In this document: positions 1 through 64,000 of the stretch, piece after piece
Layout of the letters: each line of letters begins with the position of its first letter
How positions within the stretch are numbered: position 1 is the first letter of the stretch
Origin: Janthinobacterium sp.
Lineage (GTDB): Bacteria > Pseudomonadota > Gammaproteobacteria > Burkholderiales > Burkholderiaceae_D
Length of the DNA: 64,000 nucleotides
Reading direction: 5' to 3'
Assembly (NCBI RefSeq): GCF_009923995.1
Contig: NZ_RFSK01000007.1
Span: forward strand, 1 to 64,000
Position numbers and translations under genes: made by a program
The notes under the pieces: generated by a model
What the model was told of the DNA's origin: nothing
What the model saw: only the letters and a program-made list of their open reading frames with translations
Database searches by the model: none

Positions 1-314
1 CGGCCGTACCGTGAGTTCCCCTATTTGTCGAGGACAGAGCCTTTTTTTATCCCCGCGCCGGCCGTGCCGTTTTCCATTCATCGCGCCTATCTGTCGTTCA
101 ATCCGTCATTCCGGCAATTTGTCGCATGCCGCTGGAGGCCTGGATGGCGCGGCGCTACAGTCAAACCTCGCCGTACCACGGCGGTTTTTGCGGGGGACTC
201 CGACCCCCGCATTTTTTTGCCCGGCGTTTCCGTCCATCGTGCCAGCCTGCCGTCCAGGCGCCCTTTTTTGCAGCCTGTCGCACGGCGCTGGAAGGGTCCG
301 CGGGGCCACGCTAC
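1..314. repeat. Diverged tandem repeat, about 156-bp period
   Basis: This 350-base stretch before the first gene holds two diverged direct copies. Matching blocks are TTTCCATTCATCG at 71-83 and TTTCCGTCCATCG at 227-239, GTCGCATGCCGCTGGA at 121 and GTCGCACGGCGCTGGA at 277, and GGCGCTAC/CCACGCTAC ending at 158 and 314. Each pair is 156 bases apart. A further pair, GCCGTACC at 3 and 170, is 167 apart, so there is an indel between the copies. I see no convincing coding frame. Each copy carries a run of six or seven T. The repeat may extend left of the window. Confidence 0.55.
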
Positions 315-350
315 CGTACATGCTCCAACAATATCGATAACGAGGCAGCC

Positions 351-1205
351 ATGTCCATTTCCCACCGTTTGATCCTCAGCCTGGCCGGTATCCTGATAGG
401 CGGCAGCGCGCTGGCCGTGCAGCCGCCCGAGCCGCCCGTGCCCCCTGCGCCGCCCGCGCCGCCGAGCAAGCAGATCAACATTTCCATGGGCAGCGGCGAC
501 GGCTATGCCCTCGTCGATAGCGACCGGGACAGCGTGACCATGAGCGGCAGCGCCATCGATGGCCAGCAGATCAAGCAGTTGAAGGCATCGATCAAGGGAC
601 AATTCCTGTGGTTCCGCGACGATGGCAAGAGCTACGTCACGCAGGACCCGGCGCTGCTGGCCCGGGTCAGCGCGGCCTGGAAACCGTCGCAGCAACTGGG
701 CGAGCAGATGGGCAGCCTGGGCAAGCAGATGGGCGCCCACGGCAGGGCGATGGGCGAGCTGGGCAGTAAGATGGGCAGCCACGGCCTGGCGCAGGCGCGG
801 GTCGGCACGCGTGACGCGGAGCAGCTGCAGGCGCTGGGCCGCCAGCAGCGGGAACTGGGCCGCAAGCTGGGCGAGGCGTCGCGCCGCCAGGCACAGGCTG
901 GCTCGGACAGCGCGCGCCGCGCCGCCGAGCGCGATGTGGAACGCCTGCAGCAGCAGATGGAAGATGCGCAGGACGCCATGGAAGAGATCAACGACCGCAT
1001 CGCCAGCGCGACCGAGCGCGAGATGGCCAAGTCGGACGCGCTGTCGCGCCAGATGGATGAGCGGGGCAAGCCGATGGAAACGCTGGGCAAGCAGATGGGC
1101 GAACTGGGCCGTCAGCAGGAACAGGCGTCGAAGGCGGCCGACCGGACCACGCGCCAGGTCATTGCCCAGGCGCTCAGCGAAGGCAAGGCCAGGCTGGTGC
1201 GCTGA
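351..1205 (+). CDS. Exported coiled-coil protein with Met/Gly/Gln repeats
   Basis: A 284-residue protein of unknown function. I chose the ATG at 351 because it gives a clean signal peptide of about 22 residues ending in Ala-Leu-Ala, whereas the longer open frame upstream runs through repeat DNA. A proline-rich patch follows (about residues 23-38), then a small folded-looking region, then from about residue 110 a charged helical region. That region contains repeats built on LGKQMG, such as MGSLGKQMGAHG and METLGKQMGELG. The central part (residues 150-230, rich in Arg, Glu and Gln) should form a coiled coil. Envelope location is inferred from the signal peptide. It appears to stand alone. Confidence 0.75.
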   Translation: MSISHRLILSLAGILIGGSALAVQPPEPPVPPAPPAPPSKQINISMGSGDGYALVDSDRDSVTMSGSAIDGQQIKQLKASIKGQFLWFRDDGKSYVTQDPALLARVSAAWKPSQQLGEQMGSLGKQMGAHGRAMGELGSKMGSHGLAQARVGTRDAEQLQALGRQQRELGRKLGEASRRQAQAGSDSARRAAERDVERLQQQMEDAQDAMEEINDRIASATEREMAKSDALSRQMDERGKPMETLGKQMGELGRQQEQASKAADRTTRQVIAQALSEGKARLVR

Positions 1206-1213
1206 AACGGCGC

Positions 1214-1489
1214 TCAGGTGGCATGCCAGGAGGCGGCCACGGCGCGGTATTGCGCCGGCAGCTGCGCCCTGGCCTCGTCCACGCTGGCGTAGCGTTCATC
1301 CTGCACGCAGTCCCACTGCGCATCGCAGCTGAAGCGGTAGACGCTGTTTTCGTCCGCATACTGGCACAGGGCCAGGCCATGGATGGCGACGGGGGCCGCG
1401 CCCGCGTCGCCGGCAACATGGCCGAAGGGCAGGGCGGACCAGGCCCACGCGAGGACGCGGGCGCCGTCGATATGGCCGGGAGGTGTCAT
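1214..1489 (-). CDS. Small hypothetical protein
   Basis: A 91-residue protein convergent with the preceding gene, 8 bases away. The ATG at 1489 is preferred to an in-frame TTG seven codons upstream. It contains two cysteines near the middle (FSCDAQWDCVQDE) and a C-terminal stretch resembling a short helical domain. I do not recognise a family. Its reading frame has credible amino-acid composition and lies where no other gene is possible. Function unknown. Confidence 0.5.
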   Translation of the reverse strand: MTPPGHIDGARVLAWAWSALPFGHVAGDAGAAPVAIHGLALCQYADENSVYRFSCDAQWDCVQDERYASVDEARAQLPAQYRAVAASWHAT

Positions 1490-1592
1490 GGATGCCGCTT
1501 TCCTCAACAATACGGGAAGGCCGATTGTAGCGTGCGCGCGGCGGATGCGGCGCGACCGCTGGACAAATGCACAGTATTTTTAGCCATGCCGG

Positions 1593-1598
1593 TATAAT
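1593..1598 (+). promoter_or_regulatory. -10 hexamer of uvrD, likely leaderless
   Basis: A perfect TATAAT lies 6 bases before the uvrD ATG at 1605, so transcription should start at or next to the start codon. There is no Shine-Dalgarno sequence in the gap. The hexamer is flanked by the inverted repeat ATGCCG (1586-1591) and CGGCAT (1601-1606). The -35 region is poor. Confidence 0.45.
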
Positions 1599-1604
1599 CA
1601 CGGC

Positions 1605-3914
1605 ATGCAAAATCTTCTTCACAACCTCAATCCCGAACAACTGGCCGCCGTCACCCTGCCGGCGCAGAACGCGCTGATCCTGGCGGGCGCCGGCTCGGGC
1701 AAGACCCGCGTGCTGACTACCCGCATCGCGTGGCTGATCCAGACCCAGCAGGTATCGCCGGCCGGCATCCTGGCCGTGACCTTTACCAACAAGGCCGCCA
1801 AGGAAATGCTCACGCGCCTGTCGGCCATGCTGCCGATCAACACGCGCGGCATGTGGATCGGCACCTTCCACGGCCTGTGCAACCGCCTGCTGCGCACGCA
1901 TTACCGCGACGCCGCCTTGCCGCAGACCTTCCAGATCCTCGATTCGCAGGACCAGTTGTCGGTGATCAAGCGCTTGTTGAAGGCCAACAACATCGATGAT
2001 GAAAAATTCCCGCCGAAGACGGTGATGTACTTCATCAACAACGCCAAGGACCAGGGCTTGCGCGCCACGGACGTGGAAGCCTACGACGCGCACGAGCGCA
2101 AGATGGTCGAGCTGTACCAGTTGTACGATGACCAGTGCCAGCGCGAAGGCGTCGTCGATTTTGCGGAATTGCTGCTGCGCACGTATGAATTGCTCAGCCG
2201 CAACCAACCCTTGCGCGAGCATTACCAGGCCCGTTTCCGTCACATCCTCGTCGACGAGTTCCAGGATACGAACAACCTGCAATACAACTGGCTCAAGTTG
2301 CTGGCCGGCCATGGCAGCCGCGCTGGCGGTGCCCTGTTTGCCGTCGGCGACGACGACCAGAGCATCTACGCCTTCCGCGGCGCCAACGTGGGCAACATGA
2401 GCGCCTTCGAGCACGAATTCCAGGTGCAGAACTTGATCAAGCTGGAGCAGAACTACCGTTCGCACGGCCACATCCTCGACAGCGCCAACGTCTTGATCGC
2501 CAACAACAGCAAGCGCCTGGGCAAGAATTTGCGCACGGACGCGGGCCATGGCGAGCAGGTGCGCGTGTACGAAGCCAGTTCCGACTTGCAGGAAGCGCAA
2601 TGGATCATCGAGGAGGCGAAAAGCCTCATCGCCGATGGCGCCTCGCGCAGTGAAATTGCGATTCTGTACCGCTCGAACGCGCAGTCGCGCGTGATCGAAC
2701 ACGCGCTGTTCTCGGCCGGCATGCCCTACCACGTGTACGGCGGCCAGCGCTACTTCCAGCGCGCCGAGGTCAAGCACGCAATTGCCTATTTGCAATTGAT
2801 GGACAATCCGCACAACGATTCGGCCTTCCTGCGCGTGGTCAATTTCCCCACGCGGGGCATCGGCATGCGCTCGATCGAGCAATTGCAGGCCGCGTCGGAG
2901 CAGTACGGCATCTCGCTGTACGCGGCCGTGCCCTACGTGGCGGGCAAGGCGGGCAGCGTGCTGGCCGGCTTCGTCAAGCTGGTCGAGGGCGTGCGCTTTG
3001 AAACGCAGCAGCTGTCGCTGCCGGAAATGGTGCGCGTGGTGCTGGAAGCGAGTACCTTGCTGCAGCATTATCAGAATGAAAAGGAAGGCGCCGACCGCAT
3101 CGAGAACCTGGAGCAGATGGTCAGCGCGGCCAGCCAGTTCATTTCCGAGGAAGGATTCGGCCAGGGCGCACCCGCGCATCTGGGGCCAGCCGCCCAGGCG
3201 CAGTCGGGCGCACCCGTCGTCAACCAGGATGGCATCGAGATCCTGGACGCGGACGCGCCGCTGCCGGCCGTGATGTCGCCCCTCTCCGCCTTCCTGTCGC
3301 ACGCGTCGCTGGAAGCGGGCGATAACCAGGCGCAGGCGGGCCAGGATGCGCTGCAGATGATGACGGTGCACTCGGCCAAGGGCCTGGAATTCGACAATGT
3401 GTTCATCACGGGCCTGGAAGAGGGCCTGTTCCCGCACGAAAGCAGCTCGAAGGAAGACAACGGCGTGGAAGAGGAACGCCGCCTGATGTACGTGGCCATC
3501 ACGCGCGCGCGCAAGCGGTTATACATGAGCTTTTCGCAGACGCGCATGCTGCACGGCCAGACGCGCTACAACATGAAGTCGCGCTTCTTCGACGAATTGC
3601 CGGAAGAATCGCTGAAATGGCTGTCGCCGAAGGTGCAGGCGAACTGGTTCGGCAACCGCAAGTCGGCCTGGGACGAGGCGCCCAAGGTGGCCAGCCTGGG
3701 CTCGGACAATGCGATTGCGCAAAAGATCGCGCAAAAAGCCACGGGCGGCGGCTGGCGCATCGGCGAATCCGTGGCGCATGCCAAGTTCGGCGAAGGCGTG
3801 ATCGTCAATATCGAAGGCGGCGGCGGCAATGCGCGCGCGCAGATCAACTTCGGCCAGCACGGCATGAAGGTGCTGGACCTGGGCATCGCCAAGCTGGAGC
3901 GATTAGGGCGTTGA
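1605..3914 (+). CDS. uvrD: ATP-dependent DNA helicase UvrD (superfamily 1)
   Basis: A 3'-5' helicase of the UvrD/PcrA/Rep family, acting in nucleotide excision and mismatch repair and in removing proteins from DNA. At 769 residues it is full length. Visible motifs are Walker A AGAGSGKT (27-34), motif II VDEFQD (about 218-223), motif III GDDDQSIYAFRGA (about 247), motif V TVHSAKGLEFDNVF (about 586) and motif VI YVAITRARKRLY (about 629). The C-terminal 60 residues have the GWRIGESVAHAKFGEG pattern of the tudor-like UvrD tail. An insertion around residues 520-560 is Ala/Gln rich. It starts at the ATG almost directly after a TATAAT box and ends before a hairpin shared with the convergent gene. 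Confidence 0.95.
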   Translation: MQNLLHNLNPEQLAAVTLPAQNALILAGAGSGKTRVLTTRIAWLIQTQQVSPAGILAVTFTNKAAKEMLTRLSAMLPINTRGMWIGTFHGLCNRLLRTHYRDAALPQTFQILDSQDQLSVIKRLLKANNIDDEKFPPKTVMYFINNAKDQGLRATDVEAYDAHERKMVELYQLYDDQCQREGVVDFAELLLRTYELLSRNQPLREHYQARFRHILVDEFQDTNNLQYNWLKLLAGHGSRAGGALFAVGDDDQSIYAFRGANVGNMSAFEHEFQVQNLIKLEQNYRSHGHILDSANVLIANNSKRLGKNLRTDAGHGEQVRVYEASSDLQEAQWIIEEAKSLIADGASRSEIAILYRSNAQSRVIEHALFSAGMPYHVYGGQRYFQRAEVKHAIAYLQLMDNPHNDSAFLRVVNFPTRGIGMRSIEQLQAASEQYGISLYAAVPYVAGKAGSVLAGFVKLVEGVRFETQQLSLPEMVRVVLEASTLLQHYQNEKEGADRIENLEQMVSAASQFISEEGFGQGAPAHLGPAAQAQSGAPVVNQDGIEILDADAPLPAVMSPLSAFLSHASLEAGDNQAQAGQDALQMMTVHSAKGLEFDNVFITGLEEGLFPHESSSKEDNGVEEERRLMYVAITRARKRLYMSFSQTRMLHGQTRYNMKSRFFDELPEESLKWLSPKVQANWFGNRKSAWDEAPKVASLGSDNAIAQKIAQKATGGGWRIGESVAHAKFGEGVIVNIEGGGGNARAQINFGQHGMKVLDLGIAKLERLGR

Positions 3915-3930
3915 GACACGAGCGGTCATA

Positions 3931-3963
3931 AAAAAAGGGCAGCCTGTGCAGGCTGCCCTTTGT
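3931..3963. terminator. Terminator between uvrD and the convergent membrane-protein gene
   Basis: Stem GGGCAGCC (3937-3944) pairs with GGCTGCCC (3951-3958) around a six-base loop. On the minus strand it is followed by seven T residues, so it is a strong terminator for the minus-strand gene ending at 3980. On the plus strand the T run is weak, so it may also serve uvrD. Confidence 0.85.
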
Positions 3964-3979
3964 TCATGCGGCGTGAAAA

Positions 3980-4771
3980 TCAGTCGTTCGGCTTGTCCAG
4001 CGACACGGTCTTGCTGGCATCGGCGGGCACGCCGAAGATCTGGCGGTAGGCGGCGTAGAACGAGCAATGCATGATGATGGTCAGTATCATCGACAGCGGC
4101 ATCATCAGCTGCATCATCAGGGGGCTGCGGCCAAAGATGATGGCGAGCAACTGGCTGCTGACGACGCTGATGGCGAACCACGTGGCGGCGAAGACGATGA
4201 AGGCCGACAGCGAGCGCCAGACGGCGAAAAAGCTGAAGAACAGCGCCTTGCCCAGGCTGATTTGCTGCCAGTAGATCAGCGGCGCGGCAAAGCAGAAGGC
4301 CATGGCGGCCGGCACGTACAGGGCGATGGCCGTCAGGATGGCCAGGCCGATGTTGGAATTGAGGATGGCTTCCTTGGCCGCTTCCTGGTCCAGCTGGCCC
4401 GTGACCATTTGCCACAGCACGCCGCCGTCGACGAGGGTGGAGGCGCCGATGGCCACGATGGCCATCAGGATGTACAGCACGCCCAGTCCCAGCAGCACGG
4501 GGAAGGCGGGCTTGCGGAAGCCCGAGATCAGCAGGCTGGGCAGGACGCGCTTGCCCTGGTCGATGTTCAGGCAGCCTTGCACGAAGGCAACTGAAAAGAC
4601 GGGAACGAGGATGACAGGGAGCAATTGTCCCAGCAGGGGCACGATGCTGACGGCCAGCATGCAGAACATATAGCCGAGAAACAGCATCGACATGCCGCCG
4701 GGTTGCTTGCGAAACAGGCCGAAGCCTTGTTTCACCCAGAGCCAGCCTGTACTTGCAGGTAATTTTTCCAT
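3980..4771 (-). CDS. BPSS1780-like multi-spanning membrane protein
   Basis: A 263-residue inner-membrane protein with an N-terminal amphipathic stretch (GWLWVKQGFGLFRKQP) and about five or six hydrophobic segments, near residues 28-70, 90-125, 150-180, 195-220 and 230-250. This pattern matches the BPSS1780 family of uncharacterised betaproteobacterial membrane proteins. I chose the ATG at 4771, two bases after thrB, so the two genes are probably cotranscribed. No catalytic motif is visible and the function is unknown. Confidence 0.75.
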   Translation of the reverse strand: MEKLPASTGWLWVKQGFGLFRKQPGGMSMLFLGYMFCMLAVSIVPLLGQLLPVILVPVFSVAFVQGCLNIDQGKRVLPSLLISGFRKPAFPVLLGLGVLYILMAIVAIGASTLVDGGVLWQMVTGQLDQEAAKEAILNSNIGLAILTAIALYVPAAMAFCFAAPLIYWQQISLGKALFFSFFAVWRSLSAFIVFAATWFAISVVSSQLLAIIFGRSPLMMQLMMPLSMILTIIMHCSFYAAYRQIFGVPADASKTVSLDKPND

Positions 4772-4773
4772 GT

Positions 4774-5730
4774 TTAAAACAGTTCCGGAGCAGGTGTGGC
4801 AATCCGTTCGCGCAAAATGCGTTCGAAATGCGATGGATCGTGCGGCGTCAGCATTTCGGCGGCGCGCGGCTGGTAGTAGTCGTACAGGCGCGACAGCCAG
4901 AAGCGCAGGGCGGCGGCGCGCAGCATCGGCTGCCAGGCCGTTTTTTCTTCCGGCGTGAACGGGCGCACGGCCTGGTAGGCGTCGAGCAGGGCGCGCACTC
5001 TGGCCGTGTCGAGCACGCCCGTGTCCAGGTCCACGCACCAGTCGTTGACGGTGACGGCCACGTCGAACAGCCAGGTGTCGCAGCCGGCAAAGTAAAAGTC
5101 GAAAAAGCCCGTCAGGCGTTCGCCGTCAAACATGACATTGTTGCGGAACAAGTCGGCGTGCACGGGACCGCGCGGGATGGCTTTATATGTCGCGCAGGCA
5201 GCAAAGGCGTCCTGGAAATGGATTTCCGCGCGCAGCAGGTGGGCGCGGGCGTCGTCCAGGTGGGGCAGGACGAGCGGCGTGGTGGCGTTCCACCAGTCGA
5301 GGCCGCGCAAGTTCGGCTGCTGCAGGGGGAAATCCTGCGCCGCCAGGTGCATCTTCGCCAGCATGGCGCCGACGGCCGCGCAATGCACTGCTTGCGGCGC
5401 CATCTGCGAACTGCCGTCGAGTTTGCTGACGATGGCGGCCGGCTTGCCTTGCAGGGCCGTCACCAGTTCGCCGTCGGCATTGGCGATCGGGGCGGGCACG
5501 AGCACGCCGCGGTCGGCCAGGTGGCGCATCAGCTGCAGATAGAACGGCAATTGCTCGAAGCTGAGGTTTTCAAAGATCGTCAGCACATACTCGCCGCGCT
5601 CCGTGCTCAGGAAGAAATTGCTGTTTTCGATGCCGGACGCGATGCCCTTGAGGGCCAGAGGCTTGCCAAGTGGAAATTGCGTGATCCATTGGCCGATATC
5701 GTCCAGGTGTAGCGCGGTAAAAACTGCCAT
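4774..5730 (-). CDS. thrB: Homoserine kinase (ThrB2, aminoglycoside-phosphotransferase fold)
   Basis: Phosphorylates homoserine to O-phosphohomoserine on the way to threonine. At 318 residues it matches the ThrB2 type found in beta- and alphaproteobacteria, which has a choline-kinase/APH fold rather than the GHMP fold. Near residues 188-199 is the catalytic loop [14 protein letters not shown] (His-x-Asp), followed by the metal-binding [10 protein letters not shown] near 210. The N-terminus ([15 protein letters not shown]) is the nucleotide-binding loop of this group. It lies upstream of the membrane-protein gene and downstream of the DUF2782 gene on the same strand. Confidence 0.93.
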
Positions 5731-5811
5731 GGGGAAAAAGAATGAAGTCTAAGAGGGTAAAAAGCCGGCTGCCCCGCGTGTGGCCGGGGCAGGGCAGGTG
5801 AGGAGCGCTGC

Positions 5812-6207
5812 TTATTTCGTCGGTGCGGGCGGGGCCGGCACGTCAGCGGCCTCTTCGTCGTGCTGTTTCTGTTTCTTCTTGCCCAGGTCAAATTCCAGCA
5901 CCTTCCATTGCGGGCCGCGCAAGGTGGCGCTGTTGGCCGGGTCGGCGCCGGCAGCAGGCTTCATGTAATACGTGCTGCCGCCGCTGGTGACTTTCACTTC
6001 GGACGTCACGCCCGCTTCGCGTTTCTCGGTAATCTGCTGTCTGGGTGCCGCCGGTGCCACGGTGATGGGCGCTTCGCCCATTTCCTCGATACGCTCCAGC
6101 TGCGGCGGCGCGTCGCTGGGCTTGGCCGGCGTCTGGGCGCTGGCAATGGCTGAGCATGCCAGCAACGGCAGGGCGAGGAATGTCCAGAGTGTCGATGTAC
6201 GCATCAT
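5812..6207 (-). CDS. DUF2782 family exported protein
   Basis: A 131-residue protein with a signal peptide (about 24 residues, cleaved near ASAQ), a Pro/Ala-rich linker, and a short conserved core around residues 40-105 (LERIEEMGEAPITV, EKREAGVTSEVKVTSGGSTYYM, PQWKVLEFDLGKKKQ). The core is typical of DUF2782, a small periplasmic family often found near polA and thrB in Burkholderiales. Function unknown. It is probably the first gene of the minus-strand unit continuing into thrB, with an 81-base gap. Confidence 0.8.
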   Translation of the reverse strand: MMRTSTLWTFLALPLLACSAIASAQTPAKPSDAPPQLERIEEMGEAPITVAPAAPRQQITEKREAGVTSEVKVTSGGSTYYMKPAAGADPANSATLRGPQWKVLEFDLGKKKQKQHDEEAADVPAPPAPTK

Positions 6208-6497
6208 GATGGGTTCGCTTCCATGTGGTGGACTGCAGAAAATGCAGTGGTCATGCCGTCAATTTATCTATAAGGCATTGTAACAAACTGGTAGGCAATG
6301 CTGTTTACTATGCGCGGAAATCGGCCGGGGCGCGCGCCTGCGCGGCCACACGGGGCCGCCAGGGTGGTAAAAAAGGCAAGGGCGGCATGCGTCGCGGCCG
6401 GTGGCGCGGCCCCAAACTCTGCGATAATTGGACGATATTCCACCCGCCCGCCGCACTCTTCCCAGGCAGGCGCGGTCCACCTTATTTTATTGGCATT

Positions 6498-9257
6498 ATG
6501 CAAAACACCCTGCTGTTAGTCGACGGTTCCAGTTACCTTTATCGCGCCTTCCATGCGCTGCCCGACCTGCGCAGCCCGGATGGGTATCCCACGGGCGCCA
6601 TGCACGGCATGGTCAACATGCTGCGCCGCCTGCGCGCCGATTACCCGGCCGCCTACATCGCCTGCGTCTTCGATGCCAAGGGTAAAACTTTCCGCGATGA
6701 CATGTATCCCGAATACAAGGCCACGCGCGCCTCGATGCCGGACGACCTGCGCCTGCAGATCGAACCCATCCACGAAGCCGTGCGCGCCATGGGCTGGCCC
6801 ATCCTCATGGTCGACGGCGTGGAAGCGGACGACGTCATCGGCACCCTGGCCGTGCAGGCGGCCGCCGCCGGCATGAACGTGGTGGTATCGACGGGCGACA
6901 AGGACCTGGCGCAGCTGGTCAACAGCCAGGTGACCCTGATCAATACCATGAGCAATGAAAAGCTCGACGAAGCGGCCGTGCTGGCCAAGTTCGGCGTGCC
7001 GCCGAACCGCATCATCGATTACCTGTCGCTGATCGGCGATACGGTCGACAACGTGCCGGGCGTGTCGAAATGCGGCCCGAAAACGGCCGTCAAGTGGCTG
7101 ACGCAGTACGACAGCCTGGAAGGCATCATGGAAAACGCGGCCAATGTGGGCGGCGCCGTGGGCGAAAACCTGCGCACGGCCCTGCCGTGGCTGCCGCAAG
7201 CGCGCGCCTTGATCACCGTCAAGACCGACTGCGACCTGTCGGAACACATGGGCAGCATCGCCGATTCGCTGGCGGCGAAACAGGAAGACAAGGAAGCACT
7301 GCTGGCCTTCTTCCAGCGCTACGGCTTCAAGGCCCTGCTGCGCGAGCTGGGCGCGGCGCCGCCGCCCATGTCGCCGGTCGGCGCACCCGCCGCCGGTGCT
7401 TCCGCCGCCCATACCACGGGCGACATGTTCGCCGATGCGACGCCGGCGCCTGCCGCCGACTATGAAACCGTGCTGACGGACGCGCAGCTGGACAAATGGA
7501 TCGCCCTCATCGACGCGGCGCCCCTGACGGCCGTCGACACGGAAACCACGTCGCTCGAACCGATGACGGCGCAGATGGTGGGCATTTCCCTGTCCGTTGC
7601 CGAACACAGCGCCTGCTACATCCCGCTGGCCCACGACTACGCGGGCGCGCCGGAACAGTTGTCGCGCGAGCACGTGCTGGCGAAGCTGCGCCCATGGCTG
7701 GAAGATGAAAACAAGCCCAAGCTGGGGCAGAACCTGAAATACGACAGCCATATCTTCGCCAACCACGGCGTGACCCTGCGCGGCATCGCCCACGATACCC
7801 TGCTCGAATCGTATGTGTTCGAATCGCACAAGAAGCACGACATGGACAGCCTGGCCCTGCGCCACCTGAACTACACGACCATCCCCTTCGAGGACGTGTG
7901 CGGCAAGGGCGCCAAGCAGATCACCTTCAACCAGGTGGAAGTGGAGCAGGCGGCCAAGTATGCGGCCGAGGATGCGGACGTCACCTTGCGCTTGCACAAT
8001 GCCATGTGGGGCAACGTGGCCAATGATGAAAAACTCACCTTCATCTATGAAAAGATCGAGATGCCGACGGCCGTCGTGCTGCAAAAGATCGAGCGCAACG
8101 GCGTGCTGATCGACGACGAGCTGCTCAACATCCAGTCGGCCGAGCTGGCCGTGAAGATTCTGGAACTGGAAACGAAGGCGTATGAACTGGCCGAGCAGCC
8201 GTTCAACCTGGGCTCGCCCAAGCAGATCGGCGAAATCTTCTTTGAGAAGCTGAAATTGCCGGTGGTCAAGAAGACGCCGACGGGCGCGCCTTCGACGGAC
8301 GAGGAAGTGCTGCAAAAGCTGGCCGAGGATTATCCGCTGCCCAAGGTGCTGCTGGAATACCGCGGCATGGCCAAGCTGAAGTCGACCTACACGGACAAGT
8401 TGCCGAAGATGATCAACGTCACGACGGGCCGCGTGCATACGAACTATGCGCAAGCCGTGGCCGTCACGGGCCGCCTGGCGTCGAACGACCCGAACCTGCA
8501 GAATATCCCCATCCGCAGCGCGGAAGGGCGCCGCATCCGCGAAGCGTTCATCGCGCCGCCGGGCAGCCACATCGTCTCGGCCGACTATTCGCAGATCGAA
8601 TTGCGCATCATGGCGCATATCTCGGGCGACGAAGCCATGCTGCGCGCCTTTGCCGACGGCATCGACATTCACCGCGCCACGGCGGCCGAGATCTTCGGCG
8701 TGCCGGCCGCGGAAGTGCAGAGCGAGCAGCGCCGTTACGCCAAGGTCATCAACTTCGGTTTGATCTACGGCATGAGCGCCTTCGGCCTGGCGGGTAACCT
8801 GGGCGTGGACCGCACGGCCGCGCAAAGCTATATCGACCGTTATTTCGCCCGTTTTTCCGGCGTGAAACAGTACATGGAAGACACGCGCCAGCAGGCGAAG
8901 GCGCGCGGCTACGTGGAAACCGTGTTCGGCCGCCGCTTGTGGTTGCCGGAAATCAATTCGCCGAACGGCCCCCGCCGCCAGGGCGCGGAACGGGCGGCGA
9001 TCAATGCGCCCATGCAGGGCACGGCCGCCGACCTGATCAAGCTGGCCATGATCGCCGTGCAGGGCTGGCTGGAATCGGACAAGCTGCAGACGAAGATGAT
9101 CATGCAGGTGCACGATGAACTGGTGCTGGAAGTGCCGGATGCCGAGCTGGAGCTGGTCAAGCGCAAGCTGCCGGAACTGATGGCGGGCGTGGCCGCGCTG
9201 AAAGTACCGCTGACGGCCGAGGTGGGCGTGGGCAAAAATTGGGACGAAGCGCACTGA
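6498..9257 (+). CDS. polA: DNA polymerase I
   Basis: A 919-residue, full-length polymerase with three domains. The N-terminal 5' nuclease (1-300) shows LLVDGSSYLYRAFHALP and EADDVIGTLA. The 3'-5' proofreading exonuclease is intact, with DTETTSLEP near residue 346. The C-terminal polymerase shows DYSQIELRIMAH (about 695), the O-helix RRYAKVINFGLIYG (about 745) and the palm motif MQVHDELVLEV (about 868). The Ala/Pro-rich linker near 310-335 is normal. The frame is open far upstream, but homology starts at the ATG at 6498. A TATTTT -10-like box at 6485-6490 and no ribosome-binding site suggest a very short or absent leader. Confidence 0.96.
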   Translation: MQNTLLLVDGSSYLYRAFHALPDLRSPDGYPTGAMHGMVNMLRRLRADYPAAYIACVFDAKGKTFRDDMYPEYKATRASMPDDLRLQIEPIHEAVRAMGWPILMVDGVEADDVIGTLAVQAAAAGMNVVVSTGDKDLAQLVNSQVTLINTMSNEKLDEAAVLAKFGVPPNRIIDYLSLIGDTVDNVPGVSKCGPKTAVKWLTQYDSLEGIMENAANVGGAVGENLRTALPWLPQARALITVKTDCDLSEHMGSIADSLAAKQEDKEALLAFFQRYGFKALLRELGAAPPPMSPVGAPAAGASAAHTTGDMFADATPAPAADYETVLTDAQLDKWIALIDAAPLTAVDTETTSLEPMTAQMVGISLSVAEHSACYIPLAHDYAGAPEQLSREHVLAKLRPWLEDENKPKLGQNLKYDSHIFANHGVTLRGIAHDTLLESYVFESHKKHDMDSLALRHLNYTTIPFEDVCGKGAKQITFNQVEVEQAAKYAAEDADVTLRLHNAMWGNVANDEKLTFIYEKIEMPTAVVLQKIERNGVLIDDELLNIQSAELAVKILELETKAYELAEQPFNLGSPKQIGEIFFEKLKLPVVKKTPTGAPSTDEEVLQKLAEDYPLPKVLLEYRGMAKLKSTYTDKLPKMINVTTGRVHTNYAQAVAVTGRLASNDPNLQNIPIRSAEGRRIREAFIAPPGSHIVSADYSQIELRIMAHISGDEAMLRAFADGIDIHRATAAEIFGVPAAEVQSEQRRYAKVINFGLIYGMSAFGLAGNLGVDRTAAQSYIDRYFARFSGVKQYMEDTRQQAKARGYVETVFGRRLWLPEINSPNGPRRQGAERAAINAPMQGTAADLIKLAMIAVQGWLESDKLQTKMIMQVHDELVLEVPDAELELVKRKLPELMAGVAALKVPLTAEVGVGKNWDEAH

Positions 9258-9258
9258 T

Positions 9259-9364
9259 GCGGTGTCGGCTTGCGCGGGGCATGCCCCGCCAGGCCGGCCT
9301 ACGTGCCAATCAGGAGTGACGAGCAATGACAGTAGGTCGGCTTAGCGCAGCGTACGCCGACATT
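9259..9364. repeat. REP-like pair of palindromic elements
   Basis: Two inverted-oriented copies of a GTCGGCTT-type palindrome lie between polA and the next gene. The first, 9263-9302, starts TGTCGGCTTGCGC, has the inner palindrome GCGGGGCATGCCCCGC, and ends CCGGCCTAC. The second, 9332-9362, reads GTAGGTCGGCTTAGCGCAGC and continues to GCCGACA. The head-to-head layout resembles bacterial interspersed mosaic elements. Confidence 0.6.
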
Positions 9365-9393
9365 TCCAAACGCAATACCTTCAGGAGAAACGC

Positions 9394-10278
9394 ATGAGCG
9401 ACATGATCACCGATTGTGAAAGTTTGCTGGGCCAGAGCAGCTTGTCCGGGCCGGATGGCCGGCGTGGCTTCCTGAAGGTGGCGCTGGGAACGGGCTTTGC
9501 CGTGGCCGTGCTGCCCGTGGCGGCGCAAAACGTCGTCAAGACGGACACGGCGGGCTTGCTGACGGGCACCATGTCCGTGATGGTCGATGGCCAGGCCGTG
9601 CCCGTGTATGCGGCCCAGCCGGAAGGCAAGACGGGCTTGCCCGTGGTGCTGGTCATTTCCGAAATTTTTGGCGTGCACGAGCACATTGCCGACATGGCGC
9701 GCCGTTTCGCCAAGCAGGGCTACCTGGCGCTGGCGCCCGATCTGTTCGTGCGCCAGGGCGACCCGACCAAGGTCAGCAGCATTCCCGAGTTAATGAAAGG
9801 CATCATCTCCAAGACGCCGGACGCCCAGGTGATGGCGGACCTCGATGCCGTTGTCGCGTGGGCGAAACAGAATGGGGGCGACACGAGCCGCCTGGGCATC
9901 ACGGGTTTTTGCTGGGGCGGGCGCATCACCTGGCTGTATGCGGCGCACAATCCGGCCGTCAAGGCGGGCGTGGCCTGGTATGGCCGCCTCGTGGGCGAGC
10001 CGACTGCCTTGCAGCCTAGCAACCCCATCGATATCGCCGCCACCCTGACGGTGCCCGTGCTGGGCTTGTACGGCGGCAAGGATACGGGCATCACGCAGGA
10101 ATCGATCGCGAAGATGAAGGCGGCGCTGGCCAAGGGCGGCAACAAATCGGAGTTCGTCGTGTATCCCGATGCGGGCCACGCCTTCAATGCCGATTACCGC
10201 CCCAGCTACGTGGCGGCCGATGCGAAGGATGGTTATGCGCGCTGCCTGGCCTGGTTCAAGCAGCATGGCGTGGCGTGA
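9394..10278 (+). CDS. Dienelactone hydrolase family protein, twin-arginine exported
   Basis: A 294-residue alpha/beta hydrolase of the dienelactone hydrolase family. The catalytic triad is visible: the Cys nucleophile in GFCWGG (about 172), Asp in GGKDTG (about 228) and His in DAGHAF (about 260). The N-terminus carries RRGFLKVALGTGFAVAVL, a twin-arginine signal followed by a hydrophobic stretch, so it is probably exported folded to the periplasm. Similar Tat-exported proteins are common in proteobacteria and the true substrate is unknown. It appears to be a single gene. Confidence 0.85.
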   Translation: MSDMITDCESLLGQSSLSGPDGRRGFLKVALGTGFAVAVLPVAAQNVVKTDTAGLLTGTMSVMVDGQAVPVYAAQPEGKTGLPVVLVISEIFGVHEHIADMARRFAKQGYLALAPDLFVRQGDPTKVSSIPELMKGIISKTPDAQVMADLDAVVAWAKQNGGDTSRLGITGFCWGGRITWLYAAHNPAVKAGVAWYGRLVGEPTALQPSNPIDIAATLTVPVLGLYGGKDTGITQESIAKMKAALAKGGNKSEFVVYPDAGHAFNADYRPSYVAADAKDGYARCLAWFKQHGVA

Positions 10279-10527
10279 ACGCGGGCGTTAAAGGGTGCCA
10301 AACAGCGCTAAAAGCATTTATTTTCAGTAATTTTATCCAACAGTAACGCGAAAGGCGCACCGGGCTGTAAAATGCCCGGTTCGCGTCAATGCAGTACAAT
10401 TGCATCTTCCCTGCGCTACGCCGTCGCCAAGCGCGCAAAAAATTGAATAATAAGCAATACTATAGTCATCAGGCCAGACGCCAGCATAGCGGGCGCCAGT
10501 GGGCAGGCGCCATTTTGAGGTAAGAAA

Positions 10528-11313
10528 ATCATCGATCCCGTCCTTATATCCATTTTGCTCGCGACCACGATCGCGGGCGTGTTCAGCATTACCGCGGCGG
10601 CGATCTTTTCGTTTGCATTCCTGTCCAAGGTGGTGGAGCGCATGGTCAGCTTGTCCGTCGGCATCATGCTGTCGACGTCCTTGCTGCACGCCTTGCCGGA
10701 AGCGTTCGAGTCGCAGGCCGACCCGCGCAGCCTGTTTGCCACCCTGCTGGCGGGCTTGCTGGCCTTTTTCATGCTGGAAAAATTCGCCATCCTGCGCCAT
10801 TCGCACCACCACGAAGGCGACGGCCACCACCATGCGCACGGCCACGACAAGCACGAGGCGGGCAAGGCCGGCTGGATGATTTTAGTGGGCGACGGCATGC
10901 ACAATTTTACGGACGGCATTTTGATCGCCGCCGCCTTCCTGGCCGATCCGAAACTGGGCCTGGTCACGGGCCTGGCCATCATCGCGCATGAAATTCCGCA
11001 GGAAATCGGCGATTTCATCGTGCTGCTCAACGCCGGTTTCTCGCGCCTGCGCGCCTACATCTTCAATCTGCTGTGCAGCCTGATGGCGGTGGCGGGCGGC
11101 CTGCTCGGCTACTTCACCCTGGACCGCGCCAGCAACCTGATTCCTTACGTGCTCGTGTTCGCCTCGTCCGGCTTCATCTATATCGCCTTGAGCGACCTGA
11201 TGCCGCAGATGCAGCGCCGCTCCACCTTGCGCGAAACCATCCCGCAGGTGCTCCTGATCGCGCTGGGCGTGTGCATCGTGCTGTTCCTGACGCACAAGCG
11301 CCACGGCGGTTGA
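10528..11313 (+). CDS. ZIP-family metal transporter, apparent ATC start
   Basis: A 261-residue divalent-metal transporter of the ZIP family in the inner membrane. The metal-binding helices carry GDGMHNFTDGI and AHEIPQE, the hallmark of TM4 and TM5. Between TM3 and TM4 is a histidine-rich cytoplasmic loop (about residues 90-112). A start at the TTG at 10555 would leave the first helix short and has no ribosome-binding site. The sequence TGAGG (10516-10520) lies seven bases before an in-frame ATC at 10528, which gives IDPVLISILLATT as the natural first helix. I therefore propose ATC initiation. Zinc is the usual ligand, but specificity is not visible. Confidence 0.8.
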   Translation: MIDPVLISILLATTIAGVFSITAAAIFSFAFLSKVVERMVSLSVGIMLSTSLLHALPEAFESQADPRSLFATLLAGLLAFFMLEKFAILRHSHHHEGDGHHHAHGHDKHEAGKAGWMILVGDGMHNFTDGILIAAAFLADPKLGLVTGLAIIAHEIPQEIGDFIVLLNAGFSRLRAYIFNLLCSLMAVAGGLLGYFTLDRASNLIPYVLVFASSGFIYIALSDLMPQMQRRSTLRETIPQVLLIALGVCIVLFLTHKRHGG

Positions 11314-11353
11314 TGCACTGATTCGGTGCCGCAGTACCGCCTATGCTATATTG

Positions 11354-11379
11354 CCTTTCTGACTAACTTGCACAGAAAG
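11354..11379 (+). promoter_or_regulatory. Hairpin overlapping the leader-ORF ribosome-binding site
   Basis: CCTTTCT (11354-11360) pairs with AGAAAGG (11374-11380), with a 13-base loop. The right arm runs into the strong Shine-Dalgarno AAGGAGG (11377-11383) of the 29-codon ORF at 11392. Formation of this stem would partly hide that site. A second pairing partner, CCTCCT, lies downstream at about 11502-11507. Confidence 0.4.
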
Positions 11380-11391
11380 GAGGAAAATATC

Positions 11392-11481
11392 ATGGAAGAA
11401 AACTTGTTGCTCGCCTTGTGGCGCGCACGCTCTTTAAGCGCCTTTGTCCGCTCTTGCCCACGTTCTATCGCGCTGCGATAA
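11392..11481 (+). CDS. Possible 29-residue leader peptide before the ABC-F gene
   Basis: An ORF of 29 codons (MEENLLLALWRARSLSAFVR and nine more residues) with the strongest ribosome-binding site in the neighbourhood (AAGGAGG, optimal spacing). It ends 108 bases before the ABC-F ATPase. It has several Arg and Leu codons but no striking run of one amino acid. ABC-F resistance genes are often controlled by translated leaders, so a regulatory role is possible but unproven. No other function is apparent. Confidence 0.4.
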   Translation: MEENLLLALWRARSLSAFVRSCPRSIALR

Positions 11482-11589
11482 CCTGGCCAGAGCAAAGTTA
11501 CCCTCCTCTACGAGTCCTTTCCTGGTACTCCGTTGTCGTTAGCGCTCCTGTTAACGCGGATGCTTGCATCCCGAACAAAGACAAGAGCC

Positions 11590-13332
11590 ATGACTACCCT
11601 GATCTCGACACAAGCATTACAGCTGGATACCCACGACGGTTTCCTGTTCCATGAACTCGCCTTTACCTTGCGCCAGGGCGACCGCATCGGCTTGACCGGC
11701 CACAATGGCTGCGGCAAATCCACCTTGCTGGGCCTGCTCGCCGGCACGCGGGAAGCCACCGCCAGCACCATCCACTATGCCCGCGCCTGCCGCCTGCAGC
11801 ACGTGGAACAGCACTTGCCGGCGGACCTTGCCAGCCTGAGCCTGTACGACGCCTTGCTGGCCCCCGTGCTGGAGCAGCCCGAGCTGCATTGGCGGGTCGA
11901 CAGCCTGCTGGCCGAACTGGGCTTCGACCTGGAGACGGCGCAAGTGCCCGTGCACTCCCTGTCCGGCGGCCAGCACACGCGGCTGCTGCTGGGGCGTGCC
12001 CTGCTGCAGGAGCCGAACGTGCTGCTGCTGGACGAACCGAGCAATCACCTGGATTTGCCATCCTTGCTGTGGCTGGAGCAATTTCTGTTGCGCTGGCGCG
12101 GCGCCTTCATCCTCGTCTCGCACGACCAACGCCTGCTCGACAACGTGGCCACGCGCAGCTGGATCCTGCGCGATGGCCGCCTCTACGATTTCGACTTGCC
12201 GTGCGGCCCCGCGCTGGCGGCGCTGGCCGAAGCCGATCTTGCCGCCGCCGCCAGGCATGCGGCCGAACAGAAGGAAATCGACCGCCTGTCGGCCAGCAGC
12301 GCCCGCCTGGCCCTGTGGGGCCGCACCTACGACAATGAGGACCTGGCGCGCAAGGCCAAGACCATGCAGCGGCGCATCGATAAATTGAAGGATGCGCAAG
12401 CATTCGTCAGCGATGGCGCGCCGTGGCGCTTGAGTCTGAGCGGCAAGGCGCTGGCGGCGGACCAGTTGCTGGCGCTGGACGGGCTGGATGTGCGCGCCGT
12501 GCCCGCCTCTCCCGTGCTGTTCCAGGTCGGCCAGCTGTGGCTGAAACCGGGCGACCGGGTCGCCTTGCTGGGCGCCAACGGCAGCGGCAAGTCCTCCTTG
12601 CTGCGCTTGTGCTGGCAAGCCATCCAGGCGGGGGAAGAACGGGCGGACTTGCGCTACCACAAGGCGGCAAGCATCGGCTATTACGACCAGTCGCTGCGGC
12701 AGCTGGCCGACGACGCGGACTTGTCCGACGCCCTGTACCCGTTTGCCGCGCAGAACGAGGCTGCCCGCAGCCAGGTGGTGCGCAGGCAGGCGCTGATCGG
12801 GGCCGGTTTCCCGTATGCGCGCCATGGCCAGACGGTGGCCACCCTGAGCGGCGGCGAGCGGGCGCGGCTGCTGTTCCTGGGCCTGTCCCTGGCCAGCTAC
12901 CACTTGCTGCTGCTCGATGAACCCAGCAACCACCTGGACATGCAGGGCAAGGCGGAGCTGGGGTTGGCCCTGCGCGGCTTCGAAGGGGGCTGCCTGCTGG
13001 TGTCGCACGACCGCGACCTGATCGAAACGGCTTGCAACCGTTTCTGGGTGGTGGCCGATGGCCGGCTGGAAGAGTGGCTTGACGCGGCCAGTGCGTATGC
13101 GCGGCTGAGTCTTGAGGATGGGCAGGCACCAGCGTGCGCGCCGCGCGTGGAAACGGCTGCGCTTGCGCTGGCGCAAACCGGCGTCGATGTGCAATTGGAG
13201 CGTTTGTGCGAGCTGGAGCAATTGCTGGCGCAAGACCTGGCGAGAAAACCGCGCCACCAGAAGCGGGCCAGCCAGCAGGCGTGGCAGGACGAGATCGCGT
13301 ATTTGAACCGCGCTTTGGGCATCATGCCCTAG
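11590..13332 (+). CDS. ABC-F family ATPase (ribosome-associated type)
   Basis: A 580-residue soluble protein with two ABC ATPase domains and no membrane segments, typical of ABC-F translation factors or antibiotic-protection proteins. Domain 1 has Walker A GHNGCGKST (37-45), signature LSGGQ (about 124-128) and Walker B LLLDEPSNHLDL (about 145). Domain 2 has GANGSGKSS (about 328), LSGGE (about 419) and LLLLDEPSNHLDM (about 439). A charged helical linker with KAKTMQRRIDKLK (about 258-270) corresponds to the P-site tRNA-interaction motif region. The C-terminus is short and basic. The ATG at 11590 is the natural start. Whether it protects the ribosome from antibiotics or is a housekeeping factor cannot be decided here. 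Confidence 0.88.
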   Translation: MTTLISTQALQLDTHDGFLFHELAFTLRQGDRIGLTGHNGCGKSTLLGLLAGTREATASTIHYARACRLQHVEQHLPADLASLSLYDALLAPVLEQPELHWRVDSLLAELGFDLETAQVPVHSLSGGQHTRLLLGRALLQEPNVLLLDEPSNHLDLPSLLWLEQFLLRWRGAFILVSHDQRLLDNVATRSWILRDGRLYDFDLPCGPALAALAEADLAAAARHAAEQKEIDRLSASSARLALWGRTYDNEDLARKAKTMQRRIDKLKDAQAFVSDGAPWRLSLSGKALAADQLLALDGLDVRAVPASPVLFQVGQLWLKPGDRVALLGANGSGKSSLLRLCWQAIQAGEERADLRYHKAASIGYYDQSLRQLADDADLSDALYPFAAQNEAARSQVVRRQALIGAGFPYARHGQTVATLSGGERARLLFLGLSLASYHLLLLDEPSNHLDMQGKAELGLALRGFEGGCLLVSHDRDLIETACNRFWVVADGRLEEWLDAASAYARLSLEDGQAPACAPRVETAALALAQTGVDVQLERLCELEQLLAQDLARKPRHQKRASQQAWQDEIAYLNRALGIMP

Positions 13333-13414
13333 TACGGTGCCGGCGCCCGTGGCAGCTTGCCGATGATGGCGTCCACGGGCGGCGGTGGCGCGTTGCAACT
13401 GGTGCAGGCCTGCA

Positions 13415-14935
13415 TCAGGACCGCGTTTGCGCCAGGCGCCGCAGTTCAAGCAGTGCGTTGCCGTATTCGGCGTACATCACCATGCCGGTGGCAACCGTCT
13501 TTTCAAAAAACTCCCTGGCTTTGAGGCGGTCCTGCTTCAACAGATAGTATTGGCCGACATTAAAATACGCTTCGCACAAGGACAGCAGGCGCTCATCCCC
13601 CGTCATTGTGTCGGCTGCCGCCAGCACTTGTTCCGGCGTCGAGATGCCGGTGAACAGGCCGTAGGCGGGGCGCGGCCAAGCGCCTTTGGCGTCGGCGTTC
13701 AATTCCTGCCTGAGCGCGTCCGGCAAGGCGAGTCCGGCAGAAGCCAGCGTCCACAGATACCACAGCCTGGCATACGGCTGTGCCTCCATGTTTGCCGCCG
13801 AGATGGCCAGCGGTTCCAGGTCGTCGAGCGCGCGCCGGTATTGGCCCATCTGGTAATAAGTCTGGCCGCGCTGGTAAGCGACTTCGTAGGCATCGTAGCC
13901 CAGCAGCCGCGCCTGTTCCAGCTGTTCGATGGCAGACTGGAATTGTCCGCGCTGCACCTGGATCGATGCCAGCGTCATATGGTAGACAGCCGTTGACGGT
14001 CGCAGCGCCAGCGCCTGCGTCACGTCCGCCCATGCCAGTTCGGTTTGCTGCAGATCCGCATGGGACGAGCCGCGCAACCAATACGCTTCGGCCAGTTGCT
14101 GCTTGTCTTCCGGCTTGCGCGCGATGGTCGCGCTGTGATCAGCGATCTCTTTTTCCACGCTGCTGCGCATGCGCTGGCCCGGCGTATTGGCCTCGGTGCC
14201 CGGTTTGTTGCTGTTGATCCACATTTCCGGAACACTGAAGGAACCGCCCATCATCTTGCTGATGTGTTGCAGTTGCGCAAGAAATTGGTCCAGGTCGCGC
14301 GCCGGCACCGAATCGCCGAGGAAAGTGAGTTCCAGCGCGATGCGCGCCACATTGCCGCGAAATTGCTGGGACTGTTTGTAAGTGAAGAAATCGCCGTCGT
14401 AGCGCGTGGTGGTGGGGTCGAGCAAACCGCTGACATTGTCAGGCAGGTTGATCTGAAAGGTGTAGGTCAGCGTCTTGCCCGCGCCTGGCAAGACAAACGG
14501 GACGCCGCGCGCGGCTTCGTCCTTGATATGCATTGCTTGAACGAAATTCACCGGCATGAATGCGAAGATCCAGCCTTTTCCCAAGGCGGTCGCGGCATGC
14601 TCGATCGTGTAGCGGTCGACCATCGTGATGTGCGCGCCAGGCCGGTAGTCGGCCAATTCTGCGGTCCCAAGGCGTTGCGCGCCCGGATAGCGCGCCTGGG
14701 TCATTGCCTGGTCCGCCTGCGCATAGCCGGCCATGCGCGTCGCTGCGCCTTCCTGCACCTTGTCCGCCAGCATGCCATCGTAGCTGTTGCGTTTTTCAAG
14801 CAGCACTGGCTGGTCGAATGCCCTGACGGTCATGGTTTCCTTCAGTTCATACGCGGCCAATGGTTTTTGCGCGGCGGCAGGCAGGCTGAATGCCAGGCAT
14901 AAGCTGGCCAGTACGCTCAAGGCGGATCGTTGCAT
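13415..14935 (-). CDS. Exported TPR protein related to the C-terminal half of DUF3857 proteins
   Basis: A 506-residue protein with a signal peptide (about 22 residues, ending AAAQ). Residues 100-230 (MVDRYTIEHAATALGKGW, YTFQINLPDNVSGLLDP, RYDGDFFTYKQSQQFRGN) resemble the beta-rich domain that follows the transglutaminase core in DUF3857-type proteins. Residues 280-420 look like three or more TPR units (AYWLRGSSHADLQQTELAWA, AYQRGQTYYQMGQYRRALDD). The C-terminus (YYLLKQDRLKAREFFEKTVATG) is like the NlpI-type end of such proteins. The transglutaminase part itself is absent. It should be periplasmic; function unknown. Confidence 0.65.
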   Translation of the reverse strand: MQRSALSVLASLCLAFSLPAAAQKPLAAYELKETMTVRAFDQPVLLEKRNSYDGMLADKVQEGAATRMAGYAQADQAMTQARYPGAQRLGTAELADYRPGAHITMVDRYTIEHAATALGKGWIFAFMPVNFVQAMHIKDEAARGVPFVLPGAGKTLTYTFQINLPDNVSGLLDPTTTRYDGDFFTYKQSQQFRGNVARIALELTFLGDSVPARDLDQFLAQLQHISKMMGGSFSVPEMWINSNKPGTEANTPGQRMRSSVEKEIADHSATIARKPEDKQQLAEAYWLRGSSHADLQQTELAWADVTQALALRPSTAVYHMTLASIQVQRGQFQSAIEQLEQARLLGYDAYEVAYQRGQTYYQMGQYRRALDDLEPLAISAANMEAQPYARLWYLWTLASAGLALPDALRQELNADAKGAWPRPAYGLFTGISTPEQVLAAADTMTGDERLLSLCEAYFNVGQYYLLKQDRLKAREFFEKTVATGMVMYAEYGNALLELRRLAQTRS

Positions 14936-14997
14936 GAATCATTCCTGATGATGATAGAGTTCAGCGATATGGCGCCGTACGGCGCCGCGTCACCGGC

Positions 14998-15852
14998 TTA
15001 TGCCAGGCCAGTCGCCACGGGCCTGGCCGGATCGGCGCACCATTCGCTCCACGAGCCCGGATACAGGGCCGCGCCGGGCAAGCCGGCCACTTCCAGGGCC
15101 AGCAGGTTGTGGCATGCCGTCACGCCGGAGCCGCATTGCAGGATGGCCGTTTCCGGCTTGCTGATCAGGCCGGCGAATTCCTTTTCCAGTTCAGCCGCGT
15201 GCTTGAAGCGCCCGTCAAGTTGCAGGTTATCCTTGAAGAAACGGTTTTTCGCGCCGGGAATATGGCCGCCGACAGGGTCGATGGTTTCATTTTCGCCGCG
15301 GTAACGGTCGGGTGCGCGCGCGTCGAGCACCTGCAGTGCCTGCGTATCCAGGTTGGCGATGACGTCCTGCACGGTGACGGTGCGCGTCAGGCTGGCTTGT
15401 TCCGTGAGGTTGCCGGCAGGGCGGGGCGCCACGGGCGTGACCAGGGGCAAGCCTTGCGCCTGCCAGGCGGCCAGGCCGCCGTCGAGCACGGCGACGGCCC
15501 CGTGGCCCACCCAGCGCAGCAGCCACCACAGGCGGGCGGCGAACATGCCGCCCTGGCCATCGTAGGCCACCACTTGCGTGTCGTCGCTGATGCCCCAGCC
15601 GCGCAAGGTGGCCAGCAGGGCATTGCGCTCGGGCAGGGGGTGGCGTCCCGTGAAGGCGGGGCCGCGCACCGTCTTGGGGCCGGACAGGGCCGTGTCGATA
15701 TCGGCGAACTGCGCGTTCTGGATATGCCCGGCGGCAAAGGCGTCGCTGCCGGCCGTGGGATTGAGCAAGTCGTGGCGGCAATCGAGGATGACCCAGTTGC
15801 TGTCATTCAGGTGGCTGGCCAGTTCGCTGGCCTGGATCAAGGTGGTGTACAT
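14998..15852 (-). CDS. sseA: Sulfurtransferase, 3-mercaptopyruvate type
   Basis: A 284-residue protein with two rhodanese domains. The inactive N-terminal one spans about 8-125 (VILDCRHDLLNP, AGHIQNAQFADID). The catalytic one spans about 160-275 (VLDARAPDRYRGENETIDP, GHIPGAKNRFF). The active-site loop CGSGVTAC near residue 238 is the form typical of 3-mercaptopyruvate sulfurtransferases. Classical thiosulfate rhodaneses more often have CRxGx[RT]. I chose the ATG at 15852; the open frame continues upstream without a plausible start. It is followed 13 bases upstream by the EamA gene on the same strand, so the two may be cotranscribed. Confidence 0.88.
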   Translation of the reverse strand: MYTTLIQASELASHLNDSNWVILDCRHDLLNPTAGSDAFAAGHIQNAQFADIDTALSGPKTVRGPAFTGRHPLPERNALLATLRGWGISDDTQVVAYDGQGGMFAARLWWLLRWVGHGAVAVLDGGLAAWQAQGLPLVTPVAPRPAGNLTEQASLTRTVTVQDVIANLDTQALQVLDARAPDRYRGENETIDPVGGHIPGAKNRFFKDNLQLDGRFKHAAELEKEFAGLISKPETAILQCGSGVTACHNLLALEVAGLPGAALYPGSWSEWCADPARPVATGLA

Positions 15853-15865
15853 CAGGAACGCTCCT

Positions 15866-16789
15866 TTACACTTCGCTGGCAATCGGATCCGTGCGCGCGA
15901 TGGCGGCGCCGCGGGCCGTGTTGCGGGTATTGTAATAGGTTGCCGCGATGCCGGAAGCGAGAATGATGCCGATGCCGGCCCAGCCATGCCAGTCGAACAA
16001 ATCGCCAAAGATCACCACGCCCCAGAAGCTGGAAAAGACGATGCCCGTGTATTGCAAATTCGCAACCACGAGGGTCTTGCCCAGGCGATAGGCGCGCGTC
16101 ATGGCCATCTGCGCCATGGTGGCGCACAGGCCGATGGCGGCCAGCAAGCCGATGCCGTAGCCGCTCGTGTGCGCATGCCAGACGACGGGACCGCCGCCGG
16201 CGCTGGCCACGTGGCCGATCACGCCGGCCAGGAAGTTGACGATGGAAAAATAAAACACGACCCGGTATTCGGGTTCGCCCAGCAAGCCCAGCTTGCGCAC
16301 CTGCAGGTAGGCGAGGGCGGAGAGCATGCCGGAAATCAAGGCCGTGATGGCGCCGCCCACCTGGTCCGTCTCGAACACGGGCTGCAGCAGCAGGGTCACG
16401 CCGACAAAGCTCATGGCGATGGCCGCCACCAGCGGCCATTCCACCTGTTTCATGCCTTTCCACCAGCCGCCGGCCAGCAAAATCACGGCGATCCAGATGG
16501 GCGCCATGTAATTGAGCGTCATGGCCGTGGCCAGCGGCAGGATGGCGATGGCGTAAAACCACAGCCACAGGGCGATGACGCCCACCACGCCGCGCCACAG
16601 GTGCTGGCCCGGCATGGTCGTCCTGAAACTGCCGCCCTGGTAGAGGATGGTGCAGGTCATGACGGTCATGCCGATGATGCCGCGGTACATGACGATTTCG
16701 GACGTCGAATACATGTCCGACGCCAGCTTGACGCACACGCCCATGATGGCGAACATAAAACTTGCAAACAGCATCCAAAGAGATTGCAT
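15866..16789 (-). CDS. EamA/DMT-family transporter
   Basis: A 307-residue inner-membrane protein with about ten hydrophobic helices in two five-helix EamA repeats. The first repeat (residues 1-135) includes SEIVMYRGIIG. The second (about 150-295) includes ALSYLQ-like and AMTRAYRLGKTLVVANLQY, the usual DMT motifs. These carriers export or import small metabolites and the substrate is not predictable. The ATG at 16789 lies about 25 bases downstream of a strong terminator of the preceding Rieske gene, so it needs its own promoter or depends on read-through. Confidence 0.85.
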   Translation of the reverse strand: MQSLWMLFASFMFAIMGVCVKLASDMYSTSEIVMYRGIIGMTVMTCTILYQGGSFRTTMPGQHLWRGVVGVIALWLWFYAIAILPLATAMTLNYMAPIWIAVILLAGGWWKGMKQVEWPLVAAIAMSFVGVTLLLQPVFETDQVGGAITALISGMLSALAYLQVRKLGLLGEPEYRVVFYFSIVNFLAGVIGHVASAGGGPVVWHAHTSGYGIGLLAAIGLCATMAQMAMTRAYRLGKTLVVANLQYTGIVFSSFWGVVIFGDLFDWHGWAGIGIILASGIAATYYNTRNTARGAAIARTDPIASEV

Positions 16790-16813
16790 CTGATTCCTGA
16801 AAAACGCGGGGAT

Positions 16814-16837
16814 AAAAAAAGGCCGCACGAGGCGGCC
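16814..16837 (-). terminator. Terminator after the Rieske oxygenase gene
   Basis: Minus-strand stem GGCCGC/GCGGCC (16832-16837 with 16821-16826) followed by seven T (16820-16814). It lies directly after the oxygenase stop codon and about 25 bases before the start of the EamA gene. Confidence 0.85.
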
Positions 16838-16844
16838 CTTGGGA

Positions 16845-17945
16845 CTACAGTTCGATATTGCTGCGGTACCATTCGTGGAAATGCTGCATGCCGTCTTCCA
16901 TGGGCGATTGGTAAGGACCCACTTCGTTCACGCCGCGGGCCATCAGGACCTTGCGGCCCGCATCCATGCGCTGGGCGATTTCATCGTCCTCGACGCAGGT
17001 TTCCATGTAGGCGGCCCGTTCGGCATCGACGAGTTCGCGCTCGAACAGCACGATTTCTTCCGGGTAATAGAACTCCACCACGTTGCGCGTCTTTTGCGGG
17101 CCATCGGGCCACAGGGTCGAGACGACGAGCACGTGCGGATACCATTCCACCATGATGTTCGGATACAGGGTCAGCCAGATGGCGCCGTACGGCGGCGGCT
17201 CGCCGCCGCGGAATTGCAGCACCTGTTCCTGCCATTTCTTGTAGGCAGGCGAACCGGCCTGCTGCAGGCCCCGGTGCACGCCTACCGTCTGCACGCTGTA
17301 ATCCTTGCCGAATTCCCAACGCAGGTCGTCGCAGCTGACGAAGCTGCCCAGGCCCGGGTGGAACGGTTCCACGTGATAGTCCTCGAGGTAGACTTCGATG
17401 AAGGTCTTCCAGTTATAGTCGCACTCGTGGATTTCCACGTGGTCGAACATGTAGCCGGAAAAGTCGAGGTCTTTCGAGACGGACAAACTTTTCAGTTTTT
17501 CCATCACGTTGTAGCCATTCTGTTCGAACAGCAAGCCATTCCAGCTTTGCAGCGGGGTTTTCGACAGGTTCAGGCATGGCGTCTCGGGGAAATGCGGCGC
17601 GCCGATCAGTTCACCCTTGAGGTCGTAGGTCCAGCGGTGCAGCGGGCAGACGATATTGTTCGCATTGCCGCGGCCATTGAACATCAGCGCCTGCCGGTGG
17701 CGGCACACGTTGGACAGCACTTCGATGCCATTGGCGTTGCGCACGAGCATGCGCCCTTCGTTCTCAGACGCCAGGGTCGCAAAATCGCCGGTTTCCGGCA
17801 CCATCAGCTCATGCCCGACATAGCGCGGGCCGGCCTGGAATAATTGCTGCATTTCACGCTGCAACAGCGTTTCGTCAAAATAGACGTGGACCGGAAGTTG
17901 CGCGTTTGAACGCGCCAGCTTGGCGTGAGTAGCCAGATCGGACAT
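16845..17945 (-). CDS. Rieske aromatic-ring-hydroxylating oxygenase, alpha-type subunit
   Basis: A 366-residue oxygenase with a Rieske [2Fe-2S] domain. Its ligands are in CRHRQ (Cys about 80, His 82) and CPLHRWTY (Cys about 99, His about 102). The catalytic domain carries DYHVEPFHPGL (about residues 187-197), the two-histidine site for mononuclear iron. No reductase, ferredoxin or beta subunit lies nearby, so partner proteins must be elsewhere. Related genes in Burkholderiales are usually annotated only as SRPBCC/Rieske proteins, and no substrate can be inferred. The ATG at 17945 is preceded by a purine-poor leader. Confidence 0.87.
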   Translation of the reverse strand: MSDLATHAKLARSNAQLPVHVYFDETLLQREMQQLFQAGPRYVGHELMVPETGDFATLASENEGRMLVRNANGIEVLSNVCRHRQALMFNGRGNANNIVCPLHRWTYDLKGELIGAPHFPETPCLNLSKTPLQSWNGLLFEQNGYNVMEKLKSLSVSKDLDFSGYMFDHVEIHECDYNWKTFIEVYLEDYHVEPFHPGLGSFVSCDDLRWEFGKDYSVQTVGVHRGLQQAGSPAYKKWQEQVLQFRGGEPPPYGAIWLTLYPNIMVEWYPHVLVVSTLWPDGPQKTRNVVEFYYPEEIVLFERELVDAERAAYMETCVEDDEIAQRMDAGRKVLMARGVNEVGPYQSPMEDGMQHFHEWYRSNIEL

Positions 17946-18351
17946 CCCAACCCCCCATAAATGTACAACGGTCAGCAGTGCCCCAGGCCATTCCCTGGGC
18001 AACCGCTACAGAGAGAAAGAATCCGCAAAGACCTGAATTCAAATTTGTTGAAACGGTATTTCGGACAGAACCGGCGATTATAGCGCGGATCGGCCTCGGC
18101 ATTGCCAAAACCCCCAGCAATTCCGGCACTTTAATGAGAAACGTTGTCATTTACCGTGCAATTTCCGGCAGATGGGGGCGATTCGGCTAAAATCCACTGA
18201 GCAACTGGCAACATCACTTTCTTTGAGCGCGCCGATTGCGCTTTAGTTTTCACTTAATAGTGTGGTTTGTTCTAAAATAACGCTTCTATGCTGGCCGGGA
18301 GTCCCCGGCGTCTCCCACCAAGCCCCTCGTGCCACGAAGAGATCTGAGTCT
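17946..18351. other. Intergenic region between divergent Rieske and xseB genes
   Basis: About 400 bases without a gene. It must contain promoters for both directions. For xseB a plausible one is TTCACT (18249-18254), an 18-base spacer and TAAAAT (18273-18278). Downstream of it is a GC hairpin, GCCGGG/CCCGGC (18294-18309), inside the leader. The rest is moderately AT-rich with no recognisable RNA or ORF. Confidence 0.5.
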
Positions 18352-18603
18352 ATGTCGAAGAAATTAACTGCCGCTGCCGCAGTGCCGGCCTCGTTTGAAG
18401 AGGCCATGGCGGAACTGGCGCAGCTGGTAACGCAAATGGAAGCGGGCCAGTTGCCGCTGGAAGCATCGGTCGCGGCCTACCAGCGCGGCTCGGAACTGGT
18501 CAAATATTGCGCCACCCAGCTCGATAGCGTGGAAGCGCAGGTGAAAGTACTGGAAGGCGACATGCTCAAACCGTTCACGGATGCCGGCGAGGCCGCCCAA
18601 TGA
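18352..18603 (+). CDS. xseB: Exodeoxyribonuclease VII small subunit
   Basis: An 83-residue protein, the normal length for XseB, which coats the large subunit XseA to form the single-strand exonuclease. The conserved core is SFEEAMAELAQLVTQMEAG, followed by LPLEASVAAYQRGSELVKYC and AQVKVLE. Its stop overlaps the ATG of ispA by four bases (ATGA), as is common in proteobacteria. It is the first gene of the xseB-ispA-dxs unit. Confidence 0.95.
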   Translation: MSKKLTAAAAVPASFEEAMAELAQLVTQMEAGQLPLEASVAAYQRGSELVKYCATQLDSVEAQVKVLEGDMLKPFTDAGEAAQ

Positions 18604-19511
18604 TGGCCAGCATGCAACAAGACGGCGTGACCTTCGGCGACTGGATGCAAGCCACCCAGTCCGGCGTGGAAGGCCGCCTCGACCAGTTACTGCCCGCCGC
18701 CGACGTGGTGCCGCACAAGCTGCACGCCGCCATGCGCTATGCCCTCCTGGGCGGCGGCAAGCGCGTGCGCCCGCTGCTGGTGATGGCGGCCGGCGAATTG
18801 TTTGATGCCGATCAAGACACCCTCGCGCGCGCTGCGTGCGCACTGGAAATGATCCACGTGTATTCGCTCGTGCATGACGACATGCCGTGCATGGATGACG
18901 ATGCCTTGCGTCGTGGCAAGCCTACCGTGCACGTCGCCTACGACGAAGCGACGGCCCTGCTGGTGGGCGACGCGCTGCAGTCGCAAGCCTTCATGCTGCT
19001 GGCCGACGGCGCGGCCATTCCCCCCGCGCGGCAGATGGCCATGATCAAGCTGCTGGCGCACGCTTCTGGTTCGGCCGGCATGTGCGGCGGCCAGGCGATC
19101 GACCTCGACAGCGTCGGCCTGGCCCTGACCCTGCCGCAGCTGGAACAGATGCATCAGCTCAAAACGGGCGCCTTGCTGCGCGCGGCCGTGATCCTCGGCG
19201 CGCTGGCCGGCAAGGACCTGGCGGCCGACGAGATGACGGCGCTGAACGCCTATGCGCGCGCCGTCGGGCTGGCCTTCCAGGTGGTCGACGACGTGCTTGA
19301 CGCGACGGCCGATTCGGCCACCCTGGGCAAGACGGCCGGCAAGGATGCGGCCGCCAACAAACCCACTTACGTATCGATACTGGGGCTGGAACCATCGAAA
19401 GCCCTGGCAGAACAATTGCGGTGCGACGCCCATGCGGCGCTGGCGCCATTCGGGGACAAGGCACGCCGTTTGCGCGAGCTGGCAGACCTGGTCGTGCAGC
19501 GGAAGGCTTAA
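18600..19511 (+). CDS. ispA: Farnesyl diphosphate synthase
   Basis: A 303-residue polyprenyl synthase making farnesyl diphosphate from isopentenyl and dimethylallyl diphosphate. Visible motifs are GGGKRVRPLL (substrate binding, about 51-60), the first aspartate-rich motif DDMPCMDDD (about 92-100), KTGALL (about 189), and the second aspartate-rich motif DDVLD (about 230). The two-residue insert in the first Asp motif is typical of bacterial FPP synthases. It is translationally coupled to xseB; dxs begins at the base after its stop. Confidence 0.95.
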   Translation: MMASMQQDGVTFGDWMQATQSGVEGRLDQLLPAADVVPHKLHAAMRYALLGGGKRVRPLLVMAAGELFDADQDTLARAACALEMIHVYSLVHDDMPCMDDDALRRGKPTVHVAYDEATALLVGDALQSQAFMLLADGAAIPPARQMAMIKLLAHASGSAGMCGGQAIDLDSVGLALTLPQLEQMHQLKTGALLRAAVILGALAGKDLAADEMTALNAYARAVGLAFQVVDDVLDATADSATLGKTAGKDAAANKPTYVSILGLEPSKALAEQLRCDAHAALAPFGDKARRLRELADLVVQRKA

Positions 19512-21380
19512 ATGAAACTGTTAGAAACCATCAATGAACCAGCGCAAGTGCGCAAGCTGGCCCGCTCGCAGCTGGTGCCGCTGGCGCAGGAACTGCGCAG
19601 CTTCCTGCTCGACTCCGTCTCCAAGACGGGCGGCCACCTGTCGTCCAACCTGGGCACGGTCGAGCTGACCGTCGCGCTGCACTACGTGTTCAACACGCCG
19701 CACGACCGCATCGTGTGGGACGTGGGCCACCAGACCTACACGCATAAAATTCTCACGGGCCGCCGCGAGCGCATGCATACCCTGCGCCAGAAGGATGGCA
19801 TTTCCGGCTTCCCCAAGCGCGACGAAAGCGAATACGACACCTTCGGCACGGCCCACTCGTCGACGTCGATCTCGGCCGCCCTGGGCATGGCGCAGGCCGC
19901 CAAGATCAAGGGCGACCCGCTGCACGCCATCGCCGTGATCGGCGACGGCTCGATGACGGCCGGCATGGCGTTCGAGGCGATGAACAATGCGGGCGTGCAG
20001 GAAGACGTCAACCTGCTGGTCATCCTGAACGACAACGACATGTCGATCTCGCCGCCCGTGGGCGCGCTGAACCGCCACCTGGCGCGGCTGATGTCGGGCC
20101 AGTTCTATGCGGCCGCCAAGAATGTGGGCAAGTCCGTCCTGCCCGGCCCCGTGCTGGAACTGGCGAAGCGCTTCGAGGAGCACGCCAAGGGCATGGTCGT
20201 GCCCGCCACCATGTTCGAGGAATTCGGTTTCAATTACATCGGTCCCATCGACGGCCACGACCTCGATTCGCTGATCCCGACCTTGCAAAATATCAAGCAA
20301 TTGAAGGGCCCGCAATTCCTGCATGTGGTGACAAAAAAAGGCCAGGGCTACAAGCTGGCCGAGGCGGAACCGATTTTGTACCACGGCACGGGCAAGTTCA
20401 ATCCGGCCGAGGGCATCAAGCCGGCCACGGCGCCGGCCAAGATGACGTACACGGAAGTGTTCGGCAACTGGCTGTGCGACATGGCCGCCCACGACAAGCG
20501 CCTGGTGGGCATCACGCCGGCCATGCGCGAAGGCTCGGGCATGGTCAAGTTCGAACAGCAATTTCCTGCCCGCTACTTTGACGTGGGCATCGCCGAGCAG
20601 CATTCCGTCACGTTCGGCGCCGGTCTCGCCTGCGAAGGCTTGAAACCCGTCGTGGCCATCTATTCCACTTTCCTGCAGCGCGCCTACGATCAATTGATCC
20701 ACGACGTGGCCCTGCAAAACCTGGACGTGACCTTCGCCCTGGACCGCGCCGGCCTGGTGGGCGCCGATGGCGCCACGCACGCGGGCAATTACGACATGGC
20801 GTTTTTGCGCTGCATCCCGAACATGGTCATCATGGCCGCGTCGGACGAAAACGAATGCCGGCAGATGCTTACCACGGGCTACCACTATCCGGGTCCGGCC
20901 GCCATCCGCTATCCGCGCGGCGCCGGTGCCGGTGCGGCCATCGTGCCGGAACTGACCAGCATCGAGATCGGCAAGGGCGAGCTCAAGCGCCAAGGCCAGC
21001 GCATCGCCATCCTCGCCTTCGGCTCGATGGTGGCACCGAGCGTGGCAGCCGGTACGCAGCTGGACGCGACGGTGGCCAATATGCGCTTCGTCAAGCCGCT
21101 CGACGTGGCGCTGGTGAAACAGCTGGCTGCCGAGCACGATTACCTGGTGACGGTGGAAGAGGGCTGCATCATGGGCGGCGCCGGCTCGGCCGTGGCCGAA
21201 GCGCTGGCCGCCGAGGGTATCGTCAAGCCCATCCTGATGCTGGGCTTGCCGGACACCTTCATCGACCATGGCGACCCCGTGCAGCTGCTGAAAAGCGTGG
21301 GCCTGGACGCCGCCGGCATCGCCGCATCGATCGAGCAGCGTTTCCCGGCAGCCGGCCCGCGCCTGGCGATGGTCAGCTAG
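19512..21380 (+). CDS. dxs: 1-deoxy-D-xylulose-5-phosphate synthase
   Basis: A 622-residue thiamine-diphosphate enzyme condensing pyruvate and glyceraldehyde 3-phosphate, the first step of the MEP isoprenoid pathway. The diphosphate-binding region shows [16 protein letters not shown] (about 141-156). The pyrimidine-binding domain shows [15 protein letters not shown] (about 355-369) and the C-terminal transketolase domain shows [18 protein letters not shown]. It is full length and closes the operon before a strong terminator. Grouping dxs with ispA links precursor supply to prenyl chain elongation. Confidence 0.96.
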
Positions 21381-21398
21381 GATAGGCTGTGCCCATGA

Positions 21399-21426
21399 AA
21401 GCGACACTGCGGTGTCGCTTTTTTTT
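21399..21426 (+). terminator. Terminator of the xseB-ispA-dxs operon
   Basis: Stem AAGCGACAC (21399-21407) with GTGTCGCTT (21412-21420), a TGCG loop, then a run of T to 21426. Confidence 0.9.
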
Positions 21427-21511
21427 CGGCCGCAGCCCATTTACATTGCACTGCAACATTTTTCGCCCGGGAATGCTACGATGACGCTTTGATACCTCTT
21501 CAAAGTCGATC

Positions 21512-23644
21512 TTGTATTTCAGGAAACTTCACCGCCGGGTGCGCGCACTGGCCAGCCGCTGGCTGACGGGCTTGCACGCCTACACGGATACCCTGGCGCA
21601 GCGCCGTCCCCTGTGGATGGTCAGCCTGGCCATCGACGAAACGAATCTGTCCGAAGGCTTGCGGGCGGCCTGCGCGTCCAGCGCCATGCTGCTGCTGGGC
21701 CTGCTGTTCGACCACCCCGATTTTTCCTGGGCCGCCATCGGCGCCTTCTGGACTTGCCTGGCCGACGCGGCCGGCACGCGGCGCATGCGCTTCGTTTCGA
21801 TGGTGGGCTTCGGCCTGCTGTCCACCGTGGCCGGCGGCCTGGCCGCGCTGGCGGCCGGCCATGGCCTGGCGACGGCGGCCCTCGCCGTGCTGCTGTTTTC
21901 CTGGGCCGGCGCGCTGGCGCGCATCTGGGGCGCGGCCACGGCGCAGGTGGCCATCCTCGCGGCCACGGCCTGCGTCGTCATGGTCACGCATCCGCTGGAG
22001 TCGATGACGCAGAGTGCGCCTTTCCTGGGCCTGTACATGTTCGGCTGCCTGTTTGCCACCGTGCTCAGTTTTACCGTGTGGCGCATCCACCCGTTCGGCC
22101 CCAGCCGGCGTGCCGTCCGCGCCGCGTATTCGCGCCTGGCCGGCATCGCGCGCGACAATGCGCGCTTCCTGCGGGACGACCCGGCCCAGCCGGCCGGCGG
22201 CGCGCATGGCGCCAGCTACCGCTCGCAGGCGCGCGCCGCGCTGGAGGCGGCCCGCGTGGCGCTGGCCGCCGTGCCGCCCGCGCGCGCGGGCCGCAGCGCC
22301 CTGTACGACAACCTGCTGCTGGCGCTCAGCGACGCCGAGCGCATCTTCGCCTATTTGATCGCCGTCACGCATACCTGCGAGCGCGAGCAGCAGCGCCTGC
22401 GCCAGGACCCGCGCGCGCGGCGCAGCCTGGAAGTGATGGCCGTGCTGCTGCGCCGCCTGGGTCAGGCCGTGCAGCGTCAGCCGGAAACGCCGCCTCTGGC
22501 CTTGCAGCGCCGCCTGGCCGCCTGCGGCCGCCGCCTGGAAGCGGCGCTGGGCGCCTTGCTGCCGCTGCGCCTGAACGTGGAATTCATGGAACTGGGCATG
22601 CCGCGCGCGACGCAGCTGCCGTGGCGCGAGGCGGCCTTCCTGGCGCTGGGCCAGGCGTGGCAGACCTTGAAAGTCAACGCCACGCCGCAGTCGCTGAGCT
22701 GGCGCCACGCGGCGCGCGTGTCGCTGGCAACGACGGCCGGCTTCCTGCTGGTCGAGGCGCTGCACATTCCGTTCGGCTACTGGGCCACCATGGCCACCTT
22801 GCTGATCTTGCAGCCGTCCGTGTCGACCACCTGGCCGCGCGGCATCGAACGGGTGGCGGGCAGCGTGCTGGGCGCCGTGCTGGCCGTGCTGATCGGCCTC
22901 GTCATCCACACGCCCCTGGGCATCTCGCTGGTGGTGTTTCCCCTGATCGTCGCCACCATGGCCTTGCGCCGCGTCAGCTACAGCCTGCATGTGCTGTTCA
23001 TGACGCCCGCCTTCGTGCTGGTGGCCGACTATGCGGCGCCGGCCAGCGAAATGGTGTATGCCATGAGCCGGCTGGGCAACAATGTGCTGGGCTGCCTGCT
23101 GGCCCTGCTGGCCACCTTCTTCCTGTGGCCCGACCGCGAAGCGGATGACCTGGACCAGCGCCTGGCGAAGGCCGTCTCGGCCAACCTGAAATACCTGCTG
23201 GCCGTGCTGGCGGCAGGGGGGCGGTGGGACAGCGCCATCGCCGGCCTGCGCCGCGAGGCGGGGCTGGCCAGCAACAACGCGGAGCAAGTCCTGCAGCGCC
23301 TGCGCATCGAGCGGCGCCTGGACCGCAGCAGCGGCGTGGGCCTGGCGGCGCTGCGCACCTTGCCGCTGCTGCGCCGCGTGGCGGGCAGCACGGCGCGTAT
23401 CAGCCTCAGCCCCCAGGCCGAGCCGGCCACGCCCGAGCTGCAGCAGTGGATCGCCGCCGTCAGCGCGGAGATCGATGCGCTGCTGCGCGGCGGCTCCGGC
23501 GTCCCCGCGCCCGGCCCGTGCGCCAGCGACGGCCTGACGCCCCTGCAAGCCGATGCCGTGGCGCAGGTGCAGCTGCTGCGCGGCTTGCTGCGCGACCATC
23601 TGCATGCGCAGCCGCAGCCAGCGGGCACGCCGGCGCCGTCCTGA
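21512..23644 (+). CDS. FUSC-family inner-membrane protein
   Basis: A protein of about 710 residues with the two-block layout of FUSC/YccS/AaeB proteins. There are about six helices in residues 50-185, a long soluble helical region (about 200-390, Arg/Ala rich), six more helices in about 410-545 and a soluble C-terminus. The second block has the typical FGYWATMATLLILQPS and VLGAVLAVLIGL. Some members export aromatic acids or help resist toxic compounds; the substrate here is unknown. The start is uncertain: no ATG fits, and TTG at 21512 and GTG at 21539 (preceded by AGGAAA) are both possible. It stands alone between a terminator and a Fur-type promoter. Confidence 0.8.
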   Translation: MYFRKLHRRVRALASRWLTGLHAYTDTLAQRRPLWMVSLAIDETNLSEGLRAACASSAMLLLGLLFDHPDFSWAAIGAFWTCLADAAGTRRMRFVSMVGFGLLSTVAGGLAALAAGHGLATAALAVLLFSWAGALARIWGAATAQVAILAATACVVMVTHPLESMTQSAPFLGLYMFGCLFATVLSFTVWRIHPFGPSRRAVRAAYSRLAGIARDNARFLRDDPAQPAGGAHGASYRSQARAALEAARVALAAVPPARAGRSALYDNLLLALSDAERIFAYLIAVTHTCEREQQRLRQDPRARRSLEVMAVLLRRLGQAVQRQPETPPLALQRRLAACGRRLEAALGALLPLRLNVEFMELGMPRATQLPWREAAFLALGQAWQTLKVNATPQSLSWRHAARVSLATTAGFLLVEALHIPFGYWATMATLLILQPSVSTTWPRGIERVAGSVLGAVLAVLIGLVIHTPLGISLVVFPLIVATMALRRVSYSLHVLFMTPAFVLVADYAAPASEMVYAMSRLGNNVLGCLLALLATFFLWPDREADDLDQRLAKAVSANLKYLLAVLAAGGRWDSAIAGLRREAGLASNNAEQVLQRLRIERRLDRSSGVGLAALRTLPLLRRVAGSTARISLSPQAEPATPELQQWIAAVSAEIDALLRGGSGVPAPGPCASDGLTPLQADAVAQVQLLRGLLRDHLHAQPQPAGTPAPS

Positions 23645-23729
23645 GCGCCAGGCCGTGGTGCCGAAGCAACAGGCTGCCGCGAAATTTTTACGCACGTCAA
23701 AAAAACAGCGCCGTCTTGATTTTCAAGCA

Positions 23730-23762
23730 TTGTAACTGCAAATGGTAATCGTTATCATTTGC
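23730..23762 (+). promoter_or_regulatory. Fur-type operator over a sigma-70 promoter
   Basis: TTGTAA (23730-23735), a 17-base spacer and TATCAT (23753-23758) form a promoter for the TonB-dependent receptor gene. The 25-base imperfect palindrome GCAAATG...CATTTGC (23738-23762), with GGTAATCGTTATC inside, covers the spacer and -10 box. It matches the NATWAT-type repeats of Fur boxes, so repression when iron is plentiful is expected. Confidence 0.7.
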
Positions 23763-23853
23763 AATTGGCAGCATGAGAAGGCGACACTGGCAGCATGGGT
23801 GAAGGACGGCATCATGAGACTGCCCCTTTCCCATCCGCAGTTGCAAGGTGTCC

Positions 23854-26403
23854 ATGTCTTCCATTCTTACCCTGCGCCAGTCCGTGCTGGCCATCAGCCT
23901 GGCCTTTGGCGCCAGCGCCGCCACCCCGTTTGCCTGCGCCGCCGAAGCCGACTCCGAAGAACCCGCGCCGCAGGTGCTGCCCGAAGTGCGCCTGCAGGCC
24001 GAGCGCGAGTCCGTGGGCGAGCAGCGCCTGGACAAGCGCCAGATCGAAGCGATGAATGGCATCGACGGCAATATCACCAGTTTGTTGCGCATCAATCCCA
24101 GCGTGCAATTTGATAACAAGCAGCAAGCCTCCGCCACCCAGGGCGAGCTGGCGCCGGCCGACATCAGCATCAACGGCGCCAAGTTCTACGACAATCTGTA
24201 CCAGATGGACGGCATGTCGTTCAACAACGATATCGGCCCCGCCAGCAGCGGTACCAACGTCAACGCCACGCCGCCGTCGGCCAGCCAGGGCTTTGCCGTC
24301 GACACCAGCCTGCTGTGCGACGTGACGGTGCTCGATGCAAACATCGGCGCCGAATATGGCCGCTTCATGGGCGGCGTGGTCAAGGCCAATACCTGCGCGC
24401 CCACGCGCAAGCTGGCCGGCCAGGTGTCCGTCGAAAGCACGCGCTCGTCGTGGATGCAATACAAGCTCAGCGACAGCCAGAAGGACAGCGCCGCCCAGTC
24501 GGCGTCGGCCGCCTTGCAGCCCGAGTTTGAAAAGTGGACCTACCGCGCCGCGCTGCAGGGCAAGGTGACGGAGAATTTCAGCCTGATCGGCAGCTTCATC
24601 CGCAAGACGTCGGAAATTCCCCTGAAAGGCTATGCCAACGGTTTGATCAGTGAAGGCGATGCCAACCGCAAGGTGCAACGACGGGGCAACGATAACGTCT
24701 TCGTGCGCGCTTTCTGGACCATCAGCCCCGGCGTGCTGGCCGACTTTTCCGTCATGCATGCACCGTCCGATGGCGAATATTTCATCGCCAGCGCCAGGGA
24801 CAGCAACTTCCATCTGAAGAGCGGCGGCGACGCCTACAACCTGGGCCTGAGCCATCCGCTGGCGCTGCTGGGCAATGCGACGGTGGAACACCGCCTGAGC
24901 TGGAAGAAAATGGCCAGCTCGCGCAGCGCGGACGAGAGTAACTGGAAACTGTGGCGCTATTCGAGCGACAAGAACTGGGGCGTCAAGACGGGCACCGGCG
25001 CCTCCGGCTGGAACAGCAGCGAAGGCGGCTGGGGCGACGTGGACCAGGAACAGAAAAACGTCGACTATCAAGGCAAGCTGAAGTGGGAACCGGTCGCCTG
25101 GCTGGGGGCGACGCATACCGTCCAGGCAGGCCTGGAGCTGGGCACGCAGACGTCCAGCTACCGCCGCAACACCCAGTACGAGCAGTACACGGGGTCGGTC
25201 AATACCAACACCTGCAATATGCTGGGCGGCGGGGTGGACACCCAGTTCTGCTCGCTGGCAACGCCATGGAATGCGGCCGCGAACGTGCGCGGCCAGTACC
25301 TGGCGTCGCGCATCATTTATTACGCGGGCAGCTACGAGCTGAGCAACAAGACGCGCGGCGCCTTCCTGCAGGACGATATGCGGGCGGGCGACGTGCGCGT
25401 GCGCCTGGGCGTGCGCTACGATGCAGACGACCTGGCGCCGAAGTCGAGCATCGCGCCGCGCCTGTCCGCCTTCTGGGACGTGGCCGGCAAGGGCACGACG
25501 CAGGTCGAGGTGGGCGCCAACCGCTACTATGGCCGCAATTTCTTCGACTTCTACGCGCAGTCGAAACGCCTGGCGCTGCAGACGAAGGCGCAGACGCGCA
25601 CCCTGTCGGGCGGGCTGCTGAAGGACTGGGCGGCGCCCGAGATGGCCGCCAACTGGGCCTGGTACCAGCTGGGCGACATGAAGACCCCGTACACGGATGA
25701 AAAAATGCTGGGCATCAGCCATCAATGGGGCGGCGTGAAGTGGAGCGCCAAGCGCGTGCTGCGCGCGGGCCGCGACGAAATGGTGCAGCACCTGGCATCG
25801 GCAGCCAATTACTATTGGGATAATATCGGCCGCACGGACAGCAAGGTGTGGACGCTGGCAGCCGAAACGGCCCGTCCGCTGCGCTGGGGCGGCAGCAGCA
25901 CGCAGGTGCAGTTCGGCTATGACCACACGCGCACCAGTTCGTCGCACGCCAGCTACGATGACACCCTGAGCAATCTGGCGGGCGACCTGGACGAGTACAT
26001 CTATTACCAGGGCAAGTTCGTGCGCTGGATCGACCGCCCGGCGAATAACTACAACCGTCCCTGGACGGCGCGCCTGCTGCTGTCGACCGACGTGCCCGCG
26101 TACCGCCTGAAGCTGGATAACTTCTTCCGCATGCGGGGACCGGAAACGGGCATGGTGTTCACGGGCGATGCGCGGCCGTTCGAGGGCGGCGTGGCGAATG
26201 TCTATGAGGATGTGTCGGTAGGCAAGTCCTTCACCTGGGACATGCGCGTGCAGTACGCGCTGCCGAAGACGGGGCCGGGCGAAGGGTTTGTGAACCTGGG
26301 CATCGAAAATGTCACCAACCGCAGCAATCCGCTGTTCCAGGCCAGCGAGACGGTGTACGAAAAAGGCCGCCAGTTCACGCTGGAACTCGGCTACCGCTTC
26401 TAA
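23854..26403 (+). CDS. TonB-dependent outer-membrane receptor
   Basis: An 849-residue outer-membrane transporter. It has a signal peptide (about 32 residues), a TonB-box-like VLPEVRLQA, a plug domain (about 45-160, with NGIDGNITSLLRINPSVQF and ADISINGAKFYDNLYQMDGM) and a long beta barrel ending in the expected terminal aromatic (LELGYRF). Four cysteines occur in plug and loop regions. The Fur-type promoter upstream and the di-haem peroxidase gene 19 bases downstream suggest uptake of an iron or other metal chelate. The ligand is unknown. I chose the ATG at 23854, with AAGG just upstream, over the GTG two codons before. Confidence 0.87.
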   Translation: MSSILTLRQSVLAISLAFGASAATPFACAAEADSEEPAPQVLPEVRLQAERESVGEQRLDKRQIEAMNGIDGNITSLLRINPSVQFDNKQQASATQGELAPADISINGAKFYDNLYQMDGMSFNNDIGPASSGTNVNATPPSASQGFAVDTSLLCDVTVLDANIGAEYGRFMGGVVKANTCAPTRKLAGQVSVESTRSSWMQYKLSDSQKDSAAQSASAALQPEFEKWTYRAALQGKVTENFSLIGSFIRKTSEIPLKGYANGLISEGDANRKVQRRGNDNVFVRAFWTISPGVLADFSVMHAPSDGEYFIASARDSNFHLKSGGDAYNLGLSHPLALLGNATVEHRLSWKKMASSRSADESNWKLWRYSSDKNWGVKTGTGASGWNSSEGGWGDVDQEQKNVDYQGKLKWEPVAWLGATHTVQAGLELGTQTSSYRRNTQYEQYTGSVNTNTCNMLGGGVDTQFCSLATPWNAAANVRGQYLASRIIYYAGSYELSNKTRGAFLQDDMRAGDVRVRLGVRYDADDLAPKSSIAPRLSAFWDVAGKGTTQVEVGANRYYGRNFFDFYAQSKRLALQTKAQTRTLSGGLLKDWAAPEMAANWAWYQLGDMKTPYTDEKMLGISHQWGGVKWSAKRVLRAGRDEMVQHLASAANYYWDNIGRTDSKVWTLAAETARPLRWGGSSTQVQFGYDHTRTSSSHASYDDTLSNLAGDLDEYIYYQGKFVRWIDRPANNYNRPWTARLLLSTDVPAYRLKLDNFFRMRGPETGMVFTGDARPFEGGVANVYEDVSVGKSFTWDMRVQYALPKTGPGEGFVNLGIENVTNRSNPLFQASETVYEKGRQFTLELGYRF

Positions 26404-26422
26404 TGAACGTATCGGCAGGCGC

Positions 26423-27571
26423 ATGAATATCGCATCCCACCTGAAAAACACCACCTTCGCCGTGGCCGCCCTGCTGGCGGGCGGCGCGGGCCTGATGATG
26501 AGCATGGATGGCCGCGCCAGCGATGCCGTTCCCGCCAGCCTTGCCTGCGCGGCGGACAAGGGCTGGGACATGGCCTGCCTGCGCCAGACGTATGCGGCGC
26601 CCCTGGCCAGCTGGCCCCGCCCGCAGGTGGCCGAGGGCGTCACGCCGCAGGAAATGGCGCCCGTGTCGGCGATGCCGCTGCCGTCCGTGGCACCGCAGGT
26701 GGCGGCGCTGGGCCAGCGCCTGTTCAACGATCCCCGCTTGTCGCGCTCGAATGCGGTGGCCTGCATCAGCTGCCACAGTCCCGCCCACAGCTTTGCCGAC
26801 AGCAAGCGCACTTCCACCGGCCACGCAGGACGGCTGGGCCAGCGCAACGCGCCGGGCCTGCTGGGCGTGGGCCAGATCAAGCCGCTGTTCTGGGATGGCC
26901 GCGCGGCCACGCTGGAAGAGCAGGCCATGGGACCCTTGCAGCATCCGGACGAGATGGCCATGGACGTGCCGGCCCTGGCGGCCAAGCTGGCGGGCCTCGA
27001 TGACTACCCGGCGCAGTTCGACGCCGCCTTCGGCCCGGGCGCGGGCGTCACCCTGCCGCGCATCCTGACGGCGCTGGCCGACTACCAGCGCACCCTGCTG
27101 CCGCCCGTCACGCGCTTCGACACCTTCCTGGAAGGCCAGCGCACGGCCCTGAACGACCGTGAGCTGCTGGGCCTGCACCTGTTCCGCACCAAGGCGCGCT
27201 GCATGACCTGCCACAGCGGCGCCCTGCTGACGGACCAGCAGTTCCACAACCTGGGGCTGACGTATTACGGGCGCAAGAAATACGAAGACCTGGGGCGCTA
27301 CCTGGTGACGGGCAAGGACGAGGACGTGGGCAAGTTCCGCACGCCGGGCCTGCGCGGCGTGGCGCAGTCGGGGCCGTGGATGCACAACGGCCTGTTCCCG
27401 CAGATGGTGGGCTTGCTGAACATGTACAACGCGGGCATGTCGCGCCCCGTGCCGCAGAACGCGCAGCAGGCGGCCGATCCGAAGTTTCCCGTCACGTCGC
27501 CCCTGCTGCAGCGATTGCAGCTGACGTCCGAGGAAATCATCGCGCTGAAGAGTTTCCTGGAAGTTCTGTAG
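26423..27571 (+). CDS. Di-haem cytochrome c peroxidase/MauG-like protein
   Basis: A 382-residue exported protein with two haem c sites, CISCH (about residue 114) and CMTCH (about 260). The layout is that of the bacterial cytochrome c peroxidase/MauG family: LGQRLFNDPRLSRSNAVACI, FWDGRAATLEEQAMGP with the Glu-rich loop, and KFRTPGLRGVAQSGPWMHNG with a possible distal methionine. It has a signal peptide or anchor at the N-terminus. Cotranscription with a TonB-dependent receptor suggests chemical processing of an imported metal chelate or a modification reaction. Peroxidase activity itself is not proven by sequence. Confidence 0.85.
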   Translation: MNIASHLKNTTFAVAALLAGGAGLMMSMDGRASDAVPASLACAADKGWDMACLRQTYAAPLASWPRPQVAEGVTPQEMAPVSAMPLPSVAPQVAALGQRLFNDPRLSRSNAVACISCHSPAHSFADSKRTSTGHAGRLGQRNAPGLLGVGQIKPLFWDGRAATLEEQAMGPLQHPDEMAMDVPALAAKLAGLDDYPAQFDAAFGPGAGVTLPRILTALADYQRTLLPPVTRFDTFLEGQRTALNDRELLGLHLFRTKARCMTCHSGALLTDQQFHNLGLTYYGRKKYEDLGRYLVTGKDEDVGKFRTPGLRGVAQSGPWMHNGLFPQMVGLLNMYNAGMSRPVPQNAQQAADPKFPVTSPLLQRLQLTSEEIIALKSFLEVL

Positions 27572-27578
27572 CCGCTTG

Positions 27579-27606
27579 GCCGGTTGCGCCCGCAACCGGC
27601 CTTTTT
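27579..27606 (+). terminator. Terminator after the receptor/peroxidase operon
   Basis: Perfect ten-base stem GCCGGTTGCG (27579-27588) with CGCAACCGGC (27591-27600), followed by CTTTTT. Confidence 0.9.
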
Positions 27607-27683
27607 CCTGCATGCGGCGCCATATTGTATAGACGTTTGGCGCCTGTCAATCTCACCAAATTCCACATTCCACGGGCTTTCCA

Positions 27684-27751
27684 TATATATTTTCCAAAAT
27701 GGAAATATATAAGAAGGAAACGTTGACTCTAAAATAATCGCGCTCTATATT
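27684..27751 (+). promoter_or_regulatory. Palindrome and strong promoter of the cysteine-rich peptide cluster
   Basis: An AT-rich inverted repeat, TATATATTTTCCA (27683-27695) against TGGAAATATATA (27700-27711), lies 11 bases before the -35 box TTGACT (27723-27728). A 17-base spacer and TATATT (27746-27751) complete a near-consensus sigma-70 promoter. The palindrome is well placed for an activator or repressor. The whole 27,610-27,847 stretch is much more AT-rich than the surroundings. Confidence 0.65.
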
Positions 27752-27847
27752 CGATTTTGTAGCAAGCAAATAACGAAATTGCTATGAATTTTTTACGACT
27801 GGTCTAACGCGATTGCCTCGGATAATCGCCAACATGGAGAGTAGTAA

Positions 27848-28033
27848 ATGAAAAAGATTGCAGCATTTATTTTTACCCTGGGATTGAGTGCTTCCTATGC
27901 CATCGCTTCCGATACCAGCTGCTATAGCTGTGAGGAAGAACTGCGGGAATGCCAGATGATGTATGGCGACCGTCACCCATTCTGCACCAGCAGCTATAAA
28001 GGTTGCCTGAGAGCCTGCCTGGCCGACAACTGA
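27848..28033 (+). CDS. Small exported cysteine-rich peptide 1
   Basis: A 61-residue precursor with a signal peptide (MKKIAAFIFTLGLSASYAIA) and a mature part of about 41 residues with six cysteines spaced C-x2-C-x6-C-x10-C-x6-C-x3-C. The last five cysteines match those of peptides 2 and 3 downstream exactly. Charged helical segments between paired cysteines suggest a disulfide-stapled helical hairpin. I do not recognise a described family. GGAGAG precedes the ATG by six bases, and the gene is first behind the strong promoter. Function unknown; a secreted effector, toxin-like or redox peptide is possible. Confidence 0.75.
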   Translation: MKKIAAFIFTLGLSASYAIASDTSCYSCEEELRECQMMYGDRHPFCTSSYKGCLRACLADN

Positions 28034-28117
28034 TTTCCGTTTTTTGCATTGCGAGGCGGCGCTGCAAGCGCATATTGCGCGGGCCGCCTTCGTTCATCGA
28101 CGCCTCTGATAATACTT

Positions 28118-28498
28118 ATGATGCAGAAAAAACTTAAAACCATCGCCATGTATGGCGTGATCCTGGCCGCCGGCCTGGGCAGCGGTTATGGCCTGTCCAT
28201 GTTGCCTGGTTTATTCAAATCGAATTACACGGAAGGCAATTACGCGGCGTATTACCCGAATGCCCAGGCGAAAGTCGTGCTGTATGGCACGGACTGGTGC
28301 AGTTATTGCGCCAAGACGCGCGCCTATTTCAAGGAAAACAAGATCGAATTCGTCGATCTGGATATCGAAAAATCGCCGGAAGCGAAAAAAGCCCATGCGG
28401 AACTGGGTGGCGGCGGCGTGCCGGTGGTGCTGATCGGCAATCGCAAGATCCAGGGTTTCAATACGGGCGCGCTGGAAGCGGCGCTGAAGAAAATCTGA
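28118..28498 (+). CDS. Membrane-anchored glutaredoxin-like protein
   Basis: A 126-residue protein with an N-terminal hydrophobic segment (about 8-28) and a glutaredoxin domain (about 48-126). The active site is DWCSYCAKTRAYF (CxxC, about residues 59-62). The cis-proline motif GGVPVVLIGN and the C-terminal helix GFNTGALEAALKKI are present. The anchor should place the thioredoxin fold in the periplasm. Because it sits within a cluster of disulfide-rich exported peptides, it could reduce or shuffle their disulfides; that link is inference. The start is either of two adjacent ATGs. Confidence 0.85.
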   Translation: MMQKKLKTIAMYGVILAAGLGSGYGLSMLPGLFKSNYTEGNYAAYYPNAQAKVVLYGTDWCSYCAKTRAYFKENKIEFVDLDIEKSPEAKKAHAELGGGGVPVVLIGNRKIQGFNTGALEAALKKI

Positions 28499-28527
28499 CG
28501 TTTCCACTTCGTAAGTGGAAAGGCTGA

Positions 28528-28722
28528 CCAGGATCAAAAAGCCTTGCCGCATTCCTGTTCGGCGCCGGCACGGCGCTGTCCTTCCGTGTCCATGCGGGTG
28601 GCCCCGACCGCACCTTCGTCTGGGGGCGCAAGCTGCGCGATTGCGTGGAATGCGGGCAGCGGGCCTGCATGGAAAATTACCAGGCTTGCCAGAAGGAATG
28701 TTTGCGCCCGCCGCGTAACTGA
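28528..28722 (+). pseudogene. Decayed fourth cysteine-rich peptide
   Basis: The frame from 28528 to the stop at 28720-28722 reads as a start-less signal peptide (KSLAAFLFGAGTALSFRVHA) followed by a mature part ending RACMENYQACQKECLRPPRN. The last three cysteines keep the C-x6-C-x3-C spacing of the neighbouring peptides, but the C-x10-C stretch is deleted. There is no ATG, GTG or TTG in a sensible place; just before the frame the DNA reads ATCAAAAAGCC, where a one-base change in the A run would restore alignment with a start-like codon. It looks like a relic of the same family. The rest of this gene-free stretch (28,499-28,810) shows nothing else. Confidence 0.5.
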
Positions 28723-28810
28723 AGCGCGGATGCTTTAGCTTGTGGATGGCGCGTAAGAGACGGCGCGCCATGGATGTTGTGCATCGTCTGTCAACTCAAC
28801 GGGAGTGCTT

Positions 28811-29011
28811 ATGTTTAAAAAGCTGGGTTTCTTTTTGTTTGTCATGGGCGTCAGTGCCTCGTATGCGATCGCTGGCGGCGGCGAGCCGGAATGCTATGCG
28901 CAGTGCAGCGTGGAATATGACCAATGCGTGGAAAACCGGCCCCAGTCGTCCGCTGTGTGCACGAGGATCATGAGCATTTGCAATAAATCCTGCGAACAAA
29001 GCAATATTTAA
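28811..29011 (+). CDS. Small exported cysteine-rich peptide 2
   Basis: A 66-residue precursor with a signal peptide (MFKKLGFFLFVMGVSASYAI) and a mature part with cysteines spaced C-x3-C-x6-C-x10-C-x6-C-x3-C. Key residues are ECYAQC, the middle DQCVEN and the end ICNKSC. The signal peptide is similar to that of peptide 1 (SASYAIA at the cleavage site in both), which supports common descent. The ATG at 28811 is preceded by GGGAG. Function unknown. Confidence 0.75.
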   Translation: MFKKLGFFLFVMGVSASYAIAGGGEPECYAQCSVEYDQCVENRPQSSAVCTRIMSICNKSCEQSNI

Positions 29012-29026
29012 CGGAACAGGGCGACC

Positions 29027-29218
29027 GTGAATAAGAAATTTGCCTTGTTTGTCTTTGCCCTCGGCCCGGCTTCGGCCGCCGCGGCCGCAGGACGGCTGGA
29101 GTGCAAGCGGCTGTGCAGTTCCGGTATGACCGAATGCCTCGACACCGGTGGCGGCTTGACGGAGGTCTGCCACAGAAATTTTGACATTTGCGTCAATGAG
29201 TGCATGAGCGCAAAGTAA
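29027..29218 (+). CDS. Small exported cysteine-rich peptide 3
   Basis: A 63-residue precursor starting at GTG, 15 bases after peptide 2. The signal peptide (about 21 residues, Ala-rich end) is followed by a mature part with exactly the peptide-2 spacing: C-x3-C-x6-C-x10-C-x6-C-x3-C (ECKRLC, TECLDT, DICVNEC). Outside the cysteines the sequences differ strongly, as expected for a diversifying family. Function unknown. Confidence 0.72.
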   Translation: MNKKFALFVFALGPASAAAAAGRLECKRLCSSGMTECLDTGGGLTEVCHRNFDICVNECMSAK

Positions 29219-29232
29219 GCGCATCTCAGCCA

Positions 29233-29267
29233 GCGCGGCCCTTCCCGCCCTGTGCGGTGGGCCGCGC
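29233..29267 (+). terminator. Possible hairpin at the end of the peptide cluster
   Basis: Perfect nine-base stem GCGCGGCCC (29233-29241) with GGGCCGCGC (29259-29267), but no T run. It lies between the peptide cluster and the convergent adenosyltransferase gene. It may be a factor-dependent end or a simple processing hairpin. Confidence 0.35.
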
Positions 29268-29278
29268 AGCGGCTGCCA

Positions 29279-29833
29279 TCATCCCCGCGTGCGGTCATGC
29301 CGCCACAGCACGTCGCTGCCGCCGGCAAAGCGGTTCAGCACGCGCGACAGGACGAACAGCAGGTCCGACAGCCGGTTCACGTACTGGCGCGGATGTTCAT
29401 GGATGGGCTCTGCATTGGCCAGCGCGACGATGCTGCGCTCGGCACGGCGGCAGACGGTGCGGCACACATGGGCCAGCGAGGCGGCGCGCGAGCCGGCCGG
29501 CAGGATGAATTCGGAGAGGGCCGGCAAGTCAGCATTGTATTTCGTCAATAGTTCGTCGAGGCGCAGCACGTGCTCTTCGTTGATCAGCTGGTAGCCGGGG
29601 ATGCAGATCTCGCCGCCCAGGTCGAACAAATCGTGCTGGATGGCCACCAGCTCGCCGCGCAAGGCGTCGGGCATGGCTTCGCACAGCAGCAATCCCAGGT
29701 TGGAATTGAGTTCGTCGACGTCGCCCATGGCGTGGATGCGCACGCTGTCCTTGCTGGTGCGGCTGCCGTCGCCCAGGCCGGTGCTGCCATTGTCGCCCGT
29801 GCGCGTGGCGATTTTCGAAAGTCGGTTGCCCAT
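29279..29833 (-). CDS. PduO-type cob(I)alamin adenosyltransferase
   Basis: A 184-residue enzyme transferring the adenosyl group of ATP to corrinoid cobalt to make adenosylcobalamin. The N-terminal ATP-binding motif TRTGDNGSTGLGDGSR (about 9-24), GDVDELNSNLG (about 36-46) and the C-terminal CRRAERSIVAL and YVNRLSDLLFVLSRVLN are the signature of the PduO/MMAB class. I chose the ATG at 29833; the longer frame upstream is not conserved-looking. It stands alone, divergent from glcD. Confidence 0.93.
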   Translation of the reverse strand: MGNRLSKIATRTGDNGSTGLGDGSRTSKDSVRIHAMGDVDELNSNLGLLLCEAMPDALRGELVAIQHDLFDLGGEICIPGYQLINEEHVLRLDELLTKYNADLPALSEFILPAGSRAASLAHVCRTVCRRAERSIVALANAEPIHEHPRQYVNRLSDLLFVLSRVLNRFAGGSDVLWRHDRTRG

Positions 29834-29984
29834 GATGCTGGTCCTGTGAAAGAAGAATGGGGGCAGCATACGACACCGCGCGCGCCCTGGCAGCGGATTT
29901 GCCTGCAAATCGGACAAAAAATGCGGTGCGCGCCACTTTTGTGCTTACAATCGTTGCACGACCAAGCACTTCTGTCCCCATCTT

Positions 29985-31475
29985 ATGCTCAATGCCGCCC
30001 CCGAACCCGGATTGACCGCCGCGCGCCAGCAAGCCGTCGTCGCGGCCCTGCTGGCCGTGCTGCCGGCCCGCTGCGTGCTGTCCGACGCGGAAGATACGCG
30101 CCCGTATGAATGCGACGGCCTGGCCGCCTACCGCCAGCTGCCGATGGTGGTGACCCTGCCGGACACGGAAGAACAGGTGATCGCCATCCTCCGCGTCTGC
30201 CGTGAAATGCAGGTGCCGATCGTGCCGCGCGGCGCCGGCACGGGCTTGTCGGGCGGCGCCTTGCCCATCGCCGACGGCGTGGTGCTGTCGACGGCGCGCC
30301 TGAACCGCATCGTGCGCCTCGATGCCTACGCGCGCACGGCCGTGGTGCAGCCGGGCGTGCGCAACCTGGCCATTTCGGAGGCGGCGGCGCCGCACGCCCT
30401 GTATTACGCGCCCGACCCGTCCTCGCAGATCGCCTGCAGCATCGGCGGCAACGTGGCGGAAAACTCGGGCGGCGTGCATTGCCTCAAATACGGCTTGACC
30501 GTGCACAATGTGCTGCGCGTGCGCGTCGTTACCATCGATGGTGACGTGCTCGAACTGGGCGGCGAATGCCTGGACTCGCCCGGCCTCGACCTGCTGGCCG
30601 TCTTCATCGGTTCCGAAGGCATGCTGGGCATCGTCACGGAAGTGACGGTGAAACTGGTGCCGAAACCGGCCACGGCGCGTGTCATCATGGCCTCGTTCGG
30701 CGACGTCGTCACGGGCGGCAACGCGGTGGCCAACGTGATTGCCGCCGGCATCATCCCGGCCGGGCTGGAAATGATGGACCAGACGTCCTCGCGCATGGTC
30801 GAACCGTTCGTCAAGGCGGGCTACGACACGGACGCGGCGGCCATCCTGCTGTGCGAGGCCGACGGCACGCACGAGGAGGTGGAGGAAGAAATCGCCCGCA
30901 TGACGGCCGTGCTGGAAGGGGCGGGCGCCATCGCCATCGCCGTCTCGCAGTCGGAAGCGGAGCGCATGAAATTCTGGTCCGGCCGCAAGAACGCGTTTCC
31001 CGCCGCGGGCCGCATTTCGCCCGACTATTACTGCATGGACGGCACCATCCCGCGCAAGCGCCTGGCCGAAGTCCTGACGGGCATCGCCGCCATGGAAACG
31101 ACGCATGGCCTGCGCTGCGCCAACGTGTTCCACGCGGGCGACGGCAATTTGCACCCGCTGATCCTGTTCGACGCCAACATGCCCGGCGAGTTCGAGCGCG
31201 CCGAGGCGTTCGGCGCCGACATCCTGGCCCTGTGCGTGGCCGTCGGCGGCACAATCACGGGCGAACATGGCGTGGGCATGGAAAAGATCAACTCCATGTG
31301 CGTGCAATTTACGCGCGCCGAACTCGATGCCTTCTTTGCCGTCAAGCGCGCCTTCGATCCCCATGCCTTGCTGAACCCGGACAAGGCGATCCCCACCTTG
31401 AACCGCTGCGCCGAATTCGGCAAGATGCACGTGACGGCGGGGCGCCTGCCGTTCGCCAACCTGCCCCGTTTTTAA
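29985..31475 (+). CDS. glcD: Glycolate oxidase subunit GlcD (FAD-linked)
   Basis: A 496-residue FAD-linked dehydrogenase that oxidises glycolate to glyoxylate as part of GlcDEF. The FAD-binding motif IVPRGAGTGLSGGALP (about 75-90), SIGGNVAENSGGVHC (about 150) and GEHGVGMEKI near the C-terminus are visible. Length and organisation match GlcD. It is the first gene of glcDEF; glcE follows 16 bases later. Confidence 0.93.
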   Translation: MLNAAPEPGLTAARQQAVVAALLAVLPARCVLSDAEDTRPYECDGLAAYRQLPMVVTLPDTEEQVIAILRVCREMQVPIVPRGAGTGLSGGALPIADGVVLSTARLNRIVRLDAYARTAVVQPGVRNLAISEAAAPHALYYAPDPSSQIACSIGGNVAENSGGVHCLKYGLTVHNVLRVRVVTIDGDVLELGGECLDSPGLDLLAVFIGSEGMLGIVTEVTVKLVPKPATARVIMASFGDVVTGGNAVANVIAAGIIPAGLEMMDQTSSRMVEPFVKAGYDTDAAAILLCEADGTHEEVEEEIARMTAVLEGAGAIAIAVSQSEAERMKFWSGRKNAFPAAGRISPDYYCMDGTIPRKRLAEVLTGIAAMETTHGLRCANVFHAGDGNLHPLILFDANMPGEFERAEAFGADILALCVAVGGTITGEHGVGMEKINSMCVQFTRAELDAFFAVKRAFDPHALLNPDKAIPTLNRCAEFGKMHVTAGRLPFANLPRF

Positions 31476-31491
31476 TTTTCCGGAGACCCTT

Positions 31492-32562
31492 TTGCAAGCG
31501 ATAGCGGAACAATTCAGGCAGCAGATCCGGGCCGCCAGCGCGGCGGGCAAGCCTTTGCGCCTGCGCGGCGGCGGCACGAAAGACTGGTATGGCCAGCAGC
31601 TGGCAGGCGAGGTGCTCGATACGCGCGCGTACGCGGGCATCATCGACTATGAACCGACGGAACTGGTGATCACGGCCCGCTGCGGCACGCCGCTGGCCGA
31701 GATCGAGGCGGCGCTGGCCGCGCGCAACCAGATGCTGGCCTTCGAGCCGCCCCATTTCGGTCCTGGCGCCACCGTGGGCGGCGTCGTCGCCTGCGCCCTG
31801 TCCGGGCCGCGCCGCGCCAGCGCGGGCGCCGTGCGTGACTTCGTGCTGGGCGCCGTGCTGATGGACGGCCACGGCGAACGGCTGGCCTTTGGCGGGCAAG
31901 TCATGAAGAACGTGGCTGGCTATGACGTGTCGCGCCTGCTGGCCGGCTCCCTGGGGACGCTGGGCCTGATCCTGGAAGTGTCGCTGAAGGTGCTGCCTTT
32001 GCCGCTGCGCGAAGCGACCTTGCGCCTGGACTGCGCGGAAATCGCCGCCTTGCGCCTGCTCAATGAATGGGCGGGCAAGCCGCTGCCCATTTCCGCCAGT
32101 TGCTGGCACGACGGCGTCCTGAGCGTGCGCCTGTCCGGCGCCGAGGCAGCCGTGTCGGCCGCCTTGCAGTCGCTGGGCGGCGCCGTGCTGGCGCCCGACG
32201 ACGCGGCCGCCTTCTGGCAATCCCTGCGCGAGCAGACGCACGCTTTCTTTGCGGGCGCGGGCAGCCTGTGGCGGCTGTCGCTGCCGCCGCATGCCAGCGC
32301 CATGATACTCAAGGGGCGCCAGCTGATCGAGTGGGGCGGGGCGCAGCGCTGGCTCAAGCTCGATGGCGACGCCGACGCGGCAGGCAGCGCGCGCATCCGC
32401 CAGGCCGTGGCGGCCGCCGGCGGCCACGCCACCCTGTTCCGCGGCGGCGACAAGGCCGTGGGCGTGTTCCACCCGCTGGCGCCCGCCGTCGCCACCATCC
32501 ACCAGCGCCTGCGGCAGGCTTTCGACCCGGCCGGCATCTTCAACCCGCACAGAATGACTTGA
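31492..32562 (+). CDS. glcE: Glycolate oxidase subunit GlcE
   Basis: A 356-residue FAD-binding subunit of glycolate oxidase. It has the PCMH-type fold (LRLRGGGTKDWYG, ITARCGTPLAEIEAALA, FGPGATVGGVVACALSGPRR, GGQVMKNVAGYDVSRL). No ATG suits the N-terminus; the TTG at 31492, with GGAGAC seven bases upstream, gives the expected length. It lies between glcD and glcF, as in Escherichia coli. Confidence 0.92.
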   Translation: MQAIAEQFRQQIRAASAAGKPLRLRGGGTKDWYGQQLAGEVLDTRAYAGIIDYEPTELVITARCGTPLAEIEAALAARNQMLAFEPPHFGPGATVGGVVACALSGPRRASAGAVRDFVLGAVLMDGHGERLAFGGQVMKNVAGYDVSRLLAGSLGTLGLILEVSLKVLPLPLREATLRLDCAEIAALRLLNEWAGKPLPISASCWHDGVLSVRLSGAEAAVSAALQSLGGAVLAPDDAAAFWQSLREQTHAFFAGAGSLWRLSLPPHASAMILKGRQLIEWGGAQRWLKLDGDADAAGSARIRQAVAAAGGHATLFRGGDKAVGVFHPLAPAVATIHQRLRQAFDPAGIFNPHRMT

Positions 32563-32566
32563 GCGC

Positions 32567-33805
32567 ATGCAAACCAATCTCGCCGATTTTATCAAGAACA
32601 CGCCGGCAGGCGACGAAGCGGAAGCCATCCTGCGCGCCTGCGTGCATTGCGGCTTCTGCACGGCCACCTGTCCCACCTACCAGCTGCTGGGCGATGAACT
32701 CGATGGCCCCCGTGGCCGCATCTACCTGATCAAGCAGGTACTGGAAGGCGCGCCTGTCACGGCCAGGACGCAGACGCATCTGGACCGCTGCCTGACCTGC
32801 CGCAACTGCGAATCGACCTGTCCCTCGGGCGTGCAGTACGGGCGCCTGGTTGACATCGGCCGCAGCGTCGTCGAGCAGCGCGTGCAGCGCCCCTTGCGCG
32901 AACGGGCCCTGCGCTTCGTCCTGAAGGAAGCCTTGCCGCGCCGCTGGCTGTTTACACCCGCGTACAAGGCGGGGCAGGCGCTGCGGCCCTTGCTGTCGCA
33001 AGGCTTGCAGGACAAATTGCGCCCCGGCGCCAAGGCCGGTGCATGGCCCGCGCGCCGGCATGCGCGCACCATGCTGCTGCTCGACGGCTGCGTGCAGCCG
33101 GCCATGTCGCCCAACATCAACGCGGCCACGGCGCGCGTGCTCGATGCGCTGGGCGTGCAGCTGATCGTCGCGCCCAAGGCGGGCTGCTGCGGCGCGCTGC
33201 GCCACCACCTGAACGACCAGGACGCGGCGCTGGACGACATGCGCCGCAATATCGACGCCTGGTGGCCTTACGTAGACTGCGTGGACAGCGCCGAAGCCAT
33301 CGTCATGACGGCCTCCGGCTGCGGCGCCACCGTCAAGGAATACGGCCACCTGCTGGCGCACGACGTGCAGTATGCGGAGAAAGCGCGGCGCATCGCGGCA
33401 TTGACGCGCGATCTGTCCGAAATCATGCCGGCGTTCGAGGCGGAACTGGTGACGCTGCTGCAAGGGCGCATCGGCAAGAAGGTGGCGTATCACCCGCCGT
33501 GCACCCTGCAGCACGGCCAGCAGATCCGCGGCAAGGTGGAGCAGGTGCTGCGCGCCGTCGGCGTCGACGTGCGCCTGTGCGCGGACAGCCATTTGTGCTG
33601 CGGTTCGGCCGGCACGTATTCGATCCTGCAGCCGGACCTGTCGCGTCAGCTGCGCGACAACAAGGTGGCGCACCTGGAAGCGTGCGCGCCGGACATGATC
33701 GTCTCGGCGAATATCGGCTGCCTCACGCATTTGCAGTCGGGGACGGAAACGCCCGTGCGGCACTGGATCGAGCTGATCGACGCGGCCTTGACGCCCGTCA
33801 AATAG
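32567..33805 (+). CDS. glcF: Glycolate oxidase iron-sulfur subunit GlcF
   Basis: A 412-residue subunit with two [4Fe-4S] motifs near the N-terminus, CVHCGFCTATCPTY (about 25-38) and CLTCRNCESTCPSG (about 76-89). They are followed by two CCG-type domains (GCCGALRHH, LCCGSAG) that bind the further cofactor of this family. It passes electrons from GlcDE to the quinone pool. It begins 4 bases after glcE and closes the operon; its 3' end overlaps the end of the convergent GGDEF-EAL gene by eight bases. Confidence 0.93.
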   Translation: MQTNLADFIKNTPAGDEAEAILRACVHCGFCTATCPTYQLLGDELDGPRGRIYLIKQVLEGAPVTARTQTHLDRCLTCRNCESTCPSGVQYGRLVDIGRSVVEQRVQRPLRERALRFVLKEALPRRWLFTPAYKAGQALRPLLSQGLQDKLRPGAKAGAWPARRHARTMLLLDGCVQPAMSPNINAATARVLDALGVQLIVAPKAGCCGALRHHLNDQDAALDDMRRNIDAWWPYVDCVDSAEAIVMTASGCGATVKEYGHLLAHDVQYAEKARRIAALTRDLSEIMPAFEAELVTLLQGRIGKKVAYHPPCTLQHGQQIRGKVEQVLRAVGVDVRLCADSHLCCGSAGTYSILQPDLSRQLRDNKVAHLEACAPDMIVSANIGCLTHLQSGTETPVRHWIELIDAALTPVK

Positions 33806-35948
33806 GCACTTCGCTGAATTGTGCGATGCGCCACTGCGGCGCCGGCACGAAATGGTCCGCCCATTCCAGCACGGCGTCGGCCGGCATGGGGCGGGCGATG
33901 CCGTAGCCTTGCGCCAGGTCGCAGCCCAGCTGGATCAGGCGGGCGCCGTGTTCGATGCTTTCCACGCCTTCGGCGATCACTGTCAGGCTGAAGGAACGTG
34001 CCAGGCCGATGACGGCGCGCACCAGGTGCAGGTCGTCGCGGTCGTTGAGCATGTTGCGCACGAAGCTCTGGTCGATCTTGACGATGTTCGCGGGCAGGCG
34101 TTTCAGGTACGACATCGAGGAATAGCCCGTGCCGAAATCGTCGAGGGCGAAGGTGATGCCCAGCGCCTGGCAGGCGCGGATGATGCGGCGCACGTGCTCG
34201 ATGTCGTGCAGGGCCGACGATTCGAGGATTTCCAGTTCCAGCATGCTGGCGCGCACGCCGGGGAACTCGCCGAGGATGGTTTTCAGGCGCGGCACGAAAT
34301 CGGGCTGCTGGAAGTGGCGCGCCGCGATGTTCACGCTGACGACCCAGTGCTTGCCGGCCGCGCTCCAGCGCTGCATCTGCCACAGGGCCTGGCGCAGCAC
34401 CCATTCGCCGATGTCGATGATCAGGTCCGTCTGCTCCACCAGGGGCAGGAACTGGGCCGGCGCCAGCACGCCGCGGCGCGGGTGCTGCCAGCGCAGCAAC
34501 GCTTCCATGCCCACCACCGTGCCGGCGCGCATGTTCACCTTGGGCTGGTAATACAGCCGCAGTTCGCCGTTGATCAGCGCCTGGCGCACTTCCGTGCGCT
34601 GGTTGTGGTGCGTGCGCACCTCCTCGTCGAGATTGGTGTCGAAGAAGTGGTATTGGTTGCGCCCCGTCAATTTCGCCTGGTAGACGGCGTGGTCGGCGTG
34701 GCGCAGCAGGCTTTCCGTGTTCAGGTCCTTGCCCGCATACACGGCGATGCCGGCGCTGGCCGTCATGTGCAGCGCCTGCTGGTCGCACTGGTAGGGACGG
34801 CTCAGTTCGCTCATCAGCTGGGTGACGTTCTGTTCGATGCTGGCGATGCTGGCCTGGCCGCACAGCAGCATGACGAATTCGTCGCCGCCCAGGCGCGCCG
34901 CGTAGTGCACCTGGCCCGTAAAGCCGTGCAGGCGGCCCGCCACCTGCTTGAGGATTTCATCGCCCGCCTCGGCGCCGTAGCGGTCGTTGATGGCCTGGAA
35001 GTGGTCGAGGTCGAACAGGCACACGGCCAGCAGGCGCTGGCGTTCGCGCGCGAGAAACAGTTCCTGCTCGAAGCGGGCGGCCAGCGCGGCCCGGTTCGGC
35101 AAGCCCGTCAGTACGTCGTTGTAATTTTGCCACGACAGTTTTTGCAGGGCCTGCTGCATGTGCACGGTTTCATTGAGCTGTTCGCCCAGCTGGCGCTGGC
35201 TGGTCTTCAGCGACGTCAGCAATTCCTCGATGTCGCCGGCCATGCCGTTGAACGAGCGCGATAGGGCTTGCGCCTCGGGCGTGGCGCCGGCCGCCAGGCG
35301 CACGGCGAAGTCGCCGCCACGGAAGCGGTCGCTCGCTTGCACCAGCCGCAGCAGCAGCTTGCGGTGCGAGGCGAGGATCAGGCCCAGCAGCAAAAAGATG
35401 AGGACGATATTGATGGCGCTCAGCACAGCCTGGTGGCGCACGCTGTGCCACACCTGCGTCAGGGGCAGGCCGGGCGCGTAATGCAGGTCGAGTGTGCCGT
35501 CGCCGCCGCCGGGCAGCGCCACCGTCAGGCGGCTGCTGATGGCCGTGATGCCGGACAGGCGCGCAAACCACGCCGGCACGCCCGATGCCAGCTGGTCGGC
35601 CAGCTGCCGGTCGGCCAGCACTTCGATATGCTCCGACGCGCTGTCCCAGCGGATGGCGGCCAGGCTGCGGTTCAGCGGCAGGGCGCTGCGCAGCGCCTGT
35701 CCCACGCTGTCGCGCATGGGCTGCACGCCCGTGCGCACGGCCAGCGGCAGCACGGTATTGGCCAGGTAGAGGTCGAGCTGGCGCGCATCGCTCTGGTAGC
35801 GCGAATTGGCCAGCGCCGTTTCCGTATCGAGCAGGGCGTGATAGCGGACGGCGGAAACGGCAAGTATCAGGAGGAAAATAGGAATGAAGAGGCGGGAATA
35901 ACTGCCCATCCGCATCCACGAAGATAATATTTTCCCAAAGACTGGCAT
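33798..35948 (-). CDS. Membrane GGDEF-EAL protein (cyclic-di-GMP turnover)
   Basis: A 716-residue sensor. It has a first membrane helix (about 18-36), a periplasmic domain of about 140 residues, a second helix (about 172-195) and a HAMP-like segment (about 200-250). A GGDEF domain follows (motif LGGDEFVML near 352) and then an EAL domain (MEALLRWQHP near 480, with DDFGTGYSSMSYLKRLP near 593). Both motifs are intact, so it could be a dual enzyme. The periplasmic part resembles the LapD/MoxY type only in layout and its signal is unknown. It lies next to pilU/pilT, where cyclic-di-GMP commonly controls motility. Confidence 0.9.
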   Translation of the reverse strand: MPVFGKILSSWMRMGSYSRLFIPIFLLILAVSAVRYHALLDTETALANSRYQSDARQLDLYLANTVLPLAVRTGVQPMRDSVGQALRSALPLNRSLAAIRWDSASEHIEVLADRQLADQLASGVPAWFARLSGITAISSRLTVALPGGGDGTLDLHYAPGLPLTQVWHSVRHQAVLSAINIVLIFLLLGLILASHRKLLLRLVQASDRFRGGDFAVRLAAGATPEAQALSRSFNGMAGDIEELLTSLKTSQRQLGEQLNETVHMQQALQKLSWQNYNDVLTGLPNRAALAARFEQELFLARERQRLLAVCLFDLDHFQAINDRYGAEAGDEILKQVAGRLHGFTGQVHYAARLGGDEFVMLLCGQASIASIEQNVTQLMSELSRPYQCDQQALHMTASAGIAVYAGKDLNTESLLRHADHAVYQAKLTGRNQYHFFDTNLDEEVRTHHNQRTEVRQALINGELRLYYQPKVNMRAGTVVGMEALLRWQHPRRGVLAPAQFLPLVEQTDLIIDIGEWVLRQALWQMQRWSAAGKHWVVSVNIAARHFQQPDFVPRLKTILGEFPGVRASMLELEILESSALHDIEHVRRIIRACQALGITFALDDFGTGYSSMSYLKRLPANIVKIDQSFVRNMLNDRDDLHLVRAVIGLARSFSLTVIAEGVESIEHGARLIQLGCDLAQGYGIARPMPADAVLEWADHFVPAPQWRIAQFSEVPI

Positions 35949-36093
35949 CGTTTTTTGATCGATATCTGCGAATAATTATGTAAACATTATCACCGAAATT
36001 TGCTATTGGAAACACAATATTGATATCAGGCATGAAATAAATCTGCATGGCTTGATTTCAACGCATCTTGTTATAAATCAAAATGTTTTCTGC

Positions 36094-36579
36094 TTATTCC
36101 TGTAGTAATTGCCGTATGTCGTCCGCCAGCGAAGCCGGTTTGCTGGCCGTCGCATAGCGGCGGAACACGCTGCCGTCCTTGCGCACCAGGAATTTGGTGA
36201 AATTCCATTTGATCGCCTGCGTGCCCAGAATGCCGGGCGCCGCCCGTTTTAATTGCGCAAATAATGGGTGGGCGTGCGGGCCATTCACGTCGATCTTGGC
36301 GAAGAGGGGAAAGGTGACGCCAAAGTTTTTTTCGCAAAAGGCGCCGATGTCGGCATTCGATCCCGGTTCCTGCTGGCGGAATTGATTGCAGGGAAAACCC
36401 AGCACGACCAGGCCCTGGTCGTGGAATTCGCGGTACAGCGCTTCGAGGCCCTGGTACTGGGGTGTGAAGCCGCAGGCGCTGGCCGTGTTGACGATGAGCA
36501 GTACCTTGCCCTTGTAGCGGGCCAGGTCGACGGGCGTGCCGTCCAGGGCTTCAGCCTGGAAATCGTGGATGCTGGTCAT
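36094..36579 (-). CDS. Glutathione peroxidase family protein
   Basis: A 161-residue thiol peroxidase. The catalytic tetrad is visible: Cys in NTASACGFTPQY (about residue 36; cysteine, not selenocysteine), Gln in FPCNQF (about 70), and Trp/Asn in KWNFTKF (about 125). The second cysteine in FPCNQF fits the thioredoxin-dependent type common in bacteria. It begins one base before the end of pilU on the same strand and is probably cotranscribed with it, although the functions look unrelated. Expected role: detoxifying hydroperoxides in the cytoplasm. Confidence 0.9.
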   Translation of the reverse strand: MTSIHDFQAEALDGTPVDLARYKGKVLLIVNTASACGFTPQYQGLEALYREFHDQGLVVLGFPCNQFRQQEPGSNADIGAFCEKNFGVTFPLFAKIDVNGPHAHPLFAQLKRAAPGILGTQAIKWNFTKFLVRKDGSVFRRYATASKPASLADDIRQLLQE

Positions 36580-36580
36580 G

Positions 36581-37720
36581 TCAGAGGAGTCCCAGTTTGG
36601 TGGCGCCTGCCTGCGGCACCGCCGCCGGCGCCGTTGTGCCGTTGAGCTTGATCGCCAGGCGCAGGTCGTTGACGGAGTCCGCATTGCGCAGCGCGTCTTC
36701 ATGGCTGATGGCGCCCGCCTCGTGCAGGTCGAACAGGGCCTGGTCGAAGGTCTGCATGCCCAGTTCGCGCGATTTTTTCATCAATTCCTTGATCTCGTGC
36801 ACCTGGCCCTTGAAGATCAGGTCGCTCATCAGGGGCGAATTGAGCAGGATTTCCAGCGCCGCCTTGCGCCCGCCGCCCTCCTTGCTGGGGATCAGGCGCT
36901 GCGAAATCATGCCCTTCAGGTTCAGCGACAGGTCCATCAGCAGCTGCTGGCGCCGCTCTTCGGGGAAGAAGTTGATGATGCGGTCCAGCGCCTGGTTGGC
37001 ATTGTTCGCGTGCAGGGTGGCCAGGCACAGGTGGCCCGTCTCGGCAAACGCGATGGCGTGGTCCATCGTCTCGCGGTCGCGGATTTCGCCGATCTGGATC
37101 ACGTCCGGCGCCTGGCGCAGGGTGTTTTTCAGGGCCGTGGCCCAGTCGTCCGTGTCGACGCCCACTTCGCGCTGGGTGACGATGCAGTTGCCGTGCGGAT
37201 GGATGAATTCCACGGGGTCTTCGATGGTGATGATGTGGCCATGGCTGTGCGCGTTGCGGTGGCCCACCATGGCCGCCAGCGTCGTCGACTTGCCGCAGCC
37301 CGTGGCGCCCACCATGATGACGAGGCCGCGCTTGCTCATCACCACGTCTTGCAGGATGGCGGGCAAGCCCAGCCCATCCAGGGTGGGGATGGCGGTATTG
37401 ATCGTGCGCAAGACCATGCCCGCCTGGCCCATCTGCACGAAGGCGGAGACGCGGAAGCGTCCCAGGCCGTCCGGGCTGATGGCGAAATTGGCTTCGCGGC
37501 TGGACTCGAACTCGGCTGCCTGGCGCGCGTTCATGACGGCGCGCACGTAGCCGGCCGCCTGCTGCGCGGCGAGCGGACCGCCCGCCAGCGGCGTCAGCTT
37601 GCCGTCGAGCTTGATGGCGGGCGCAAAGCCGGCCGTGATGAACAGGTCGGAGCCGCCCCGTTCGCGCATCTGCGCCAGCAGCGCGTGCATGGCGCTGTAG
37701 GATTCATGGGTGGTCTGCAT
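36581..37720 (-). CDS. pilU: Type IV pilus retraction ATPase PilU
   Basis: A 379-residue ATPase of the PilT/PilU family assisting pilus retraction and twitching. Walker A is GATGCGKST (about 134). The Walker B/Asp box, EIRDRETMDHAIAFAETGHL, and the His box LATLHANNANQALDR follow. It is longer than PilT at both ends, as PilU proteins are, with a degenerate C-terminal tail. It lies directly downstream of pilT (three bases) in the same operon. Confidence 0.93.
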   Translation of the reverse strand: MQTTHESYSAMHALLAQMRERGGSDLFITAGFAPAIKLDGKLTPLAGGPLAAQQAAGYVRAVMNARQAAEFESSREANFAISPDGLGRFRVSAFVQMGQAGMVLRTINTAIPTLDGLGLPAILQDVVMSKRGLVIMVGATGCGKSTTLAAMVGHRNAHSHGHIITIEDPVEFIHPHGNCIVTQREVGVDTDDWATALKNTLRQAPDVIQIGEIRDRETMDHAIAFAETGHLCLATLHANNANQALDRIINFFPEERRQQLLMDLSLNLKGMISQRLIPSKEGGGRKAALEILLNSPLMSDLIFKGQVHEIKELMKKSRELGMQTFDQALFDLHEAGAISHEDALRNADSVNDLRLAIKLNGTTAPAAVPQAGATKLGLL

Positions 37721-37723
37721 GGC

Positions 37724-38767
37724 TTATCCGGGGAAGTTTTCAGGCGACTTGGCGGCCGAGCGGGCCGTTTCCGCCGAGATCGTGCCGCGCCGCACGAGGT
37801 CGGAGAGGCACTGGTCCAGGGTCTGCATGCCCACGTTGGCGCCCGTCTGGATGGCCGAATACATCTGCGCCACCTTCGCTTCGCGGATCAGGTTGCGCAC
37901 GGCCGGCGTGGCCAGCATGATTTCATGCGCGGCCACGCGGCCCATGCCGTCCTTGGTTTTCAGCAAGTTTTGCGAGATCACGGCTTGCAGGGATTCGGAC
38001 AGCATGGCGCGCACCATTTCCTTTTCCTCGGCGGGGAAGACGTCGATGATGCGGTCGATCGACTTTGCCGCCGACGAGGTGTGCAGGGTGCCGAACACGA
38101 GGTGGCCCGTCTCGGCCGCCGTCAGCGCCAGGCGGATGGTTTCCAGGTCGCGCAATTCGCCCACGAGGATGACGTCGGGGTCTTCGCGCAGGGCCGAGCG
38201 CAGCGCATTGCTGAAGGAATGCGTGTGCGAACCCACCTCGCGCTGGTTGATCAGGCATTTCTTCGGCTCATGCACGAATTCGATGGGGTCTTCGATGGTC
38301 AGGATGTGGTGGTTGAGGCGCTCGTTGACGTGGTTCACCATGGCCGCCAGGGTGGTCGACTTGCCGGAACCCGTCGGCCCCGTCACCAGCACGAGGCCCC
38401 GCGGACGCATGGCCAGCTCGCCGAAGATGCGCGGCGCGTTCAATTCATCGAGGGTCAGCACTTTCGACGGGATCGTGCGCAGCACGGCCGAGGCACCCCG
38501 TTCCTGGTTGTAGGCGTTGACGCGGAAGCGGGCCAGGCCGGGAATCTCGAACGAGAAATCGCATTCCAGCGCTTCTTCATAGGCCTTGCGCTGGCTGTCG
38601 TTCATGATGTCGTAGATCATGCCGTGCACTTCCTTGTGCTCGAGCGGCGCCACGTTCAGGCGGCGCACGTCGCCGTTGACCCGTATCATCGGCGGCAGGC
38701 CGGAAGACAGGTGCAAGTCGGAAGCCTTGTTGCTGACGGAGAAAGCGAGTAGTTCGGAGATGTCCAT
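37724..38767 (-). CDS. pilT: Type IV pilus retraction ATPase PilT
   Basis: A 347-residue hexameric ATPase driving pilus retraction. Visible are Walker A GPTGSGKST (about 129), the Asp box RDLETIRLALTAAETGHL, the His box GTLHTSSAAKSIDRIID, and the PilT-specific C-terminal motif AVRNLIREAKVAQMYSAIQT. The first gene of pilT-pilU, it is divergent from yggS-proC with about 65 bases between, a classic betaproteobacterial arrangement. Confidence 0.96.
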   Translation of the reverse strand: MDISELLAFSVSNKASDLHLSSGLPPMIRVNGDVRRLNVAPLEHKEVHGMIYDIMNDSQRKAYEEALECDFSFEIPGLARFRVNAYNQERGASAVLRTIPSKVLTLDELNAPRIFGELAMRPRGLVLVTGPTGSGKSTTLAAMVNHVNERLNHHILTIEDPIEFVHEPKKCLINQREVGSHTHSFSNALRSALREDPDVILVGELRDLETIRLALTAAETGHLVFGTLHTSSAAKSIDRIIDVFPAEEKEMVRAMLSESLQAVISQNLLKTKDGMGRVAAHEIMLATPAVRNLIREAKVAQMYSAIQTGANVGMQTLDQCLSDLVRRGTISAETARSAAKSPENFPG

Positions 38768-38831
38768 TTATAATCCCTGTGCCTGCATTGACGGGCTGCC
38801 CGAAACGGCCGTGCCCCGTATCCATTAGAAA

Positions 38832-39539
38832 ATGATTATGTCCACAATCGAACAGAACTTGCAAGCCGTGCGCGGCGCTATTGCGCAGGCGGCGCTGGAG
38901 GCGCAGCGCGCGCCTGCCGACGTGACCCTGCTGGCCGTCTCGAAAACCTTTGGCGCGGATGCCGTGCTGGACGCCGTGCGCGCGGGCCAGGCGGCGTTTG
39001 GCGAAAATTACCTGCAGGAAGCGCTCGACAAGATGGCCGCCGTCAAGCTTGCGCTGCCGCAAGGCGGTCCCGCCTGGCATTTTATCGGCCCCATCCAGAG
39101 CAACAAGACGCGCCCCATCGCCGAACATTTCGACTGGGTGCATACGGTGGAACGGGAAAAGATCGCCGTGCGCCTGTCCGAACAGCGCCCGGCCGGCTTG
39201 CCGGACCTGAATATCTGTCTGCAAGTCAATATCAGCGGCGAGGCCAGCAAGAGCGGCGTGTCGCCGGCCGACTTGCCCGCGCTGGCGCGCGCCGTGGCGC
39301 AGCTGCCCCGGCTGCGTCTGCGCGGCCTGATGGCCATCCCCGAACCGGAAACGGATGTCAACCTCCAGCGCCGTGCGTTTGCGCAATTGCGTACGCTGTA
39401 CGAACAATTGCAGGCGGACGGCCTGGCGCTCGATACCTTGTCGATGGGCATGTCGGCCGACTTGCGCGCCGCCGTGCTGGAAGGCGCCACCATCGTGCGC
39501 GTGGGCAGTGCCATCTTCGGTTCCCGCCATTATTCCTAA
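38832..39539 (+). CDS. yggS: Pyridoxal-phosphate homeostasis protein YggS
   Basis: A 235-residue fold-type III PLP-binding protein controlling vitamin B6 levels. The PLP lysine is in LLAVSKTFG (about residue 38). FGENYLQEALDKM, WHFIGPIQSNKTR and LSMGMSADLRAAVLEGATIV are the conserved blocks. Start may be 38832 or the ATG two codons on. It lies 22 bases upstream of proC, its usual partner. Confidence 0.95.
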   Translation: MIMSTIEQNLQAVRGAIAQAALEAQRAPADVTLLAVSKTFGADAVLDAVRAGQAAFGENYLQEALDKMAAVKLALPQGGPAWHFIGPIQSNKTRPIAEHFDWVHTVEREKIAVRLSEQRPAGLPDLNICLQVNISGEASKSGVSPADLPALARAVAQLPRLRLRGLMAIPEPETDVNLQRRAFAQLRTLYEQLQADGLALDTLSMGMSADLRAAVLEGATIVRVGSAIFGSRHYS

Positions 39540-39561
39540 CTGATTAATAGAAAGAATCACC

Positions 39562-40392
39562 ATGACGACAGAATTGAACATCGCCTTCGTGGGCGGCGGC
39601 AACATGGCGGCGGCCCTGATCGCCGGCCTGGCAGGCAAGCTGACCCTGGGCGGCAACATCCACGTGATCGACCCGCATGCGCCCGCGCTGGAAAAACTGC
39701 AGGCGCAGTTCGGCGTCACCACGGCAGCAGCGGCCAGCGACGCGCTGCGCGGCGTGGACGTGATCGTGCTGGCCGTCAAGCCGCAAAGCATGCGCGACGT
39801 GGCGGCCCAGCTGCTGCCTTTCCTCGACGGCGGGCGGGCGCCATTGATCCTGTCGATCGCGGCCGGCATCCGCGCCGCGGACCTGTCGCGCTGGCTCGGC
39901 GGTTATGGCGCCATCGTGCGCTGCATGCCGAACACGCCGGCCCTGATCGGCATGGGCATCACGGGCATGGTGGCCAGCAGCGGCGTCAGCGCGGAACAAC
40001 AGAAAACGGCGGACGCCATCCTGCGCGCCGTCGGCCAGACGGTGTGGCTCGACGATGAAGCGAAGATCGACCCCGTCACGGCCGTCTCCGGCAGCGGTCC
40101 CGCCTACGTGTTTTACTTTATCGAAGCCATGCAGCAGGCGGCGGCCGAGCTGGGCCTGACGCCGGAGCAGGGCACGCAGCTGGCGATTGCCACCTTCACG
40201 GGTGCGGCGCAGCTGGCGGCGAACTCCAGCGAAGCCGTGTCCTTGCTGCGCGAACGCGTCACGTCGAAGGGCGGCACGACCTATGCGGCCCTGACCAGCA
40301 TGGAAGAGAGCGGCGTGAAGGCGGCCATCGTCAAGGGCATCAAGGCGGCCGCGCAGCGGGGGCGCGAGCTGGGGGATGAGCTGGGCAAGTAG
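39562..40392 (+). CDS. proC: Pyrroline-5-carboxylate reductase
   Basis: A 276-residue NAD(P)H-dependent enzyme making proline. The N-terminal Rossmann motif is FVGGGNMAAALIAGL. SGSGPAYVFYFIEAM (about 177-191) and the C-terminal TSKGGTTYAAL block are typical. Full length. The convergent anti-sigma gene ends 7 bases beyond its stop. Confidence 0.95.
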   Translation: MTTELNIAFVGGGNMAAALIAGLAGKLTLGGNIHVIDPHAPALEKLQAQFGVTTAAAASDALRGVDVIVLAVKPQSMRDVAAQLLPFLDGGRAPLILSIAAGIRAADLSRWLGGYGAIVRCMPNTPALIGMGITGMVASSGVSAEQQKTADAILRAVGQTVWLDDEAKIDPVTAVSGSGPAYVFYFIEAMQQAAAELGLTPEQGTQLAIATFTGAAQLAANSSEAVSLLRERVTSKGGTTYAALTSMEESGVKAAIVKGIKAAAQRGRELGDELGK

Positions 40393-40399
40393 GTCCCGC

Positions 40400-41119
40400 C
40401 TACATCACCTTCACGGCGCGGCCGATGTAGAGGATCGGCCCCGTCGGCCGGCCCGTGGGCGAGCCTGTCTCCGGCTCCAGGGTGATCTCGAACAATTGAT
40501 CCGGTTGCAGCGGCGGCAGTTTGTCCAGGGGCAACTTGACGCTCTGGCCCGGCTTGACCAGGCCCAGCGAGACGGGCGCGCCCCAGTCCTTGCCCTTGGT
40601 CCAGAATTGCAGGGCTTTCTGCTGCGGCACGCTGGTCGGTCCCAGCGGGATCAGACTCAAATCGCGGCTCTTGCCGCCCCGGCTGCCCGCCTGCACGACC
40701 CAGCCCGGCGACTTGTCCTGCGGCGCCACCAGCACCACCAGGTAGCCGGGACCGCCTGGCGCCTGCAGCTGCACGCTCACCAGCACGGCCAGCGCGGCCG
40801 ATGCCAGCAGGCCGCCGCCGGCCAGTATGCGCCAGAATGCCAGGCTGTTCCACCACGCCTGCCAGCCGCCCGCCTGTGTCACGGCTTGCGGCGTGAACAG
40901 GCTGGCGCTGATGCGCGGCCACAGCTGGGCGGAGGGCGCCTCCGGCGGCGCCAGGGCCGTCAGCGGGTGCAGGCGCCGTTCCCACGCATCGACGGCATCG
41001 CGCAGGGCCGCGTCGCGCGGCAGGCGCTGCTCCACTTCGACCCGTTCGGCCAGCGCCAATGTGCCCAGCACGTATTCGCTGGCCAGCCTTTGCAATTCGT
41101 CGTCTTCGAGGATGTTCAT
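40400..41119 (-). CDS. Anti-sigma factor (RskA-like, membrane-anchored)
   Basis: A 239-residue protein. A cytoplasmic N-terminus of about 90 residues contains the anti-sigma zinc-less helical domain (LASEYVLGTLALAERVEVE, WERRLHPL). One transmembrane helix lies near 97-115 and a periplasmic RskA-type domain follows (GYLVVLVAPQDKSPGWVV, LQFWTKGKDW, LFEITLEPETGSPTGRPTGP). Its ATG overlaps the stop of the sigma gene by four bases, so the two are translationally coupled. It should hold the sigma factor inactive until a periplasmic signal. The signal is unknown. Confidence 0.88.
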   Translation of the reverse strand: MNILEDDELQRLASEYVLGTLALAERVEVEQRLPRDAALRDAVDAWERRLHPLTALAPPEAPSAQLWPRISASLFTPQAVTQAGGWQAWWNSLAFWRILAGGGLLASAALAVLVSVQLQAPGGPGYLVVLVAPQDKSPGWVVQAGSRGGKSRDLSLIPLGPTSVPQQKALQFWTKGKDWGAPVSLGLVKPGQSVKLPLDKLPPLQPDQLFEITLEPETGSPTGRPTGPILYIGRAVKVM

Positions 41120-41673
41120 CCCATGCACTCCCGCAAGGCGGCCAGGCCCCGCTTGACCCACGCTTTCACGGTGCCCAGGGGCGCCTGCAGGCGCTGCGCG
41201 ATTTCGCTGTGGGAACAGCCATCCACATAGGCATACAGGATGGAGTTGCGCTTGGGTTCGTCGAGGTGGCCGAGGCAGTCGTGCAGCCTGCCCATGTCGG
41301 CTTGCACGGCGTAGGCGTCGCCCGCGTCATGGCCTTGTCGTTGGTGCAGCAGGGTTTCCACGCTATCCTCGTCGGCCGATACTTCATGGGCGCGGGCGCG
41401 CGCCACGTTCAGCGCCTGGTGCCGCACCACCACATAGATCCAGCCCTTGCCCGTGCCGCGCGTGGCGTCGAAACTGCCGGCGCGGCGCCAGATGCTCAGG
41501 AAGGCGTCGTGCAGCACGTCTTCGGCCAGCGCCCGCTGGCGCACGATGCGCAGGGCCACGCCCAGCAGATAACGGCTTTCCTGCTGGTACAGGCCATGCA
41601 ATGCCTGCTGCTCGCCCCTGGCGCAGGCGCGCAGGGCGGCATCGTAATCGTAGGGAGCGGCTGGGGCTGGCAA
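41116..41673 (-). CDS. ECF sigma factor paired with RskA-like anti-sigma
   Basis: A 185-residue sigma-70 family factor with region 2 (about 25-95, including DVLHDAFLSIWRRAGSFD) and region 4 (about 120-180, with GCSHSEIAQRLQAPLGTVKA). It belongs to the SigK/RskA-like group by its partner. There is no ATG; the TTG at 41673 is the first plausible start after an in-frame stop. No Shine-Dalgarno is visible, so the start is uncertain. Its likely target is the DUF3455 gene upstream. Confidence 0.87.
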   Translation of the reverse strand: MPAPAAPYDYDAALRACARGEQQALHGLYQQESRYLLGVALRIVRQRALAEDVLHDAFLSIWRRAGSFDATRGTGKGWIYVVVRHQALNVARARAHEVSADEDSVETLLHQRQGHDAGDAYAVQADMGRLHDCLGHLDEPKRNSILYAYVDGCSHSEIAQRLQAPLGTVKAWVKRGLAALRECMG

Positions 41674-41785
41674 GGTTGGCGCAATCGTCAGAGATAACGG
41701 TTAGCAAGTTTTCAATAGGGAGTATAGGCCAGAAACCCGCTTGCCAACCGTTGCCTCCATGTTTTACAACACCTGACAAAACCAT

Positions 41786-41873
41786 AGCGAGCGGAAGGGA
41801 GAGGTGGCTGAGAAGCGCAACCGTACGAAGGTACGGTGAGCAACGCAGGCCGCCTATCCCGACGCGCAGCAGG
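41786..41873. repeat. 88-nt structured intergenic repeat, copy A
   Basis: Starts AGCGAGCGG, ends GCGCAGCAGG. It contains the hairpin ACCGTAC-GAAG-GTACGGT (41820-41837) after the shared TGGCTGAGAAGCGCA. It aligns without gaps to copy B at 56,018-56,105. It lies 14 bases downstream of the DUF3455 gene when read on the minus strand. Confidence 0.6.
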
Positions 41874-41887
41874 TTTTGATGGGTGTT

Positions 41888-42445
41888 TTATGCGGCTTTC
41901 CAGAAGATGTAGTCGGCCTGGTAAGGCACCCACTGTCTGGCGCCGATGCTCTCCATGCCGCAGGGGCTGGCTGGCGCCACGCCGCCGCGGGTGGCCACGC
42001 GCTGGATGTAGCTGACGCCCTGCATGGCGCCGCTGCCCGTGGCGGGGTTGGCCTTGACCAATTGATAGGGGATATTGCCCGCGCCGGCCGGTGCCACGGC
42101 CACTTGCGTCGCCGTCACTTTCGAGCCGTCCAGGCTGGCCCAGGTGGCGGGCGGGCCGACATAGGTGCCGACCTGCATGCCGCTGCGGTCGTTCAAGGCC
42201 GCGTCCGGTCCCACGAAGGCCCATTCATGGCCCGTCATGTCCTTTTTCGCCTTGCATTCGTAGGCGATCTTGCCCACGCCCACGGTCTGCATGGCCACCT
42301 GGTGGCCATCGGGCACCTTCACGGCGGCGGGGAGCGTTTCTTGTGAGTAACGTGCGCCCATGGGCGCGCAGGCGGCCAGCAGCAGGGCGGCGCCCAGGAC
42401 GGCGAGCGAGGGGGCGGTATGGTGTGGGGCGGTGGACGAGAACAT
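41888..42445 (-). CDS. DUF3455 lipoprotein-like protein
   Basis: A 185-residue exported protein with a signal peptide and possible lipobox (LLLAACAP). A DUF3455 core follows (about 45-180: VPDGHQVAMQTVGVGKIAYE, HEWAFVGPDAAL, GTYVGPPATWASLDGSKV, IPYQLVKA, QRVATRGGVAP). DUF3455 genes often sit beside ECF-sigma/RskA pairs in Burkholderiales, and here it is the gene upstream of the pair. It may be a target of that sigma factor. Function unknown. Confidence 0.85.
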   Translation of the reverse strand: MFSSTAPHHTAPSLAVLGAALLLAACAPMGARYSQETLPAAVKVPDGHQVAMQTVGVGKIAYECKAKKDMTGHEWAFVGPDAALNDRSGMQVGTYVGPPATWASLDGSKVTATQVAVAPAGAGNIPYQLVKANPATGSGAMQGVSYIQRVATRGGVAPASPCGMESIGARQWVPYQADYIFWKAA

Positions 42446-42488
42446 GGCGGACTCCTGGTAGTTGGCTCAGCCGGCTGGCTGATACCGG

Positions 42489-42517
42489 TACTACCCGCGA
42501 GCGCCACATTTGGATGC
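42489..42517 (-). promoter_or_regulatory. Candidate ECF-type promoter of the DUF3455 gene
   Basis: On the minus strand, GCATCC (42517-42512), 17 bases, then GTAGTA (42494-42489), about 44 bases before the start codon. The -35 resembles the CATCC element reported for the SigK/RskA group. No sigma-70 promoter is evident here. Only one example is present in the window, so this is tentative. Confidence 0.35.
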
Positions 42518-42534
42518 AGCCGGGCAAAAATATT

Positions 42535-42882
42535 TTACGGCGGTGCGTCTTTCCTGCTGAAACGTTGCGCCAGCGCCAGGGCGACGGGTATGGCGGCCGT
42601 GGCGTGCTTGAGCAGCGAGGCGCCGGCCCGCAGCAGCGGCAGGACGCGGCGCGGCCGCACCAGCGCCAGGCCCAGCACGGCGCCGCCCAGCATCAGGGGA
42701 ATTTTGAAACGCGTGGCCAGGGTGTGGCGCAAGTTGCCGCCCGTCAGCGGCTCCAGCAGCTGCCGCGTCTGCACGCCCAGTGCCAGGCGCTGCAGCGCGC
42801 ATTCGGCCAGCAGGGCATCGCGCCGCTGCGCCAGGCTGGCGGCCGTGTGGACGTGGGACAGTTTGGTGGGATGCGTGGTCAT
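42535..42882 (-). CDS. YqjK-like protein
   Basis: A 115-residue protein with a basic N-terminal helix (AQRRDALLAECALQRLALG) and two weak hydrophobic stretches (about 68-78 and 90-105). This matches the YqjK-like component that follows YqjD/YqjE-type genes. Its ATG overlaps the stop of the upstream membrane gene by four bases. Probably an envelope or ribosome-associated stress protein; the actual role is unknown. Confidence 0.7.
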   Translation of the reverse strand: MTTHPTKLSHVHTAASLAQRRDALLAECALQRLALGVQTRQLLEPLTGGNLRHTLATRFKIPLMLGGAVLGLALVRPRRVLPLLRAGASLLKHATAAIPVALALAQRFSRKDAPP

Positions 42883-43265
42883 GGCTGCTCCGATCCCCGG
42901 CGCGCCAGGTGCTGCAGCTCGTCCAGGTCCTTGTTCAGTTCGCTCATGGTGAAAGACAGCAGTTTCGGCTTGCTGCGGAAACTGGCGCGCACGCCCAGCA
43001 GGGTGGCCAGCGCGGCGAGGATGAAGACGGCGGCCGTGACGGCGATGGCGGCGATGCGGTGCGTATCCCAGAACAGCACGATGACGAGAAACACGATCAG
43101 CACCAGGCCGACGAACAGGCACAGCAGGGCCAGCATGGCCAGCGCCAGGTAAGACAGGAAGCGCAGCGACTCTTCTTCCATTTCCACGGCCGCCAGGGCC
43201 AGACGGGTCTGGACGATGGCGGCGAGGGTCGCTGCGACCTGGGCGACATGATGCACGATAGCCAT
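42879..43265 (-). CDS. YqjE-like membrane protein (holin-X family fold)
   Basis: A 128-residue protein with an amphipathic N-terminus, two long membrane helices (about 36-65 and 73-95) and a charged C-terminus. Databases often label this fold phage holin, but here it lies in a YqjD-YqjE-YqjK set of cellular genes. It is probably involved in the cytoplasmic membrane stress response. No phage genes are nearby. Confidence 0.8.
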   Translation of the reverse strand: MAIVHHVAQVAATLAAIVQTRLALAAVEMEEESLRFLSYLALAMLALLCLFVGLVLIVFLVIVLFWDTHRIAAIAVTAAVFILAALATLLGVRASFRSKPKLLSFTMSELNKDLDELQHLARRGSEQP

Positions 43266-43342
43266 ATGCTGCCTTTCGCGTCAGGGGACGGCCAGGCCGT
43301 CGGAGAACCCCGGCGGACGCGCCGCCGCGGCAGTGCGCCCGC

Positions 43343-43699
43343 CTAGCGGCGCGACGACGACAGCAGCAGGCCGAACAGCACGCCCACGACGGCACCGGCA
43401 CCCACGGCTTTCCAGGGATTGTCCTGCACGTATTCATCGGTGGCCTTGGCCGCCTTCTTGGTACGGTCGAGCAAGTCCTCTTCCAGCTTGATCAGGTCTT
43501 TCTTGGCCGTCTCCAGGGCGGCGATGAACTTGTCCTTGACGGCTTTGACATTCTCGCCCGTCTGGTCCTTGGCACCGTCGAGCCAGTCTTCGGCTTCATT
43601 GATGACGGTTTTCAGGTCGCCCACCAGTTTGTCGCGTGCCTTGTCGGCGTCGGCGAGGATGTTGTCGCTGCTGGATTTGCCGGTATGTGTCGAGCTCAT
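43343..43699 (-). CDS. DUF883 protein (YqjD/ElaB-like, membrane-anchored)
   Basis: A 118-residue protein consisting of a long charged amphipathic coiled region (about 10-90: AKDQTGENVKAVKDKF, LEEDLLDRTKKAAKATDE) and a C-terminal anchor starting VQDNPWKAVGAGAVVGVLFG. This is the DUF883 layout of YqjD/ElaB, inner-membrane proteins that bind ribosomes in stationary phase in Escherichia coli. First of the three YqjDEK-like genes. Confidence 0.88.
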   Translation of the reverse strand: MSSTHTGKSSSDNILADADKARDKLVGDLKTVINEAEDWLDGAKDQTGENVKAVKDKFIAALETAKKDLIKLEEDLLDRTKKAAKATDEYVQDNPWKAVGAGAVVGVLFGLLLSSSRR

Positions 43700-43806
43700 G
43701 TATTACCTCATGGAAGTGAAACTGCACAGTGAAATACCAGTGTAGGCAGCAGCGGCCAGCTTGTCTTGCGCCGCCTCAAGGGCTGCAGCGGCGCAAGGAT
43801 CGTTGA

Positions 43807-44661
43807 TTAACGGAAAGCAAAGTCCAGCACCACTCCCGCAAACACCGCCGCTCCTAGCCAGTTATTATGCCGGAATGCCGCAAAACACGGCATACGCTCG
43901 CGTGCGCGGATCAGGGTGTAGTGATAAACGGCACAGCCGGCGGCCACCAGCAGCCCCGCCACGTACCAGTAGCGCAAGCCCAGGTGCCAGCCGCAGACCA
44001 GCCACAGCAGCAAGAATACGGCGTAGCACAGCATGATGATGGCCACGTCGTAGCGGCCGAAGGTGATGGCCGATGTCTTGATGCCGATCTTCAAGTCGTC
44101 GTCGCGGTCGACCATCGCGTATTCCGTGTCGTAGGCCACGGCCCAGAAGACATTGCCCACCAGCAGCAACCACGCGACGACGGGCACGGAACCCGTGATG
44201 GCGGCAAAGCCCATGGGAATGCCGAAGCCGAAGGCGATGCCCAGGTAGGCTTGCGGAATGGCAAAGAAGCGCTTGAAGTAGGGGTAGGTGGCGGCGATGA
44301 TGACGGCTGCCACGGACAGCTGCTTGGTCAGGGTGTTCAGGGGCAGCACCAGGCAGAAGGCCAGCACGGTCAGCACGCCGGCCACGGCCAGCGCTTCCTT
44401 GCCGCTGATGCGCCCGCTGGTGATGGGGCGCTCGGCCGTGCGCTTGACGAATTTGTCGATATCCTGGTCGGCGTAGTCGTTGATGGCGCAGCCAGCCGAG
44501 CGCATCAGGAAAGTGCCGAGGGTGAAGATGAGCAGCAGCCGCCAGTCCGGCACGCCCTGCTGCGCCAGCCACAGCGCGCACAGGGTCGGCCACAGCAGCA
44601 ATACGGTACCGATAGGCTTGTCCAGCCGTATCAGGCGGAAATACAGCGCCAGCTTGTTCAT
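43807..44661 (-). CDS. ubiA: 4-hydroxybenzoate polyprenyltransferase
   Basis: A 284-residue membrane enzyme attaching the polyprenyl tail in ubiquinone synthesis. The two Asp-rich motifs are [15 protein letters not shown] (about 68-82) and [15 protein letters not shown] (about 190-204), and about eight or nine membrane helices are seen. Full length. It lies beside oxyR on the same strand, with 58 bases between. Confidence 0.95.
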
Positions 44662-44719
44662 GGAAGACTCGATCTTGTTAAACAGAAAGGTCGATTATCG
44701 CAAATCGTACGCAAATGTA

Positions 44720-45676
44720 CTATTTTGCGCCTGCCTGCCAGGCCTCGTCTTCGCAGAGGGGAGTGATGCCCGGCAAATCGCAGCTGGCGATGGCCGCGCA
44801 CAGGGCGTCGATGGCGGCCTTGCGGGTAAAGCTCTTGCGCCACAGCATGACCACCCGGCGCGACGGCACGGGGTCGGCGAAGGGGCGGTATTCCAGCATG
44901 CCGTCGGTGGCGTGCATGTTCGCCACGGAAGCGCGCGGCAAGACCGTCAAGCCGATGCCGCTGGCCACCATGTGGCGGATCGTTTCCAGCGAAGAACCTT
45001 CAAACGTGCGCTGCATGCCGTTGCCGGGCGAGGAAAAGCGCGCCATTTCGGGGCACACTTCCAGCACCTGGTCGCGGAAACAGTGGCCATTGCCCAAGAG
45101 CAGCATGGTTTCCGACTTCAAGTCCTGTGCGGCGATGGTCTCGCGGTCTGTCCATGGATGGTGGCGCGGCATGGCCACGACGAACGGTTCGTCATACAGG
45201 TCCTGCATGGCCATGCCGTGTTCGGGCAGGGGCAGGGCCATGATGGCCACGTCCAGTTCGCCCTGGCGCAGCAGTTCGAGCAGGCGGACCGTGAAATTTT
45301 CCTGCAAGATCAAGGGCATCTGCGGCACCTGGTCTATCATGGCCTTGACCAGCGGCGGCAGCAGGTAGGGGCCGATCGTGTAGATCACGCCCAGGCGCAG
45401 GGGACCGGCCAGCGGGTCCTTGTTCTGCTTGGCAAGTTCCTTGATGGCGGCCGTCTGCTCCAGCACGCGCTCGGCTTGCGCGATGATCTGCGCGCCCAGG
45501 GGCGTGACGGAGATTTCCGCGCCGCCCCGCTCGAACAGGACCACGCCCAGTTCGTCTTCGAGTTTCTTGATGGCCACTGACAAGGTGGGCTGGGCAACAA
45601 AACAGGCTTCGGCGGCGTGGCCAAAGTGTTTCGCTCGCGCGACTGCAACGATATATTTCAGTTCAGTCAGTGTCAT
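44720..45676 (-). CDS. oxyR: Hydrogen-peroxide sensor OxyR
   Basis: A 318-residue LysR-family regulator. The N-terminal winged helix (about 1-60) reads KYIVAVARAKHFGHAAEACF and TLSVAIKKLEDELGVVLFER. The redox cysteines are in GHCFRDQVLEVCPE (about 199 and 208), the sensing disulfide of OxyR. It usually activates katG, ahpC and related genes. The start at 45676 is standard. It is divergent from the DUF3717 gene and the region between them is about 135 bases. Confidence 0.95.
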   Translation of the reverse strand: MTLTELKYIVAVARAKHFGHAAEACFVAQPTLSVAIKKLEDELGVVLFERGGAEISVTPLGAQIIAQAERVLEQTAAIKELAKQNKDPLAGPLRLGVIYTIGPYLLPPLVKAMIDQVPQMPLILQENFTVRLLELLRQGELDVAIMALPLPEHGMAMQDLYDEPFVVAMPRHHPWTDRETIAAQDLKSETMLLLGNGHCFRDQVLEVCPEMARFSSPGNGMQRTFEGSSLETIRHMVASGIGLTVLPRASVANMHATDGMLEYRPFADPVPSRRVVMLWRKSFTRKAAIDALCAAIASCDLPGITPLCEDEAWQAGAK

Positions 45677-45811
45677 AAGGTGATTGAAACACAGGAAGTG
45701 CTTACTTGCAATGAATGAAAGGTGGCGCAAACGGTCAAACTGTGGCGCCGATGGCATATTGTAGCGGATCGCCCCCTATAATGCGGGACGGGCCGATGGC
45801 GGGAGGAAACG

Positions 45812-46054
45812 ATGGAACTGCGCATACAGGCGCTGGAAGCGGCGATCAATTACTGGCGTGCCAGGCAACCGGCGCGCGGCAACGAATATGCGCTGTCGCC
45901 AGCCGTCAGCCAGCTGGCCGGCGTGTATGCGCGGATGATTTATTTTCGACAGGAAACCATCGCCGAGACCGGCCTGGCGCCATCCATCGTGGCCCTGCTC
46001 GACGCCTGGCGCCGCGACGCCGGTGGCATCCAAGGCGATAGCCACGCGCCATGA
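45812..46054 (+). CDS. DUF3717 family protein
   Basis: An 80-residue soluble protein with the DUF3717 pattern: IQALEAAINYWRARQPARG, YALSPAVSQLAGVYARMIY. Found mostly in betaproteobacteria. Function unknown. GGAGG precedes the ATG by five bases and a TATAAT box lies at 45,777-45,782. Likely cotranscribed with rfaE2, 30 bases on. Confidence 0.8.
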   Translation: MELRIQALEAAINYWRARQPARGNEYALSPAVSQLAGVYARMIYFRQETIAETGLAPSIVALLDAWRRDAGGIQGDSHAP

Positions 46055-46084
46055 CGACCGTATTAACCCTGACAAGAGAGTGCC

Positions 46085-46561
46085 ATGCCTGACTTTGAAA
46101 ACAAATTATGCAGCCGCGAAGAGCTGCGCGCCCGCGCGCAGGCGCTGCCGAAACCCGTGGTGGTGACGAATGGCGTATTCGACATCCTGCACCGCGGCCA
46201 CGTGACCTACCTGGCGCAGGCGCGCGCGCTGGGCGCCTCGCTGGTGGTGGCCGTGAACACGGACGCGTCCGTGAAACGCCTGGGCAAGGGCGACGACCGC
46301 CCGCTGAACAGCTGCGAAGACCGCATGGCCGTGCTGGCCGCGCTGGAGGCGGTGAGCCTGGTCGTGCCGTTCTCGGAAGACAGCGCCCTGGAAGTGGTGC
46401 AGGAAGTCCAGCCGGAAATCTATGCCAAGGGCGGCGACTACGACATGACGGCCATCCCGGAAGGCCGGGCCGTGCTGGCGTATGGCGGCCAGGCCGTGGC
46501 CATCGATTTCGAGCACGACCGCTCGACCACCAAGCTGCTGACGAAAGTGCGGGCGCAGTAG
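46085..46561 (+). CDS. rfaE2: D-glycero-beta-D-manno-heptose 1-phosphate adenylyltransferase
   Basis: A 158-residue nucleotidyltransferase making ADP-heptose precursor for the lipopolysaccharide core. GVFDILHRGHVTYLAQAR (about 28-45) is the HxGH-type motif and NTDASVKRLGKG and YAKGGDYDM follow. It is the separate adenylyltransferase half of what Escherichia coli carries as HldE. The kinase half must lie elsewhere. Confidence 0.93.
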   Translation: MPDFENKLCSREELRARAQALPKPVVVTNGVFDILHRGHVTYLAQARALGASLVVAVNTDASVKRLGKGDDRPLNSCEDRMAVLAALEAVSLVVPFSEDSALEVVQEVQPEIYAKGGDYDMTAIPEGRAVLAYGGQAVAIDFEHDRSTTKLLTKVRAQ

Positions 46562-46579
46562 CGGAGCGCCTCGCAAATG

Positions 46580-46608
46580 TTTCCATACAGATAAAAAGAC
46601 GTTACTAT
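46580..46608 (+). promoter_or_regulatory. Candidate promoter of the tubulin-like operon
   Basis: TTTCCA (46580-46585), a 17-base spacer and TACTAT (46603-46608) precede the first gene of the operon by about 127 bases. No clear operator is seen. Confidence 0.45.
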
Positions 46609-46735
46609 GAGAACTGCCAGGGCTGCGACTTCGTTTCGACCGCCCCAGCACGTTCTGCCGTCGTCAGCGTCGTTATCTTGCGCATTACGGTTGTAGCACC
46701 ACGCGACGGTGCTTATTGCTAGTCATAGAAAATAC

Positions 46736-48217
46736 ATGGACCTTAAAACTTCTGGGGATTGGCCGCTGCCGTCTGGCGTCTGGCAGTTGGATGACGCCGG
46801 TGTCTGGACCTTGCAGCGCAGCGCGGACGGCCAGAACGTCTCGCCCTTGCTGAGCAATGCCGATATCGGCAAGCTGATGCACGCCCGGCGCCTGCCCGGC
46901 GCCGCCGGCGCGCCCGTGCGCCAGTTTCCGCCCGAATTCGCCTTCGATCCCGCCTCCGGCGCCGCCCTGCAGGTGCCGCCGGACATGCCGGCGCCGCCCT
47001 GGGTGCCGCCCTACGGCGCGCAGCCCGTCAGCGACGTGCCGCCGGCCGGCGCGGCCGGCCTGCGCCAGGCCAGCGTGCCCCTGAAGCTGGCGGACCAGCG
47101 TACCCGCGAGGAACATGCGCAGGCGGACGCCTCCCTGCCCATGCCGCCGCCGGGCGAATACGAATTCTTTTCCGCCCAGTTCGGCACCTGCGGCGCCGCG
47201 CTGCTGGCCCTCGAGCCGCGCAAGGCAGCCCTGCACGCCTGGCTGCCCGCCTCGAAGCGCTGGCTGGCGCTGGAGCCGGAATACGGCGGCTTGCTGGCCG
47301 AATCGGACATCGCCCACGGCGCCTGGCGCGCCGAACTCGTGTCGGAATTTAACAGCGTGCTGGTCTTGCCGACCAGCCACGGCCTGGCCGTCATCCGCCC
47401 CGACGTGCCTTCGCTCACCTATGTGGTCGAGCACGTGGGCGGCGCGCCGTGCGTGGCGGCCCCCGTCTGGTTCCAGAACCGCCTGTGGGCGCCCGTGCGC
47501 GACGACGATGGCCGCATCCGCTTCGTCAACCTGGATGCGGCGCAACAGCCGGGCAGCGACGTGCTGCTCGACGGCGCCGCGGCACTGGGCACCGTCAGCG
47601 CCCCCGTGGCCTACAACCGCATGGCCGTCTGGCCTTGCGCCAACGGCCAGCTGCGCCTGCAGCTGCAGCCCGATGGCAACGTGGCCGCCTCGTTCATGCC
47701 CTGGCCCGACGGGCTGGTGCCGCATTTCGAGTTCGGCAGCCCCTACCTGTCGCGCGACGGCGGCCTGTGGCAGCTGTGCTTTGAAAGCCGCCGCGGCACC
47801 TATGTGTACGTGAAACTGGGCGGCCAGCCGGAGCAGGCCGACGCGCTGGCGCCGCGCCTGTGTTCGGGCAGCTTCAACTACCGCTTCGCCGCCAAGCTGA
47901 AAACGGCGCCGTGGGAAGAGCCGGAACACGGCGACGACGGCGGCAAGAACCAGGCCGTCATGCCGCTGCTCGAATCGGGCACGGGCGGCAGCGTCTTCGG
48001 CGTGAAGTTCGCCACCAGCGCCGGCCTGTCCAGCGTGCTGCGCTCGAGCGACCGCCTGGCCGCGCAGCTGGTGCAGGACGACGAGCTGCGTGAAACCGTG
48101 TTCCACACCTTCGCCGTCAGCGAGCCGTGGCGTCTGCGCCTGTTCGTGCATGAAGGCATGCTGTGGGCGTATCACCCCTTGCTGTCGCGCATCGATGGCT
48201 GGAATCTGCAGGCATGA
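46736..48217 (+). CDS. Unknown protein, first gene of the tubulin-like operon
   Basis: A 493-residue protein without signal peptide or membrane helix. The N-terminus (SGDWPLPSGVWQLDDAGVWT) is followed by a Pro/Ala-rich linker (about 75-125) and a beta-rich body (about 130-490) with repeated aromatic and Gly motifs such as ALLALEPRKAALHAWLP, SNLVLPTSHGLAVI-like and GGLWQLCFESRRGTYVYVKL. A beta-propeller is possible but unproven. I recognise no family. The ATG at 46736 is used; a GTG at 46709 is also in frame. Its stop overlaps the next gene by four bases, so the two are coupled. Probably a cytoplasmic partner of the tubulin-like system. Confidence 0.75.
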   Translation: MDLKTSGDWPLPSGVWQLDDAGVWTLQRSADGQNVSPLLSNADIGKLMHARRLPGAAGAPVRQFPPEFAFDPASGAALQVPPDMPAPPWVPPYGAQPVSDVPPAGAAGLRQASVPLKLADQRTREEHAQADASLPMPPPGEYEFFSAQFGTCGAALLALEPRKAALHAWLPASKRWLALEPEYGGLLAESDIAHGAWRAELVSEFNSVLVLPTSHGLAVIRPDVPSLTYVVEHVGGAPCVAAPVWFQNRLWAPVRDDDGRIRFVNLDAAQQPGSDVLLDGAAALGTVSAPVAYNRMAVWPCANGQLRLQLQPDGNVAASFMPWPDGLVPHFEFGSPYLSRDGGLWQLCFESRRGTYVYVKLGGQPEQADALAPRLCSGSFNYRFAAKLKTAPWEEPEHGDDGGKNQAVMPLLESGTGGSVFGVKFATSAGLSSVLRSSDRLAAQLVQDDELRETVFHTFAVSEPWRLRLFVHEGMLWAYHPLLSRIDGWNLQA

Positions 48218-49683
48218 AGGCGCGCGCCCTGATCGCGGCCTGCGCCGCCTTGCTCAGTGCGGCCAGCGTGCACGCGGCCGGCATCCAGCAAGCCTTCCTG
48301 GTGCAGAACTCGGGCTGGATGGAGCCGTTCTACACGGATGAGCACTCGCAGCTGAAAGCCCTCGTGGGCGCCGTGGCGCAGGCCGCCACCAGCCCGTCCG
48401 ACAAAGTCTATACCTTGGCCTTCAGCCAGAGCAGCGGGGGCAATGTGTCGCCCGCGCTGCTGGGGCAAGGCCAGGGTGGCGCCGGCGTGGCGGGCCAGCT
48501 GGCACCGCTGGGCCTGGCGCGCAAGGGGGCCGGCGGCGCGCTGGCCGACACGGACTTCCAGGAAGCCGTCACGAAGACCATCACGGGGCCGTTCCAGTCC
48601 GCCTCGGGCATCGTATGGATCTTTACCAACAACAAGAACAGCCCGAACAACGACAGCCAGACGGCCGAGCGCAACCGTGACTTTTACCGCCTGCTGCACC
48701 TGGAGCCGTCGATCACCAAGACGGTGGTGTTTCCGCTGCGCATGCCGGTGCAGGGCAAGCTGTACAGCGCCAAGGGCTTGATGGTGTATGCGCTGGCGTA
48801 CGGCCAGCCGGCGTCCGAGGCATTGAACCGCATCCTGGCCGAAGGGCGGCTGTCGCAAGTGCTGACGCGTCCGCCCGCGCGCCTGAAACCGGTGGACCAG
48901 GATGCCGTGCGCATCGTGCCCCAGTCCGTCAAGAACAGCGACAACGTGCACGCCAGCCTGGGCCGCGACGGCCGCACCATCGTGCTCGACGTCGACGCGG
49001 CGAAGCTGGTGCCGCAGGTGCAGCTGCAGGCATCCCTGCAAAACATGTTCTTCCCGTATGTCATCGACAGCGCCAGGGTGCATGCCACGCTGGCGGGGCA
49101 GGACGCGCCCCTGCATGTTGCGCCAGATCAAATCCATCACTTGCAGCCGGGCGCCAGCCAGTCCGTGCAGGTACAGTTTTCCCTGCCGATGGCGCAGATA
49201 CCGTCGCCGTGGTCGGCGCAGGCCATCGCCGCCATGGGCAAGCAGGTGCTGCTGCCCATGCGGGCGCAGGTGGGCCTGTCGGAGCAGCGGCTGGCGCTGG
49301 CATCGAGCTTCGGCAAGGATTTGCAGGAACTCTTCCCCGGCGACCCCATCTCGGACATGTTCACGCCGCCCGACAGCGTGCGCGCCTCGCAGGCAACGAT
49401 TCCCTTGCTGGTGCGCATACAGTATCCGCTGCTGCCCGTGCTGGCGATGCTGGGCGGCATCCTGGCATTCGTGCTGGGCCTGCTGGCGCTGGGCTTTGCC
49501 GGCACGCGCGCGGCGCGCTACAAGGTGCTGGTCGATGGCGTGCAGCGGCAAGTGCTGCTGAAACCGTTCAAGAGCGTGCAGATCCGCGATGACAACGGCC
49601 GCGACATCGGCGAACTCAAGCGTGGCCTGGGCCAGCCGCACGTCGTGCGCGTGGCCGAGGGCCATACGCTGAGCCTTATCTGA
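48214..49683 (+). CDS. Membrane-anchored protein with degenerate vWA-like domain
   Basis: A 489-residue protein with a signal peptide (about 22 residues), a large extracytoplasmic part (23-400), one transmembrane helix (about 404-430) and a 60-residue cytoplasmic tail. Near the mature N-terminus AFLVQNSGWMEPFY matches the position of the vWA MIDAS loop (DxSxS), but with Gln/Asn in place of the first Asp and Trp for the third residue. Further on, SGIVWIFTNNKNSP sits where the usual TDG strand-loop would be. Metal binding is therefore doubtful. The C-terminal tail resembles a small beta domain (RYKVLVDGVQRQVLLKPFK). The vWA link is my inference from sequence. Confidence 0.6.
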   Translation: MKARALIAACAALLSAASVHAAGIQQAFLVQNSGWMEPFYTDEHSQLKALVGAVAQAATSPSDKVYTLAFSQSSGGNVSPALLGQGQGGAGVAGQLAPLGLARKGAGGALADTDFQEAVTKTITGPFQSASGIVWIFTNNKNSPNNDSQTAERNRDFYRLLHLEPSITKTVVFPLRMPVQGKLYSAKGLMVYALAYGQPASEALNRILAEGRLSQVLTRPPARLKPVDQDAVRIVPQSVKNSDNVHASLGRDGRTIVLDVDAAKLVPQVQLQASLQNMFFPYVIDSARVHATLAGQDAPLHVAPDQIHHLQPGASQSVQVQFSLPMAQIPSPWSAQAIAAMGKQVLLPMRAQVGLSEQRLALASSFGKDLQELFPGDPISDMFTPPDSVRASQATIPLLVRIQYPLLPVLAMLGGILAFVLGLLALGFAGTRAARYKVLVDGVQRQVLLKPFKSVQIRDDNGRDIGELKRGLGQPHVVRVAEGHTLSLI

Positions 49684-49727
49684 GCAAAATTTCTTTTTAC
49701 ACTATTCAAACCCATCAGAGGCATACC

Positions 49728-50177
49728 ATGGCGCAAGACACTCCAAAAGACAACACCGGCTTCACTTTGCCGGCCCCGGTAACGGCCCCGGCGTCGGCAC
49801 CGCCGGCCGCGGACGCTTCCGCCGCGGCCAGCGCCGCCACGGGCACGACGGAACCGGCACCGGCGTTTGATGCGGCCGGCACGACGGATACCTCGTCGCG
49901 CGACACCCTGATCGGCGGCGTCGTGCTGTTGCTGCTGTTCATCGCCTTTTTCTTTGCCAAGAATGCCTACGCGAATGGCCTCGTAGCCAAGCGCGTGCCG
50001 CCGAACAAGGCCAACGCCTCGGGCTGGTGGCTGTTCATCTTCCTGGCCAGCCTGGCGACCGGTGTCGTGCTGGCGGCCGTGAACGCGCATAAATTCCTCG
50101 CGCCCCTGTTCATGGCGCCGCTGGTGCTGGTGGGCCTCGTCGCCCTGTTGCTGACATTTACCTCGAGCCGCCGCTAA
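49728..50177 (+). CDS. Small three-helix membrane protein of the tubulin-like operon
   Basis: A 149-residue protein. The first 58 residues are low-complexity Ala/Pro/Thr. Three membrane helices then follow: about 61-78 (LIGGVVLLLLFIAFFFAK), 99-116 (WWLFIFLASLATGVVLAA) and 122-143. It probably docks other components to the inner membrane. No family recognised. Confidence 0.7.
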   Translation: MAQDTPKDNTGFTLPAPVTAPASAPPAADASAAASAATGTTEPAPAFDAAGTTDTSSRDTLIGGVVLLLLFIAFFFAKNAYANGLVAKRVPPNKANASGWWLFIFLASLATGVVLAAVNAHKFLAPLFMAPLVLVGLVALLLTFTSSRR

Positions 50178-50213
50178 GAACACGCCGTTGCACGCATCAT
50201 CGAAGGAATCACC

Positions 50214-53200
50214 ATGGCAGAGAACCTGAACCAAACCATCACCGGCGGCGCCAGCGAGCGCAAGCAGGACAAGATCATCGAACTGCGCCCGACCCTGTTC
50301 ATCGGCATCGGCGGCACGGGCATGCAGGTGCTGATGCGCGTGCGCCGGCGCATCCTCAACACCCTGTGGGGCGGCGCGGGCAACCGCACGCGCATCGAGG
50401 GGCTGGCCGATTTTCCCATCGCGCAATTCATCCATTTCGACCTCGACAATGGCGCCGTGATCGAAAGCGGCGAGTCGCAGGCGAAGGACTTGCAGTTCGA
50501 CCAGGTGAAGTTCACGGACGATGACAAGGTGGTCGAATCTTTCGACATGGACAAGTACAGCCGTGACGAAGATTCCTTGGAGAAATATCCGCACATCAAG
50601 GAATGGCTGCCGTTGACGCCGCAGCGCATCCGCGAGCTGCGTTTCGACATGAGCAGCGGCGCGGGCCAGATCCGTGCCGTGTCGCGCCTGTATTTCTTCG
50701 ACAAGTACGCCAAGATCCGCGACAAGATCCGCCTGAAACTGAAAGCCCTGAAGGCGGGCCTGTCGCACGAGCGCCAGTTGGCCGAACTGGGCTTGCGCAT
50801 GGAAACGAACCGTTTCCGCATCGTCATCGTCGGTTCCGTGGCCGGCGGCACGGGGTCCGGCTCCTTCCTGGACATGGGCTTGCTGGCACGCTGGCTGGCG
50901 CGCAGCGAAGTGGGCGCGGCCGACGTGGAACTCATGCTGTTCTTGCCCACCGGCTACACCAAGGCCAACAAGGACAGGGTCGAGGCGAACGGCTACGCGG
51001 CCCTGATGGAGCTGGAATCGGCCATGATGGGCAACAAGGGCTACGTGGGCCGCTGGGACGCATATGACCGCCCGGAACTGACGCGCGAGCCGTACAGCGA
51101 GGTGTACCTCATCGATTCGGGCAATCTTGCCCAGCAGCACACCAAGGAGGTCAGCGACGTCTACCACATGGTGGCCGACTCGCTGTTCGAGGATTTCGCC
51201 TCGGCCGACTTCGCGCGCGCCAAGCGCTCGATCGCCGTCAACCAGGCGCAGCACAAGAATTCCCTGTACAACGCGCCCGTGCCGCAAGACCGCTTCGGCG
51301 ACATGCGCCTGTATTTCTCGAAGCGCTTTTCCTCGTTCGGCATGGCCGTGCTCGATACGCGCCAGGAAGCGGCGCGCGACGAGCGGGCCCACCGCTGGGC
51401 CGGCGCCATGCTGCAAGCCTTCTTCGGCGTGGGCGGCACGGATGCGGCCGCCAACCGCGCCACGGATACGCAGCGCGATAACTTCCTCGCCGCGAACATG
51501 TTCCTCAAGGGCACGCCGTTCAGCGACTTCCCCGAGTTTTCCGACAAGAGCATCGAACTGAAGCGCTCCAGCGGCGATTTCATCGATTTCCGCGTCGTCG
51601 ACGAGTTGCTGGAAGACCGCCACGGCCACCTGCTGGCCGGCGTGGAAAACCGGGTCAATACGCGCGTCAACGATATCCGCACGGGCTTCGACCGCAGCGA
51701 ATGGCCGGCCCAGGTGCGCGACGCCATGAAGCACCTGGAGCGCGACGCCGTGCGCGACCAGGATTCCACGGCCGACACGACGGAAGACCGCATCAGCAAG
51801 CGCCGCCGCGAAGTGCTCGAGGACGTCAAGAAGGTGGTGCGCGACCAGCTGTATGGCTATCTGGACAATAAGGAGTTCGGCGGCCTGGAATACGTGCTGT
51901 CGCTGGTGGAACAGATCAAGGACCGCATCGAGGCGCCCGGCAGCGGCCTGACGGCGCAGATCGGCGCGAATGCCGAGCGCTACCGCGAAATCAAGGAAGC
52001 CGTGCGCTCGCGCGAGTACGAGCGCCTGCTGAACAACCTGGAGCAGACGCGCAGCACCTTCGGCTTCCTCAGCAATGGCGAAAAGCAGGCGGGCGTGGTG
52101 ATGGACCATCTGCGCACGGAAATGGCGAATGCCCTGAAATTCCATTTGCGGGCCAAGGCGGCCGACGAGTCCGTCATCCTGCTGGGCGAACTGTCGCGCT
52201 GGCTGGGCAACCGCGTCGGCGTCGATGCGCAGGGCCGCGCCCAGTGGAATGGCCTCGTGGGCGAGCTGCAGGCGGGCCGCGAAGGCGTGCTGGCCATGCT
52301 GGCGGAACTCAAAACGGCCAATACCATCCTGCAAAAGGACCTGGACAAGGAACACGCGACCCTGATCGTCATTCCCGTCACGGAAAAAGACATTGCGCTG
52401 CCGTCGGCGGCCACCTTGCGCCAGTGGGCCGATGAAGCGTTCAAGGACATGGGCGGCTCGAAAGCCCTGTTCCCCATGCTGGGCGAACCGGCGCAGCGGG
52501 GCTTGATCCTAGCCAAGGTGACGCGCATGGCGGAGAACATGATCGCCACGGCGGGCCTGGCCGAAGGGGCGACGAGCACGCCCGATCCCCTGTTCGAGGC
52601 ATTGGAACAGATGGACGTGTCCGAACGCCTGGACCGCTTCCGCAAGCTGCTGGCCTGCTCCATGCCGTGGATCGACGCCAACATGGCGGGCGATTTCACG
52701 GTCGTGTCGGATCAGTTCAAGTGCGTGATCGGCGTGGCCAACGCGGCCGCCTTCAAGGCGAAGTTCGGCGCCGAGCTCGAATCGTGCGTGCCGACCCAGG
52801 TGGGCATCACGGTGAGCCAGCTGGAAATCGTCGAGACGGGCATCCGCGGGCGCGCCGTCTGCTACTGCGAGCTGGCCGGCGTGCCGATGACGGTGCTGCG
52901 GGGCCTGGAAGGCTGGCGCACGAGCTACCGCAAGGAAGGTGACAACGACAAGGCGCCGACCCACACGCACATTGATCCAACGCAATTCACGCATCCGATC
53001 GCGCCGAACACGGACGAGATGAAGCGCCTGGCGGAAGACTTCGGCGAATTCCTGCAAGCCATCATGCTGGGCGTGCTGACGCGCCACACGGGCCGCGTCG
53101 TGCCGCCGGGCCAGTACCAGTTCGCCGTCGAGCCGGGCGACTTGCGCCGCATCGGCAATGAACGGGCCATCCGCCAGAACGGCATGCCCGCTTCGTACGA

Positions 53201-53927
53201 GAAAAATATCGCCCTGCGCATCGAGGAAAAATTGACGGCGCTTGACGCCGTGCAGACGGCGGCCATGGCCGCGCTGGCAAAATACTATGAACGGGGCGTG
53301 TATGCGCCCAAGCTGGTGGCGCAGGCCGATGGCTCGCAGCTGCCCTACATCGGCTTTGGCAGTGCCATTGCGGCCGAGGTGGGCGCGCGCCTGCGCGAAT
53401 CGGCGCGCCGCAAGGGCATGGCCAGCGACGAGCTCGACCGCACGGTGCAAGCCTTGCTGGGCCGCCTGAAGGAATGGGCGAACGTCATCGGCGACTCCGA
53501 CAGCGATGCCTACGACTGGGAAGTACGCGAGCCGGAAGCGGATGGCCAGCCCCGTCTGAAATACGCGATCAAGCCGGAAATGCTGGAAGCGGGGCGCCTG
53601 GAGCATCTGCTGCGTCCGGCCGGCGCACCGGCCGCGGCGGCGCCGTTTGGCGCGGCCGCAGCGGCCTTCGGCATGGCGCCGCCTCCGCTGGGCGGCATGC
53701 CGCCGCCGCTGGTGGAACACCAGTATTTCCTGGGCATCAATGGCCAGCAGCAGGGACCGTTCACGGCCCAGCAGATCGTGCAGTACGTGCAGGCAGGGCA
53801 GCTTGCACCAGCCACCACCAAGGTGTGGCGCGCCGGCTTGCCGGCCTGGGTTGACCTGGCTCAGTTCGCCGAACTGGCACCGCTGTTCCACAGCGCGCCG
53901 CCACCGCTGATGCCGCCACCGTTGTGA
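50214..53927 (+). CDS. Tubulin/FtsZ-like protein with C-terminal GYF_2-like domain
   Basis: A 1,237-residue protein. The N-terminal Rossmann-like start reads FIGIGGTGMQVLMRV (about 29-43). Near 207-225 is VGSVAGGTGSGSFLDMGLLA, containing the GGTGSG phosphate loop typical of tubulin/FtsZ GTPases (Tubulin_2-type). The middle 700 residues are long and helical (KDRVEANGYAALMELESA, RRREVLEDVKKVVRDQLY), far larger than FtsZ. Residues about 1125-1165 are Ala/Pro-rich, and 1168-1225 form a GYF_2-like domain (YFLGINGQQQGPFTAQQIVQ, KVWRAGLPAWVDLAQ) for binding proline-rich peptides. The Pro-rich neighbour at 53,961 is an obvious candidate ligand. GTP binding and polymerisation are inferred. Confidence 0.82.
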   Translation: MAENLNQTITGGASERKQDKIIELRPTLFIGIGGTGMQVLMRVRRRILNTLWGGAGNRTRIEGLADFPIAQFIHFDLDNGAVIESGESQAKDLQFDQVKFTDDDKVVESFDMDKYSRDEDSLEKYPHIKEWLPLTPQRIRELRFDMSSGAGQIRAVSRLYFFDKYAKIRDKIRLKLKALKAGLSHERQLAELGLRMETNRFRIVIVGSVAGGTGSGSFLDMGLLARWLARSEVGAADVELMLFLPTGYTKANKDRVEANGYAALMELESAMMGNKGYVGRWDAYDRPELTREPYSEVYLIDSGNLAQQHTKEVSDVYHMVADSLFEDFASADFARAKRSIAVNQAQHKNSLYNAPVPQDRFGDMRLYFSKRFSSFGMAVLDTRQEAARDERAHRWAGAMLQAFFGVGGTDAAANRATDTQRDNFLAANMFLKGTPFSDFPEFSDKSIELKRSSGDFIDFRVVDELLEDRHGHLLAGVENRVNTRVNDIRTGFDRSEWPAQVRDAMKHLERDAVRDQDSTADTTEDRISKRRREVLEDVKKVVRDQLYGYLDNKEFGGLEYVLSLVEQIKDRIEAPGSGLTAQIGANAERYREIKEAVRSREYERLLNNLEQTRSTFGFLSNGEKQAGVVMDHLRTEMANALKFHLRAKAADESVILLGELSRWLGNRVGVDAQGRAQWNGLVGELQAGREGVLAMLAELKTANTILQKDLDKEHATLIVIPVTEKDIALPSAATLRQWADEAFKDMGGSKALFPMLGEPAQRGLILAKVTRMAENMIATAGLAEGATSTPDPLFEALEQMDVSERLDRFRKLLACSMPWIDANMAGDFTVVSDQFKCVIGVANAAAFKAKFGAELESCVPTQVGITVSQLEIVETGIRGRAVCYCELAGVPMTVLRGLEGWRTSYRKEGDNDKAPTHTHIDPTQFTHPIAPNTDEMKRLAEDFGEFLQAIMLGVLTRHTGRVVPPGQYQFAVEPGDLRRIGNERAIRQNGMPASYEKNIALRIEEKLTALDAVQTAAMAALAKYYERGVYAPKLVAQADGSQLPYIGFGSAIAAEVGARLRESARRKGMASDELDRTVQALLGRLKEWANVIGDSDSDAYDWEVREPEADGQPRLKYAIKPEMLEAGRLEHLLRPAGAPAAAAPFGAAAAAFGMAPPPLGGMPPPLVEHQYFLGINGQQQGPFTAQQIVQYVQAGQLAPATTKVWRAGLPAWVDLAQFAELAPLFHSAPPPLMPPPL

Positions 53928-53960
53928 ACGCTGGAATGACGTTGGAATGAAGGAATAGTT

Positions 53961-55205
53961 TTGGATATCTGCATCAAATGTAAAACGGGCCTGTGGACCG
54001 CCGTCAGCCATTGCCCGTACTGCGGGCAGGCGCAGGCTGGCGCGGTCCAGCCAGCGGTAGCCGTGCCGCCGCCGCTGCCGCCCGCGCCCGTGCCACCGCT
54101 GGTCGCGCCCAAGCCGCCGCCCGTGCCGGTGGCGCCAGCACCTGCGCCGCAAGCCCAGCCGGTGCCGAAACCGCCGCCCACGCCCAAGCCGGCGCCGGCA
54201 GCGGAACGCGTGAAGGACATCCCGCCGGCCGCCGTGCCGAAGCCCGTGCCCGTGCCGCCGCCAGCTGCGCCGGTGGAAGCGCCGGCGCCTTCGCGCCGCT
54301 GGCTGAAATGGCTGGCCGGCATCGCCGCGCTGGGCGCCGTCATCGTCTACATGAACGGCACGCCGGGCGGCAAGAATGACTCGGCGTGCAACGATGCCAT
54401 CGACAGCGGCCTGAGCCTGGTGGCGAATGGCAGCCTCGATGGCGCGCGGCAGAAGCTGGCGACGGCGAAAAGCGCGTGCACGGGCAAGTCCAGCGCCAAG
54501 GCCGACGATCTGCAGGCGGCCATCGCCAAGGCCGGCGCCGCATCGGGCGGCTGCCAGCGCGGCGTGCGCGCCATCGAGCGCGCCATCGACGGACACCGCC
54601 TGCAAAGCGCCGCCAAGGCCATTGCCGCCCTCGACGCCGATTGCGCGGGCGCCGCCAGCGTGGAATCGCTGCGCAAGCAGCTGGTGCGCCAGCAGGCGGC
54701 CGCCGCGTCCGTGCAGGTGGGCGTGCGCCAGGCGCTCGATGGCAAGGATGTGAACGGGGCGCAGAACGGCATCGCCCGGCTCGAAGCCATCGACCGCGAA
54801 GCGCCGGAATTGGCGCAGCTGAAGGCCGACGTGCAAGCGCTGTCGGCGGCTGCGGCGCCCGCGCCCGTGGCTGCCCCGGCCGCGGCGCCGCTGGAAACGG
54901 CGCCGGTCCGCGCCGTGCCAGCGGAGCCGGCCCCGGCGCGCATCGCCGAACGTCCGACCGTGGCGGAGCGCCGCGTGCCGGAGACGGCGCCCGCGGACAA
55001 TGGCGCGGCCATGCGCAACGAGATGGCGCAATCGTTCCTGCGCGATGCCGAGCGTTCCTTGAACGAAGGCAAGTTCGATGCGGCCAAGACTTACCTGGAC
55101 AGCGCGCGCCGCGCCGATCCCGGCAATGCGCGCATCGACAGCCTGTCGCGCCGCATCCGCGAGCGGGAACGGCAAGTGCTGCAGACGGAAACCACGATTA
55201 AATAG
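53961..55205 (+). CDS. Zinc-ribbon, proline-rich, single-pass membrane protein
   Basis: A 414-residue protein. It has an N-terminal zinc ribbon with C4, C7, C18 and C21 (CIKC...CPYC), a strongly proline-rich segment (about 30-108), one membrane helix (about 114-131) and a helical part with four more cysteines up to about 225. A second linker (about 295-345) and a TPR-like end (SFLRDAERSLNEGKFDAAKT) follow. The Pro-rich part is cytoplasmic if the ribbon is, and could bind the GYF_2-like domain of the preceding protein. TTG at 53961 is the only plausible start (AAGGAA upstream). Confidence 0.7.
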   Translation: MDICIKCKTGLWTAVSHCPYCGQAQAGAVQPAVAVPPPLPPAPVPPLVAPKPPPVPVAPAPAPQAQPVPKPPPTPKPAPAAERVKDIPPAAVPKPVPVPPPAAPVEAPAPSRRWLKWLAGIAALGAVIVYMNGTPGGKNDSACNDAIDSGLSLVANGSLDGARQKLATAKSACTGKSSAKADDLQAAIAKAGAASGGCQRGVRAIERAIDGHRLQSAAKAIAALDADCAGAASVESLRKQLVRQQAAAASVQVGVRQALDGKDVNGAQNGIARLEAIDREAPELAQLKADVQALSAAAAPAPVAAPAAAPLETAPVRAVPAEPAPARIAERPTVAERRVPETAPADNGAAMRNEMAQSFLRDAERSLNEGKFDAAKTYLDSARRADPGNARIDSLSRRIRERERQVLQTETTIK

Positions 55206-55220
55206 TTATTGGGAGTAAAC

Positions 55221-55979
55221 ATGATGAATAAAACCACCTTGCGCGCGGCTGCCGCGCTGACCATCGCGGCCATGCTGGCCGGCTGCGCCACGGCGCCGAT
55301 GAACCCGAACGGCGTGCGCCAGGATTATCCGCAAGGCCCGCAAGGTGGCCAGAACCCGCAGGCTGGCGCGACGGACGAGGACCCGTGCAGCGTGGGCGCG
55401 ACGGCGGCGGCCGGCGCGGCCGTGGGCGCCTTGCTGGGCGCCCTCGTCAGCGGCAAGAATGGCGCGCTGAAGGGCGCGGCCATCGGCGGCGGCCTGGCGG
55501 CGGCCGGCTGCCTGGCCATCAATGTCAATTCGCGCCAGACCAAGACGGCGGCGCAGGCGGACCGCGACTACATCCGCGCCCGCGGCGCGCTGCCGCGCGA
55601 GCCGCAGGTGGTGTCGTACACGCCGCAGCTGAGCGCCTCCACCGTCAAGCGCGGCCAGCCGTTCAAGGTCACGTCCGTCGTGGAACTGGTCAATGGCAGC
55701 GCGCAAAGCGTCAACGACGTGCGCGAAGAGCTGGTGGTGCTCGATCCGCAAGGCCAGCCGTTCAAGTCCGGCTCGAAAGCCTTGGCTAGCAGCAATAAAT
55801 CGGGCGGCCGCTTTGAAAATTCGTTCGAGCTGACCTTGCCGGCCGGCGTCTCGCAGGGCGTGTACGGCGTCAAGACGAACCTGTACGTGAACGGCAAGCT
55901 GTCCGCCACGCGCGATCTGCGCACGCAGCTGGTGATGCTGGACGACACCAGCGGCGCGGCGCAGCTGGCGCAGCGGTAA
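55221..55979 (+). CDS. Glycine-zipper lipoprotein of the tubulin-like operon
   Basis: A 252-residue lipoprotein with lipobox MLAGC at about residues 17-21. A glycine-zipper segment (about 57-95: AAAGAAVGALLGALVSGKNG, GAAIGGGLAAAGC) should insert in or pack on a membrane. A C-terminal beta-sandwich-like domain (about 120-245: FKVTSVVELVNGSAQSVNDV, FENSFELTLPAGVSQGVYG) resembles an Ig-like fold. Last gene of the operon, probably the outer-membrane end of the system. Confidence 0.75.
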   Translation: MMNKTTLRAAAALTIAAMLAGCATAPMNPNGVRQDYPQGPQGGQNPQAGATDEDPCSVGATAAAGAAVGALLGALVSGKNGALKGAAIGGGLAAAGCLAINVNSRQTKTAAQADRDYIRARGALPREPQVVSYTPQLSASTVKRGQPFKVTSVVELVNGSAQSVNDVREELVVLDPQGQPFKSGSKALASSNKSGGRFENSFELTLPAGVSQGVYGVKTNLYVNGKLSATRDLRTQLVMLDDTSGAAQLAQR

Positions 55980-56017
55980 AGGGAGATTGCAGGAGTGTCA
56001 ACATCTCATCGCGTCGT

Positions 56018-56105
56018 AGCGAGCGGCGATGATTCGTGGCCGGGAAGCGCAGCGCTACTTTGGTAGCGCGGGCATCGCCGGCCGCACAGCGCGCCGCGCA
56101 GCAGG
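56018..56105. repeat. 88-nt structured intergenic repeat, copy B
   Basis: Same ends and length as copy A at 41,786 (AGCGAGCGG to GCGCAGCAGG). The central hairpin here is GCGCTAC-TTTG-GTAGCGC (56052-56069), with both arms changed relative to copy A while pairing is kept. On the minus strand it begins 16 bases downstream of trmL. An additional outer pairing GGCGATG/CATCGCC exists in this copy only. Confidence 0.6.
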
Positions 56106-56121
56106 CCGGGTGAGGTGTCCG

Positions 56122-56592
56122 CTACGCGCCGCCGGCGTAGCCGTGCTGGCGCCACGCTTCATACACGACGACGGCCACCGTATTCGACAGGTTCAGGCTG
56201 CGGTTGTCCGGGCGCATGGGCAGGCGGATGCGCTGTTCGGCAGGAAAGCCGTCGCGCAGGGCCGGATCGAGGCCTTTCGTCTCGGAACCGAACACGAACA
56301 CGTCGCCGGGCAGGAAGGCCACGTCGCCGAACGGGCGCGAGCCGCGCGTCGTCATGGCGAACATGCGTGCCGGGTCCGGCTGGGTGTCGGCCAGGAACGC
56401 TGCCCAGTTCTTGTGCACCTTCATGCTGGCGTAGTCGTGGTAATCGAGGCCGGCGCGCTTCATCTTGGCATCGTCGAGCGGGAAGCCCAGCGGTTCGACC
56501 AGGTGCAGCTGCGCGCCCGTGTTCGCGCACAGGCGGATGACGTTGCCCGTATTGGGCGGGATTTCAGGTTCTACCAAAACGACGTGAAACAA
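56122..56592 (-). CDS. trmL: tRNA (cytidine(34)-2'-O)-methyltransferase
   Basis: A 156-residue SPOUT methyltransferase modifying the wobble base of leucine tRNAs. EPEIPPNTGNVIRLCANTG, FGSETKGLDPAL and RPDNRSLNLSNTVAVVVYEA (knot region) are the conserved motifs. It starts at TTG at 56592, with GAGGAG six bases upstream. Length is standard. It lies 21 bases beyond comF on the same strand. Confidence 0.95.
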   Translation of the reverse strand: MFHVVLVEPEIPPNTGNVIRLCANTGAQLHLVEPLGFPLDDAKMKRAGLDYHDYASMKVHKNWAAFLADTQPDPARMFAMTTRGSRPFGDVAFLPGDVFVFGSETKGLDPALRDGFPAEQRIRLPMRPDNRSLNLSNTVAVVVYEAWRQHGYAGGA

Positions 56593-56613
56593 AATGCTCT
56601 CCTCATATATATG

Positions 56614-57393
56614 TCAGTAATCTAATCTGTCGGCAAGCTGGCGTGGCGGCGTGCGCGCCGCCACCAATATGCTCACCCTGGCCGCGCCGGCGCGCTTGCA
56701 GGCCGCCGCCAGCGCGTTGACCGTGTGGCCGCTGCTCATCACGTCGTCGACGATGCCCACGTGGCAGCCGGGCAGCAGCGGCGCGTGTTCTGGCGCGATG
56801 GCAAACGCCTGCGCCAGGTTGGCTTGCCGCTCCTGCGGCGCCACGCTGCTTTGCGCCCGGGTGTCGCGCAGCCGCTGCGCCAGGCGCGGCTGTAATGGGA
56901 TTTGCAGCAGGCGCGCCAGCGGGCGGGCGATTTCCAGCGCCTGGTTGAAGCCCCGTTCGGCCAGGCGGGCCGGACCCAGCGGCACGGGACACAGCAGCTG
57001 CGGCCGCTCCCAGTCCGGCTGCTGCCGGACGGCCTCGCAGAGCAGTTGCGCAAACAGGGGCGCCAGCGCCAGGCGCGCGCCGAATTTCAGCTGCAGCAGC
57101 AACTGGTCGACGGGCGCCGCATAATCAAACGCCGTGACGGTGGCGTCATACGCGGGCCGCCGGCGCAGGCAGCGGCCGCACAGCAGCGCCACCTCCGTGT
57201 CGGCGAGCGGATTGGCGCACTGGCGGCAGCGCCCGCGCCGGTGCCCCAGGTATTGCGCGCGGCAGGGCGGGCACAGCACTTCCGGGCAACCCATGCCGCA
57301 CAGCGCGCATTGCGCCGGCAGCACGGCCGCGCCCAGCCACAGGCGCAGCGACTGCCAGGCGGCGTCAAGGCGGTGTCGGGTGGCGGTCCGCAT
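56614..57393 (-). CDS. comF: ComF-like phosphoribosyltransferase-domain protein
   Basis: A 259-residue protein with an N-terminal zinc-binding part (CALCGMGCPEVLCPPC, CRQCANPLAD, LLCGRCLRRRP) and a C-terminal phosphoribosyltransferase fold (PVPLGPARLAERGFNQALEIA and VGIVDDVMSSGHTVNALA, the PRPP motif). ComF-type proteins are linked to DNA uptake. Divergent from the methyltransferase at 57,451. Confidence 0.92.
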   Translation of the reverse strand: MRTATRHRLDAAWQSLRLWLGAAVLPAQCALCGMGCPEVLCPPCRAQYLGHRRGRCRQCANPLADTEVALLCGRCLRRRPAYDATVTAFDYAAPVDQLLLQLKFGARLALAPLFAQLLCEAVRQQPDWERPQLLCPVPLGPARLAERGFNQALEIARPLARLLQIPLQPRLAQRLRDTRAQSSVAPQERQANLAQAFAIAPEHAPLLPGCHVGIVDDVMSSGHTVNALAAACKRAGAARVSILVAARTPPRQLADRLDY

Positions 57394-57450
57394 CGCGATG
57401 GCGTCGTTCCATGTACACTGCCGACATTATCTCACCTCACCCGATTCAAC

Positions 57451-58374
57451 ATGCCAGTTCCCACCACTCCGCCCAAAATGAGTGCGCCCATCGATGCGGT
57501 GCAAGTACGCGATTTCTTTTCCCGTCCCGCGCGCGTCGCGCCGTCGGACTTCCTGCGCCGCGAAGTGTCGGCACGCATGCACGAACGCCTGGAGCTGGTG
57601 AAGATCACGCCGCACCGGGTGCTCGACGCGGGCTGCGGCCCCGGCGCGGACCTGGCGCAGCTGCAAAAGGATTATCCCGCCGCGCAGATTATCGGTCTCG
57701 ACGCAGCGCAAGCGATGATGCAGGCGGCGCGCGCGCCGGCGTCGAAACTGGCCAGCCTGAACCAGTTCCTCAGCAAGTTGCTGCCAGCCAAGGCCGGCGT
57801 GGACTTGCTGTGCGGCGACCTGGGCGACCTGCCGCTGGCGCCGAACAGCATCGACCTCGTGTGGTCGAACCTGGCCCTGCACTGGCATGCCCAGCCCGAC
57901 CGCGTGTTTGCCGAATGGCGCCGCGCGCTGCGCCTGGACGGCCTGCTGATGTTTTCCTGCTTCGGCCCCGACACCTTCCGCGAAGTGCGCGATGCCTTTG
58001 CCGAGGCGGACCTGTATCCGCACGCCCTGCCTTTCGTGGACATGCATGACTTTGGCGACATGCTGGTCGAGACGGGCTTTTCCACGCCCGTGCTGGACAT
58101 GGAAATCATCACCGTCACGTATGACACGGCGGAAAAGCTGCTGGCGGACGTGCGCGCCTTCGGAGGCAATCCCCTGACGACGCGCCGGCGCGGCCTGATG
58201 GGCAAGGCGGCATGGCAGCGCATGCTGGCCGCGCTGGAAAAGATGCGCCGCCCGGACGGCAAGCTGGGCCTGAGTTTCGAAATCATTTACGGCCACGCCT
58301 TCCGTCCGGCGCCGCGCGTGACGCGCGATGGCGAGGCCATCATCCGCTTCGACCTGCCGCGCAAGCCCAAATAA
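57451..58374 (+). CDS. BioC-like SAM methyltransferase
   Basis: A 307-residue class I methyltransferase. The SAM motif HRVLDAGCGPGADLAQLQKD (about 51-70), IIGLDAAQAMMQ and LAPNSIDLVWSNLALHWHAQ resemble BioC, which methylates malonyl-ACP in biotin synthesis. The LHW motif fits BioC well. No other bio genes are in view, so the role is only probable. Start at 57451 or at the ATG nine codons later. Confidence 0.82.
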   Translation: MPVPTTPPKMSAPIDAVQVRDFFSRPARVAPSDFLRREVSARMHERLELVKITPHRVLDAGCGPGADLAQLQKDYPAAQIIGLDAAQAMMQAARAPASKLASLNQFLSKLLPAKAGVDLLCGDLGDLPLAPNSIDLVWSNLALHWHAQPDRVFAEWRRALRLDGLLMFSCFGPDTFREVRDAFAEADLYPHALPFVDMHDFGDMLVETGFSTPVLDMEIITVTYDTAEKLLADVRAFGGNPLTTRRRGLMGKAAWQRMLAALEKMRRPDGKLGLSFEIIYGHAFRPAPRVTRDGEAIIRFDLPRKPK

Positions 58375-58862
58375 AAGCCGCGCAAAAGCGGCAAAAAAGC
58401 CGAAAGAAACCGACACTTGGTCGCCATGCGCATGTTGATGTTGCAGCAAGCGTTGCAAAGCGCACGGCGGCCAGGGGAAGGGCGCGCACAATGCCGATTA
58501 TTGCTTGATGGATTCAAGTTTACTTGATTATAATCGTTGATTGTTTGTCAGCTTGTTAAGTAGAAAAAACAAGGGCTGCATACAAAATAAAAAAAACAAA
58601 GCAAGACTTATTGGAAGTTACTGCATTAGTATAGTAACCATCTTCCACACAAGGCCATTTCAATGTGGGGAAGAAAAAACAGGGTTCCAGCATGGTTGGG
58701 CGCCGCCGTTTCTGGCGCGGCAGCCAGCATGGAATTCGCTGGTGCTTGACGCCCGTGGCCATGTTTTGGCCGCGGTGCTTTCATGGAGGAGCGGCAGCGG
58801 TCCAGTACGGAGAAGTCCGCAGCCGTTTAAAATATCATTATTTTTGGGTGGTTGGGGAAAAC
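58375..58862 (+). promoter_or_regulatory. Promoter and long leader of the cytochrome oxidase operon
   Basis: A 488-base gene-free stretch. TTGATG (58505-58510), an 18-base spacer and TATAAT (58529-58534) form a good promoter, giving a leader of about 320 bases before coxB. Positions 58,520-58,680 are unusually AT-rich. The last 200 bases contain an open frame in phase with coxB, starting at 58665, but it lacks signal-peptide character and is not needed. No terminator-type hairpin with a T run is obvious. Confidence 0.55.
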
Positions 58863-60071
58863 ATGACACATGCAAAGCGACTTCAATCGTTGCTGCTCGG
58901 GCTGTCTTTGACAGCGTTTGGCATCGGGCGATGGGCCACGGCGGCACCGGCTGCCAGCACCTATCCCGGCACCGGCGGTCCCGTACCGCTGGAAATGAAT
59001 CTGCAGCCGCCGGCGACACAGATCGCCCATGAAATCTACGATTTGCACACCCTGATGATGATCATCTGCCTGGTGATCTTCGTGGCCGTGTTCGGCGTCA
59101 TGTTCTATTCCATCTTGAAGCACCGCAAGTCCCTGGGCCACAAACCGGCCACCTTCCACGAAAGCACCACCGTCGAGATCGCCTGGACCGTTGTGCCTTT
59201 CCTGATCGTCATCGGCATGGCCCTGCCTGCCACGCGCACCGTGGTCGGCATGAAGGATACGTCGAACGCCGACATCACCATCAAGGCCACCGGCATGCAG
59301 TGGAAATGGGGCTATGACTACCTGAAAGGCGAGGGCGAAGGCATTTCCTTCCTCTCCAACCTGGCCACGCCACGCTCGCAAGTGGGCGCGCCCGGCATGC
59401 CGCCGACGGAAAAACGCGGTGAAAACTACCTGATCGAAGTCGATAACGAAGTTGTCGTGCCGGTTCACAAGAAGATCCGCATGGTGCTGACGGCCAACGA
59501 CGTCATCCACGCCTGGTCCGTGCCCGCCTTTGGCGTGAAGCAGGATGCGATTCCCGGTTTCGTGCGCGACACCTGGTTCAAGGCCGACCATATCGGCACC
59601 TTCCGCGGCAATTGCGCCGAGCTGTGCGGCAAGGAACACGCCTTCATGCCCATCGTCGTCAAGGTCGTCTCAGCCGATGATTACAAGGCCTGGGTTGATG
59701 TAAAACAAAAGGAAATGGCCGCATTGGCTGATGATCCAAGCAAGGTGTGGACCATCGACGAGCTGAAGGTCAAGGGCGAGAAAGTGTATGCGGCCAACTG
59801 CGTCGTCTGCCACCAGGCGACGGGCAAGGGCGTGCCGGGGGCGTTCGCCGCGCTGGACGGCTCTGCCGTGGTGAACGGTCCGAAGGCGGCACAGATCCAT
59901 GTCTTGTTGAACGGACAAAAGAGCGGCAAGTTCCCCGCTGAAATGCCGGCGTGGAAACAGCTGTCCGACACGGAAATCGCCGCAGTGATCACTTACACGC
60001 GCAATTCGTGGTCGAACAAGGCCGAAGAGAACATCGTTCAACCAGCCGAAATCGTGGCTGCACGCAAGTAA
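58863..60071 (+). CDS. coxB: Cytochrome c oxidase subunit II with fused cytochrome c domain
   Basis: A 402-residue caa3-type subunit II. It has a signal peptide (about 28 residues), two membrane helices (about 60-80 and 101-122) and a CuA domain with ligands in NCAELCGKEHAFM (about 255). A C-terminal cytochrome c domain carries haem site CVVCH (about 314) and a Met-rich end. It accepts electrons from cytochrome c and passes them to subunit I. First structural gene of the operon. Confidence 0.95.
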   Translation: MTHAKRLQSLLLGLSLTAFGIGRWATAAPAASTYPGTGGPVPLEMNLQPPATQIAHEIYDLHTLMMIICLVIFVAVFGVMFYSILKHRKSLGHKPATFHESTTVEIAWTVVPFLIVIGMALPATRTVVGMKDTSNADITIKATGMQWKWGYDYLKGEGEGISFLSNLATPRSQVGAPGMPPTEKRGENYLIEVDNEVVVPVHKKIRMVLTANDVIHAWSVPAFGVKQDAIPGFVRDTWFKADHIGTFRGNCAELCGKEHAFMPIVVKVVSADDYKAWVDVKQKEMAALADDPSKVWTIDELKVKGEKVYAANCVVCHQATGKGVPGAFAALDGSAVVNGPKAAQIHVLLNGQKSGKFPAEMPAWKQLSDTEIAAVITYTRNSWSNKAEENIVQPAEIVAARK

Positions 60072-60084
60072 TTAGGAGCCGTAC

Positions 60085-61683
60085 ATGAGCACTAGCACTA
60101 GCACCTTGGACCACGCCGGTCACGACCACGACCACGCCCACGACCACCCGACAGGCCTGCGCCGCTGGCTGTTTGCCACCAACCACAAGGATATCGGCAC
60201 CCTGTACCTGTGGTTCTCGTTCATCATGCTGCTGTCGGGCGGCGTGCTGGCCCTGATGATACGCACGGAACTGTTCCATCCAGGCCTGCAATTCTTCCAC
60301 CCAGAATTTTTTAATCAACTGACCACCATGCACGGCCTGGTGATGGTGTTCGGCGCCATCATGCCGGCCTTCGTCGGCTACGCCAACTGGATGATCCCGC
60401 TGCAGGTGGGCGCCTCCGACATGGCGTTTGCGCGCATGAACAACTTCTCGTTCTGGCTGCTGCCGCCGGCCGCCATCCTGCTGGCCACGTCCTTCCTCGT
60501 GCCCGGTGGCGCCACGGCCGCCGGCTGGACCCTGTACGCGCCGCTGTCGACGCAGATGGGCCCCGGCATGGACATGGCGATCTTCGCCATGCACCTGATG
60601 GGCGCCTCGTCCATCATGGGCTCGATCAACATCATCGTCACCATCCTCAACATGCGCGCGCCCGGCATGACCCTGATGAAAATGCCGATGTTCTGCTGGA
60701 CCTGGCTCATTACCGCGTATCTGTTGATCGCCGTCATGCCCGTGCTGGCTGGCGCCATTACCATGACCCTGACGGACCGCCATTTCGGCACATCCTTCTT
60801 CAATGCGGCGGGCGGCGGCGACCCCGTCATGTACCAGCACATCTTCTGGTTCTTCGGCCACCCCGAGGTCTACATCATGATCTTGCCGGCCTTCGGCATC
60901 GTCTCGCAGATCCTGCCCGCCTTTGCCCGCAAGCCCCTGTTCGGCTATGCGTCGATGGTGTATGCCACGGCGTCCATCGCCATCCTGTCCTTCATCGTCT
61001 GGGCGCACCACATGTTTACCACCGGCATGCCGGTGACGAGCCAGCTGTTCTTCATGTACGCCACCATGCTGATCGCCGTGCCGACGGGCGTGAAAGTGTT
61101 CAACTGGATCGCCACCATGTGGAAGGGCTCCATGACGTTCGAGACGCCGATGCTGTTCTCGGTGGGCTTCATCTTCGTCTTCACCATGGGCGGCTTCACG
61201 GGCCTGATCCTGGCCGTCACGCCGATCGACATCCAGCTGCAGGACACCTATTACGTGGTGGCGCACTTCCACTACGTGCTGGTGGCCGGTTCCCTGTTCG
61301 CCCTGTTCGCCGGCTTCTACTACTGGTCGCCGAAATGGACGGGCCATATGTACAACGAGACGCGCGGCAAGATCCACTTCTGGCTGTCGCTGATCACTTT
61401 CAACGTGACCTTCTTCCCCATGCACTTCCTGGGCCTGGCCGGCATGCCGCGCCGCTACGCCGACTATCCGGCGCAGTTCACGGACTTCAACATGATCGCT
61501 TCCATCGGCGCCTTCGGTTTCGGCCTGATGCAGGTGTACTTCCTGTTCTTCGTTGTCTTGCCGACCATCCGCGGCGGCAAGGCGGCCCCGGCGAAACCCT
61601 GGGAAGGCGCGGAAGGCCTGGAATGGACCGTGCCGAGCCCGGCCCCGTTCCACACGTTTGAAACGCCGCCGACCGTGAAATGA
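60085..61683 (+). CDS. ctaD: Cytochrome c oxidase subunit I
   Basis: A 532-residue haem-copper oxidase subunit with 12 membrane helices. It binds haem a and the haem a3-CuB centre ([59 protein letters not shown]). The glutamate in the HPEV motif marks it as an A-type proton pump. It has a histidine-rich cytoplasmic N-terminus of about 25 residues. 13 bases after coxB. Confidence 0.96.
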
Positions 61684-61690
61684 GGTATCC

Positions 61691-61714
61691 CGGGCCGGCG
61701 TGTGCGCCGGCCCG
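61691..61714 (+). promoter_or_regulatory. Strong hairpin between ctaD and the assembly genes
   Basis: Perfect ten-base stem CGGGCCGGCG with CGCCGGCCCG around TGTG, directly after the ctaD stop. There is no T run, so it is more likely to protect the upstream message end or attenuate than to terminate fully. Confidence 0.45.
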
Positions 61715-61734
61715 TCTTGAATAGAGTGCCTGCC

Positions 61735-61842
61735 ATGACCGAACGTAAGAAACCGAACAACCTGCGTACCGGGCTGATACTGGCCGCCCTGGCGGCCTTC
61801 TTCTTCCTGTCCGTGTTCGCCAAGCGGCTGTGGCTGTCGTGA
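61735..61842 (+). CDS. Cytochrome oxidase small assembly protein
   Basis: A 35-residue single-pass membrane peptide: MTERKKPNNLRTGLILAALA plus a hydrophobic run ending KRLWLS. Tiny proteins of this kind, basic N-terminus plus one helix, sit between ctaD and ctaG in many Burkholderiales. Its stop overlaps the GTG start of ctaG. Confidence 0.75.
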   Translation: MTERKKPNNLRTGLILAALAAFFFLSVFAKRLWLS

Positions 61843-62411
61843 CGACGCCCCACCAACAGGAAACACGCGGCCTGAACCGCAAGATGCTGGGCAAGTTGCT
61901 CGTCATTGCCGTGCTGATGTTCGGCTTTGGCTACGCCCTGATTCCCGTCTACAAGCAGATTTGCGAAGTGATGGGCATCAATGTGCTGACGCAGAAGGAT
62001 GGCACGGTGGCCTACGACAACAATACCCAGGTCGACACGACGCGCAGCATCACCGTCGAATTCGACGGCAATGCGCAGGGGCCGTGGCGCTTCCGTCCGG
62101 TTGTTTCCAGCATGCAAGTGCATCCGGGCGAACTGGTCACCGTCATGTACGAAGTGGTCAACACGCAAAACCGCGTAGTGAACGCGCAAGCCATTCCCAG
62201 CTACGCACCGCAGAGTGCGACGCCGCATTTCAAGAAGGTCGAGTGCTTCTGCTTCAAGCAGCAGACCTTGAAGGCGCACGAGGCGCGGCAGATGCCGGTG
62301 GTGTTCTTCCTCGATCCGGCCCTGCCGAAAGAGGTGAAGACCATCACCTTGTCGTACACGTTTTTCGAGATTGCCGGTCTGAGCCAGGCTCAAACCCCGG
62401 CCGTCCAATAG
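61839..62411 (+). CDS. ctaG: Cytochrome c oxidase assembly protein CtaG (Cox11)
   Basis: A 190-residue copper chaperone inserting CuB into subunit I. It has one membrane helix (about 17-38) and a periplasmic beta domain. The copper cysteines are in KVECFCFKQQTL (about 130), and VVFFLDPALPKEVKTITLSY follows. It starts at GTG 61839, overlapping the small assembly gene. Confidence 0.95.
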   Translation: MTTPHQQETRGLNRKMLGKLLVIAVLMFGFGYALIPVYKQICEVMGINVLTQKDGTVAYDNNTQVDTTRSITVEFDGNAQGPWRFRPVVSSMQVHPGELVTVMYEVVNTQNRVVNAQAIPSYAPQSATPHFKKVECFCFKQQTLKAHEARQMPVVFFLDPALPKEVKTITLSYTFFEIAGLSQAQTPAVQ

Positions 62412-62420
62412 GAGGGCACC

Positions 62421-62627
62421 ATGGGCGAATCCAAACCAGTTGAAAAAGCGTCGTTCCTGTATTCGCTGCGGGCCGTCGTGTGGTCGTTTACGGGCTTGCG
62501 CCGCAAGAGCGATTTCGATACGGATTCGGCCAAGCTCAATCCCGTGCACATCGTCATCGCCGGCTTGCTGGTGGTCGCGTGCCTGATCGGCATCCTGTTG
62601 TCCCTGGTCAAATTCGCTGTCTCATGA
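62421..62627 (+). CDS. DUF2970 family membrane protein
   Basis: A 68-residue protein with the DUF2970 pattern (YSLRAVVWSFTGLRRKSDFD) and one C-terminal membrane helix. It is regularly found between ctaG and the subunit III gene in betaproteobacteria. Role unknown, presumably oxidase assembly. Confidence 0.88.
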   Translation: MGESKPVEKASFLYSLRAVVWSFTGLRRKSDFDTDSAKLNPVHIVIAGLLVVACLIGILLSLVKFAVS

Positions 62628-62692
62628 GTTTTTGCTGCATCGATATCTATAACGTATAAAAACCACCCTACAAGTTTTTTGAGGAGATGATG

Positions 62693-63553
62693 ATGAGTTC
62701 CAACCACGCCGCCGCACCCTATTACTTTGTGCCGGGGCCGTCGCGCTGGCCCCTGCTGGGCGGCGCCAGCCTGCTGCTGACCATGGTCGGCGCATCCGCC
62801 TGGGTCAACGACGTCTCCTGGGGACCGTACGCGAACTTCATCGGCATCGCCGGCATCCTGCTGGTGCTGTACTTCTGGTTCGGCGACGCCATCGGCGAGT
62901 CGGAACAGGGCCTGTACAGCGAGCGCATCGACCACTCCTTCCGCTGGAGCATGAGCTGGTTCATCTTCTCGGAAGTCATGTTCTTCGCCGCCTTCTTCGG
63001 CGCCCTGTTCTATGCGCGCAGCATCTCGATGCCGTGGCTGGCCGACCTCGACCACAAGGTCATCTGGCCCGATTTCGCCGCCCACTGGGGCAATACGGGC
63101 CCGGCCGGCACGGTGCAGGAATTCACCACCATGACGCCGTTCTGGATTCCGACCATCAATACGGCCCTGCTGCTGATGTCCGGCGTGACCCTGACGATTT
63201 CCCACCACGCGCTGCGCGCCGGCCACCGCGGCATGACGGCCCTGTTCCTGTTCGCCACCATCGCGCTGGGCGCCGTCTTCATGGGCTTCCAGGTCTACGA
63301 ATACGTGCACGCCTACAGCGAACTGAACCTGAAATTGACGTCCGGCATCTACGGCGCCACCTTCTTCATGCTGACGGGCTTCCACGGTTTCCACGTGACT
63401 CTGGGCGCCATCATGCTGTCCGTCATCCTGTACCGCGTCCTGAAAGGCCACTTCACGCCCGAGCACCACTTCGGCTTCGAAGGCGCCGCCTGGTACTGGC
63501 ACTTTGTCGACGTCGTCTGGCTGGGCCTGTACGTGGTCGTGTATTGGTTATAA
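62693..63553 (+). CDS. ctaE: Cytochrome c oxidase subunit III
   Basis: A 286-residue subunit with seven membrane helices (WPLLGGASLLLTMVGASAWV, MSWFIFSEVMFFAAFFGALF, FEGAAWYWHFVDVVWLGLYV). Three ATGs follow each other; the third, at 62693, has GAGGAG at the right distance. It completes the structural subunits. Confidence 0.95.
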   Translation: MSSNHAAAPYYFVPGPSRWPLLGGASLLLTMVGASAWVNDVSWGPYANFIGIAGILLVLYFWFGDAIGESEQGLYSERIDHSFRWSMSWFIFSEVMFFAAFFGALFYARSISMPWLADLDHKVIWPDFAAHWGNTGPAGTVQEFTTMTPFWIPTINTALLLMSGVTLTISHHALRAGHRGMTALFLFATIALGAVFMGFQVYEYVHAYSELNLKLTSGIYGATFFMLTGFHGFHVTLGAIMLSVILYRVLKGHFTPEHHFGFEGAAWYWHFVDVVWLGLYVVVYWL

Positions 63554-63601
63554 TGACGGGGCAGGGCGCGCGTGCTTGACACGGGCGCCGGCACCATAAA
63601 A

Positions 63602-63636
63602 AAAGCCGTACCGGGAGATCCTGGGTACGGCTTTTT
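63602..63636. terminator. Bidirectional terminator after the oxidase genes
   Basis: Stem AAAGCCGTACC (63602-63612) with GGTACGGCTTT (63624-63634), flanked by A and T runs on both sides. It serves ctaE and the convergent gene ending at 63676. Confidence 0.9.
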
Positions 63637-63675
63637 TCTTAGTGTGAAGAATTTGCCAATCAGGCAAGAAGAAGC

Positions 63676-63876
63676 TTAATGTATGCCCGTCGGCTGGATG
63701 TAACCGAGATGATGCGCCAGCAGGATCAGCAGGAACAGGGTGATCGACAGCCCCACGCGCAGGGCCAGCGCCTGCACGGTGCGGTTGCTCTTGCCCTTGT
63801 CGCGCATCAGGAAAAACAGGGCCGAGCCCAGGCTGCCCAGGATCAGGATGAAGGCGATGGCAACGAGGATTTTCAT
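63676..63876 (-). CDS. Twin-transmembrane DUF2909 protein
   Basis: A 66-residue protein with two membrane helices (about 3-22 and 39-58) joined by the basic loop MRDKGKSNRTVQALALR. This is the DUF2909 pattern of the cox cluster in Burkholderiales. It probably has a role in oxidase biogenesis. Divergent from SURF1, with the promoters in the 36 bases between. Confidence 0.85.
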   Translation of the reverse strand: MKILVAIAFILILGSLGSALFFLMRDKGKSNRTVQALALRVGLSITLFLLILLAHHLGYIQPTGIH

Positions 63877-63912
63877 GGATGGTAGCGCCAAGCTTGAGGA
63901 GGTTTCATTGTA

Positions 63913-64000
63913 ATGCGTATCCGCTTCCATTTTAGATGGATTCCGTTTGTTGTAATGCTGCTACTGGTGGCGCTGGGGGTTTCTTTGGCGCAATGGCAGC
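63913..64000 (+). CDS. SURF1 family protein, cut by window end
   Basis: Only the first 29 residues are present: basic N-terminus MRIRFHFRWIPFV and a hydrophobic helix ending VSLAQWQ, the characteristic start of SURF1 (Shy1), which helps insert haem into cytochrome oxidase. The position after the oxidase genes supports the call. Partial at the right edge. Confidence 0.75.
   Translation, partial: MRIRFHFRWIPFVVMLLLVALGVSLAQWQ

What the first reader, a model, noticed from the sequence alone, without database searches (positions are those of the whole stretch)
46736..55979. Six-gene operon around a tubulin-like GTPase, a candidate envelope-spanning cytoskeletal system
Seen: six same-strand genes with gaps of -4, 44, 36, 33 and 15 bases. 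They encode an unrecognised cytoplasmic protein, a single-pass protein with vWA-like N-terminus, a three-helix membrane protein, a 1,237-residue protein with tubulin GIGGTG and GGTGSG motifs, a zinc-ribbon/Pro-rich/membrane protein and a glycine-zipper lipoprotein. Known: Makarova and Koonin described FtsZ-like families linked by genome context to vWA proteins and membrane proteins in proposed membrane remodelling. Inference: this set links a cytoplasmic filament to both membranes. The combination with a GYF_2-like domain and a Pro-rich partner is not one I know as characterised.
Basis: partly seen in the sequence, partly recalled or inferred. Interest (0 to 1): 0.88.

Follow-up and report, generated by a model that had tools for sequence, protein, structure and literature searches.

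The report
Six-gene bacterial tubulin-like envelope system
A soil and water bacterium carries a compact block of six genes, built around a very large relative of tubulin, that is kept together across several bacterial groups and looks like a machine running from the cell interior into the envelope, whose job I found no test of.

Summary
Observation confirmed: six same-strand genes at 46736-55979, gaps -4, 44, 36, 33, 15. The 1,237-residue protein is a clear Tubulin_2/FtsZl1 member (PF13809, E 4e-61) fused to a GYF_2 domain. The block is discrete: 22 of 28 related loci hold all six genes in order, four are cut by contig ends, and two Endozoicomonas-type loci hold g1-g4 plus a gene of g5-like layout. 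In the genus its site is empty in four of five genomes checked that lack the window's type. g1 and g2 occur in all 31 of 145 family genomes with a strong g4. New here: g2 carries a periplasmic vWA-like domain whose metal site is lost yet invariant (QNSGWM, 29 of 29). An inner-membrane and periplasmic layout is well supported by sequence. Filament formation and function are untested, the outer-membrane link is not general (g6 in 1 of 9 subtype-2 regions), and the GYF/Pro-rich g5 pairing is poorly conserved. I file it as a new variant of the predicted FtsZl1 systems; my paper searches showed no characterised member.

The parts
46736..48217 (+). g1: soluble protein, 493 aa, no Pfam family; blade-like W/G-rich repeats seen by eye suggest a beta-propeller (inference, not tested). 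Endozoicomonas-type orthologs have four N-terminal cysteines of zinc-ribbon type that are lost here
48214..49683 (+). g2: signal peptide, periplasmic vWA-like domain, beta-sandwich, one transmembrane helix, small beta domain predicted cytoplasmic
48286..48867 (+). vWA-like domain of g2 (residues 25-218)
   Evidence: AF2 secondary-structure order; hhalign to 29 VWA_2 proteins, P 3e-4, probability 39.7, 147 columns
48304..48321 (+). QNSGWM: invariant replacement of the MIDAS DxSxS loop
   Evidence: 29 of 29; 13 of 13 rows
49432..49500 (+). g2 transmembrane helix (residues 407-429)
49728..50177 (+). g3: small protein with three transmembrane helices
   Evidence: three hydropathy segments in 29 of 29
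50214..53927 (+). g4: FtsZl1 (Tubulin_2) protein, 1237 aa, long mostly helical middle, C-terminal GYF_2 domain
50295..51410 (+). Tubulin_2 domain (PF13809) of g4, residues 28-399
   Evidence: E 4e-61
53724..53876 (+). GYF_2 domain of g4, residues 1171-1221, with PPPL motifs on both sides
   Evidence: E 3.4e-12; best solved relative is a chain of a gliding motility protein, 7z3c, E 7.9e-9; PPPL
53961..55205 (+). g5: N-terminal zinc ribbon, Pro-rich linker, probable membrane helix, periplasmic region
53970..54023 (+). CxxC...CxxC zinc ribbon of g5
   Evidence: 23 of 23
55221..55979 (+). g6: predicted lipoprotein with glycine-zipper-like segment
   Evidence: lipobox by a loose pattern in 23 of 23; weak Pfam hits below cut-off
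55275..55286 (+). lipobox LAGC of g6
   Evidence: sequence

Best explanation
The six genes encode a self-contained inner-membrane and periplasmic complex organised by an FtsZl1-type tubulin-family GTPase. Shown by sequence: g4 is a soluble Tubulin_2 protein with a GYF_2 tail; g2 and g3 (and probably g5) are membrane proteins, g2 with a vWA-like domain behind a signal peptide and g5 with an N-terminal zinc ribbon; g6 has a lipobox; g1 is soluble. Inferred: g4 binds GTP and assembles on the inner membrane, held by g3 and by the cytoplasmic parts of g2 and g5, with its GYF_2 domain binding PPPL segments of neighbouring g4 subunits and, in Janthinobacterium, of g5. The vWA-like domain of g2 and the periplasmic part of g5 bind an envelope partner or g6, so that assembly inside and binding outside control each other. 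g1 acts as a cytoplasmic adaptor. The likely output is local scaffolding or remodelling of the envelope rather than cell division, since the genome also has an ordinary FtsZ-type gene.
For: Family membership of g4. Topology of the partners. All six genes together in 22 of 28 loci; g1-g4 in 9 of 9 subtype-2 regions and g5 in 8 of 9. g1 and g2 present in all 31 of 145 family genomes whose g4 passes the Pfam cut-off. Different flanks in other genera. Layout of g5 kept while its periplasmic module is a PEGA domain in the Endozoicomonas type. vWA and membrane partners were already noted for FtsZl1 operons (PMC2875224). Tubulin_2 of one or the other subtype in 38 of 40 genomes of the genus, which fits a physiological role. 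A related Tubulin_2 protein has a sub-cut-off hit to PF00091 Tubulin, E 0.0031.
Against: No test of GTP binding, assembly or localisation is known to me. The g4 model is poor; all listed Foldseek E-values are above 0.03 and the first row is a nuclear pore protein at probability 0.09. Direct profile comparison of g4 with FtsZ aligned only the GGTG loop (P 0.044 and 0.029). Makarova and Koonin could not identify the T6-H7 elements in FtsZl1, so filaments are uncertain. g6 is absent from 8 of 9 subtype-2 regions. The g5 Pro-rich linker is not conserved. None of the 50 Foldseek rows listed for g2 is a vWA match by title, and the loops of its presumed metal site have pLDDT under 50.
Confidence: 0.5

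Rival explanations
1. It is a regulated conflict or cell-fate system: the tubulin-like protein is a GTP switch or assembly platform, the vWA-like and beta-sandwich parts sense a threat at the envelope, and the output is damage or dormancy.
For: Kaur et al. 2020 place tubulin plus vWA operons among GTPase-centred conflict systems (PMC7159879 section 29). Other Tubulin_2 operons lie beside caspase genes (Azospirillum plasmid; L077 and L163), a CHAT gene (L077) and brxL. Across the family the block is patchy, 31 of 145 genomes and 7 of 44 genera, and its site can be empty.
Against: The six proteins match no PADLOC model at E up to 1; no effector-like enzyme was recognised among the six; within the genus Tubulin_2 is near-universal, 38 of 40; no match in phage records or, by two peptide patterns, in viral contigs.
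Confidence: 0.25
2. It is a surface machine such as a motility or adhesion complex, working somewhat like the Myxococcus focal adhesion, with g4 as the cytoplasmic platform and g5 as a coupling protein.
For: The best solved relative of the GYF domain is a gliding motility protein (7z3c, E 7.9e-9) and NCBIfam gliding_GltJ matches it far below its cut-off (27.5 of 450 bits).
Against: Only the GYF domain matches, a common module; no motor protein was recognised among the six.
Confidence: 0.1
3. It is a signalling or transport regulator without a filament, as a reviewer of the 2010 paper proposed for FtsZl1.
For: Reviewer comment in PMC2875224 (passage); T6-H7 elements not identifiable in FtsZl1.
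Against: The reviewer's example rested on a transport gene beside the Polaromonas gene; none of the six proteins here matches a transport family.
Confidence: 0.15

Closest known systems
FtsZl1 / Tubulin_2 (PF13809) systems of Makarova and Koonin 2010 (PMC2875224)
   Same: g4 is a strong member; a vWA-like protein and membrane proteins are encoded alongside
   Different: GYF_2 fused to the tubulin-like protein; metal site of the vWA-like domain lost; no kinase, P-loop GTPase or OmpA match among the six proteins (a kinase gene lies upstream of g1 in L057)
Tubulin-containing GAP1-N2 GTPase-centric systems (Kaur et al. 2020, PMC7159879)
   Same: tubulin-domain protein with vWA and membrane partners
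   Different: described there for firmicutes and actinobacteria with GAP1, GTPase and FNIII proteins; none of these matched among the six proteins here
Other Tubulin_2 operon in some Janthinobacterium genomes (L163, L164)
   Same: Tubulin_2 beside a protein with an N-terminal cysteine ribbon and helix, and a glycine-rich envelope protein
   Different: shorter (994 and 1001 aa); in L163 no GYF match and a caspase-domain gene beside it
GltJ of Myxococcus gliding motility
   Same: GYF domain; a zinc ribbon in the same protein is recalled, not tested
   Different: only the GYF part matches

Membership tests
Tubulin_2 / FtsZl1 | PF13809 above its curated cut-off | tested here: met
   207.7 bits against cut-off 27
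Tubulin_2 / FtsZl1 | glycine-rich GTP loops T1 and T4 | tested here: met
   both in the window; strict patterns G[IV]GGTGM and AGGTGSG each in 27 of 29
Tubulin_2 / FtsZl1 | vWA-domain gene in the operon (frequent, not universal) | tested here: met
   vWA-like domain of g2 by profile alignment, P 3e-4, probability 39.7; no Pfam hit in the window protein
Tubulin/FtsZ superfamily | tubulin GTPase fold | tested here: inconclusive
   low-confidence model; 44 of 50 listed Foldseek rows tubulin or FtsZ by title, E above 0.03; profile test against FtsZ not significant
Tubulin/FtsZ superfamily | T7 catalytic loop and polymerisation | not testable with these tools
   needs a confident structure or an assay
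vWA domain | intact MIDAS (DxSxS, T, D) | tested here: not met
   D to Q, second S to W, final D to N, T kept
vWA domain | alternating alpha/beta order of the vWA fold | tested here: met
   AF2 elements in residues 25-218, with low-confidence loops; Foldseek rows listed showed no vWA entry by title
Known anti-phage systems | match to a PADLOC model | tested here: not met
   0 families for 6 of 6 proteins
GAP1-N2 conflict systems | GAP1 and GTPase components | tested here: not met
   no such match in the six proteins; the flanks were not scanned for them

The most novel reading that the evidence does not exclude
The block encodes a tubulin-based trans-envelope machine: a GTP-driven cytoplasmic polymer mechanically coupled through g2, g3 and g5 to a metal-free vWA-like adhesion domain in the periplasm and, where g6 is present, to a lipoprotein in the outer membrane.
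Probability: 0.22. Interest if true: 0.85.

Novelty: new variant of a known kind. Interest (0 to 1): 0.57.

Why it matters
FtsZl1 proteins were predicted in 2010 to run membrane remodelling systems, and my searches of an open-access library listed no experimental study of one (judged by titles and abstract starts). This block gives a bounded six-gene set, with sister genomes in which the same site is empty, so the role of a whole tubulin-family branch could be tested by one clean deletion. The invariant QNSGWM loop is a precise target for mutation.

Tried and rejected
Phage or plasmid origin: no match to g4 in phage records; in viral contigs two peptide patterns gave 199 stretches, none a relative; 4 plasmid records hold distant g4 relatives; no g2 in plasmids. 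PADLOC: nothing. Promoter and terminator scans: nothing above chance. Profile comparison of g4 with FtsZ: not significant. Mirror-tree: gene distances correlate 0.38-0.87 across 13 representatives, lowest for g4 with g6 and g2, so the block may be partly mosaic. Paper searches on GltJ and GYF gave nothing useful.

Rows dropped or not used: 27 of 30 FtsZ loci were kept (short pieces or no GGTG dropped), 29 of 29 vWA loci and 17 of 20 receiver loci. In one search the pattern meant to add L077 and L079 found nothing, so three distant Tubulin_2 sequences were added. In one search two hits (g5 in L065, g6 in L064) were set aside because they lie on the other strand. The neighbour listing was cut in output; its hit table was complete. 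ORF picking is crude and some genes were called on the wrong strand.
Full report
Observation. Six same-strand ORFs lie at 46736-55979 with gaps -4, 44, 36, 33 and 15. Pfam gives g4 Tubulin_2 (E 4e-61, residues 28-399) and GYF_2 (E 3.4e-12, residues 1171-1221); g1 and g2 have no family at E up to 1, g3 and g5 none above cut-off, g6 only weak glycine-zipper, DUF533 and MG2 hits. The best g4 matches are Janthinobacterium genomes at 95-98%.

Is the block real? Of 28 related loci from named genomes, 22 carry g1-g6 in order, 4 end inside g5 at a contig end, and 2 (Endozoicomonas, Parendozoicomonas) carry g1-g4 followed by a gene with a cysteine ribbon, linker, helix and PEGA domain, a g5-like layout. 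Nine of the 28 are not named Janthinobacterium. Clustering of neighbouring ORFs shows flanks shared among the Janthinobacterium loci and between L045 and L046; the other lineages have different immediate flanks, though a few clusters recur elsewhere in single loci. So the unit is bounded by g1 and g6. dN/dS is 0.035-0.33 for the six genes against three relatives.

Co-occurrence. Among 145 family genomes, 31 have g4 above the Pfam cut-off (32 at E 0.001; G031 is a weak hit with no g1 or g2). All 31 have g2 and g1, though the g1 match is partial in G094 and split in G113. G009 has g1 and g2 without a g4 match, in a fragmented genome. In the order 7 of 300 and in the phylum 5 of 299 genomes have PF13809 at E 0.001 (4 of 299 over cut-off), both counts including genomes already listed, so the family is sparse.

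A second subtype, about 41% identical in g4, was read in nine regions (L061-L068, L070): g1-g4 are present in 9 of 9, g5 in 8 of 9 and g6 in 1 of 9; L069 and L076 are full blocks of the window's type. In the genus, 38 of 40 genomes have Tubulin_2: by score I count 32 of the window's type, 5 of subtype 2 and 1 in fragments. Subtype 2 was checked by tblastn in two of the five (G746, G753). No genome scored for both types, which suggests equivalent function (inference).

Site. In the window the block lies between two genes that I name rfaE2-like and trmL-like from recall. In four genomes counted as subtype 2 the matched ends of these two genes are 16, 61, 115 and 158 bases apart; in G048 they are 9.4 kb apart around the block; in G747, which has no Tubulin_2 match, the site holds two other ORFs. 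I read this as gain or loss of the whole block at a permissive site.

Protein g2. The AF2 model (pLDDT 72.9) gives an N-terminal helix of signal-peptide type, an alternating alpha/beta domain at 25-218, a beta-sandwich region at 232-403, a helix at 407-429 and a small beta domain; residues 32-39, 101-113 and 140-146, the loops of the presumed metal site, are under 50. The 50 Foldseek rows listed are mostly beta-sandwich proteins and show no vWA entry by title. Profile alignment of the N-terminal part with 29 VWA_2 proteins gave P 3e-4 (probability 39.7) over 147 columns, against P 0.029 (38 columns) for FtsZ and 0.23 (22 columns) for receivers. It sets QNSGWM on DxSGSM, ADTD on the MIDAS Thr, and TNN on the final Asp. 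QNSGWM and ADTD are in 29 of 29 and 13 of 13 rows, nine of them subtype 2. So this is probably a vWA-like domain with a lost but invariant metal site.

Protein g4. The AF2 model is poor (54.5). Of the 50 Foldseek rows listed, 44 are tubulin, microtubule or FtsZ entries by title, at E 0.036 or worse; the first row is a nuclear pore protein. Profile comparison with FtsZ aligned only the GGTG loop. GYF_2 was matched in the three relatives scanned: one subtype-2 protein, one Endozoicomonas and one Azospirillum plasmid protein. PPPL occurs in the last 130 residues of 27 of 29 g4 proteins and nowhere else in them; the g5 linker has PPPL in 13 of 29 proteins, only Janthinobacterium rows, and is 8-11% Pro in the Endozoicomonas type.

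Wider family. Distant Tubulin_2 genes sit near caspase, OmpA and DUF4384 genes (Azospirillum plasmid; L077), a CHAT gene (L077), or vWA plus brxL (Meiothermus and Thermus plasmids); a fourth plasmid record, a cyanobacterium, shows none of these in the stretch read. Three Janthinobacterium genomes carry an extra Tubulin_2 gene; two were read, and in L163 it lies near a caspase-domain gene and a TPR protein with an N-terminal cysteine ribbon.

Literature. Makarova and Koonin 2010 (PMC2875224; parts 1 and 2 of 5 and passages seen) defined FtsZl1 and predicted membrane remodelling, leaving filaments open. Kaur et al. 2020 (PMC7159879; passages and section 29) place tubulin and vWA operons among conflict systems. 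PMC9871819 (passages) treats Tubulin_2 as divergent. No experimental study of a Tubulin_2 protein appeared in the listings; the library lacks most subscription papers.

Verdict. A genuine, bounded, conserved operon of the FtsZl1 kind in a new variant. The inner-membrane and periplasmic layout is well supported by sequence, while polymerisation, outer-membrane coupling and function are inference.

Noticed in passing
L163 (about 6000-13085), L164 (about 5949-13068): A separate Tubulin_2 gene in three Janthinobacterium genomes, two of them read; in L163 it lies near a caspase-domain gene, a TPR protein with a cysteine ribbon and a glycine-rich envelope protein.
   Followed up: partly
L082 and L083: Meiothermus and Thermus plasmids carry vWA, Tubulin_2, an unknown protein and brxL in a row; in Meiothermus DUF1156 and Swt1-HEPN genes lie upstream.
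   Followed up: no
L080: Azospirillum plasmid with g3-like and g4-like genes, no g2 match, and three caspase-family genes nearby.
   Followed up: partly
L042, L043, L053, L058, L060: In these Janthinobacterium loci g4 is only 71-75% identical to the window while g6 is 84-90%, hinting at exchange of parts of the operon.
   Followed up: no
L167: The block's site in G747 holds two other ORFs, patatin-like and SGNH-hydrolase-like by eye, so the site may be an insertion hotspot.
   Followed up: no
L057 and L059, start of g1: g1 of the Endozoicomonas type has cysteines of zinc-ribbon type that are lost in the Burkholderiales proteins.
   Followed up: no
L057:4180-5058: A protein kinase gene (Pkinase E 8.8e-11) lies just upstream of g1 in Endozoicomonas; kinases are frequent partners in FtsZl1 operons.
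   Followed up: no
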